35,841 bases of DNA from Desulfuromonadales bacterium (lineage in GTDB: Bacteria; Desulfobacterota; Desulfuromonadia; Geobacterales; Pseudopelobacteraceae): NCBI GenBank assembly GCA_016650295.1, contig JAENWA010000103.1, forward strand, positions 1-35,841, written 5' to 3'. Made by a program: the position numbers and the translations under genes. The notes under the pieces are model-generated. The model was given only the letters and a program-made list of their open reading frames with translations. It ran no database searches and was not told the DNA's origin. Positions within the stretch are counted from its first letter, which is position 1. Every line of letters begins with the position of its first letter. This document shows, piece by piece, positions 1 to 35,841 of this stretch.

Positions 1-20
1 GCCATGCTGGGCGCACACGG

Positions 21-58
21 AATACAGGGGCTTACAATCTCTTGTAAACCCCTGTATT
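21..58. repeat. long imperfect inverted repeat beside tRNA-Leu
   Basis: Two arms of 17 bases (21-37 and 42-58) are complementary except for one C/A mismatch and are separated by TCTC. The repeat begins three bases past the encoded CCA of the minus-strand tRNA-Leu. A hairpin here could end the ihfB/tRNA transcript, but no clear T-run follows it on the minus strand. On the plus strand TATTTATT follows, so it could also stop transcription arriving from outside the window. The 3' end of tRNA-Leu is a common integrase target, so an attachment-site role is possible but unsupported. Confidence 0.55.
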
Positions 59-61
59 TAT

Positions 62-148
62 TGGTGCCCGGAGCCGGACTCGAACCGGCATACCATTGCT
101 GGCGAGGGATTTTAAGTCCCTTGTGTCTACCAGTTCCACCATTCGGGC
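62..148 (-). tRNA. tRNA-Leu (anticodon UAA)
   Basis: The minus strand folds as an 87-nt class II tRNA with an encoded CCA end. The T-arm is GCCGG-TTCGAGT-CCGGC, the anticodon loop is CTTAAAA (anticodon TAA, reads UUA), and a long variable arm follows, as expected for leucine. The acceptor stem pairs G1-C72 to G5-C68, then has an A6/C67 mismatch before A7-T66. The 5' end lies 25 bases downstream of the ihfB stop, so it may be cotranscribed with that operon and released by processing. Confidence 0.93.
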
Positions 149-173
149 CTGGCCCGCACAGACCGCTTGCAGG

Positions 174-455
174 TTACTGGCAGTTAACCCGTTCTTTGAG
201 TTCTTTACCGGTTTTGAAGAAGGGGGTCTTCTTGGACGGAATCCGCACGACCTCGCCACTCTTGGGGTTACGGGCTTCACGGCCGCTCCGCTCCCGGATG
301 GTGAAGCTGCCGAATCCGCGGATCTCGACCTTGTCACCGCTTCTCAACGCATCTTCGATGGAATCGAAAACGGTGTTAACCAGCATCTCGGAGACCTTCA
401 TGTTCAACATGCCGTGTGTCTGTACTACTTTTTCGATAAGCTCGCTCTTGGTCAT
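174..455 (-). CDS. ihfB: integration host factor beta subunit (HU/IHF family)
   Basis: A 93-aa nucleoid-associated DNA-bending protein, the usual length for the family. It starts MTKSELIEKV, has the conserved GDKVEIRGFGSF stretch near residues 40-51, and the DNA-binding arm signature RxxRxARNPKSGE around residues 55-67, with a family-typical lysine-rich PSKKTPFFKTGKELK tail. The in-frame ATG five codons upstream is rejected because a strong AGGAGG lies between it and the chosen ATG at 455. It follows rpsA by 21 bases, the common rpsA-ihfB arrangement. It would pair with an IhfA subunit encoded elsewhere. Beta rather than HU is inferred mainly from this context. Confidence 0.92.
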   Translation of the reverse strand: MTKSELIEKVVQTHGMLNMKVSEMLVNTVFDSIEDALRSGDKVEIRGFGSFTIRERSGREARNPKSGEVVRIPSKKTPFFKTGKELKERVNCQ

Positions 456-476
456 TGTAGCCTCCTGCAATATAGC

Positions 477-2213
477 TTAGTTAGTATTCTTGTTTTCGAT
501 TTCAATTTTCATCAGGTCGCCCAGGTTGGAGGTTGCCTCACCCTGCGAGCCCATGTAGTGCGCAAATTCCGCCTTCTCCACGGCTGCGTGCATCGATTTG
601 ATGGAGAGTGATATCCTCCGCTCGCGCGAATCGCAGCTGAGTACGACCGCTTCGAGGGAATCGCCGACAGCCGCAAATTCCTTGGCTGAAGCGACCTTTT
701 CACGGGAAAGCTCGGAGACATGGATCAGGCCTTCAATGCCCTCCTCCAGTTCCACGAACACGCCGAAGTCGGTCAGCGAGGTAACCTTGCCGGTTACAAT
801 TTTTCCTGGGCGGTATGTATCGGGGGCCAGGCTCCATGGATCGGGCTCCAGCTGTTTGATGCCCAGCGACAGGCGCTCGTTTTCAATATCAACCTTCAGC
901 ACAACCGCATGAACCAGCTGGCCTTTGGCATAGACATCACCGGGATGTTTGATGCGTTTTGTCCAGGAGATATCCGAGACATGCACCAGTCCGTCGATGC
1001 CCTCTTCAATGCCGATGAACATGCCGAAGTCGGTCATGTTTTTGATCTGACCTTCGATCTTCGTGCCGACCGGATAGCGATCGGAAATCGTGGCCCAGGG
1101 ATTATCGGATATCTGTTTGAGGCCCAGGGAAATCTTGCGGTTGCCAAGGTCAATACCGAGCACGACCGCTTCAACCTCTTCACCGACGGTGAGGATATCA
1201 GAGGCGCGACGAACCCGTTTGGTCCATGACATCTCGGAGACATGAATCAGGCCTTCCACACCCGCTTCCAGTTCAACAAAGGCGCCGTACTCCATCAGGC
1301 TGACAACCTTGCCCTTGATACGGGTCTGCACCGGATAGCGGGCAGGCACATCGATCCAGGGATCAGGCAGGGTCTGCTTGACTCCCAGGGAGATCTTGCC
1401 TTTGGTGCGATCGAACTTGAGCACCTTGGCCGTGATCGGCTGACCCGGTTTGAGCAAGTCGGCCGGTTTGCCGACTCTTCCCCAAGACAGGTCAGAAACG
1501 TGCAGAAGACCGTCAACACCGCCCAGATCAACAAAGGCGCCGTAATCGGTGACGTTTTTGACAACGCCTTCGACTATCTGTCCTTCTTCAATTTTTTCCA
1601 GGGTAACATCACGCTGGGAGGAACGTTCTTCTTCAAGAATCGCACGACGGGAAAGGACAATGTTATCGCGCTTCTGGTTGAGCTTGATGACCTTGAAATT
1701 GCCCTTGAAACCGATGTAGCTGTCGGCATCGGATGAGGGACGGATATCAACCTGTGATGCGGGCAGGAAGGCCTGCAGACCGATATCGACGGTATAACCG
1801 CCATTGACGCGGGCGGTGATGGTGCCTTCGATGATGCCGCCCTCCTGGCCGGCGTCGCCGATTTTCTCCCAGGCTGCCAGGTAGTCGGCTTTGCGTTTGG
1901 AAAGGATATAGCCCTTTTTGCCGTCTTCACGGGTCATGAGCACCTTGATGCGATCACCGATCTTGACATTCATTTCGCCGTTGGCGTCGCGGAACTCGGC
2001 GGCGTTAACATGCCCTTCCGACTTGAGACCGATATCAACGAGTACGGTTTCCTGGTCAATACGAGCAACAGTTCCCTCTATGATTTTATCTTTCTCCGGC
2101 CTCTCTTTGAGGCTCTCAGTGTAGAGATCTGCAAATTCGTTGCTCTGCTGCTCGGTATCCAAATCATCATGTTCACCGTTGTCTGCAGCATCGAGCCGTT
2201 TGAAATCAACCAT
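477..2213 (-). CDS. rpsA: 30S ribosomal protein S1
   Basis: A 578-aa mRNA-binding ribosomal protein that helps the 30S subunit recruit structured messages. Six S1 (OB-fold) repeats can be read at about residues 43-108, 127-190, 211-280, 297-366, 384-454 and 471-540. Repeats 3-6 carry the signature D[YF]G.FV.L..G..GL.HVS. The first 40 residues are acidic and replace the S2-binding segment of E. coli S1. The ATG at 2213 follows an AGGGGG ribosome site. It lies between ispH (91 bases upstream) and ihfB. The 91-base leader has a small hairpin and may hold an extra promoter, since S1 is needed in large amounts. Confidence 0.97.
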   Translation of the reverse strand: MVDFKRLDAADNGEHDDLDTEQQSNEFADLYTESLKERPEKDKIIEGTVARIDQETVLVDIGLKSEGHVNAAEFRDANGEMNVKIGDRIKVLMTREDGKKGYILSKRKADYLAAWEKIGDAGQEGGIIEGTITARVNGGYTVDIGLQAFLPASQVDIRPSSDADSYIGFKGNFKVIKLNQKRDNIVLSRRAILEEERSSQRDVTLEKIEEGQIVEGVVKNVTDYGAFVDLGGVDGLLHVSDLSWGRVGKPADLLKPGQPITAKVLKFDRTKGKISLGVKQTLPDPWIDVPARYPVQTRIKGKVVSLMEYGAFVELEAGVEGLIHVSEMSWTKRVRRASDILTVGEEVEAVVLGIDLGNRKISLGLKQISDNPWATISDRYPVGTKIEGQIKNMTDFGMFIGIEEGIDGLVHVSDISWTKRIKHPGDVYAKGQLVHAVVLKVDIENERLSLGIKQLEPDPWSLAPDTYRPGKIVTGKVTSLTDFGVFVELEEGIEGLIHVSELSREKVASAKEFAAVGDSLEAVVLSCDSRERRISLSIKSMHAAVEKAEFAHYMGSQGEATSNLGDLMKIEIENKNTN

Positions 2214-2250
2214 TAAACCATACCCCCTGGACGTTTTCTTTTACTGTGTT

Positions 2251-2265
2251 CGCGATGGTGTCGCG
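2251..2265 (-). promoter_or_regulatory. small hairpin in the rpsA leader
   Basis: CGCGA-TGGTG-TCGCG forms a 5-bp GC hairpin in the 91-base gap between ispH and rpsA, about 40 bases before the rpsA ATG. Ribosomal-protein leaders often carry autoregulatory structures, but this one is short and its role is speculative. Confidence 0.25.
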
Positions 2266-2304
2266 TATCAAGCGTGGTACTGTATCACAATCATATAAAA
2301 TATT

Positions 2305-3147
2305 TCAATCGCTTTTATTAAGTTCATCAATTCTTGCCACAACCTCGTCGATGATCCATTTGGGAGTCGAGGCCCCGGCCGTCACCCCGACCCGCTCTAC
2401 CCCCTCAAACCATGACGGATCAATCTCTGCCGCGGTTTCTATATGGTGGGTGCGCGGCTGAATTTCCACGCAAACCTCCGCCAGACGCCGCGTGTTGGCG
2501 CTGTTAAAGCCGCCCACTACCAGCATGCAGTCTACCTGGCAGGCCAGTTCCTTGGCCTCTTCCTGACGCACTGCCGTTGCATCGCAAATGGTATTGAAGA
2601 CCCGGATTTCACCCCCGCGCAGGAGGCATTCCGAAACAACATTCTTGAGGTTTTCGAAGGACTGGGTGGTCTGGGCCACCACACCGATCTTGTTCATCTT
2701 GGGGAGTTTCTTGACCTCATCCCCCGACCCCACCACAAAAACCTTGTCGCCACCATAGGAAACGATGCCCTGTACCTCGGGATGGTCGGCATCACCCACC
2801 ACGACCACGCCGTAGCCCGATTCGGAAAGGCTTTTGACGTGTTCCTGGGCCTTTTTGACAAACGGACAGGTGGCGTCGACGATCTCCAGTTTTTTCTGCA
2901 TGGCCTCATTAATCTCGCCCGAAGCCACACCATGTGAACGGATGATGATGGTGCCGCTCTCCATGCTGTTCAGGTCTTTAAGTACCTTGACCCCCATCTC
3001 CTCAAGCTTGTTAACCACCTGGGGAGAATGGATGATCGGCCCGAGGGTATAGGTTTTCTTGTCTATCGCGGCGGCTTCAAAGGCCATCTGGGTGGCGCGC
3101 TTGACGCCGAAACAGAACCCGGCCCGTTTTGCGAGTATTACTTTCAT
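2305..3147 (-). CDS. ispH: 4-hydroxy-3-methylbut-2-enyl diphosphate reductase
   Basis: A 280-aa iron-sulfur enzyme that makes IPP and DMAPP from HMBPP, the last step of the MEP isoprenoid pathway. The three cluster ligands are visible: Cys12 (RAGFCFGVKRA), Cys94 (DATCPFV) and Cys188 (NTICDAT). The substrate-binding histidines fall in GPIIHSPQ (His40), RSHG (His72) and DADHPEVQG (His122). The ending STPKWIIDEVV is family-typical. The ATG at 3147 is preferred over an upstream in-frame ATG because it overlaps the cmk stop as ATGA and places MKVILAKRAG at the N-terminus, as in homologues. No strong ribosome site is seen, which fits translational coupling to cmk. Confidence 0.96.
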   Translation of the reverse strand: MKVILAKRAGFCFGVKRATQMAFEAAAIDKKTYTLGPIIHSPQVVNKLEEMGVKVLKDLNSMESGTIIIRSHGVASGEINEAMQKKLEIVDATCPFVKKAQEHVKSLSESGYGVVVVGDADHPEVQGIVSYGGDKVFVVGSGDEVKKLPKMNKIGVVAQTTQSFENLKNVVSECLLRGGEIRVFNTICDATAVRQEEAKELACQVDCMLVVGGFNSANTRRLAEVCVEIQPRTHHIETAAEIDPSWFEGVERVGVTAGASTPKWIIDEVVARIDELNKSD

Positions 3148-3857
3148 TGGCTCAATTCCCGTTGTGTAATGGTTTTTCGACAAACAGTCAGCATGATATC
3201 GAGCACCTCTTGGATCGACCTGCCGGACGAATCGACGGCAATCGCATCCCCGGCCATCCTGAGCGGCGCCAGGTCACGCTGCGAATCCTGCCGGTCACGA
3301 CTGATGACCGCCCGGACCGTATCCTCCAGGGTGACCTGTTCACCCTTTGCGACCAGTTCCAGGTAACGCCGCCGGCCGCGCTCTTCGGCACTGGCGGAAA
3401 GGAAGAATTTCACATCTGCATCCGGAAAGACAACCGTACCGATATCACGCCCCTCCAGTACCACGCCGCCTCGGGCGCCCATCCTGCGCTGGCTCTGCAG
3501 CATGGCTTCACGGACCGGCCCGAGGGTCGCGATGCGCGAGGTCAACTGTGACATCTCCGGGGTGCGGATCAGGTCCGTTACATCCTGTCCATTGGCAAAT
3601 ACCCGCAGAACACCGTCAGCCTGCTCCAGGCGGATATCCACATCCCGGCAGAATCGTTCCACAGCTTCGGTATCATCGGGATCGATGCCGGCCTGCTGCA
3701 GCAGACATGCCACCGCCCGGTACATCGCGCCGGTATCGATCTGCAGATACCCCAGACGCCCGGCCAAAAGCTTTGTCACGGTGCTCTTTCCGGCGCCCGA
3801 AGGGCCGTCCAGGGCGATCACCAGGCCATCTGCGCGTCCGTTGCCGGGGCTAGCCAC
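3144..3857 (-). CDS. cmk: cytidylate kinase
   Basis: A 237-aa kinase that phosphorylates CMP and dCMP with ATP. The Walker A loop GPSGAGKST lies near residues 18-26, followed by the family motif LGYLQIDTGAMYRAVA, the CMP-binding TSRIATLGPVREAM region, GGVVLEGRDIGTVVFPDADVKFFL, and the lid arginines ISRDRQDSQRDLAPL. The start taken is the GTG at 3857, which overlaps the aroA stop and has AAAAGG upstream. A second in-frame GTG twelve codons further in is possible. Its stop overlaps the ispH ATG. The position between aroA and ispH/rpsA is common in related genomes. Confidence 0.93.
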   Translation of the reverse strand: MASPGNGRADGLVIALDGPSGAGKSTVTKLLAGRLGYLQIDTGAMYRAVACLLQQAGIDPDDTEAVERFCRDVDIRLEQADGVLRVFANGQDVTDLIRTPEMSQLTSRIATLGPVREAMLQSQRRMGARGGVVLEGRDIGTVVFPDADVKFFLSASAEERGRRRYLELVAKGEQVTLEDTVRAVISRDRQDSQRDLAPLRMAGDAIAVDSSGRSIQEVLDIMLTVCRKTITQRELSQ

Positions 3858-5139
3858 GGGCAACCTTTTCCAGGAGCGGATAGAAGGTGGGGAACGAGGT
3901 GGAGACGCATTCCGTATCCGCAATGGTTATTCCGCCCGCTGACACCAGGGCCGCCACCGAAAGCGACATGGCGATACGATGGTCGCCGAAACTATTGACA
4001 GTCCCGCCCGAAAGACGCTCCACCCCGGTGACGGTCATGCCGTCATCGCACTCTTCGACCGGAACCCCCAACGCACGCAGATTGGTAGCCATGGCGGCGA
4101 TGCGGTCGGTCTCCTTGACCCTCAGTTCCTTCGCCTCACGGATGGTTGTAACGCCCTCGGCGCAGGCAGCCGCTACGCAGATGGCCGGGAATTCGTCGAT
4201 GGCCCTCGGCACGACACTACCGGCAATGGCGCATCCCTTGAGGTGTGATGAACGGACCAGAATGTCCGCCACCGGCTCGCCGGAGACTTCACGCTGGTCC
4301 TGCAAGGTGATGTCTCCGCCCATGGAGCGCAGGATATCGAGGGCGCCGGTGCGGGTCGGATTGACCCCCACGTTGCGGATCAGGAGTTCGGAACCGGGGG
4401 TAATCAGGGCCGCCACGATAAAAAAGGTGGCCGAAGAGATGTCACCGGGAACGATAATATCCTGCCCCTGCAGCTCAATGCCGCCCCTGACGGTCACACC
4501 GTTGTTGAAAACCTCCAGGGAGGCCCCGAACAGGCGGAACATGCGCTCGGAATGGTCGCGGGAAAGACTCGGTTCGCGCACGGAGGTCTCACCATCGGCG
4601 TACAAACCGGCCAGCATGATGGCCGACTTGATCTGGGCGCTGGAGACCGGTGTTTCGTAACCAATGGCGTTCAATGCGCCGCCACTGATAGCCAGCGGGG
4701 CCAGACTGCCCTGGTTGCGCCCCAGGATATGGGCACCCATGCGGGTAAGCGGCTCCACAACCCGTTTCATGGGGCGTTTGCGCAGATACTGGTCACCGGT
4801 CACAACCGAGAAAAACGACTGTCCGGCCAGCAGGCCGGTGATCAGCCGGATGGTGGTGCCGGAGTTGCCGCAATCAATGACATCGGTCGGCTCGGACAGG
4901 CCATGCAGCCCCTTGCCCTGGATCATTACAGTCTCTCCGTCGTCGGAGATATCTACACCCATGGCCCGGAAGGCGCCCATGGTGGCCATATTGTCACCTC
5001 CGCGCAGAAAGCCGCGTACGGAGGTGGTGCCGTTGGCAATAGCGCCCAGCATGATGGAACGATGCGATATGGATTTGTCGCCCGGGACCGTAATTTCGCC
5101 CTTGACGGATGCTGCCGGTTTGATGGTTATGGTTGTCAC
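3850..5139 (-). CDS. aroA: 3-phosphoshikimate 1-carboxyvinyltransferase (EPSP synthase)
   Basis: A 429-aa enzyme joining shikimate-3-phosphate and PEP, the sixth shikimate-pathway step. Motifs in order: PGDKSISHRS (Lys22), GNSGTTIRL (residues 91-99), LRKRPMKRVVEPL, SSAQIKSAIMLAGL, SRDHSERMFRLFG, NPTRTGALD, DEFPAICVAAA, ELRVKETDRIAAM and GDHRIAMSLSVAAL. The DHSERM, SAQ-K and NPTRT signatures resemble class II EPSP synthases (the Bacillus/CP4 type) more than the E. coli class I type. The start is the GTG at 5139 with TGGAG upstream; a long upstream extension lacks homology and overlaps tyrA. The tyrA stop lies 26 bases upstream, and the 3' end overlaps cmk. Confidence 0.96.
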   Translation of the reverse strand: MTTITIKPAASVKGEITVPGDKSISHRSIMLGAIANGTTSVRGFLRGGDNMATMGAFRAMGVDISDDGETVMIQGKGLHGLSEPTDVIDCGNSGTTIRLITGLLAGQSFFSVVTGDQYLRKRPMKRVVEPLTRMGAHILGRNQGSLAPLAISGGALNAIGYETPVSSAQIKSAIMLAGLYADGETSVREPSLSRDHSERMFRLFGASLEVFNNGVTVRGGIELQGQDIIVPGDISSATFFIVAALITPGSELLIRNVGVNPTRTGALDILRSMGGDITLQDQREVSGEPVADILVRSSHLKGCAIAGSVVPRAIDEFPAICVAAACAEGVTTIREAKELRVKETDRIAAMATNLRALGVPVEECDDGMTVTGVERLSGGTVNSFGDHRIAMSLSVAALVSAGGITIADTECVSTSFPTFYPLLEKVARG

Positions 5140-5165
5140 GGATACTCCAATAGGTTCAGGTGGTA

Positions 5166-6029
5166 TTAAACAATTCCGTCGCGGAACTGCTTGGCGGTGG
5201 TGAAAAACTCGTTCAGGCCGTCCGAATCGCCACGGTCGATGCGCTGCCGCAATTCGGCCAGGCTGGAAGAAAAACCATCGATGCTCTTCAGGAGTGCCTC
5301 CCGGTTCATCAGGGCGATGTCCCGCCACATGACTGGGTCTGATGAGGCGATGCGGGTAAAGTCACGAAAACCGCCGGCGGTGTAGGAGAGGACGTTCTCA
5401 CCCTCCACGTCGGCTGTGCCCACCGCATGCACCAGGGCGTAGGCCACGGCGTGAGGCAGGTGCGAGATCTCGGCGAAGATCCGGTCGTGATGTCCCGGCT
5501 CCATGATGCAGACATCGGCGCCGGTTAACCGCCAGAGGCGGGCGATCAGGTCCAGGGCTGCCTTATCGGTGCGTTCCGTTGGTGTCAGGATGCAGCGCTT
5601 GCCGTTGTAAAGGGTAGCGAACGAAGCGGCCGCCCCCGAGTGCTCGGTGCCGGCGATGGGGTGCCCGCCGACGAAGTGACAGCCGGACGGCATGAGCGCC
5701 TCGCATTCCCGGACAATGGCGGTCTTGACACTGCCGCCATCGGTGACGATGCAGCCGGGAGCCAGGGCCGGAGCGATTTCGGCCACTACGGCAGGAATTG
5801 AGCAGACCGGCACGGAAATGAACACCAGGTCCGCCCCCCGGACCCCTTCGAGAGAGTCCTGGGTAATCTCGTCGCAAATCCCCAGGGAAAGCGCATCCTC
5901 AAGATTGGCGCGGGATCTGCCGATGCCGACGACACTCTTCACGGCGCCCGCCTCGCGCAGGGCGCGGGCCAGGGAGCCTCCGATCAGCCCTACGCCGATG
6001 ATTGCCAACCGTTCGATCATTATAGTCAT
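5166..6029 (-). CDS. tyrA: prephenate dehydrogenase
   Basis: A 287-aa NAD(P)-dependent enzyme converting prephenate to 4-hydroxyphenylpyruvate for tyrosine. The Rossmann motif GVGLIGGS lies at residues 12-19. The signature GGHPIAGTEHSGAAA carries the catalytic histidine region, and FAEISHLPHAVAYAL and GGFRDFTRIASSDPVMWRDI follow. There is no fused chorismate mutase or C-terminal ACT domain, so feedback control by tyrosine, if any, lies elsewhere. The ATG at 6029 has GGAG eight bases upstream; a second ATG three codons in is less well placed. It follows pheA by 10 bases. Confidence 0.95.
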   Translation of the reverse strand: MTIMIERLAIIGVGLIGGSLARALREAGAVKSVVGIGRSRANLEDALSLGICDEITQDSLEGVRGADLVFISVPVCSIPAVVAEIAPALAPGCIVTDGGSVKTAIVRECEALMPSGCHFVGGHPIAGTEHSGAAASFATLYNGKRCILTPTERTDKAALDLIARLWRLTGADVCIMEPGHHDRIFAEISHLPHAVAYALVHAVGTADVEGENVLSYTAGGFRDFTRIASSDPVMWRDIALMNREALLKSIDGFSSSLAELRQRIDRGDSDGLNEFFTTAKQFRDGIV

Positions 6030-6039
6030 TGGGCCACTC

Positions 6040-7119
6040 CTACATTGACCGCGGATATGATCCGAGGATCTTGAGGAACTGGCAGCATTCCTTCAGTTCC
6101 TCCAGGGCTGCCGACACATCCGGGTCGGAACTATGGCCGAACAGGTCCAGGTAGAAGATATATTCCCAAGCCTTCTTCTTGTACGGCCGGGATTCGATCT
6201 TTGAAAGGTTGATGCAGCGTCTGGCAAAGGGTTCCAGCATGCGACAGAGTATCCCCGGTTCATCCTTGACCGAGAACATGACCGAGGTCTTGTCGTTGCC
6301 GGAACGTTCAATACCGGTACGTGAGATCACCAGGAAGCGGGTGAAGTTGTTGACCTGATCTTCGATCCGGCTGCGGACGGTCTTGAGGTCATACATCGAA
6401 CCGGCCAGTTCGCTGGCAATGGCCGCCGCGGAATAATCGTCGCTGACGATCTGGGCAGCAACAGCGGTTGAAGCCACATCCACCACCGGAATACCGGGCA
6501 GGTTTTCATCCAGCCATTGGCGGCACTGGGCCAGCGGCTGGGGATGTGAATAAACCTTCTTGATGTCCTCCAGTCGTCCGGTGCGGGAGAGCAGATCGTG
6601 ATGAACCTCCAGCAGGATCTCGGCGGTGATCTTGAGGCTGCTCTCCATGAACATGTCCAGGGTGTGGGAGATAACCCCTTCGGTGGAGTTTTCCACCGGC
6701 ACCACGCCGTAGAGCGCCTTGCCCTTCTCCACCTCTTCAAAGACCGCCGGGATCGATTTCTGCGGCACCAGCTCGGCCGACAGACCGAACTGCTGCATGG
6801 TGGCCAGGTGGCTGAAGGTGGCCTTGGGCCCCAGGAAGGCCACTTTCATGGGGGATTCCAGGGCCAGACAGGCGGATATGATCTCACGGTAGATGCTGCG
6901 CAGGGCGTCGTTGGGAAATGGACCGGGGTTGCTGTTCAGCAGGCGCTCATAGATCTGGCGCTCTCGGCCGGGGACGTGAAACTGCTGGTTGCTGCCGGAC
7001 TTCAGGCGGCCGACCTCCAACACGACCCGTGAGCGATCGTTGAGAAGTTCGACGATGCGGTCGTCGATACCGTCTATGGCACTGCGAAGCTCTTCGATTG
7101 TCGCCGTATTTTTCTTCAA
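6040..7119 (-). CDS. pheA: P-protein: chorismate mutase / prephenate dehydratase
   Basis: A bifunctional 359-aa enzyme of phenylalanine synthesis. Residues 1-85 form an AroQ chorismate mutase helix bundle (IEELRSAIDGIDDRIVELLNDRS). Prephenate dehydratase begins at MKVAFLGPKATFSHLA near residue 92, with GVVPVENSTEGVISHTLDMF. A C-terminal ACT domain for phenylalanine feedback holds the ESRP motif (LSKIESRPYKKKAWEY). The length matches the family. The best start is the TTG at 7119, preceded at close spacing by AGGTGAT; the open frame continues upstream through the promoter and lacks homology there. It is the first gene of the operon. Confidence 0.94.
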   Translation of the reverse strand: MKKNTATIEELRSAIDGIDDRIVELLNDRSRVVLEVGRLKSGSNQQFHVPGRERQIYERLLNSNPGPFPNDALRSIYREIISACLALESPMKVAFLGPKATFSHLATMQQFGLSAELVPQKSIPAVFEEVEKGKALYGVVPVENSTEGVISHTLDMFMESSLKITAEILLEVHHDLLSRTGRLEDIKKVYSHPQPLAQCRQWLDENLPGIPVVDVASTAVAAQIVSDDYSAAAIASELAGSMYDLKTVRSRIEDQVNNFTRFLVISRTGIERSGNDKTSVMFSVKDEPGILCRMLEPFARRCINLSKIESRPYKKKAWEYIFYLDLFGHSSDPDVSAALEELKECCQFLKILGSYPRSM

Positions 7120-7166
7120 GAGGATCACCTGGAGGATTGAATCTGTACCGTCTGAAATGGAAGGTT

Positions 7167-7195
7167 TATATACTGCAAAGGCGCCTGAATTGCAA
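7167..7195 (-). promoter_or_regulatory. sigma70-type promoter of the pheA-ihfB operon
   Basis: On the minus strand TTGCAA (7190-7195), a 17-base spacer and TATATA (7167-7172) make a good housekeeping promoter about 48 bases before the pheA TTG. The -35 box ends just past the stop of the upstream HD gene. No attenuator or leader peptide fits in the short leader. Confidence 0.65.
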
Positions 7196-7198
7196 GGA

Positions 7199-7759
7199 TT
7201 AGTTAATATCCAATCCCGCCCCGAACAGCTCCATCCAGCGTTCAAATATTTTAACTTTTTGATCGCCGAAACCGGCCAGCTTGCTGCGGACCCGTTCCGG
7301 CGACTTTTGATGCGTAATCCTGCCCGGATTCTTCGAATAGAACAGGTCGGCAAAACAGATGATCTGTTCATTGGTGGATTGGGGCGTCATGTCACGTTGC
7401 GGCAGGGGCAGATGTTGACTGATGATGTCGTCCACAGTCAGGCCGACGCCGATATGCCGCTCGCACACCAGGGCGTGCCGGGGCAACCCTTCGTTTTCGA
7501 GGATTTCCCGGCCGAGGATGCCGTGCATGATATAAGGAAATCCTGTCGTCAGCCCGATTTTGGGCAGACAGATGCGACTGACGCCGATATCGTGCAGCAG
7601 CGCGGCCTCCTCCACGAACTTGCACTCTGCATCAGGCAGCCCCAAACTGCGGCACACGTTCAGTGCAAGGTCTGCAACAACCCTGCCGTGGGCGGCAATG
7701 ACGGCCAGTGCTTCTCCCTGACAATACTTTTTCAGCAGTTCCAGCTCCCAGCGCGCCAT
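7199..7759 (-). CDS. HD-domain metal-dependent phosphohydrolase
   Basis: A 186-aa cytoplasmic protein of the HDIG-type phosphohydrolase superfamily. The metal ligands can be read as His24 (IAAHGRVVAD), His56-Asp57 (ALLHDIGV), His79 (YIMHGILGREIL) and His102 (CERHIGVGL), with a later Asp in CFADLFYSK. Substrates in this superfamily range from nucleotides to cyclic dinucleotides; nothing here decides which. It lacks the GYP motif, so it is not an HD-GYP c-di-GMP phosphodiesterase. The ATG at 7759 has AAGGGAG upstream; earlier in-frame codons run into the preceding terminator. It sits between the P460 terminator and the pheA promoter, and no clear promoter of its own is seen. Confidence 0.82.
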   Translation of the reverse strand: MARWELELLKKYCQGEALAVIAAHGRVVADLALNVCRSLGLPDAECKFVEEAALLHDIGVSRICLPKIGLTTGFPYIMHGILGREILENEGLPRHALVCERHIGVGLTVDDIISQHLPLPQRDMTPQSTNEQIICFADLFYSKNPGRITHQKSPERVRSKLAGFGDQKVKIFERWMELFGAGLDIN

Positions 7760-7810
7760 GCATAACTCCCTTGAAATCGGCAGACCAAATCGCTCAACAG
7801 CCACCGGCGC

Positions 7811-7843
7811 AAAAAAATGCCGGCATGAAACCATGCCGGCATT
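7811..7843 (-). terminator. intrinsic terminator of the P460 gene
   Basis: A perfect 12-bp stem (arms 7816-7827 and 7832-7843, AATGCCGGCATG type) with a 4-base loop is followed on the minus strand by seven T residues. It lies 23 bases past the P460 stop codon. Confidence 0.92.
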
Positions 7844-7866
7844 GTAGCAGCTGCAGATACATCAGA

Positions 7867-8331
7867 CTAGAGTTTGAAATCCTTGACCGTCGATATGACG
7901 AAATCACGTTGTCCGGCATCTTTCTGGTGGCAACCGAAACAGGTGCTGACGGGATCCAGACCGCTCGGTTTGCCGTCAGCGCCGTAACCGGCAAAAAGCC
8001 AGCCGCCGGTCTCTTTGTTACGCTTATCCTTTCGCATCATCACAACCATATTTTTGGGGCCGTCTGCTTCGGAACCGGCCTTGATATTGAAGTAATCAAC
8101 GACGATAGTGCTCCCCTCCGGGAACTTGCTGCCGGTCTTGTAACCCTGCAGCGCCTTCTTGTCGGCATATATATAGTGGATTCCGTAGAACAGGGAACTC
8201 TTGTCGGTCACGAGCTTGCGCTCGCTCTTCTTCCAGCCGGTATACCCCTTGGGCAGGGCCGGTGCGGCAGCGGCTGCAATCAGCGGAAATAGTACTGTGA
8301 CGATCAGGGATATAACAAGTAACTTCTTCAT
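7867..8331 (-). CDS. exported cytochrome P460-family protein
   Basis: A 154-aa secreted protein. An N-terminal signal peptide (MKKLLVISLIVTVLFPLIAA, cleavage near AAAAAPA) precedes a domain with GYTGWKKSERKLVTDKSSLFYG, FPEGSTIVVDYF and GGWLFAGYGADGKP, as in the cytochrome P460 fold. A single c-type haem site CFGCH is at residues 131-135. P460 relatives oxidise hydroxylamine or act in electron transfer or NO handling; the substrate cannot be told from this sequence, and the lysine crosslink of true P460 is not verified. The ATG at 8331 has AAGGAG upstream. It is a single-gene transcript with its own promoter and terminator. Confidence 0.85.
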   Translation of the reverse strand: MKKLLVISLIVTVLFPLIAAAAAPALPKGYTGWKKSERKLVTDKSSLFYGIHYIYADKKALQGYKTGSKFPEGSTIVVDYFNIKAGSEADGPKNMVVMMRKDKRNKETGGWLFAGYGADGKPSGLDPVSTCFGCHQKDAGQRDFVISTVKDFKL

Positions 8332-8365
8332 CAGTGCGTGTCTCCTTGAAATGAGTATGAGGCAC

Positions 8366-8395
8366 ACTATATCACATCCGTTTCCGGATTGTCAT
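8366..8395 (-). promoter_or_regulatory. promoter of the P460 gene
   Basis: On the minus strand ATGACA (8390-8395), an 18-base spacer and TATAGT (8366-8371) form a sigma70-like promoter; the alternative -35 TGACAA gives a 17-base spacer. The predicted start is about 28 bases before the ATG at 8331. Confidence 0.6.
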
Positions 8396-8412
8396 TAACA
8401 GCAAACGGTCTT

Positions 8413-11400
8413 TTAATCCACCTGTACTGACAGCCTTACGATCCCTGACGCCCCCGCATCGAGGTTACCTCCCAGGGTCCAGGTGACCGTGCCGGCCGAA
8501 CCCACCGCCGGTGCGGCGATTACACAACCTGTAATCGTTGCGGGCAACGGCGTATCGCAGGATGCGCTCACAAAGGTGGTATAGGCAGGCAGAGGATCGC
8601 TGATGACAACATTTGTAAAAAAAGCGTTAGCGTTAGGATTGGTGTAACCGATCGTGTAGTTGATGATACCGCCGGGATTTACACTAGAGACGTTGGAAAC
8701 CTTGGTTACCTGCAACGGAAGCCGTTTTACTACCAGATTTGCGGTATTACTCACAAGCCCAACCACGGCGCCTGTCTCGGTTGCGGTTAAACCGCTGGTG
8801 GTATTGTTGTAGCTGCCGGGTAGAGAAGCTGTTACCGAAATAGTGATCGTACAGCTGCCCGCTGAAAGTGTCGGAACGGTCAGATTCAGCGCCGTTGCCC
8901 CGACCACAAGCGCGGGGGCGCTGGTTACACCGGTGCACGTGCCGCCAATGGTAGTTGAACGCACGTAAAATCCGGTCAGGGTGTCGGTAAAATTGACATT
9001 GGTAAGGTTTGTAGCGTTCGGATTGGTCAGGGTAAATGTCATGGCTGAAGGCTCATAGACATCAATCGTCGCAGCTACAAAGCTTTTGGCAATGGTCGGA
9101 GAACTAAATGCCATCAGGGAAATCGGGCCGGCGGGCGCGCCGGTCAGTACAACAGGACCGCTCGCGGTGGGAGCGGTGGTGCTGTTGTTGACGGTAGCGG
9201 TAGCGGTGACACTCTGGGTGATCGTGCAGGAGCCGCCTGGTGCGATGGAGCCGGCGTTGAAGCCGACGCTGCCACCGGCGGCGGCGCCACCGGTGAGAGT
9301 GGCGCTGCCGCCGGCGCAAACGACGCTGCCGCCGGCGTTATTGAGCAGCGTGCCCGTGTAGATGTCGTTAATGATTACACCGGTCAGATTACCCAGGTTG
9401 GCGGCAGGATTCGTCACTGTAATGGTCATGTTTGACGTGCCACCAACCGGGATCTTGGAAGGTGCGAAATTCTTGGACACGGTTGGAGGTACATAAGCGA
9501 CGCTGTTCGCTGACACATCCACCGCGGGAGCCGTGTTAGCATTGGTAGAGATAATAGTGCCGGCGGTCAACATGTTGGTATAACTGCCCGGCAACGTAGT
9601 TGTAACGTCAACAGAGAGCGAACACGAACCTGATGCGGGAATTGTTCCGCCCGTAAGGCTGAGCGTACCCGAGCCGGGAGCCGCCGTAGCCGTGCCCCCG
9701 CACGTGCTGGTGAGGTTGGGAGCAGCGGCATTGAACAGGTTGGCAGGATAGGTGTCAGTGAAGGTCAAACCGGTAATGGCAGCCGTGTTCGGGTTGGTGA
9801 GCGTGATGGTGAGGCGGTTGGTGCCGCCTGTCTGGAAGATACCATTTGCAAATGTTTTGGTGACGGCGGGCGCTGACAGATAGGCCGTCAGGGTTGCCGT
9901 ATTGCTGTTCGGGCCGGGAGAGGGATTGGCCGATGACGTGACACCTGAGGTGACGTTATCGTAGTTGCCGGTAGCGGAGACCGACACGGTGACGTCAATG
10001 GTGCAGGTCACCGCAGCGGCAGTAATTGCGCCGCCGGTCAGTTTGATGCCGGTTGAGTTGTTGGACACCAGCGCCGCACCGGCCGCATCGGTCAAGGCGC
10101 CGCCGCAACTGTTGGCAACTGTATTCACCCATCTCATCTGTGAGGGGGTGGACGGGAATGAGTCAGTCAGCGAAACCGCCGTGATATTTATGCCGGCATT
10201 GTTTTTGATTGTGATGCGCATCACGCTGCTCGACGTACCGCCGGAGAGGGTGGCCGGGTTGGTCAGAAACGACTTGTTGACAGTTGGTTTGGTAACGACA
10301 TACAGGGCGTCTGACCCCGTGGATCCGATCCCCTGAACAGATGATACCCGTGCGGTCGTATTGTAATAAGTGGCCGGCGTGGTGTTGACGGCATGCACAT
10401 CGACCGAGATGGTACAGACGCCTCTCGCTCCCAGTGAAGCGCCGGTCAGTGTGGTGCCGGTGCCGTTGGCAGCGGACGTGACCGTCCCTCCGCAGGTGGA
10501 GGTTGCATTAGGCGTAGCCGAGTTGGTCATGGCTGCCGCAAGCGGGTTGCCGTTTGGCAGAGTCGCCGTCGTCGGGTAGCTGTCGCCAAGCGCCAGCCCG
10601 GTGAGGGGAATGGTCAGGCTCGGATTGGTGATGCGGAGTTCCATGCGTGAGATATCACCCGGACCGACCGTGTTGGGGGTAAAGGTCTTGCTGATGGCCG
10701 GGGCGATCCAGGCGGCGCTGTTGCTGGGGCTGCCGGTGCCACTGAACGGTGCGGTAAGGGATACGCCGGAGGTCTGGTTGGCATACACTCCCAGCGAGGT
10801 AACGGATAGATTGATCGAGAATGTGCAGCTTCCTCCGGCAGTCGTGATCTGGCCGGCAGTCAGCCTGATTCCGCTATCTCCGCCCGTGCCGGACAGCGGC
10901 CCGGCGGTAGAGCCGTCCCACGACTGGAGAGTGCTGCCGGCACCACACGGCGTTGCCGGAGAGAGTACCGGCGGATTGTCGGTCCACATGCCGCCAGGAA
11001 AGAGATCGGTGAAGGAGAGACCGCTGATGCCCGCCGTATGATTGTTAGTGATGGTGATGTTCATGGTCGATACGCCGGTTAAACTGTTGAAGGAAAAACT
11101 CTTGGTAATGGTCGGCGTGGCGTTCACGATCAGGGTTGCCGAAGCGCTGGCGCTGTTGCTGCCGGCGTTGCCTGTAGTCACCGCTCCGACGCCGAAGGTG
11201 TTGACATAGCCCGGATTGTTCACCACGTTCGAGGTAACGTCAATCGTGACCGTACAACTGCTGTTGGCGGGTATAGTTGCTCCGGACAGGGAGACGGAAC
11301 CGGCAGTGGAACTGACACTGCCTCCGGGACAGGTCATGGAGGCATTGGGAATGGCAGCGGTGGTCACACCTGCCGGATAGGTATCGGTGAAGGTGGCTCC

Positions 11401-13638
11401 GGTTATGGCTGTGGCATTGGCATTGGTAAGCGTAAGGGTAAGTGTTGAAATCTGCCCCTTGCCGATGGTCGACGGCGAGAAGGCCTTGGCAGCCGTGGGG
11501 GGCGCGAGCACCGTTAGCGTCGCCGTATTGCTGACCGGTCCTGCCGGACTGGTCTCGTTGGCGGTGGCTCCACCGGTGGTATTGTCGTACACGCCCGCAG
11601 TCGAGGCACTGACATTGACCGTAAAGGTACAGATTCCACCAGCTGCAGCAATACCGCCGCCGGCGAGGCGGATGCCGGGATCGCCGCCGGTGGCGCTGAG
11701 GACACCCGCGGCAACCCCGTTCCAGGAGCTGAGCGTACCGCCGCAGGGAGCCGCAGGGGCCAATGCCGGGGGATTGGCTGTGACCAGCCCGGCCGGGAAC
11801 AGATCGTCTAAGGTCAGCCCGGTGAGCGCTACGGTGCTGTTATTGGTGATGGCGATGGTCATCGTCGCTGTCCCGTTTTGCGGGATCGTTGGAACAGAGA
11901 AGGATTTGGTGACAGTGGGCCTGGTGGTAAACGTGACCGTGGCCGATGCAGTGCCGCCGGTACCGCCATTGGCTGACGACACGGTGCCGGTCGAGTTGGT
12001 GTAGCTGGTGTTGGCGCTTGCCGAGGTGACATTTGCGATAATGGTGCAGCTCTGCCCGGCAGCCAGGGTACCCCCCGTGATCCCGATCGTAGTGCCGGTC
12101 ACGGTCAACGTGGCGCCGGGGCAGGTAGTTACGGCTCCGGAGGGGACGGCGAAGACCAGACCAGCCGGAGACGAAGGGAGGGTATCTGAAACAGCAATGC
12201 CGGTCAGAGCCTGGCTGCCGTTCAGGTTGGCAATCGTCAGGGTCATGGTCGCTATCCCGTTGACTGCAAGCGAATTAGGGGTAAACAACTTGGCGATGGT
12301 CGGTGCACGCAGCACCAGAGTCGTGGCAGTGGCAGGCACATTGTCCGTGACCTGCAGCGTGCTGTCGATAATGATCAATCCGATCCGTGCCGTGGCGGAG
12401 TTAGTGTAAGTGCCGGGCGTAGCGGACAGATCAACCTGGAAGACCAGGGAACGGGTTGTTCCGGCCGGGACGGTGAACAGCGACGACCAGGTCAGAGTCG
12501 TGCCGACAATGCCGGGATCAGCGAACGCGGCGCCGTTGAAGGTGGTTGAACCGTTCACGTAGCTTGCGCCGGCCGGGAGTACATCGATGAAGCTGTCAAG
12601 GGTCGTATTATCCAGACCGGAGTTGGTGGCGTTCACCGTATAGGTAACCCGTCCCCCCTGAGTTGGCAGGGTGGCATGGCTGACTGTCTTTGTCAGCAGT
12701 ACTGATGCCTGGGCCGATGAGATCGGCGGCAGGCTGCCGCTTGAATACGCTCCGTTCGTCAGGCTGGTGTGCTTGATCTGCGAGCCGCTTGCCAGGTAGG
12801 AGACGGGGGAGAGCGACGTTGAGACTCCGGTCGTGCCGATCGCCCGGAAATAGTACGTCGCGATATAATGGGAGGTCGAGGATGCCGGAACATTATCGAT
12901 GTAGAGAGTATTATTGTATGTCCCGGAGTTTCCTCCTGAAAGAGTGACGTTGCTGCCGACCATCTCGTAGGCATCCGCACGCCAGCTGGCGAAGGTGGCC
13001 GGAGTGAAAGCCAGCGGGCCGGCAGAGGAGCCTGCACAGGCAGATGGCGGATTAACACAGCCGGTAGTCCCGGTGTCGCCATCGACGGTCATGGTGACGA
13101 TCCCCCCCAGGGTAGCCGGGTTGGGTCCGGAAATGATCACGTTGACCTGATTGGGATTGGCCTGGATGACGTTGTTATTAATTGTCGTCGACAGGGTTGT
13201 TGAACTCACCTGGGAGCCCCCCGCGGACGGGTTACCGTTATAGACCTTGACATCATAAGTCTGGGAAGGTGAGCTGTTGAGGGTAGTGTAGGATGAACAG
13301 AGATAAAAGAACGCCGCATTGGTTTGTCCCGCTGTAAACAGTCCGATGTGGAAAATTCCGTCATCCCCCCCGCCAGGCGATAAATACCCGCCGGTGAATC
13401 CGCCGATAGTTGCCCAAGCATCAGTGATAGTTGTTGAACTGTCAATGGTGAACGACACATAACTGCATTTTGGCACACCAGGGGCTGTGGTACTCGTGTC
13501 CGTATAGAAGTTCAGCCCTGATGTTCGCGTTACCGTTATAGCGGCCCGCGCCTCCGCCGCGACCAGGAAGATCAGTACAAACAGAATCGCAATGAATTTA
13601 CTCTTACGTATATGTTTTTTTGAAGTTTGTCTGATCAT
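8413..13638 (-). CDS. giant secreted repeat protein (DUF11 / DUF7933-type)
   Basis: A 1741-aa exported protein. A basic N-region and hydrophobic core (FIAILFVLIFLVAAEARA) make a signal peptide. After a unique region of about 280 residues comes a DUF11-like module (about 312-430), then nine tandem repeats of roughly 110-135 residues. Each repeat opens with a [PT]-T-[IV]-x-K-[ST]-F-like motif, contains TNPNATxITGxxFTDTYPAG-like text, and carries one cysteine pair (C-[GP]-G ... S/G-C-[TS]-[IF]). A final DUF11 module (LQVTKVSNVSSVNPGG) ends the protein at LSVQVD with no anchor, sortase motif or transmembrane helix. The composition is very rich in T, S, N, A and G, as in surface fibres and adhesins. 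The ribosome site is weak (AAGG at a distance). It lies 28 bases after the 2046-aa gene, in the same transcript. Confidence 0.85.
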   Translation of the reverse strand: MIRQTSKKHIRKSKFIAILFVLIFLVAAEARAAITVTRTSGLNFYTDTSTTAPGVPKCSYVSFTIDSSTTITDAWATIGGFTGGYLSPGGGDDGIFHIGLFTAGQTNAAFFYLCSSYTTLNSSPSQTYDVKVYNGNPSAGGSQVSSTTLSTTINNNVIQANPNQVNVIISGPNPATLGGIVTMTVDGDTGTTGCVNPPSACAGSSAGPLAFTPATFASWRADAYEMVGSNVTLSGGNSGTYNNTLYIDNVPASSTSHYIATYYFRAIGTTGVSTSLSPVSYLASGSQIKHTSLTNGAYSSGSLPPISSAQASVLLTKTVSHATLPTQGGRVTYTVNATNSGLDNTTLDSFIDVLPAGASYVNGSTTFNGAAFADPGIVGTTLTWSSLFTVPAGTTRSLVFQVDLSATPGTYTNSATARIGLIIIDSTLQVTDNVPATATTLVLRAPTIAKLFTPNSLAVNGIATMTLTIANLNGSQALTGIAVSDTLPSSPAGLVFAVPSGAVTTCPGATLTVTGTTIGITGGTLAAGQSCTIIANVTSASANTSYTNSTGTVSSANGGTGGTASATVTFTTRPTVTKSFSVPTIPQNGTATMTIAITNNSTVALTGLTLDDLFPAGLVTANPPALAPAAPCGGTLSSWNGVAAGVLSATGGDPGIRLAGGGIAAAGGICTFTVNVSASTAGVYDNTTGGATANETSPAGPVSNTATLTVLAPPTAAKAFSPSTIGKGQISTLTLTLTNANATAITGATFTDTYPAGVTTAAIPNASMTCPGGSVSSTAGSVSLSGATIPANSSCTVTIDVTSNVVNNPGYVNTFGVGAVTTGNAGSNSASASATLIVNATPTITKSFSFNSLTGVSTMNITITNNHTAGISGLSFTDLFPGGMWTDNPPVLSPATPCGAGSTLQSWDGSTAGPLSGTGGDSGIRLTAGQITTAGGSCTFSINLSVTSLGVYANQTSGVSLTAPFSGTGSPSNSAAWIAPAISKTFTPNTVGPGDISRMELRITNPSLTIPLTGLALGDSYPTTATLPNGNPLAAAMTNSATPNATSTCGGTVTSAANGTGTTLTGASLGARGVCTISVDVHAVNTTPATYYNTTARVSSVQGIGSTGSDALYVVTKPTVNKSFLTNPATLSGGTSSSVMRITIKNNAGINITAVSLTDSFPSTPSQMRWVNTVANSCGGALTDAAGAALVSNNSTGIKLTGGAITAAAVTCTIDVTVSVSATGNYDNVTSGVTSSANPSPGPNSNTATLTAYLSAPAVTKTFANGIFQTGGTNRLTITLTNPNTAAITGLTFTDTYPANLFNAAAPNLTSTCGGTATAAPGSGTLSLTGGTIPASGSCSLSVDVTTTLPGSYTNMLTAGTIISTNANTAPAVDVSANSVAYVPPTVSKNFAPSKIPVGGTSNMTITVTNPAANLGNLTGVIINDIYTGTLLNNAGGSVVCAGGSATLTGGAAAGGSVGFNAGSIAPGGSCTITQSVTATATVNNSTTAPTASGPVVLTGAPAGPISLMAFSSPTIAKSFVAATIDVYEPSAMTFTLTNPNATNLTNVNFTDTLTGFYVRSTTIGGTCTGVTSAPALVVGATALNLTVPTLSAGSCTITISVTASLPGSYNNTTSGLTATETGAVVGLVSNTANLVVKRLPLQVTKVSNVSSVNPGGIINYTIGYTNPNANAFFTNVVISDPLPAYTTFVSASCDTPLPATITGCVIAAPAVGSAGTVTWTLGGNLDAGASGIVRLSVQVD

Positions 13639-13666
13639 AGTTTTTAACTCAGCCTTGAGAATTTTT

Positions 13667-16600
13667 TCACTGTTTGTTTATCCACGAGGCAGCATCCTTG
13701 ACCGTTTGTTGATCGAACTTCATCCGGAAGCGGAGAAACGGCCCCTGGGCGGTGTAGGCGGCGCTGGAGAAATCCTTGTCTTCATACCCCAGGAGATTGT
13801 AACCGACGCTGACCCAGGTGTTCTCTACAATATTACATCCAAGTGAAGGGCCGAAACTATACGCCAGCTGTCCACTGTGCCAGGAATGCAGCAGACTTCC
13901 GCGCATTCCGATATCCCATTTTTTTGTGATATCGTAGCGCGTCTCGACACCGATATTATCCGTAAAACTGCTGTAGGTACTGCCGTCAATGGTCTCGCGA
14001 ACAACCTTGGCGCCATACTGCAGCGAAACCTGCAGATCTTTACGCGGCCGATAGTTGGCATTCAGGTTGTTCACAAACCGCAAAGATGATGTATTCGTGC
14101 TCGAAGCTCCGCCGCTCTGGCGATCGAGGAAACAGTCCAGACGGTTGAGCAGGATCCATTTTGTCTGGGGCGGACGGAATACGAGACCATAGCGCAGGTT
14201 GGCTTTGGTCGTGTCGATACCGGCGGCATGCGTCTGGAAAATCTGGGCGCGACCCGACCAGGCCCAGCGACTGTCAACCTCGGCGACCAAACCGCTCAAG
14301 AGACCCCATTTTCTCTCCGATGCCGCCAGACGGTATTCCAGACGATTGTCCCAGGTCAGATGTTTAACCTGATAGCTTGCACCGCTGGAAACAGCGGTAA
14401 AGTTCTCATTGGTTCCCGATGCAGGGGGTACCGACGTATTGAACTGATAGTGCGACGCCTTGGCCAGTGTCTGGCTTCTGTCCAGACCGGCGTCGATCTT
14501 CCAGGCATCGCTGATCTTCCAGCTCTGCTTGAGTCCGACATTGGCAAAGACGCGTTCGTCATTTTCATTGAACTGCCGCTCGACGCTGCTGGTAATCGCA
14601 GCGCCCTCCCAGAGCGTGGAACGCATGCCCAGACGGGTATTCTGCGTGATGGCGCCCGTCCCCCAGGTGAATTCCTGAGCAGCCAGCAGGGAGACGTTCT
14701 TGGTGGCCTTGAATTCGGCCCCCAGGGTTGTGCGGGTCGGGAAGTCGCTGTTGCTGTTACTGCCGATTGACTGGGCATGGTCCATGGTCAAGGTCAGACG
14801 ATCGTACAAGGTCAGGACCTTTCCGCCCATGGTCACCTGGGTTGACTGCCTGCTGCTGGAGTCACCCAGACGGTCGTTCGCGTACAGGACTCCGATCGAG
14901 GCTCCGTATTTTTTGTCGGTATAATTCAGTTTTCCCTCGGCCACATCACGCACAGCGCCGGTCAGGAGATTGTACTGCCGATAGGTATTGGCACTGACGC
15001 CGGTATGTTCGGAGAAGCGATACGCGCCTTCAACTCCGAATTTGCGGGTGCCCGCCTCGCTGCCCGGCTGCTGTCCCAAACCGAAACCGGCATCCTGCTC
15101 ACGGAAATAGCCTTTGACATCATACTGCTTTGAGGTGTGCAGCAGCTCGGCCAGATAGGCATTGCCGTTACGTCGGTCCGTTCCGGCGGAAAAGTCGCTG
15201 GAAGCAAATTCGGCCCGCAGTTTGGTCGTTTCTCCCAGTTTCAGGGACGCATCCGCTCCATACAGGTTGCCGGCACGATCGCCCTGTCCTTCGTGAATAT
15301 AGGTTCCACCGGCCTTGAGCCGGTTGTCCAGCAACTTGACGCCGGCACGGCCGCCATAGGTGTAGTCCTGTCCCGCCGCGGAACGGACCTCATATTCGAC
15401 AACTATTGTAATCGGGTTAAACTTCTCGTCACGGTCGTGAATCGGCTCCTTGAAGATCACGGCGCCGGTATCGTAATCGATGGAATAATCCGCAAATCGG
15501 CTCAGGAGGCGGGATGAGACCAGCACCTCGCTGCGGAAACGGTCGCGTACCTCCAGGGTGATGATCTCGGAGTTAGGCACGATATTCCTGCGGGAAATAC
15601 GGTAGATTCCCGAGGTGCCGTCACCCGGGATCTCGTCCCGCACGTAAGCCTGATCGGTCTCGCTGGCAAAGGCATTGACCTCGTAATTTCTGGCCTGCAG
15701 CTCGGTCTTGACGCCGGTCATGCGGCGGCTGTAGCGCGACAGTTCGGTCACGGTCAGACCGGTGTCATAATCGCCAAACATGGCATAGAACTGTTCCCGC
15801 TCGATCTTGATGTACAGTTTTTTGGCGCTGGCCGAGTCGTATTGCTGCTGGGAGGCATCACCGTACAGGGTGTAGAATGTATCGGGATTGATCGTCTGAA
15901 ACAGGCCGTCGCCAGTGTCAGCCTTTGTTTTGGCGGTGTCATAGGCCATGGTCAGCAGCCACTTGCCCTGGACCTGCCCCTTGGCAAACAGCGCAACACG
16001 GCCATCCTTGTAGAGATCTTCGGCCATATTGGTGCCTTGCAGGCTTTCCATATTGCCGGATGCGGTATTGTAACCGAGCGTACCCTCAGCCAGGCCGACC
16101 AGAATCCAGTCGCGCAGCTTGGGCTGCACATAGGTTTCCACTTCTATGGCAACCGCATTATATCCGAGTACGATCCGGTAAAGACCGCTGCTGGTGACCG
16201 GCTGGAACAGGACATCACCATCCCTGCTCATCTGCACCGGCGTAAAGCTTCCGGCAACCGGGGCGCTGGCGAACAGGTCATTCTCTTTGATCGGTTTGAG
16301 CGTGCCGCCACGGATTTCCAGGGCGGTTTCGGCCGGGATGCGGACGCCATCGACGTCATACAGTTCAAGCTTGAATTTGACGGGTGTCTTGCCGTCAGCC
16401 ACATTGCCCTCGGCCGATTTCAGCCGGATGGATGCGATTTCACCGCTGCGCTTGACCGTGATGGTCTGTTTGAAACGGGCATTGCCAAAGGGGTCCATCC
16501 CCTGAAGCTGAACCACGTGATCCCCACGCTCGCCGAAATCGACCCCGATATAGCTGTAGAGTGTTTTTTCGGCTTTGGTGTCTTTCATCGAGAATCCGAT

Positions 16601-19600
16601 GCGCTCCGCCGGAACCTCCTTGTTGTCTACCAGCAGACGCGGAGTCAGACGGGAACTGAGACAGATGCGGATACCATTGATCTTGTCCAGGATGATGGCG
16701 TTTTCCGCCGGTGAAAGGATCCCATCGGCATCCTTGATGGTAGTGGCAGGTTCCTTTCCCGGAGCAGAAGCGGCCGGGACAGCGCTTGGCGCTGAAGTCA
16801 GCACACCGGCCGTTGTCACAGCGGATGCGGCCCCAGCGGTGATCGCGGCAGTGCCGCCGGTTTCAGGTCGCGCCGGCGCGGTATCCGTGTTCTGTACAAC
16901 GGGTGCGGCGCTTGCGGGAGACCCGGCCACAGCAGCATTCGCGGGCTGCATTTCAGGAGCAGCCGGAACAACCGCGTCAATCGGTGCGGCGGTCTCGGCT
17001 CGCTGCTCACCACTAAAAGCCTTGATAATCTGCAAGCGTGACCGGTCAATTATACGAGTAGAGCTAATCCGGACCTCGACGCGCCGATTGAGAGCCCTGC
17101 CCGCTTCAGTACGGTTATCGGCAATCGGAGCGGATTCCCCTTTGCCGTCCAGGGACAGTTTTTCGGGCGGGAAGTGGAGCTTATCCATCAGATAGTGGCC
17201 AACACTCCTGGCGCGCCCCATGGAGAGCGCCTGATTGTCCCTGTAGCGATCACGGCTGCGCGGCGCGATACGAACGTTATCGGTGTGCCCGGTGACATGG
17301 ATTCTCTCGGTATTCAGACCGACCAGCAGGCGGGCCGTTTCGTCCAGCCGCTCCCGGTCTTCAACACTCAATTCGTCACCCATGACCGGGAAGTGCGGAC
17401 GCAGGACAATCTCGGGCATCTGCTGGATCTCTATATCCTTGTTCAACTGAAGGGTTGTCTCGGCCGGCGGTGTCAGCAGACCGGTCCTGGAATCGCCATC
17501 AGTGGCCAGATAGGCCTGTGTCACGAGTTTACTGTTTTTGACGGAGCCGGACAGCCGGCCCCGGAAAGTTATCTCGTGACGCCAGACAGCGGGCAGGCCA
17601 TCGAGCCTGAATACGAGTCCGGCAGTGCCGTTCTGCGATGGGTCGGCGATGACGGCGCCGTCCATCCGGCTGCTGTCCGGCTCATAGAGCACGCCTTCCG
17701 GCAGGGTCACGTTGAGCCGGGCCGCCTGCAGCGGCATGGCGTTCCCCCGCATGGTCGCATGGTAGGTAATGCTCTGGCCTTCAACCGTGCTGGCAAGTTC
17801 CAGAATGATCTCGCCTTTGGGCAACGCGGGTGCGGCGGCCGGTTTTACGGCAACAACCGGCGCAGGGACAGGTTTTACCTTGGTTGAGCGGATATGAAAA
17901 TCCGTGCGCCAGAGGGTGCCGCCCTGGGTTTCAACAAACTGTGAATAGGCGCGCCCCGCAAAACGACTGTTCTCGGTGCAGGGATTGGCCTCGTATCCGT
18001 CCGGCAGCGAGTCCAGGTCCATTTGCACGACATGCAGCCCGGCACGGACACCTTCGAAATGAAATAGTCCGCGCTTGTCACTGATAACGAATGAACCGTC
18101 TTCGAGATAGACACGGACTCCCTCGATACCGTCCGGGCCCTCGCCGGTTTCGTCGCTGCAGGCGCCGCTCGAAACGCGTCCCATCAGGGTCGAACGGGTT
18201 CGCAGGAAATCATCCTTGATCGTAACCGTGGCCGAGGCGCTGTTGGTTTTCGTTCCGTTTGCAAATAGAGCTACCGCGCTGTTGATGGCAGGTCCGAGCC
18301 GCGTTCCGGCCGTGACCTCCACTACGTAATCGATAGTATCCGTAGAGCTGCCCGCCAGTATACCGAGATCGAAGGAGAGGGTTCGGCCATCACCGGAGAC
18401 CGTCGGTCCAGCGGCCGGAAGGCCGTTAATCCTGACCGATCCGCTGCGAAGCCTGAGACCGGGCGGCAGGGTATCGACCACCCGTAGCGTGCTGGAGGTA
18501 GCTATGGAGCTGCTGTTTGTCAGCGTCAGTCGGTAGGGGATGAAATCGCCCTGCCCCACGCTGTCCTTGCCGGCCGTCTTCTGCAGCCAGAGCCCTGCTG
18601 AAGGATCGAGAGGGATATCGATGCGCAGGGCCGGCCCCGGATTGACGGTAAACGCCTCGGCGCGGGACCCGCTGACGAGTGCAAACGGTGCGCCCGGCAA
18701 GGTTTGAATGGTTGCGGACGGCACAGTGCTTGGTCCCGTGTAGCCGGCCGGCGACGTGATCCTGTACTGGTATGTGCCCGGCAGAACGAAGGGGAAGCGG
18801 TAGCCTCCCGGCTGGAATGCGTACTCCCGACCGCTGCTGTCTTTGGCGGAACCGCCGCTGATGAGCGTTGCCGGGTAAATACTGACGCCGTCGTCGCCGA
18901 AAATCGTGGCCGGCAGACCGGTAGCGCTATTGATCATGGTAATGGAAGCGCCATTGACCGGCAGACCGCTTCCGCTGTTGAAGACGATGCCGAAGGGGTC
19001 AATCATGATGGCCGTCGTCGAACTGTCGCTGCCATCCACGATGTCTACGTAACGTACGGTCAGAACTTGTCCATCGACAACCGACATATTCCCGCTGTAG
19101 GGAACCGGCGGAACAGAGGAGGTGGGCAGATAGCCGATGAACACGCCGGTATCAGGCCCGGTCTCGGTCAGGCGGATGACCTCCACCTCGCCGTTAGCCG
19201 GGTTGGTGATCGTGACAAAAACCGTTTCAGCCACTAAACGGTTAAGGTTTTGATCCTTGTCGGTCAGGCGGATAAAGAGCGGCTCACCCTGGTGAAGCTG
19301 AGAGGTTGCTGTCAGCGGAACCGGCCTGCTCAAATCGATAGGGGTGGTGGACCCGACCGGGACCGGGGCCGGCATAGTGACAAACGGGTCGCCGGCGGCG
19401 CCGCCTGTCCGGTAGGCGCTCGGGGCAACGTTTATCAGTTCGGCTCCCGACAAAAGCGGCGCATACGTGAGAAACTCGATGGTGGAAGGTGTCCGGACAA
19501 CCACGGTTACTGTTACCGTGGATATTGAAGTTGTGATACCCGCTGAAGTGAGACTGGCGCTGTTGACGACCAGATCGCCCGGAGACGGGGTGAGCGGGAA

Positions 19601-19807
19601 GGCCACAGACGGAGCCAGGGAAAGCATAACCAGAGCCGGCAATACAGCAGTGACGGCGGCTGTTTGCAGACACGCAAGGAGATTCTTCAGGCCGAAACTG
19701 AACGAGGCGCGTGCGCCTCCGCACCCTGTCAAGGGCGCACAAGCCGGCTTTCCGGTCTTTCGACCGGGAAGCCTGTTGCTCAGTTTGTGTATATAGCCAA
19801 GAATCAT
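13667..19807 (-). CDS. giant DUF11-OmpA-beta-barrel outer-membrane protein
   Basis: A 2046-aa protein. Regions by residue: a long signal sequence with its core at about 42-69; unique beta-rich part 70-400; DUF11 405-530; SdrD/carboxypeptidase-regulatory-like module 536-640; second DUF11-like module 665-790; OmpA-like peptidoglycan-binding domain 800-916 (IHVTGHTDNVRI ... GKGESAPIADN ... ALNRRVEVRI); Ala/Pro-rich linker 930-1025; Ig-like segment 1070-1225; and from about 1230 a long series of amphipathic strands rich in Y, R and Q that reads as an outer-membrane beta-barrel. It could bind the cell wall, span the outer membrane and hold or export the neighbouring DUF11 proteins; that role is inferred. 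The ATG at 19807 has AAGG seven bases upstream. The unusually long N-region coincides with strong RNA hairpins. Confidence 0.85.
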   Translation of the reverse strand: MILGYIHKLSNRLPGRKTGKPACAPLTGCGGARASFSFGLKNLLACLQTAAVTAVLPALVMLSLAPSVAFPLTPSPGDLVVNSASLTSAGITTSISTVTVTVVVRTPSTIEFLTYAPLLSGAELINVAPSAYRTGGAAGDPFVTMPAPVPVGSTTPIDLSRPVPLTATSQLHQGEPLFIRLTDKDQNLNRLVAETVFVTITNPANGEVEVIRLTETGPDTGVFIGYLPTSSVPPVPYSGNMSVVDGQVLTVRYVDIVDGSDSSTTAIMIDPFGIVFNSGSGLPVNGASITMINSATGLPATIFGDDGVSIYPATLISGGSAKDSSGREYAFQPGGYRFPFVLPGTYQYRITSPAGYTGPSTVPSATIQTLPGAPFALVSGSRAEAFTVNPGPALRIDIPLDPSAGLWLQKTAGKDSVGQGDFIPYRLTLTNSSSIATSSTLRVVDTLPPGLRLRSGSVRINGLPAAGPTVSGDGRTLSFDLGILAGSSTDTIDYVVEVTAGTRLGPAINSAVALFANGTKTNSASATVTIKDDFLRTRSTLMGRVSSGACSDETGEGPDGIEGVRVYLEDGSFVISDKRGLFHFEGVRAGLHVVQMDLDSLPDGYEANPCTENSRFAGRAYSQFVETQGGTLWRTDFHIRSTKVKPVPAPVVAVKPAAAPALPKGEIILELASTVEGQSITYHATMRGNAMPLQAARLNVTLPEGVLYEPDSSRMDGAVIADPSQNGTAGLVFRLDGLPAVWRHEITFRGRLSGSVKNSKLVTQAYLATDGDSRTGLLTPPAETTLQLNKDIEIQQMPEIVLRPHFPVMGDELSVEDRERLDETARLLVGLNTERIHVTGHTDNVRIAPRSRDRYRDNQALSMGRARSVGHYLMDKLHFPPEKLSLDGKGESAPIADNRTEAGRALNRRVEVRISSTRIIDRSRLQIIKAFSGEQRAETAAPIDAVVPAAPEMQPANAAVAGSPASAAPVVQNTDTAPARPETGGTAAITAGAASAVTTAGVLTSAPSAVPAASAPGKEPATTIKDADGILSPAENAIILDKINGIRICLSSRLTPRLLVDNKEVPAERIGFSMKDTKAEKTLYSYIGVDFGERGDHVVQLQGMDPFGNARFKQTITVKRSGEIASIRLKSAEGNVADGKTPVKFKLELYDVDGVRIPAETALEIRGGTLKPIKENDLFASAPVAGSFTPVQMSRDGDVLFQPVTSSGLYRIVLGYNAVAIEVETYVQPKLRDWILVGLAEGTLGYNTASGNMESLQGTNMAEDLYKDGRVALFAKGQVQGKWLLTMAYDTAKTKADTGDGLFQTINPDTFYTLYGDASQQQYDSASAKKLYIKIEREQFYAMFGDYDTGLTVTELSRYSRRMTGVKTELQARNYEVNAFASETDQAYVRDEIPGDGTSGIYRISRRNIVPNSEIITLEVRDRFRSEVLVSSRLLSRFADYSIDYDTGAVIFKEPIHDRDEKFNPITIVVEYEVRSAAGQDYTYGGRAGVKLLDNRLKAGGTYIHEGQGDRAGNLYGADASLKLGETTKLRAEFASSDFSAGTDRRNGNAYLAELLHTSKQYDVKGYFREQDAGFGLGQQPGSEAGTRKFGVEGAYRFSEHTGVSANTYRQYNLLTGAVRDVAEGKLNYTDKKYGASIGVLYANDRLGDSSSRQSTQVTMGGKVLTLYDRLTLTMDHAQSIGSNSNSDFPTRTTLGAEFKATKNVSLLAAQEFTWGTGAITQNTRLGMRSTLWEGAAITSSVERQFNENDERVFANVGLKQSWKISDAWKIDAGLDRSQTLAKASHYQFNTSVPPASGTNENFTAVSSGASYQVKHLTWDNRLEYRLAASERKWGLLSGLVAEVDSRWAWSGRAQIFQTHAAGIDTTKANLRYGLVFRPPQTKWILLNRLDCFLDRQSGGASSTNTSSLRFVNNLNANYRPRKDLQVSLQYGAKVVRETIDGSTYSSFTDNIGVETRYDITKKWDIGMRGSLLHSWHSGQLAYSFGPSLGCNIVENTWVSVGYNLLGYEDKDFSSAAYTAQGPFLRFRMKFDQQTVKDAASWINKQ
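19705..19773 (-). promoter_or_regulatory. strong RNA hairpins inside the start of the 2046-aa gene
   Basis: Hairpin 1 (19746-19773) pairs GGCTT with AAGCC and CCGGTC with GACCGG around a 4-base loop that reads GAAA on the minus strand. Downstream, GTGCGCC (19711-19717) can pair either with GGCGCAC (19734-19740) or, as part of AGGCGCGTGCGCCT (19705-19718), with itself, and CCCT/AGGG (19724-19735) offers a third helix. Several of these helices exclude one another. All lie within codons 12-35 of the gene. Confidence 0.4.
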
Positions 19808-19865
19808 TATTCAGCCTTGCTCAGTTGGTATGCAGCACAAAACTACAGTGATATCTCAATCAGTG

Positions 19866-21071
19866 TTACGGGTTAAGGGTTACCTGGTAGAGCACCAGAA
19901 CGCTCTTGTTGCCGCCCGGAATCGAACCGCCGGCGGCGTTTGTAGCCCCGCTGCCGATATTGACCGTGAGGGTCTTCGTTGCCGCATCATACTTGGCATT
20001 ATCCCCATCAGCGGCTGCTGACAGAGTCGTAGCGACATTCGTATCACTGACATAGGTAATTTCCTTGCCGATGCCGTAGGCATTGGGCCGCAGGGTAACA
20101 TAGCTGGTCGGCAGAACGTCGTTGACAACAGAAGCGTTGACTGCTCCCGATCCGCTATTGGTGGCCACCAGGATGTACTCAAGGGTCTCGCCCGGTTTTG
20201 CCGTGACACCATTCGGGTAGTAATTGATGCCGGTGTAGATGTAGGGCACCCCGCTGCCGCTGGCTACGGAGACATTGCGAACATACTTGTTCAGGGTTGC
20301 CACACCGCTGGTGTAGTTATTGAGGATGGAGCCGGAGGTCGCCGTTGCTCCGGCGGAACTGACCGAAGTTGCGGTAAGGGAGTCAGAGACCGTCACGTCG
20401 GTGCCGGTAACTGTGATGGTCCCGGCGGTGACCGTGGTCGTTACCACCTTCTGTTCAGCCACCAGCACACCCACGCCGGGCGCGGCTCCCAAAGCTGAAT
20501 TCAGGGTGATGGTGGAGGTTCCGCTGGCGTTGTCGGTGATGGCGATAACCGTGCGGGTTTCGCCGTTGATGACCACGGTGTCCCCCACCTGGATACCGTT
20601 GACACCCGACATCTCTCCCGGCAGGTTCCCGTCGGCGGGTACGACAATGGTCGTTGTGGTACTGCCGACCGTGGTAACCGATGCGCCCAGGGCGACACTG
20701 GCGGCAGTGGAGGTGGCGGTTGCTCCGCTGGTGTTGGTGGAACCGGTCACCGCTGCTGACAGGTTGTAGGTGTCTGGACCGTTGGCGCCGGCGGTAATGG
20801 TGTAGCTGTCGGTGAGGATCGTCGCGGCGCCTGCGTACGAGGTGCTCTGAGGCGGTCCGGGGATGATATTGGGCGCCGAGGCAACCAGTCCGACTGTCAC
20901 GGTAACACTGGCAGAGGCGGTCTTTGTGGAGACACCGTCGCTGTAGGACAGCTGGGCCTGGTTGATGATCTGCGTGTTGGCCGCCATGTTGGCCCGGGCC
21001 GGTGCGGCTGACAGGGCGCCGAGCAGAGCCATACAGAGCAAGGCTGAATATGGTTTTAAACTGAATTTCAT
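19866..21071 (-). CDS. exported DUF11-type surface protein (401 aa)
   Basis: A 401-aa secreted protein. The signal peptide MKFSLKPYSALLCMALLGALSAAPARA is followed by a domain opening NTQIINQAQLSYSDGVSTKTASASVTVTV, then a Thr/Ala/Val-rich middle and a C-terminal DUF11 module (LNKYVRNVSVASGSG ... GVTAKPGETLEYILVATNSGSGAVNASVVNDVLP). It ends at YQVTLNP directly after the last predicted strand. It parallels the 385-aa neighbour in layout (signal, 'N-x-A-x-V-x-Y-x-S/G-x' opening, middle, terminal DUF11), so the two are likely ancient paralogues. The ATG at 21071 follows GAGGGA. The next gene starts 58 bases on. A structural subunit role is inferred from context. Confidence 0.82.
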   Translation of the reverse strand: MKFSLKPYSALLCMALLGALSAAPARANMAANTQIINQAQLSYSDGVSTKTASASVTVTVGLVASAPNIIPGPPQSTSYAGAATILTDSYTITAGANGPDTYNLSAAVTGSTNTSGATATSTAASVALGASVTTVGSTTTTIVVPADGNLPGEMSGVNGIQVGDTVVINGETRTVIAITDNASGTSTITLNSALGAAPGVGVLVAEQKVVTTTVTAGTITVTGTDVTVSDSLTATSVSSAGATATSGSILNNYTSGVATLNKYVRNVSVASGSGVPYIYTGINYYPNGVTAKPGETLEYILVATNSGSGAVNASVVNDVLPTSYVTLRPNAYGIGKEITYVSDTNVATTLSAAADGDNAKYDAATKTLTVNIGSGATNAAGGSIPGGNKSVLVLYQVTLNP

Positions 21072-21120
21072 GGTTGATTCCCTCGCTATTTGTGAATGGA
21101 CACTATTACAAAATTATGGG

Positions 21121-21150
21121 GGAAGCGGCGCTGCACCTGCCGCCGCTTCC
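21121..21150 (-). repeat. intergenic hairpin within the surface-protein operon
   Basis: Perfect 10-bp arms GGAAGCGGCG (21121-21130) and CGCCGCTTCC (21141-21150) enclose ten bases. It lies between the 385-aa gene (stop at 21167) and the 401-aa gene (start at 21071). Only a weak, interrupted T stretch follows on the minus strand. It may be a partial terminator or an RNA-stability element that sets unequal amounts of the two proteins. Confidence 0.55.
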
Positions 21151-21166
21151 GTTCCAATTTCTGCTG

Positions 21167-22324
21167 TTACTGGACCGTTACATTGAAGATAATGGTTGCA
21201 ACCCCGAGGGCCGGCAGAATGCCGGAAGCTGCCACACCTCCAGTACGACCAGCGTCGTTGTCAACCAGCAGGCCTCCGCCGACCAGCGGTGAAGAGCCTC
21301 CGTCACCAGCCACTGTAATCGTGTTCAAACGGGTGGAGTTGGCCACATAGGTCGTGTAGGCCGGCACCGGGTCGATAACGGTGACGGCGTTGGCAGAGGC
21401 TGTGGGGTGGGTGTTGGTCACAGTGATCGTGTAGGTGATCGTGCCGCCCGGACTGGCGTTCGCAACGTTGGCGGTTTTTGTGATCGTTACGCGTGGTGAG
21501 GACACGGTGGTTGTCACGCTGGTTGCGGCAGCAAGGGTGCTCAGTGCTGAAGGCAACGCTCCCGTTGTAATAACGAAGTTGGTGACGTACGAGCCGTCGG
21601 TTCCTGCGGTAGTTGGTGTACCGGCGGTAAGAGCTGCCGTCAGGGCCGTATTTTTGAATTCGCCGACCTGGGTACCGGCGGTTACAGAACCGGCGGTGAT
21701 GGCCGGACTGGCGCCAATCACAGCCAGGGTCAGCGTGGTCGGGCCCTCGGCCACCAGGTTACCCGAGCCATCGGTGGAGGCTGCCGTTCCGGCAGTTATA
21801 GTCGAAACCGTATACTTGTTGGCTCCGATCTGGACGGTGGAGGTGCCTGCCGACAGGCCGGCGGTGGTGTTAAAGGGAACCGTGATGGTGCCGGCTCCCG
21901 AACCGAGTGCGATACCGCCCCAGAGCTGAACGCTGGCAGTAACGGAGGTGGCGGTTGCCGCACTGATGCTGGTCGGGGCGTTGGACAGGGCCGACGTGGT
22001 GTAGGTATCAAGTCCGTTGGCGTTTGACTTGAGGATGTAGTCGTAGGTGACAGAGGCGCCGGCCGCTACGGTCTGGCCGGTCGGGACGGTGATCGTCGGC
22101 AGAACCGTCACGGTATTGACGGTAACGCTGACATTGGCGGTCGCGAAGAGCGTGTTCGTACCGGACTGGTAGGTCACCTTGACCGTGTTGTAGATGGTGG
22201 CGTTACCGCTGGTTCCCGCGGCCTGGGCGGCCTGCGGCAGGGCAAAGGTCAGACAGGCCAGCAGCGCCAGGCTGCCGAACACGGTCTTGACCGCTGTCAT
22301 ACTGCTGTTTCGTAGCTGTTTCAT
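21167..22324 (-). CDS. exported DUF11-type surface protein (385 aa)
   Basis: A 385-aa secreted protein with a signal peptide ending LPQAAQA near residue 35. The mature part opens GTSGNATIYNTVKVTYQSGTN, has a Thr/Ala/Gly-rich middle, and ends with a canonical DUF11 module (VTITKTANVANASPGGTITYTITVTNTHPTASANAVTVIDPVP) closing at FNVTVQ. No anchor, cysteine or transmembrane segment is seen after the signal peptide. The ATG at 22324 has a very strong AAGGAGG, the best ribosome site in the cluster, so it may be the major subunit. It is followed by a strong hairpin and then the 401-aa relative. Confidence 0.83.
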   Translation of the reverse strand: MKQLRNSSMTAVKTVFGSLALLACLTFALPQAAQAAGTSGNATIYNTVKVTYQSGTNTLFATANVSVTVNTVTVLPTITVPTGQTVAAGASVTYDYILKSNANGLDTYTTSALSNAPTSISAATATSVTASVQLWGGIALGSGAGTITVPFNTTAGLSAGTSTVQIGANKYTVSTITAGTAASTDGSGNLVAEGPTTLTLAVIGASPAITAGSVTAGTQVGEFKNTALTAALTAGTPTTAGTDGSYVTNFVITTGALPSALSTLAAATSVTTTVSSPRVTITKTANVANASPGGTITYTITVTNTHPTASANAVTVIDPVPAYTTYVANSTRLNTITVAGDGGSSPLVGGGLLVDNDAGRTGGVAASGILPALGVATIIFNVTVQ

Positions 22325-22398
22325 CTTTTACTTCCTCCTTGAGTTGTTTGTTTTTTTTCTCTGCAGATCAATTCGTATCCGTCTTTAAATTGTGAGCG

Positions 22399-22518
22399 TT
22401 ATCCACTGTAACAGGCCGGCGTCCCCGGCGATGTGCCGGGCTGCCTGAGACCACCCTGAGGTCCGGCCCTGCGATTATTCGGTTCTGTGTTACGTTTTTT
22501 GGCGTTTGGACAGATCAT
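22399..22518 (-). CDS. possible 39-aa small protein in the surface operon
   Basis: An ATG at 22518 stands behind an almost ideal AAAAAAAGGAGG ribosome site with 5-base spacing and opens a 39-residue frame, MICPNAKKRN ... GTPACYSG. It is basic, rich in Gly, Pro, Arg and Asn, has two cysteines near its ends (residues 3 and 36) and no signal peptide or membrane helix. It fills the 247-base gap between the 162-aa and 385-aa genes. It could be a real small protein, a leader frame affecting the next gene, or chance; the ribosome site is the main argument. The 3' half covers a GC hairpin (CCCGGC/GCCGGG). Confidence 0.45.
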   Translation of the reverse strand: MICPNAKKRNTEPNNRRAGPQGGLRQPGTSPGTPACYSG

Positions 22519-22571
22519 ACGTTCCTCCTTTTTTTCGTGGGCTATGCTCTGTATTCGAACCGGCTAACCGG

Positions 22572-23060
22572 CTATTTCATGCGAACCTGGAAACCAACCT
22601 TGCCGCTGACGCGGGGTGGAATGACGCTGACTGTCCAACGGATGTGGGTGTACTCCTCGGGAGAAGCGCTCCGTTTTTCAATAGCGCCGTTAGGGCTTTT
22701 GAACTCGTAGGTCAGGAGAGACGGCTTTTTGAAGGTCTTTCCGCCGTCGATGGAAAAAGTTATTTCGGCCCCCTCGCCATAGGCGCTGCCGGAGACATAA
22801 AGCGTCCCTTTGGGGATTGGGTCGTCCATGACCGCTGCGGTAGCTGCTTCGTCACCGCTGTTGACATAGCTCATGGTGTAGAAAACGACATCTCCCGGGT
22901 CAACAGAGGTGGCTGGTACCTTCTGTTTCACCTTTTCGCCGTTTTTGACGGTCTTGACCTCTTTTTCAGCGGTGATGCTTACCGAAACAAGGGGCTTGGC
23001 AAAAGCCGTGGCAGCCATCAGCACAACAGCAGCAATAACAACGAATACCTTACTTTTCAT
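22572..23060 (-). CDS. exported DUF11-like protein (162 aa), first gene of the surface cluster
   Basis: A 162-aa secreted protein with a signal peptide (MKSKVFVVIAAVVLMAATAFA). The mature part is a single DUF11-like beta-sandwich: VKQKVPATSVDPGDVVFYTMSYVNSGDEAATAAVMDDPIPKGTLYVSGSA, then FSIDGGKTFKKPSLLTYEFKSPNG and a final strand KVGFQVRMK. It is lysine-rich, unlike its Thr/Ala-rich neighbours. The ATG at 23060 follows AAGGAGATCACC; longer frames upstream have no support. It is the first gene after the riboswitch-terminator leader and so the most directly controlled. A minor or initiating subunit, or a periplasmic helper, would fit. Confidence 0.83.
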   Translation of the reverse strand: MKSKVFVVIAAVVLMAATAFAKPLVSVSITAEKEVKTVKNGEKVKQKVPATSVDPGDVVFYTMSYVNSGDEAATAAVMDDPIPKGTLYVSGSAYGEGAEITFSIDGGKTFKKPSLLTYEFKSPNGAIEKRSASPEEYTHIRWTVSVIPPRVSGKVGFQVRMK

Positions 23061-23121
23061 GGTGATCTCCTTTTTCATTTCTCTTATTTTGCACGGTAAA
23101 ATTATAGAAATACGTTTAGCC

Positions 23122-23140
23122 GGAAAGGGCTCCCCTTTCC
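23122..23140 (-). promoter_or_regulatory. hairpin in the leader before the 162-aa gene
   Basis: GGAAAGGG-CTC-CCCTTTCC (23122-23140) gives an 8-bp stem about 60 bases before the ATG at 23060. It is too far to hide the ribosome site and has no T-run; an RNA-stability role is possible. Confidence 0.35.
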
Positions 23141-23370
23141 CGCCGGTTGATGTTGTTTTCTCATGCCAGAATTTTCCCTCGGCAGACCGTTTCCAGTTAA
23201 CGTTTATCCCCCTCCTCGTGATATGACGTAATGGGTGACAAGATTTGCTGCCAAGCACCGGACAAAAAAATAGGGCTTGACAAAAAAAACACATTTTTTT
23301 AGCCTGTTATATACATTAAAAAGCTACAAGTTATTATTTACCAGTTTTGTAGGGAAACCTTGACAACTTA

Positions 23371-23404
23371 AAGCAAATTCAATACCAACTTATTGATTTT
23401 GCTT
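23371..23404. repeat. inverted repeat in the long leader
   Basis: Arms AAGCAAATTCAATA (23371-23384) and TATTGATTTTGCTT (23391-23404) are complementary with one mismatch and six bases between. It lies between the riboswitch terminator and the first surface gene, in A+T-rich DNA that holds nothing else I can call coding. A second short inverted repeat, AACATG/CATGTT, lies just beside it at 23410-23428. Confidence 0.4.
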
Positions 23405-23473
23405 GACTTAACATGTATACAGCATGTTTATTATATTTTTGTTATCTCACGTGAATCAAATAGTAATGACCAG

Positions 23474-23515
23474 TAATAAAAAAAGCGTCCAACTCTTTGG
23501 CAGAGCTGGACGCTT
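23474..23515 (-). terminator. intrinsic terminator of the riboswitch leader
   Basis: On the minus strand two 14-base arms (23502-23515 and 23483-23496, AAGCGTCC type, one G-U pair) enclose five bases and run into seven T residues. It stands 36 bases after the GEMM aptamer and about 420 bases before the first gene, the usual layout of a transcription-terminating riboswitch. The bases AGCTCT in its first arm can also pair with AGAGCT at the 3' side of the aptamer (23562-23567), a possible antiterminator. Confidence 0.85.
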
Positions 23516-23550
23516 AGTTTCATTGGGCATTTCTCAATGTCCAAACGTGC

Positions 23551-23668
23551 CTGACTCCGCAAGCTCTTCGGTAACCCGGCTATCCATGTGCCTCTCTTGT
23601 AAGTGAAGGTCATGAACCCGTGGCTTTGCGTCACTGGATTACTCCAGTTTTGCCATTATCGGAGTTAG
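23551..23668 (-). promoter_or_regulatory. GEMM-I cyclic-dinucleotide riboswitch aptamer
   Basis: The minus strand carries the GEMM-I core in order: GGCAAAAC, a small hairpin (CTGGAGTAATCCAG), the signature TGACGCAAAGCCACGGG, a variable hairpin loop, and GGATAGCCGGGTTACCG. A closing stem pairs ACTCCG (23660-23665) with CGGAGT (23554-23559). These conserved blocks are characteristic of c-di-GMP-I riboswitches. Aligning GGCAAA to the Vibrio Vc2 aptamer puts G at the position called G20, which favours c-di-GMP over 3',3'-cGAMP (A there in the Geobacter cGAMP-sensing variants); this alignment was done by eye. It is followed by a terminator and controls, by position, the DUF11 surface cluster. Confidence 0.88.
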
Positions 23669-23717
23669 GTTTTAATTGCAAGTTTACATTAGTATTTCCT
23701 GAGTTAATTCATTGAGC

Positions 23718-23734
23718 GCTGTTATAATAACAGC
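23718..23734. promoter_or_regulatory. perfect 17-bp palindrome upstream of the riboswitch
   Basis: GCTGTTAT-A-ATAACAGC is a perfect palindrome with a one-base centre, about 50 bases upstream of the aptamer, where a regulator of the riboswitch promoter would bind. The centre is too short for an RNA hairpin with full pairing, so a protein-binding operator is more likely. The regulator is unknown. Confidence 0.45.
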
Positions 23735-23779
23735 TTGGCGACATGTTAGAGAGATTCTCACAGTTCAACAATAAGATTC

Positions 23780-23799
23780 AATACCCTAAGTAGGGTATT
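23780..23799. promoter_or_regulatory. 20-bp palindrome in the intergenic region
   Basis: AATACCCTA-AG-TAGGGTATT has perfect 9-base arms around two bases. It lies between the GGDEF-EAL terminator and the riboswitch. TTTTCT follows on the plus strand, so a plus-strand terminator is conceivable, but no plus-strand gene is near; an operator is the alternative. Confidence 0.4.
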
Positions 23800-23928
23800 T
23801 TCTATCACCCATTTGATTGACTTGTTCTTAACGGCCTCGCATTTTGCCTGAGAACGGGAATTGAAATGGAGTTTCGTGTAGATTATCTTGACGTGGGAAT
23901 GAACGGTGGGTAATTGTATGAAAACATA

Positions 23929-23953
23929 GAAAAAGGGGCCCATTAGAGCCCCT
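23929..23953 (-). terminator. intrinsic terminator of the GGDEF-EAL gene
   Basis: On the minus strand AGGGGC (23948-23953) pairs with GCCCCT (23934-23939) around eight bases and is followed by a run of T. It lies 38 bases past the stop at 23991 and separates this gene from the riboswitch transcript. Confidence 0.7.
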
Positions 23954-23990
23954 GGGAATGGATCTGGTACTATTAAGCAAACACAGCCTG

Positions 23991-26132
23991 TTAAACCTTA
24001 CGGCGGTCAAACCATTCCGTTTCCGGAAGTTTTTCGACCCGTTTTCCGTGTTTCTTTCCCAAACTTTCAGTCAGAGCCTCGGCTTGCATCGGCATTGCCA
24101 GGTAATAGCCCTGGACTTCGTCACAGCCCAGCAATGTAAGCGTGTGCAATTGGTCGCTGTTTTCAACACCTTCCGCTAGAACCCGCATACTCAGACTCTG
24201 GGCCATGGACACGATAGCTTCGATTATCGCTGAATCACTGTTGTTTCGATTAACGTCGGCAACAAATGATTGATCGATTTTGATCCGGTCAATGGGAAAA
24301 TGTTTCAGATAATTCAGAGATGAGTACCCGGTGCCGAAATCATCGATGCTCAGTTGAATACCCATCTCCTTGAGCCTGCGTAATATCTCGATGGTATTTT
24401 CAACATTATCCATAATAACGCTTTCTGTAAATTCCAACTCAAGATTCCGCGGATCGACGCCGGTCTCCTGGATTATATTGGCGAGCATTTCAAGAAACGC
24501 GGGATGTTTCAACTGCTTCCCGGAGATATTCACCGCAACCTTCAAATCACTATGACCTTTCAGAGTCCAGTCCAGCGCTTGCGTACAGGCCGCACGCAGT
24601 AACCACTCTCCGATCTTGTTAATAAGGCCGGAATCTTCAAGGATGTAGATAAACGTTGACGGCAGCATCAAACCATAATCAGAACTTTGCCAGCGCAAAA
24701 GCACCTCGACACCGACCATTTTTGAAGTTTTCAGATCCCACAGCGGCTGATAATGCAGAAAGAACTCCTTTTTATCGAGTCCGTTACGCAGGCTGTTTTC
24801 AAGAGCAACCCTCTTCAGAATTTTCTGATTCAGTTCGGCCGAGAAGAACCTGAATTGTGCTCTCCCTTCATTTTTTGCCTGGTACATGGCCGTATCGGCA
24901 CACCTGAACAGGGCTGATGCATCCAGACTGTCATCAGGGTAGACTGCGATGCCGATACTGGCACTGCTGTAAATCTGGTGACCTTCAATCTCGAAGGGTT
25001 CGTAAAAAATTGCCTGTATCCGTTTGACAACAGAAGCAACATTCTCCTGGGACGCAACAACAGGACAGACCACCACAAACTCATCCCCGCCAAGTCTGGC
25101 CAAAACGTCCGATTCACGCATGCAGGCGGAAAGCCGATCCGCAACCAGACGAAGCAGCCTGTCTCCGACATCATGTCCCTGCGTGTCATTCACATCCTTG
25201 AAATTATCCAGGTCAAGAAAAATCAGGTTGACCTTGCCCCGGTCACGCTGGGCCTTGGCCAGTGCCTGGTGCAGATGTTCAAGAAACATCCCTCGGTTAG
25301 GCAGTCCCGTCAGCACATCATAATAGGCTAACTGGTGTATTTTTTCCTCCGACTCTTTTCTCTCGGAGATGTCTTCACAGGTAGTGATAATCCCCAGACA
25401 GCAAGCCTCGCTGTCGCGGACAGGTATCGATGTAAGCTGGGCCGGGAATTTCTCACCGTTTTTTCTGACGTTTACGCACTCGCGCCGCCACAGGCCGATT
25501 TTCTTGAACTGCTCAGTGGCCAGAGGTCTACCGCGACTGTCAGAGGAGAATTTCCTGGCTTCCTTGCCGATCAGCTCCTCGACCGTATATCCATGCATCC
25601 GGGCTTCGGCAGGATTCGAGTAGACGATAACTCCCTTGACATCACTGAAGGTAATGCCGATCGGAAGGCTATCCACAGCCACCTTGAGCACTTCCAGCCG
25701 GCCCTGATTTTCGGCCAGTTTTTTCACATTCCGGCTGGCACGCAACATGTATCGCACACGGTGCACCAGAAGTTCGGGATTGACCGGTTTCGCGAAAAAA
25801 TCGGTTGCTCCGGCTTCAAAGGAACGGTGAATCAGCTCCGCGTCATCACTGCCGGTAATCATAAGAACAGGTGTATGTTCTCCCTCCGGATGTTTGCGAA
25901 TATCCCGACAGGTATCACACCCGTCCTTTCCCGGCATGAAGACGTCAAGTAATATCAGGTCCGGACGCAACTCCGTGAAGAGACTCAGCGCGGAGTCGCC
26001 ATCCTCTGCCTGAACAGCTTCGAAACCGGCGGCAGACAGGGCGTTCTGAAGCAATACACGCATCAGTTCATCATCATCGACAACCAGAATGAGCGGTTTA
26101 TCCATTATTTTCGTGTTAACAGGATCAAACAT
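23991..26132 (-). CDS. REC-PAS-GGDEF-EAL c-di-GMP signalling protein
   Basis: A 713-aa cytoplasmic response regulator. The receiver domain (about 14-130) has the acidic pocket DDD (19-21), phospho-acceptor Asp63 (LLDVFMPG) and Lys115. A PAS domain follows (about 143-258, SDVKGVIVYSNPAEARMHGYT). The diguanylate cyclase domain (about 268-430) has an intact GGDEF (348-352) and an inhibitory RxxD site (RESD, 339-342) at the correct spacing. The EAL domain (about 445-700) reads EVL (475-477) but keeps the catalytic Glu and the other expected residues (NISGKQL, ELEFTES, DDFGTGYSS, KIDQSF, AEGVE, QGYY). Both making and breaking of c-di-GMP are possible. The ATG at 26132 has AAGGAG ten bases upstream. 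No partner kinase is adjacent. Confidence 0.93.
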   Translation of the reverse strand: MFDPVNTKIMDKPLILVVDDDELMRVLLQNALSAAGFEAVQAEDGDSALSLFTELRPDLILLDVFMPGKDGCDTCRDIRKHPEGEHTPVLMITGSDDAELIHRSFEAGATDFFAKPVNPELLVHRVRYMLRASRNVKKLAENQGRLEVLKVAVDSLPIGITFSDVKGVIVYSNPAEARMHGYTVEELIGKEARKFSSDSRGRPLATEQFKKIGLWRRECVNVRKNGEKFPAQLTSIPVRDSEACCLGIITTCEDISERKESEEKIHQLAYYDVLTGLPNRGMFLEHLHQALAKAQRDRGKVNLIFLDLDNFKDVNDTQGHDVGDRLLRLVADRLSACMRESDVLARLGGDEFVVVCPVVASQENVASVVKRIQAIFYEPFEIEGHQIYSSASIGIAVYPDDSLDASALFRCADTAMYQAKNEGRAQFRFFSAELNQKILKRVALENSLRNGLDKKEFFLHYQPLWDLKTSKMVGVEVLLRWQSSDYGLMLPSTFIYILEDSGLINKIGEWLLRAACTQALDWTLKGHSDLKVAVNISGKQLKHPAFLEMLANIIQETGVDPRNLELEFTESVIMDNVENTIEILRRLKEMGIQLSIDDFGTGYSSLNYLKHFPIDRIKIDQSFVADVNRNNSDSAIIEAIVSMAQSLSMRVLAEGVENSDQLHTLTLLGCDEVQGYYLAMPMQAEALTESLGKKHGKRVEKLPETEWFDRRKV

Positions 26133-26304
26133 AAAGGTATATCTCCTTTTAAATAGAAAAAGGTCTGCTCAAATAGATTGAACCTGTACTATAGAGACTT
26201 GCTGCAAAGTTATTTTTATCAGAATCACATGTTAAAGGCCACACATTTAAATCTTTTTTTCCACAAAAAAAAGTTCCGGTACATGCTGTCAGGAATCAGT
26301 AAAT

Positions 26305-26322
26305 CCGATAACTCGTTATCGG
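26305..26322. promoter_or_regulatory. palindrome in the divergent intergenic region
   Basis: CCGATAA-CTCG-TTATCGG lies between the GGDEF-EAL gene (start 26132, minus) and the dCMP deaminase gene (start 26480, plus). The 347-base gap also holds an A+T-rich stretch with T7 and A8 runs near 26254-26273, the ribosome site of the minus-strand gene, and the plus-strand promoter. I see no gene in it. The palindrome could be an operator for either gene. Confidence 0.3.
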
Positions 26323-26419
26323 TCATACATGGAGAAGAAACGCCCCGGCGTGGAATATCGGCGGAACTATTAAGTGGACACGACAAAAACGTGAAAATCT
26401 GCTACCCGCACCGGATATG

Positions 26420-26448
26420 TTGACCTTGTCGGTATATTGGGGTAATTT
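26420..26448 (+). promoter_or_regulatory. promoter of the dCMP deaminase-nrdR-rib operon
   Basis: TTGACC (26420-26425), a 17-base spacer and TAATTT (26443-26448) form a good sigma70-like promoter. The predicted start is about 25 bases before the ATG at 26480. No FMN riboswitch is visible in this short leader. Confidence 0.65.
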
Positions 26449-26479
26449 GCACGATTATCATTCTTGTGGAGAGCAGCCA

Positions 26480-26944
26480 ATGCAGCGCCCATCCTGGGAT
26501 CAGTATTTCATGGATATCACCCGACTGGTAGCCACCCGTTCATCCTGTCTGCGCCGTCAGGTAGGAGCGCTGCTGGTCAAGGATCGCAACATCCTGGCCA
26601 CCGGCTACAACGGCGTACCATCCGGGATAAGCCACTGCGAAGCCAGCGGATGCCTGCGGGAACGCCTCAAGGTCCCTTCCGGCGAGCGGCACGAGCTCTG
26701 TCGCGGTCTGCACGCCGAACAGAACGCCATCATCCAGGCTGCCAAGCACGGCACCAACATTGACGGAGCTACCCTCTACTGCACCACCATGCCCTGTATC
26801 ATCTGCACCAAGATGATCATCAACGCCGGGATCAAAAAAGTGATCTATGCCGAGGGCTACGCCGATGAACTGGCCCGTGAGATGATTGGCGAGGCGGCCA
26901 TCGAAGTGCTTCATTTCAGGTCCGACAAAGGCGAAACAGTATGA
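26480..26944 (+). CDS. dCMP deaminase (ComEB-type)
   Basis: A 154-aa zinc deaminase that converts dCMP to dUMP, feeding dTMP synthesis. The catalytic zinc site is His78 and Glu80 (GLHAEQNAI) with Cys106 and Cys109 ([11 protein letters not shown]). Extra cysteines (Cys53, Cys58, Cys74) in the insertion [23 protein letters not shown] match the second structural zinc site of dCMP deaminases, which separates it from cytidine or guanine deaminases. The ATG at 26480 has GGAGAG upstream; a longer in-frame start overlaps the promoter. The stop overlaps the nrdR ATG as ATGA. Pairing with nrdR joins two genes of deoxynucleotide supply. Confidence 0.9.
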
Positions 26945-27393
26945 AGTGTCCATTCTGCGGCCATCCTGACAGCAAGGTAATCGATTCGCGTCCCGACAAG
27001 GGGGGCACGGCCATCCGACGCAGGCGCGAGTGCGAAGAATGCACCAAACGCTTTACCACCCACGAACGGGTAGAAGAGATGTTGCCGCAGGTCTGTAAAA
27101 AAGACGGGCGCCGCGAACCATTCAACCGGATGAAGATCATCTCCGGCATCAAGAAGGCCTGTGAAAAGCGCCCCATATCCCTGGAGAACATTGAGCAGCT
27201 TGTTGATCGACTGGAAGCACGTCTGCAGGAATCGTCCGAAAAAGAGGTTTCCACCACTACTATAGGTGAATGGATTATGAAGGAACTGCATGGCATGGAC
27301 GAAGTCGCCTATGTTCGTTTTGCCTCGGTCTACCGTTCGTTCCGTGACATCAGTGAATTCATGCAGGAACTGCAGGAACTGTTGAAACGGTGA
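26941..27393 (+). CDS. nrdR: transcriptional repressor NrdR
   Basis: A 150-aa repressor of ribonucleotide reductase genes. It has an N-terminal zinc ribbon (Cys3, Cys6, Cys31, Cys34 in [16 protein letters not shown] ... [15 protein letters not shown]) and an ATP-cone domain (about 48-138) that senses ATP/dATP. Length and motifs are standard. It overlaps the upstream deaminase gene by four bases and is followed by ribD after 42 bases. No NrdR box or nrd gene is seen in the window, so its targets lie elsewhere. The nrdR-ribD-ribE-ribBA order is typical of Geobacter relatives. Confidence 0.97.
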
Positions 27394-27406
27394 ACGGTGA
27401 AACTCT

Positions 27407-27441
27407 GATGAGAGATGAGAGATGAGGGATGAGGGATGAGT
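27407..27441 (+). repeat. five heptanucleotide repeats (GATGAGR) at the ribD start
   Basis: Five tandem 7-base units read GATGAGA, GATGAGA, GATGAGG, GATGAGG, GATGAGT. The ATG of the last unit is the ribD start codon, and the GAGGG spanning units three and four lies seven bases upstream as its ribosome site. A reverse-oriented array of the same family lies at 31890-31917. Confidence 0.8.
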
Positions 27442-28542
27442 GAAAATTCCGATAAATTCATGAAACGGGCGCTGGTGCTGGCCCGCAAGGGACTTGGGAG
27501 GACATCACCCAATCCTGCGGTGGGCTGTGTGATCGTCAAGGATGGCACGATCGTCGGCGAGGGGTGGCACAGGAAGGCCGGCACCCCGCATGCCGAAATT
27601 CACGCACTGGCGATGGCCGGCGCAGCCGCACGGGGCGCCGATGTCTACGTGACGCTGGAACCCTGCTGCCACACCGGCGCAACCCCACCCTGCAGCGAGG
27701 CCCTGATCAAAGCCGGGGTCAGGCGCGTCATTGCCGGCATGCGCGACCCCAATCCGCGGGTAAACGGCGGCGGGATGGCGGCGCTGAAACAGGCCGACAT
27801 CGGGACATCCTGCGGTCTGCTGGAGGACGCCTGCCGGTCTATCAACATCCCCTTCATCAAGCATATAACGACCGGCATGCCGCATGTCACCTACAAATGC
27901 GCCATGACCCTGGATGGCAAGATCGCCACGATAACCGGCGAATCACGCTGGATCAGCTGTGAGGAGTCACGGAAATTTGTCCATCGCATGCGCTCCCGCT
28001 CTGATGCGATCATGGTTGGTGTTGACACCGTTATCGCCGACAATCCCCAACTAACGGTTCGTAATGTGCGCGGCAGGAATCCGCTGCGAGTGATAGTTGA
28101 TTCCCATCTCCGGACGCCCGAGAGCGTTACCGTGCTGAACGAACAACTCTCATCCGGAACCATTATAGCCACAATAGAACCCAATCCTCACGTACATCTC
28201 CGCTATCAGAATCATGGCGCCACCATCCTGGTCTGCGAGGAGCAGGATGGGCGAGTTTCCATGGAAGATCTGCTGCGTAAACTGGGCAAAAGGGGCATAC
28301 AGTCGATACTGCTCGAAGGGGGCAGCCGCCTGGCGGGATATATGCTGACACACGGATTGATCGATGAATGCGTCTTTTTCTACGCACCCAAGGTGCTCGG
28401 CAGTGACGGGTTCTCCCCTTTTGCGTTCACCGGCATTACCGATATGGGCCAGGCAATGGCATTTACAAACCTGAGCGTAAGCCACATCGGAACCGACATA
28501 GTTGTCACCACGCACCCGAAAAAATCATGTTTACCGGATTGA
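27436..28542 (+). CDS. ribD: bifunctional riboflavin biosynthesis deaminase/reductase
   Basis: A 368-aa enzyme for two riboflavin steps: deamination of the pyrimidine and reduction of its ribosyl side chain. The deaminase domain (about 1-145) has zinc ligands His52 (TPHAEIHAL), Cys77 and Cys86 (EPCCHTGATPPC). The reductase domain (about 150-365) has MTLDGKIATITGESRWIS, DAIMVGVDTVIADNPQLTVR and the cofactor-binding LLEGGSRLAGYML. The start is the ATG inside the last heptad repeat, giving MSENSDKFMKRAL; Met9 is a possible alternative. The 3' end overlaps ribE by 16 bases. Confidence 0.95.
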   Translation: MSENSDKFMKRALVLARKGLGRTSPNPAVGCVIVKDGTIVGEGWHRKAGTPHAEIHALAMAGAAARGADVYVTLEPCCHTGATPPCSEALIKAGVRRVIAGMRDPNPRVNGGGMAALKQADIGTSCGLLEDACRSINIPFIKHITTGMPHVTYKCAMTLDGKIATITGESRWISCEESRKFVHRMRSRSDAIMVGVDTVIADNPQLTVRNVRGRNPLRVIVDSHLRTPESVTVLNEQLSSGTIIATIEPNPHVHLRYQNHGATILVCEEQDGRVSMEDLLRKLGKRGIQSILLEGGSRLAGYMLTHGLIDECVFFYAPKVLGSDGFSPFAFTGITDMGQAMAFTNLSVSHIGTDIVVTTHPKKSCLPD

Positions 28543-29168
28543 TCGAAGACATCGGCCGGGTTACGGCCATTGAGCGCCGCGGCAGCGCCGCGGTACTGAC
28601 GGTTGCCACGGCACTGCCGGTTGCGGAGGTCGCCTTCGGCGATTCGATCGCCGTCAACGGCGCCTGCCTGACAGTTACCGCGAAACAGGGGGCAACTCTG
28701 AGCTTCGATGTGTCGCCGGAATCCATGGCCTGCACAACCCTCGCAAGCCTGCGGGCCGGACAGGGCGTTAACCTGGAACGTGCCCTGCGCCTGGGCGACC
28801 GGATGGGCGGGCACATCGTGACCGGCCATATTGATTGCATCGGCCGTCTGGCGCGAAGCAGCGAATCATCTGGCAACCATGTACTTGATTTCAGCCTGCC
28901 GGCAGAAAATGTCCGTTACCTGATAAGCAAGGGTTCCGTGGCCATAAACGGCATCAGCCTGACGGTCAACACCGTCGGCAGCAGCAGTTTTTCAGTCAAC
29001 ATCATCCCCCACACCTTCAAGATGACCACACTGGCAAAATTAAACACTGGGGATCAGGTCAACATCGAAACCGACATCATCGGCAAATATGTGGAGCGCC
29101 TTACCCAGCCTCGATCCGGCAGCGGCGGATTGAGCATGAACGTGCTGATGGAAAACGGATTTTTGTAA
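28527..29168 (+). CDS. ribE: riboflavin synthase alpha chain
   Basis: A 213-aa enzyme that dismutates two 6,7-dimethyl-8-ribityllumazine molecules to riboflavin. Two lumazine-binding barrels are seen: [12 protein letters not shown] with [12 protein letters not shown] in the first half, and [14 protein letters not shown] with [12 protein letters not shown] in the second. The start is the canonical [10 protein letters not shown], inside the end of ribD (16-base overlap), so translation is probably coupled. ribBA follows after 15 bases. A ribH partner (lumazine synthase) is not in this window. Confidence 0.96.
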
Positions 29169-29183
29169 AACGAAAGGAACACC

Positions 29184-30389
29184 ATGTCCGTAGCAAGCAT
29201 AGAAGCTGCAATAGAAGATATACGCCAGGGCAAGATGGTCATCCTGGTGGACGATGAGGATCGCGAGAATGAAGGCGACCTGACCCTGGCGGCCGAAGCG
29301 GCCACCCCGGAAAACATCAACTTCATGGCCAGATACGGCCGCGGCCTGATCTGCCTGACCCTGACCCCGGAAAAGTGCGACAAGCTGGGCCTGCGTCCGA
29401 TGGTGCGGGACAACACCTCACCCTTCGAGACCGCCTTCACCATCTCCATCGAGGCCAAACGAGGGGTTACCACCGGCATCTCGGCCGCTGACCGGGCGCA
29501 TACAATTGTGACCGCCGTTGCCGACGGCGCTTCATCCGCCGACCTGGTCAGTCCGGGACATATCTTCCCGCTGCGTGCCAGAAGCGGCGGTGTACTGGTG
29601 CGCACCGGCCAGACCGAGGGTTCTGTCGACCTGGCCCGCCTGGCCGGTCTCAAACCGGCCGGCGTAATCTGCGAGATCATGAACGATGACGGAACCATGG
29701 CCCGCATGCCGGAATTGAAGAAATTCGCCAAAGAGCACGGCATCAAGATCTGCACCATCGCCGACCTGGTTGCCTATCGTCTCAAGAACGAAATCCTGGT
29801 ACGGATTGTGGCAGATGCGCAGCTCCCCTCACGCTACGGCGGGGATTGGCGCGCCATCGCCTTCGAGAACGACGTGGACCGGCTGGACCATATGGCCCTG
29901 GTCAAGGGTGATGTGGGAAGCGGTGAACCGGTGCTGGTGCGGGTACACTCGGAATGCCTGACCGGCGACGTGCTGGGCAGCAAGCGCTGCGACTGCGGGG
30001 AGCAGCTGCACAGTGCCATGGAGATGATCGAGAAGGAAGGCCGGGGCGTCATCCTCTACATGCGCCAGGAAGGGCGCGGCATCGGCCTGATCAACAAACT
30101 CAAGGCCTACGAACTGCAGGACAAGGGTCGCGACACGGTCGAGGCCAACCTGGAGCTGGGCTTCAAGGCCGACATGCGCGACTACGGCATCGGCGCACAG
30201 ATCCTTCTGTCGCTGGGCATCCGCAAGATGCGCCTCTTGACCAACAACCCCAAAAAGTTGATCGGTCTGCAGGGTTACGGTATCGACGTCGTTGAGCGGG
30301 TCGCCATCGAGGCGGTTGCCACCAAGAGCAACAAGGGTTATCTCAAGACCAAGCGCGACAAGATGGGACACCTGCTGGAGAATCTGTAA
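29184..30389 (+). CDS. ribBA: DHBP synthase / GTP cyclohydrolase II fusion
   Basis: A 401-aa bifunctional enzyme supplying both branches of riboflavin synthesis. The RibB half (about 1-200) has [27 protein letters not shown] and [18 protein letters not shown]. The RibA half has the zinc site [22 protein letters not shown] (three Cys), the catalytic RQEGRGIGL, and a Thr/Arg-rich GTP-binding tail ([16 protein letters not shown]). Both sets of active-site motifs are intact. The ATG at 29184 has AAAGGA upstream. Its TAA stop shares a base with the queH ATG (TAATG). Confidence 0.97.
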
Positions 30390-30931
30390 TGCGCATTCTG
30401 CTCCACATCTGCTGCGGCCCCTGCGCACTCTACCCCTTGCGAACTCTGCGAAGCGCCGGTCATGACGTGACCGGCTTTTTCTACAACCACAACATCCATC
30501 CCTACCAGGAGTATGCCCGCCGTCGCGATGCAGCCGTTGACATGGCCCGCCAGGAACAACTGCCGCTGATCATGCATGACGATTACGACCTGGAAGGCTT
30601 CCTGTCCAACGTAGCCGCCGAACCGGACAAACGCTGCAGCTACTGCTACGCATCCCGCCTGCGGATCACAGCACAGGTAGCAGCTGAGCAGGGCTTCGAC
30701 ACCTTCACTGCCGCCCTGCTCTACAGCCGTTACCAGAAGCATGACGAAATCCGGCAGTTGGGCGAAGAGATCGGCCGGGAATACGGCGTGGCCTTCCATT
30801 ACGAGGACTTCCGCTCCGGCTGGCAGGAAGGCATCCGGCTTTCCAAAGAGCTCGGCCTCTACCGCCAGCAGTACTGCGGCTGCATCTACAGCGAAAAGGA
30901 TCGCTATCTGCCGAAGGCCCAGGCCGAATGA
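30389..30931 (+). CDS. queH: epoxyqueuosine reductase QueH
   Basis: A 180-aa iron-sulfur protein (former DUF208) that makes the last reduction to queuosine in tRNA anticodons, replacing QueG. Cysteine signatures are all present: HICCGPC (Cys8, Cys9, Cys12), RCSYCYASRL and QQYCGCIYSE, along with FFYNHNIHPYQEY and AALLYSRYQKHDEI. Length is typical. The start overlaps the ribBA stop by one base and the stop overlaps the next ATG as ATGA, so it is cotranscribed with the riboflavin genes; no pathway link to riboflavin is evident. Confidence 0.92.
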   Translation: MRILLHICCGPCALYPLRTLRSAGHDVTGFFYNHNIHPYQEYARRRDAAVDMARQEQLPLIMHDDYDLEGFLSNVAAEPDKRCSYCYASRLRITAQVAAEQGFDTFTAALLYSRYQKHDEIRQLGEEIGREYGVAFHYEDFRSGWQEGIRLSKELGLYRQQYCGCIYSEKDRYLPKAQAE

Positions 30932-31143
30932 ACGGCCTGGGCCGACCGCTGATCATCATGGGACTGCTGCTGGTCGCCGTCGGCCTGGCCATCTCCTTCG
31001 CCCCCAAGCTCCCCACCTGGCTCGGCCGCCTGCCGGGCGACATCAACATCAAACGCGACAACTTCGGTTTCCACTTCCCCCTGGTCACCTGCCTGCTGAT
31101 CTCTGCTCTCCTGTCCTTTGTGATGTGGCTGTTCAGGCGGTAA
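30928..31143 (+). CDS. DUF2905 small membrane protein
   Basis: A 71-aa inner-membrane protein with two hydrophobic helices (about 8-25 and 50-68) around a conserved loop, LPTWLGRLPGDINIKRDNFGFHFPL, the DUF2905 hallmark. Function is unknown. It overlaps queH by four bases and appears to be the last gene of the operon; no intrinsic terminator is visible after it. Confidence 0.88.
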   Translation: MNGLGRPLIIMGLLLVAVGLAISFAPKLPTWLGRLPGDINIKRDNFGFHFPLVTCLLISALLSFVMWLFRR

Positions 31144-31209
31144 AGTATCTCTCAGACAATAACCAGCCCTTAGAAATCCAGCGGCTCATTGACTCTTTAA
31201 ACGTCCTGC

Positions 31210-31238
31210 TTGACAAGCCCCTTCCCGATTGCTAGGTT
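31210..31238 (+). promoter_or_regulatory. lexA promoter
   Basis: A perfect -35 TTGACA (31210-31215), a 17-base spacer and TAGGTT (31233-31238) precede the lexA ATG at 31277. The -10 box overlaps the LexA operator, consistent with self-repression. Confidence 0.75.
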
Positions 31239-31252
31239 ACCATTTAGCAACC
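31235..31252 (+). promoter_or_regulatory. LexA operator at lexA
   Basis: GGTTACCATTTAGCAACC fits the Geobacter-type LexA motif GGTT-N2-C-N4-G-N3-ACC at every fixed base except one (A instead of G at position 12). It covers the -10 box and probable start site of lexA. It shares 15 of 18 bases with the box at 32599-32616. Confidence 0.72.
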
Positions 31253-31276
31253 ACTGCAATAGCGAGGTACTCAGCC

Positions 31277-31888
31277 ATGCAGCAACTCACGGACCGTCAG
31301 CAACAGGTGCTGAATATCATCAACGACTTCATCTCCCGGGCCGGTTGTCCCCCTACCCTGCGGGAGATCGCGGAGCGTCTCGGCGTCAACGGTACCTTGG
31401 GCATCATGAAGCACCTCAAGGCGTTGGAAAAGAAAGGCTATCTCAACCGGCGCGAAGGCAGTTCACGGGGGATAGTCATGCCGGCTCCTGCCTCACAGGC
31501 CGCTTCACTTCCCATTGTCGATGTGGTCCGGGTCGGACAGCCGCAACCGCCTGTTGAGGATATCGAGGGCTTCTTCTCCATCGACCTTTCCCAGACCAAG
31601 AGCGGCGGCGCCTTCTTTCTGCGGGTCAAGGGTGACTCCATGATAGACGCCCACATTCAGGAAGGGGATCTGGCCCTGGTGCGGCCGCAGGTTACGGCTG
31701 AAAACGGGGAGATCGTAGTGGCCATGATCGACGGGGAAGCGACCCTGAAACGTTTCTACCGCGAGCGTGATAAAATTCGCCTCCAACCGGAGAACCCGGC
31801 CATGGAACCAATCATCATCCACCCCGGAAAAACCGAGGTATCAATCATCGGCAAGGTTGTCGGCATCTACCGGCAATGTGTTTCATAA
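31277..31888 (+). CDS. lexA: SOS repressor LexA
   Basis: A 203-aa SOS-response repressor that self-cleaves when RecA is activated. A winged helix-turn-helix lies at about 1-65 (TLREIAERLGVNGTLGIMKHLKALEKKGYL), and the S24 peptidase domain has Ser121 (KGDSMIDAHI) and Lys158 (EATLKRFYR), matching E. coli Ser119 and Lys156 in spacing. At the scissile position the usual Ala-Gly is Val86-Gly87 (DVVRVGQPQ). The ATG at 31277 has GAGG upstream; an earlier frame start would cover the operator. Self-regulation is indicated by the box over its promoter. Confidence 0.94.
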   Translation: MQQLTDRQQQVLNIINDFISRAGCPPTLREIAERLGVNGTLGIMKHLKALEKKGYLNRREGSSRGIVMPAPASQAASLPIVDVVRVGQPQPPVEDIEGFFSIDLSQTKSGGAFFLRVKGDSMIDAHIQEGDLALVRPQVTAENGEIVVAMIDGEATLKRFYRERDKIRLQPENPAMEPIIIHPGKTEVSIIGKVVGIYRQCVS

Positions 31889-31889
31889 T

Positions 31890-31917
31890 TCATCACTCAT
31901 CCCTCATCCTTCATCCT
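31890..31917 (-). repeat. heptanucleotide repeat array behind lexA
   Basis: Four tandem units on the plus strand read TCATCAC, TCATCCC, TCATCCT, TCATCCT. On the minus strand these are the GATGAGG-family heptads also found at 27407-27441. The array fills the gap between lexA and the convergent integrase remnant. Confidence 0.7.
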
Positions 31918-31923
31918 TGTATT

Positions 31924-32550
31924 TCACAGATCCAGCGGGCTTTTCGGTTCCTTCAGCGTCCTGACCGGGACACAATGGGTATTAATCATGGTGGTCTTCA
32001 GGCTGGCATGTCCCAGCAGTTTCTGAATGACGCGAATGTCGTAATTGGCCTGTAACAGATGAATGGCAAACAAGTGGCGAAACGTATGTGCGGTTACTTT
32101 TTTTGGGATCTTCGCCTTGCGGACGGCATGATAGAGTGCGCCTTGCAGTTGGGATTTGTGAAGATGGTAACGCCGCCGTTCTCCAGTTTCCTCCACTAGA
32201 GTCAGTGATTGTTGCGGGAAGACCCACTGGTGACTGAACTCCTTCGGTGCGTTCGGGTATTTTTTCTCAATATCTTCATCCAAAAACACCCCATCGTATC
32301 CAGCTGCCAAATCACGGTCATGCAATCTCGCCACTACTTCAATCTGCGCCTTCAATTCCTGCATGATCGACTCCGGAATCGGCACTGTCCGATCCTTTTT
32401 CCCCTTGCCATCCGGAACCGGATATTTTGCACAAAAATCGCAAAAAAATCGCAGCCACTTTTTGTAATCTGCATGATGAGAGGTCGGGATAGCACGTGTT
32501 ATCAGGACTGTATCATACTGTTTCATAACAATATTCGGGATAGCAAACAT
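31924..32550 (-). pseudogene. intI: integron integrase remnant (internal deletion, catalytic Tyr lost)
   Basis: A 208-aa frame clearly derived from an integron-type tyrosine recombinase of about 320-340 aa. The N-terminal 45 residues ([19 protein letters not shown]) jump directly to [15 protein letters not shown], so the core with the first catalytic Arg is gone. The integron-specific insert is present ([30 protein letters not shown]), as are [13 protein letters not shown] and [11 protein letters not shown]. The nucleophile motif, normally MIYTH, reads MINTH, a single-base TAT to AAT change. It keeps an AGGAG ribosome site and a LexA box upstream. Recombinase activity should be absent. It is convergent with lexA. 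Confidence 0.85.
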
Positions 32551-32598
32551 GGTGTTCTCCTTTTCCTTTGGTATAAAAAAGCAGCAAATTTCAAGTCA

Positions 32599-32616
32599 GG
32601 TTATCATTTGACAACC
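32599..32616 (-). promoter_or_regulatory. LexA (SOS) box upstream of the integrase remnant
   Basis: GGTTATCATTTGACAACC matches GGTT-N2-C-N4-G-N3-ACC at every fixed base. On the minus strand it lies directly before a possible promoter (TGACTT, 17 bases, TATACC) about 50 bases upstream of the integrase ATG. SOS control of integron integrases is known, so this looks like the original regulatory site retained after gene decay. Confidence 0.75.
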
Positions 32617-32664
32617 CAACCGTCAATATGTAAAGTTGCCAATAGAAAGAATTTCATAAATTCA

Positions 32665-32693
32665 TTTTTATTAGTAGACGCTTGTGATATAAA
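32665..32693 (+). promoter_or_regulatory. possible promoter of the 129-aa gene
   Basis: TTTTTA (32665-32670), 17 bases and TATAAA (32688-32693) stand about 25 bases before the ATG at 32718. The -10 box is good and the -35 box weak. Confidence 0.35.
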
Positions 32694-32717
32694 TTCCGCT
32701 GTTACAGGAGACTAGGC

Positions 32718-33107
32718 ATGAAAACAAGGCTGATACTCAAACCTGGACAAAAAGGGACCAAACGGCTGGCGGAAATATACGGAGATGCTTTGCTCTGCAT
32801 ACGATTCCGCTATGATGAGGATTCACGAACACGGCTAAAAACAGTCGAGTTAATAGTCGAGAAGAGTGACTGGACGCCTCCGCCCGCCCGTTATGCAGCG
32901 GAGACTCTTGTTTCACTCCGTATTGAAGCCGCGAATATGACCTTGCGATCACAAGCCAAAACAGCGGGTGCAAGATGGAACCCAGAGAAGCAACTCTGGG
33001 TTGTGAAGTACGGGAAAATAGTCGGTACCACATTGGAAAAGCATATACAGGTAGATGCAAAGGATAATCACGGAAAACCGAAAAAGCATCTATATGTATA
33101 TACCTGA
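32718..33107 (+). CDS. conserved hypothetical protein (129 aa) beside integrase remnant
   Basis: A 129-aa basic, soluble protein with no signal peptide, membrane helix or catalytic motif I recognise. Notable segments are LILKPGQKGTKRLAEIYGDALLCIRFRYDEDSRTRLKTVELIVEK near the start and a later AKTAGARWNPEKQLWVVKYGKI, which resembles the 'GARWNP..KLWYI' text of small hypothetical proteins found in mobile regions. It has a clear AGGAG eight bases before the ATG. It occupies the place of a first gene cassette relative to intI, but no attC site is found. Its C-terminus is written into repeat DNA: KHIQVDA and KHLYVYT come from two repeat units. Confidence 0.72.
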   Translation: MKTRLILKPGQKGTKRLAEIYGDALLCIRFRYDEDSRTRLKTVELIVEKSDWTPPPARYAAETLVSLRIEAANMTLRSQAKTAGARWNPEKQLWVVKYGKIVGTTLEKHIQVDAKDNHGKPKKHLYVYT

Positions 33108-33167
33108 AAGGCATCTATCTGTAGATGCAAGTATCTACAGATAGATGCAAGCATATACAGGTAGATG
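33041..33167. repeat. 20-bp palindromic repeat cluster (iteron-like)
   Basis: Three units start exactly 20 bases apart at 33111, 33131 and 33151 (GCATCTATCTGTAGATGC, GTATCTACAGATAGATGC, GCATATACAGGTAGATGA), separated by AA. A fourth copy (33041-33058) lies inside the 129-aa gene and shares 17 identical bases with the unit at 33151. A degenerate inverted copy lies at 33087-33104, across the gene's end. The first two tandem units form a perfect 16-bp inverted repeat (33111-33126 with 33133-33148). Confidence 0.75.
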
Positions 33168-33224
33168 ACAGGCTGTAACTACATAATAAGATGTTATACC
33201 CCCAAGAAGAGGAGGCAAAAAATC

Positions 33225-33281
33225 ATGAATCTCAATGCCTTCAATTTGTCGCATTTAACATTTGTCGTCAACTACGATTGA
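33225..33281 (+). CDS. possible 18-aa leader peptide
   Basis: An ATG at 33225 preceded by AAGAGGAGG at nine-base spacing opens an 18-codon frame (MNLNAFNLSHLTFVVNYD) that ends 19 bases before the 726-aa gene. The strong ribosome site is the only support. It could be a leader peptide or the eroded start of a lost gene. Confidence 0.3.
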   Translation: MNLNAFNLSHLTFVVNYD

Positions 33282-33300
33282 TCGTCAAAGGAGCTTGATC

Positions 33301-35481
33301 ATGAATTCACTATTTACTACAGGCAGGAACTTTCTTTTCTTCATTGTGTTTGCATGCATTGCCCTGTTCGAGACAAGTTGTGGCGTTTTTGATAAGGCAT
33401 CGAGCACCAGCAGTCAGGAAGGAGCCGGCTTAATCACTGCTGGCGAACAAGCCGGCTCTGGGCTTGCTGTGGCTGGATTCCAGTTCGTGGCGACCCAGGC
33501 TCTTGAACAGCAATGTGATGAAGGCCAGTCATCGGCCTGTAAAATCGCTTTTGCGCTAGACCCTTATTACAAGATAGGGAAAACACAAGAAGAGATTAAT
33601 GCTGTTTTGAATTCGATGAACAGCAAACTAGACGACATCAATGCCAAGCTTAATGGTATCGCGACACTGTTGGATAATTTGGCGGCTCAGCTCAATATTG
33701 CAGTTGCTGATCTTAAAATGGACAGTGGAAATTTAAGTGCCAAGCCATACTTGTTGAATATTGTAAATGCATATGAATTTTTTAAGACCCTTGATTATAC
33801 AGATGATAAAAATACGGTTAATACACCACTGGCGGTCAGCTCAATTATGACAAACGATCATTCTGACACTCCATTCGGAGTGCCGCAAAGTCTTTTAATG
33901 CTTCATGGATTTATCGTTGATGACGCGACAGGAACTGGATTGCTACAAAAAATGGATGATTTGATTAAATCCAAAATTGACGATATATGGAATACAAAAC
34001 ACCGCCCGCCTACAGATGATGAAGCAAACAACTTCTATGAGCTTATGGAACAGTATTTCGGTTACCTCCTGATGCAACAAGCCAAAGGATTGGTTGTAGT
34101 ATCAGCATCTTACAAGTACCTGGATAAATTTCCTGATGCAAGAATCTCCCCCCAGAGTCCAACCATCAAAGAAGAACTTAATATCTCAAATTTTAATGAG
34201 TACCAAGATGTTTATAACAAGCGGATAAATGATCAGATCAAGACATTCCTGAAGCATGTCGAAAATTACATTGCCTATACTGCCGACATTGAAAAGTCGG
34301 GTGCTGATATCAAGGGATGGACAAGCGTTGTGCTGAAAAGGGCCGATTTGACAGCGGCGTGGGCGCGGGAAAGCTTGAAAACTAAAGTTGTCGGCACAGC
34401 CAGCAGCACTCCGATTTTTCTTGCAGTGCGCGTATTGGGAGAGCCGGACAGAAGCAAGCTGTTTTATTCCTACAGTTCAGCCCTCCGAGACAATCTAACC
34501 CAAAAAAGGTTTGCAATCGATAAAGATTTTTTAAAACTAAATTCTGCACAAACTGAGGACTTTCGGGTATTGACCACCAGACAGCCCTATATGCAATTTC
34601 CCGTACACCTCGACAAGACTAAAGGCACAGTGGAGCGCGACGGGGCGATTAAGGGAGCAAACTCCTTTATTATGAATAAATACATACTAACCGGCAGCGA
34701 TGGAATATCCACAACGAACAGTGAAATACGGCCGATCACTGTTGAAAGTTGGATTGGTGATGTGGGCGGGATGAAGATGGAACTGGTCGGGCCTGACGGC
34801 AAAGTCAAAGCAGCAAATGATGGCGGCCCTGCCATGTATTTTGGCCATACCACTATCGTCCTGAAGGAAACTGCTGCGCGTCTGGGGATATGGTCACATG
34901 GCATTCCGTCAGAGGTATACGCGAATACCACCAACGTTGATAATCTTAAGCATTCAGCTCACGCGCAGGATTCATTTCCTCAGAGCGCACAGTTGTCTCT
35001 TTCCGCCGATCCGAAGCGATCATCCAAAAATGAAGGCGATCCAAGCGGAGGAGCAGAATGGACTGAATATTACCTCAATGGCCATGCTTATTACTATGAG
35101 GGGCTGGAAGGGAACTATTATTTCGAGGGATGGGGCGATGTGCCGGAAAAAGATACCTGGCGGGTTGGCCCGACACTCTCGGGCACGTCCACTTATGACG
35201 TACAACTACCTGCCAGTAACGGTTCGTCCAGCATGGAATTGTATTTCACCATGGAATCCGGCAAACAATGGGTTACGGCAACAACTACAAAGGGCAATGT
35301 GAACATGTCGGTTGTATCTGCCAACAAGTGGGCACCGAATACCAGCATCAGGTTATTTATCGAACCGAGGATAAAATGTGATTGGAACACCTTTAGAAGT
35401 ACTTCCGACTACGGAACCAGTACCTTTAAGGGCACTAATACATTCGAGCTGAAGAGCCTGGTGCTGAAGGTGAACGGATAA
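33301..35481 (+). CDS. large putative lipoprotein of unknown function (726 aa)
   Basis: A 726-aa exported protein I cannot assign to a family. The N-terminus (MNSLFTTGRNFLFFIVFACIALFETSC) is a signal peptide ending in a lipobox-like ETSC with an unusual Glu at -3, so Cys27 may be lipidated. Residues about 65-135 are helical, with a coiled-coil-like segment (EEINAVLNSMNSKLDDINAKLNGIATLLDNLAAQLN). The middle is mixed and helix-rich; from about 440 the sequence looks beta-rich, with aromatic stretches (WTEYYLNGHAYYYEGLEGNYYFEGWGD). A helical front with a beta-sandwich tail recalls pore-forming toxins, but this is only resemblance. The ATG at 33301 has AAAGGAG seven bases upstream. The A+T-rich composition suggests transfer. 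Confidence 0.7.
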   Translation: MNSLFTTGRNFLFFIVFACIALFETSCGVFDKASSTSSQEGAGLITAGEQAGSGLAVAGFQFVATQALEQQCDEGQSSACKIAFALDPYYKIGKTQEEINAVLNSMNSKLDDINAKLNGIATLLDNLAAQLNIAVADLKMDSGNLSAKPYLLNIVNAYEFFKTLDYTDDKNTVNTPLAVSSIMTNDHSDTPFGVPQSLLMLHGFIVDDATGTGLLQKMDDLIKSKIDDIWNTKHRPPTDDEANNFYELMEQYFGYLLMQQAKGLVVVSASYKYLDKFPDARISPQSPTIKEELNISNFNEYQDVYNKRINDQIKTFLKHVENYIAYTADIEKSGADIKGWTSVVLKRADLTAAWARESLKTKVVGTASSTPIFLAVRVLGEPDRSKLFYSYSSALRDNLTQKRFAIDKDFLKLNSAQTEDFRVLTTRQPYMQFPVHLDKTKGTVERDGAIKGANSFIMNKYILTGSDGISTTNSEIRPITVESWIGDVGGMKMELVGPDGKVKAANDGGPAMYFGHTTIVLKETAARLGIWSHGIPSEVYANTTNVDNLKHSAHAQDSFPQSAQLSLSADPKRSSKNEGDPSGGAEWTEYYLNGHAYYYEGLEGNYYFEGWGDVPEKDTWRVGPTLSGTSTYDVQLPASNGSSSMELYFTMESGKQWVTATTTKGNVNMSVVSANKWAPNTSIRLFIEPRIKCDWNTFRSTSDYGTSTFKGTNTFELKSLVLKVNG

Positions 35482-35488
35482 GAAGGAA

Positions 35489-35540
35489 TTGCCGAAAGCT
35501 GGCTGTTGGATGTACCACGTCATCGCCAGAAGTATTGAGG
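35489..35540 (+). pseudogene. possible N-terminal fragment of a REP-associated (IS200-like) transposase
   Basis: The frame MPKAGCWMYHVIARSIEEAP resembles the beginning of RAYT/IS200-like transposases, which commonly read MPR.AR...G..YHVIARGIE. Nothing after residue 17 resembles the family, so at best this is a short relic. The tandem repeat and the GGGTCAGACCTACTCATTTGAC-like text just downstream also remind me of sequences near such elements. Confidence 0.3.
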
Positions 35541-35577
35541 AGGCCCCGGCGGGGTCTGCCCTTGAAAAGAGAAAAAC

Positions 35578-35615
35578 AAGGAACCTTCGAGGGTCAAAGG
35601 AACCTTCGAGGGTCA
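35578..35615 (+). repeat. 19-bp perfect tandem duplication
   Basis: AAGGAACCTTCGAGGGTCA occurs twice head to tail (35578-35596 and 35597-35615) with no mismatch. It sits in non-coding DNA after the 726-aa gene. Confidence 0.85.
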
Positions 35616-35841
35616 GACCTACTCATTTGACAAAACCAGATAAAGCAACGGCGAGAACACCGAATGTCCAATCGGATAGCCGGGAGTTTTTCTCCCCCGG
35701 CCTCCACACCACCTGGCATGCGGGTCCGCACCGGGCGGTTCCCAAAGAGCGACGGGCCGTAGCCGGTCATTTCCAATCCCAGTTCTTTGAAAAGACGGCA
35801 GTAACTGTGATTATCTTGGGGAGCTGAATTCTCTATGACGC
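35616..35841. mobile_element. non-coding debris, possibly retroelement or transposon flank
   Basis: No convincing gene is present to the window end. A hairpin (GCCGGGAG at 35679-35686 with CTCCCCCGGC at 35692-35701) is followed by CACACCACCTGGCATGCGGG and TCCGCACCGGGCGGTTC, text that resembles repeated sequence flanking group II introns or other mobile elements in many proteobacteria. The assignment rests on memory of such flanks and is unverified. Confidence 0.3.

Follow-up and report, generated by a model that had tools for sequence, protein, structure and literature searches.

A c-di-GMP-I riboswitch with a predicted transcriptional ON platform upstream of a DUF11 surface-protein cluster

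Results

The locus

The DNA analysed here, referred to as the window, is a stretch of 35,841 nucleotides that forms the whole of contig C103 in the 4.07-Mb draft genome of a Desulfuromonadales bacterium, a relative of Geobacter whose bacterial group is known for its contact with minerals and electrodes. A cluster of genes on the minus strand is preceded by a structured leader and, further upstream, by a gene for a response regulator. In the direction of transcription, the features are:

23991–26132, minus strand: upstream gene, RR-PAS-GGDEF-EAL response regulator of 713 aa (Pfam; GGDEF, EVLLR and DDFG motifs)
23780–23799, minus strand: palindrome AATACCCTACTTAGGGTATT / AATACCCTNNTTAGGGTATT, candidate regulator site
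23660–23669, minus strand: P strand CCUAACUCCG, the CUCCG part being the 5′ strand of the aptamer helix P1; the whole strand can alternatively pair with L
23566–23663, minus strand: c-di-GMP-I (GEMM-I) aptamer, with G20 at 23654, A47 at 23627 and C92 at 23571
23648–23633, minus strand: GUAA-capped P2 of the aptamer
23564–23571, minus strand: A strand CCGAAGAG, 3′ strand of P1 (CUC:GAG, CG:CG, AA bulge)
23550–23560, minus strand: L strand GCGGAGUCAGG, which can form either a 9-pair outer helix with P or the antiterminator with the terminator arm
23500–23560, minus strand: predicted antiterminator hairpin (−24.0 kcal/mol), using most of the terminator 5′ arm
23478–23515, minus strand: intrinsic terminator (−23.9 kcal/mol), T tract to 23478
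23430–23459, minus strand: promoter-like TTGATT-18-TATAAT directly past the terminator, which would bypass the switch if used
22572–23060, minus strand: first gene, DUF11 protein of 162 aa with a hydrophobic N-terminus
21167–22324, minus strand: DUF11 protein of 385 aa (Pfam)
19866–21071, minus strand: 401-aa protein without a Pfam hit, weakly similar to its neighbours
13667–19807, minus strand: 2046-aa protein with DUF11 and OmpA domains (Pfam)
8413–13638, minus strand: 1741-aa protein with DUF7933 repeats and DUF11 (Pfam)

Judged by its domains and motifs, the upstream 713-aa protein is probably a c-di-GMP enzyme. An earlier note on this DNA had counted 15 kb of DUF11-type genes downstream of the leader, which is true of four of the five genes down to position 8413 (about 14.6 kb), all carrying DUF11 and/or DUF7933, but not of the fifth (19866–21071) with its lack of a Pfam hit. 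The hydrophobic N-termini of the cluster proteins, read by eye, predict that these are exported. A cytochrome P460-type protein with one CXXCH is encoded 45 nt after the cluster (7867–8367, minus strand) and may share its transcript.

About 420 nt separate the terminator from the first start codon, and no clear gene lies between the terminator and the first DUF11 gene. We considered a second structured RNA at 22990–23480 and rejected it, as there is no Rfam match better than E 6 and the fold z-score is −1.44; the same region has no useful DNA relative, the search returning three matches of 20–29 bases (E 0.004–0.008). Promoter-like sites number four on both strands of 22400–24100, where 2.2 are expected. 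The palindrome, whose layout TACCCTA-NN-TAGGGTA we take to resemble NarL-type sites, occurs with up to two mismatches at two places in the genome only, in the window and on contig C105 (L094), in both cases 110–114 nt upstream of the ACUCC of an aptamer copy. Among relatives, genome G037 has three one-mismatch matches, and no aptamer was seen in the 330 nt after each of them.

Aptamer and ligand pocket

The GEMM-I aptamer that had been recognised by eye is confirmed by Rfam: cmscan places an aptamer of the c-di-GMP-I clan at 23663–23566 on the minus strand, with the best E-value for RF03167 (c-di-GMP-I-GGC; 64.2 bits, E 4.2e-13, gathering score 59), and in a search of the bacterium's own genome the same aptamer reaches 66.3 bits with RF01051, far above the gathering cut-off of 35. 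Neither model gave a match in the 14 control genomes of the same searches. The two conserved blocks reported earlier lie at 23633–23622 (TGACGCAAAGCC) and 23585–23570 (GGATAGCCGGGTTACC). For the pocket positions we used the Vc2 numbering, combined with the numbering of the cGAMP riboswitch in PMC6274999. By this mapping the pocket consists of G20, a G21-C46 pair, A47 and C92, which is the canonical c-di-GMP set, and the G presumed at Vc2 position 20 is indeed present, at 23654.

A ligand other than c-di-GMP, sensed by either a c-di-GMP-I-GGC variant or a cGAMP sensor, is suggested by the E-value of RF03167 and by the company of the aptamer: the genome holds 18 RF01051 matches, and 11 other aptamers have A20 with a neighbouring C-G pair like cGAMP riboswitches, as assigned from their sequences. 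The name 'GGC' presumably denotes bases 20, 47 and 92, and the RF03167 consensus has G at position 47 whereas the window has A (23627); the window thus passes RF03167 by overall likeness and not at that base. A47 is shared by 129 of the 130 aptamer-like matches of the loci compared, window included, and the remaining one is probably a chance match. At position 20 the window has G and not the A of GEMM-Ib cGAMP sensors, and according to PMC6456294 an A-to-G change at nucleotide 20 converts a Geobacter cGAMP riboswitch to c-di-GMP. We therefore rejected the GGC variant for the window on account of A47 and the cGAMP sensor on account of G20. Another ligand being highly improbable, the RNA element very probably senses c-di-GMP, as far as pocket letters can tell.

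Folding of the leader

The proposed ON platform would be built of the strands P, A, L and T, in that order, T being the terminator arm. A terminator with seven T residues had been noticed before and was recovered at 23515–23483 as a stem of 14 pairs (7 of them G-C) with a loop of 5, two of the seven T lying inside the stem. Its distance of 36 bases from the aptamer, as previously given, roughly stands if CGGAGUCAGG (23559–23550) is taken as the closing strand (34), but fails for the canonical P1 strand CGAAGAG, which ends at 23564 (48). The P:L helix (9 pairs) and P1 are mutually exclusive, and by computation the terminator arm has an alternative partner that is tied to the aptamer, as in a transcriptional riboswitch.

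The antiterminator, at −24.0 kcal/mol, is far more stable than shuffled linkers placed before the same arm (−13.3, sd 2.6 kcal/mol; 1 of 2000 as stable). For the L × T duplex alone 6.7% of shuffles are equally good, so it is the whole hairpin that stands out, and P:L alone is not significant (13.5–15% of shuffles equally good). When the transcript length was scanned, the ligand-free RNA kept P:L from 23552 to 23504. With a bonus of 9 kcal/mol on P1, L:T reached 1.00 at 23500–23492, and P:L was still at 0.61 at 23548 and 0.59 at 23488; since P:L returns despite the bonus, the outcome depends on how tightly the ligand holds P1. At 23500–23496, L:T is favoured at equilibrium even without ligand (0.81–0.95), and at full length the terminator wins both with and without P1 held. 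Hence, the ON sign rests on kinetics, that is, on timing. A heuristic path search estimated the barrier to the terminator at 14.8 kcal/mol from P1 plus antiterminator and at 3.0 kcal/mol from P:L. At 23545, P:L is more stable than P1 by 6.5–11.2 kcal/mol (three energy sets, two temperatures), and at 23498 P1 plus antiterminator and P:L are within about 2 kcal/mol of each other, with one energy set putting P:L slightly ahead. As holding P1, which the ligand should do, favours the antiterminator, the leader is predicted to be an ON switch.

The earlier note had arrived at the opposite sign, which its author marked as inference. There, as in an OFF switch of the Cd1 kind, A would pair with the terminator arm in the ligand-free RNA (AGAGCU:AGCUCU), and c-di-GMP would hold A in P1 and thereby free the terminator. 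Cd1 works in this manner according to PMC9262584; moreover, the window's own A:T duplex has −11.2 kcal/mol, the fourth best of 57 arms, and at 23498 the forced A:T state is just 1.2–3.2 kcal/mol less stable than P1 plus antiterminator. Against this, a pair in the middle of AGAGCU:AGCUCU is present in at most 1% of the window's ensemble at every transcript length scanned, and the duplex does not rise above chance, being equalled by 35% of shuffles (11% with another shuffle). One of its pairs is broken (C.A, read from the alignment) in the second leader copy of this genome, on contig C3, and L:T is both stronger and compatible with P1. By the same computation, pairing of the P1 3′ strand with the terminator 5′ arm, which defines Cd1-type OFF switches in the ligand-free state, stays at or below 1% in the window.

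Leaders of the same type in relatives

Relatives of the first DUF11 protein were found at 43 loci of named genomes, and an Rfam run on 40 of them gave an upstream match of the GEMM-I clan at two. One is in Geomonas sp. Red32 (L219), where the P strand is identical to that of the window and the L strand reads AGGAGCUAGG; the other, scoring 38.2 bits, is L215 of a Desulfuromonadales genome. DNA matching the Geomonas leader was found in at least 68 of 141 genomes of the order, many of the matches being plain aptamer matches, and as five candidates were scored per genome, absences in this search prove little. The exact linker pattern gave 0 matches in the named genomes, a set that possibly does not include the window's own genome, and a repeat search of locus L254 gave none.

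A strand pattern retrieved 32 leaders, of which 19 in 17 genomes have (G/A)GAG as L and were kept; the 13 that were dropped are 12 with TGAG instead of (G/A)GAG, plus L279. Because the selection demanded CUCC, CGAAGAG and a nearby GAG, some of the constancy of P1 and of part of P:L comes from the selection itself. The AGG of L, absent from the selection pattern, is nevertheless invariant in all 19, and the tip or loop of the terminator carries CUC(C/U), also outside the pattern, in 19 of 19. The G20/A47/C92 pocket is likewise present in 19 of 19, although G20 and A47 were no part of the pattern. Selection on the P strand alone found CUCC(G/A) before position 20 in 39 of the 162 aptamers compared, and 33 of these 39 have the A strand CGAAGAG, which is complementary to CUCCG. 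After the aptamer, the L motif (G/A)GAGNNAGG is present in 19 of 20 cases with (A/C)CUCC but in none of the 19 with UCUCC and none of the 123 remaining aptamers, leaders being counted as they come and uncorrected for kinship; the sole (A/C)CUCC aptamer that lacks it is a broken copy.

Across the 19 leaders, P:L exceeds 0.5 before T is made in 16, and L:T exceeds 0.5 in 17 with P1 forced and in 10 without forcing, while A:T does so in none. With P1 forced, the arm loses less than 1 paired base in each of the 19; relative to forced P:L, a gain of 3 or more paired arm bases is seen in just 11. The antiterminator falls below 5% of 300 shuffles in 16 leaders. When own partners were compared with swapped ones, L × T was preferred with P values of 0.0006 (19 leaders), 0.002 (15) and 0.004 (9), A × T with 0.036 (19) but 0.14 and 0.22 in reduced sets; P × L gave 0.24 (19) and 0.27 and 0.12 in reduced sets. 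P1 shows no covariation in the 19 leaders, as it never varies, and neither does P:L, for which 82 of 500 shuffles scored as high. On its own, the L-T contact involving the base that precedes GGAG falls short of significance (P 0.066; 0.24 on distinct types). Taken together, sequence variation backs L:T, while the case for P1 and P:L comes from their constancy and from the way the L motif accompanies the P strand. The A × T preference in the full set of 19 speaks for the OFF switch of the Cd1 kind, and the failure of the AGAGCU:AGCUCU pair to reach 50% in any of these leaders speaks against it; we regard this switch as unlikely here, and the OFF sign is not what computation supports for the window's leader.

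The constancy of L allows a different route to OFF, in which P:L is a longer P1 that coexists with the ligand, so that c-di-GMP would stabilise P:L, block L:T and cause termination. This would agree with the invariant AGG, which the selection did not demand, with the way L accompanies the P strand, and with P:L being the computed ligand-free fold before T exists; Cd1, according to PMC9262584, binds without a detectable P1. We find this route very doubtful, as a P1 made of P:L only has no need of the CGAAGAG that recurs in 33 of the 39 P-selected aptamers, and as the base after the pocket C, which is within P1 in the cGAMP riboswitch structure described in PMC6274999, is left unpaired by P:L.

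The linkage of leader and DUF11 cluster, which the earlier note had drawn from the window, recurs in 13 further genomes of the order, in each case upstream of the orthologous gene. A DUF11 gene lies downstream of 15 of the 19 leaders (14 of 17 genomes, this one and the 13 others). It is the first plausible gene past the terminator in 8 genomes (9 leaders), its identity resting on profile matches and in one case on Pfam, and is found further down on the same strand, up to 4.6 kb away, in G111, G117, G118, G119 and G131. Three leaders precede SCPU genes, and L284 stands before the gene of a protein that Pfam does not match. In genus g21 the leader is present in 12 of 12 genomes that have the DUF11 gene; by comparison, 18 of the 32 genomes of the order with this gene lack a GEMM match within the flanking DNA searched. 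These flanks were mostly 1.5 kb long, so that remoter leaders would be missed, and locus L063, which starts near a contig end, is not judgeable. The link thus seems real but confined to some lineages.

Another explanation accepts a working aptamer but has the DUF11 cluster driven by a promoter past the terminator, the leader being a relic or a source of short RNA. The risk of such a bypass, raised in the earlier note, stands, given the promoter-like site at 23459–23430 and the 420-nt gap; the distance from terminator to start in relatives is 46–119 nt (eight leaders), and 386 nt where the leader is the outer one of a tandem. The second leader copy of the genome, broken between contigs C105 and C3, points the same way. 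The gap, however, contains no clear gene, and leaders of the same kind stand before the orthologous gene in 13 other genomes, so that we consider this explanation rather improbable. In view of the long gap and the promoter-like site, control by the leader in the window may be partial.

Some further arrangements were seen. Genome G110 (L255) has two very similar leader copies in tandem, at 1228–1421 and 1499–1693, before the DUF11 gene. Related leaders with GAAGAGATGAG occur outside the 19, in runs of two to four aptamers (L269, L270, L271 and L273). The second copy in the window's genome seems to be broken between the end of C105 (L085, 4252–4523) and the start of C3 (L084, 100–245): its 5′ part lies after a putatively sucA-like gene, its 3′ part, which includes the terminator, is followed by the genes of two 537-aa proteins and of a type II/IV secretion ATPase, and both breaks have similar inverted ends that look insertion-element-like by eye.

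Ordinary leaders of the family

For comparison with the c-di-GMP-I family at large, 129 A47 aptamers were reduced to 64 with a terminator and to 57 within the gap limits, window included; these are the best-scoring among the matches listed, plus earlier loci. In these 57 loci, own A × T partners are stronger than swapped ones (sum −545 versus −481 ± 14 kcal/mol; 0 of 2000 permutations). Of 51 leaders that could be evaluated, 47 release at least 3 bases of the arm when the best P:A duplex is forced, and in none does the arm stay as it was; the release is partly built in since the forcing itself ties up A. These 51 are the 56 leaders other than the window's, less 5 in which P1 pairs were too few or the arm was too little paired. 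With at most two inner P1 pairs forced, at least 3 A:T pairs are present in 45 of 57 leaders, against 40 of 57 when free, a comparison that is uninformative on sign. Ordinary family leaders hence seem to be of the Cd1 design and are predicted to be OFF. The A × T preference and the release of the arm, both as in Cd1, mean that the OFF idea of the earlier note seems to be the rule of the family, and in this sense they favour an OFF switch in the window too.

Another G20 aptamer of the same genome, on the minus strand of contig C68 (L086, about 7338–7210), has an OFF-type platform by computation (L058). It precedes a small protein with haem-binding-like motifs, read by eye from the DNA. One signal may thus have opposite outputs in this genome.

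Discussion

We propose that the leader is a c-di-GMP-I riboswitch with a c-di-GMP pocket and a transcriptional ON platform upstream of the DUF11 cluster, a reading we hold to be probable, with its sign taken from computation and its ligand from the pocket. In the absence of ligand, L (CGGAGUCAGG) would capture P (CCUAACUCCG) once it is made, and T, left with no strong partner, would form the terminator. With c-di-GMP bound, P would stay with A (CGAAGAG) as P1, and the free L would pair with T in the long antiterminator, so that polymerase would read through into the surface-protein cluster. The read-through transcripts would presumably be the main mRNA of the cluster.

Beyond the window, we lean towards the view that an ON-type sub-family of c-di-GMP-I leaders, distinguished by its L strand (GGAG..AGG), activates DUF11 arrays and, in some species, spore-coat-U-type genes as c-di-GMP rises, while ordinary OFF-type leaders, of which this genome also has one, would respond in the opposite way. 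This would suggest that minor differences in the platform can give a single aptamer class opposite outputs in related bacteria. An uncharacterised surface-protein cluster thereby gains a probable signal and a testable sign, and the case of RF03167 suggests that an Rfam label can mislead on the ligand if the diagnostic base is left unchecked. In the open-licence literature we found no report of a link between DUF11 and riboswitches and none joining a Geobacter riboswitch with spore coat protein U; PMC11224092 mentions DUF11 and riboswitch in unrelated places.

When compared to known systems, the window shares with c-di-GMP-I of RF01051 the fold, at 66.3 bits, and the G20/A47/C92 pocket, and adds an L strand just outside the Rfam model that recurs together with it, giving a platform that would swap P between A and L. 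From c-di-GMP-I-GGC (RF03167), whose gathering score it exceeds, it differs in having A47 where the family consensus is G. The pilM and GEMM-Ib cGAMP riboswitches of Geobacter are ON switches, and the window is likewise transcriptional and predicted to be ON; these have A20, and according to PMC9262584 their A strand lies inside the terminator, whereas the window has G20 and a terminator that stands apart. With Cd1 of Clostridioides difficile, a c-di-GMP-I OFF switch, the window has in common a terminator that follows the folded aptamer and can coexist with it. Its antiterminator, however, uses L and not A and is compatible with P1, and the window is therefore, unlike Cd1, predicted to be ON.
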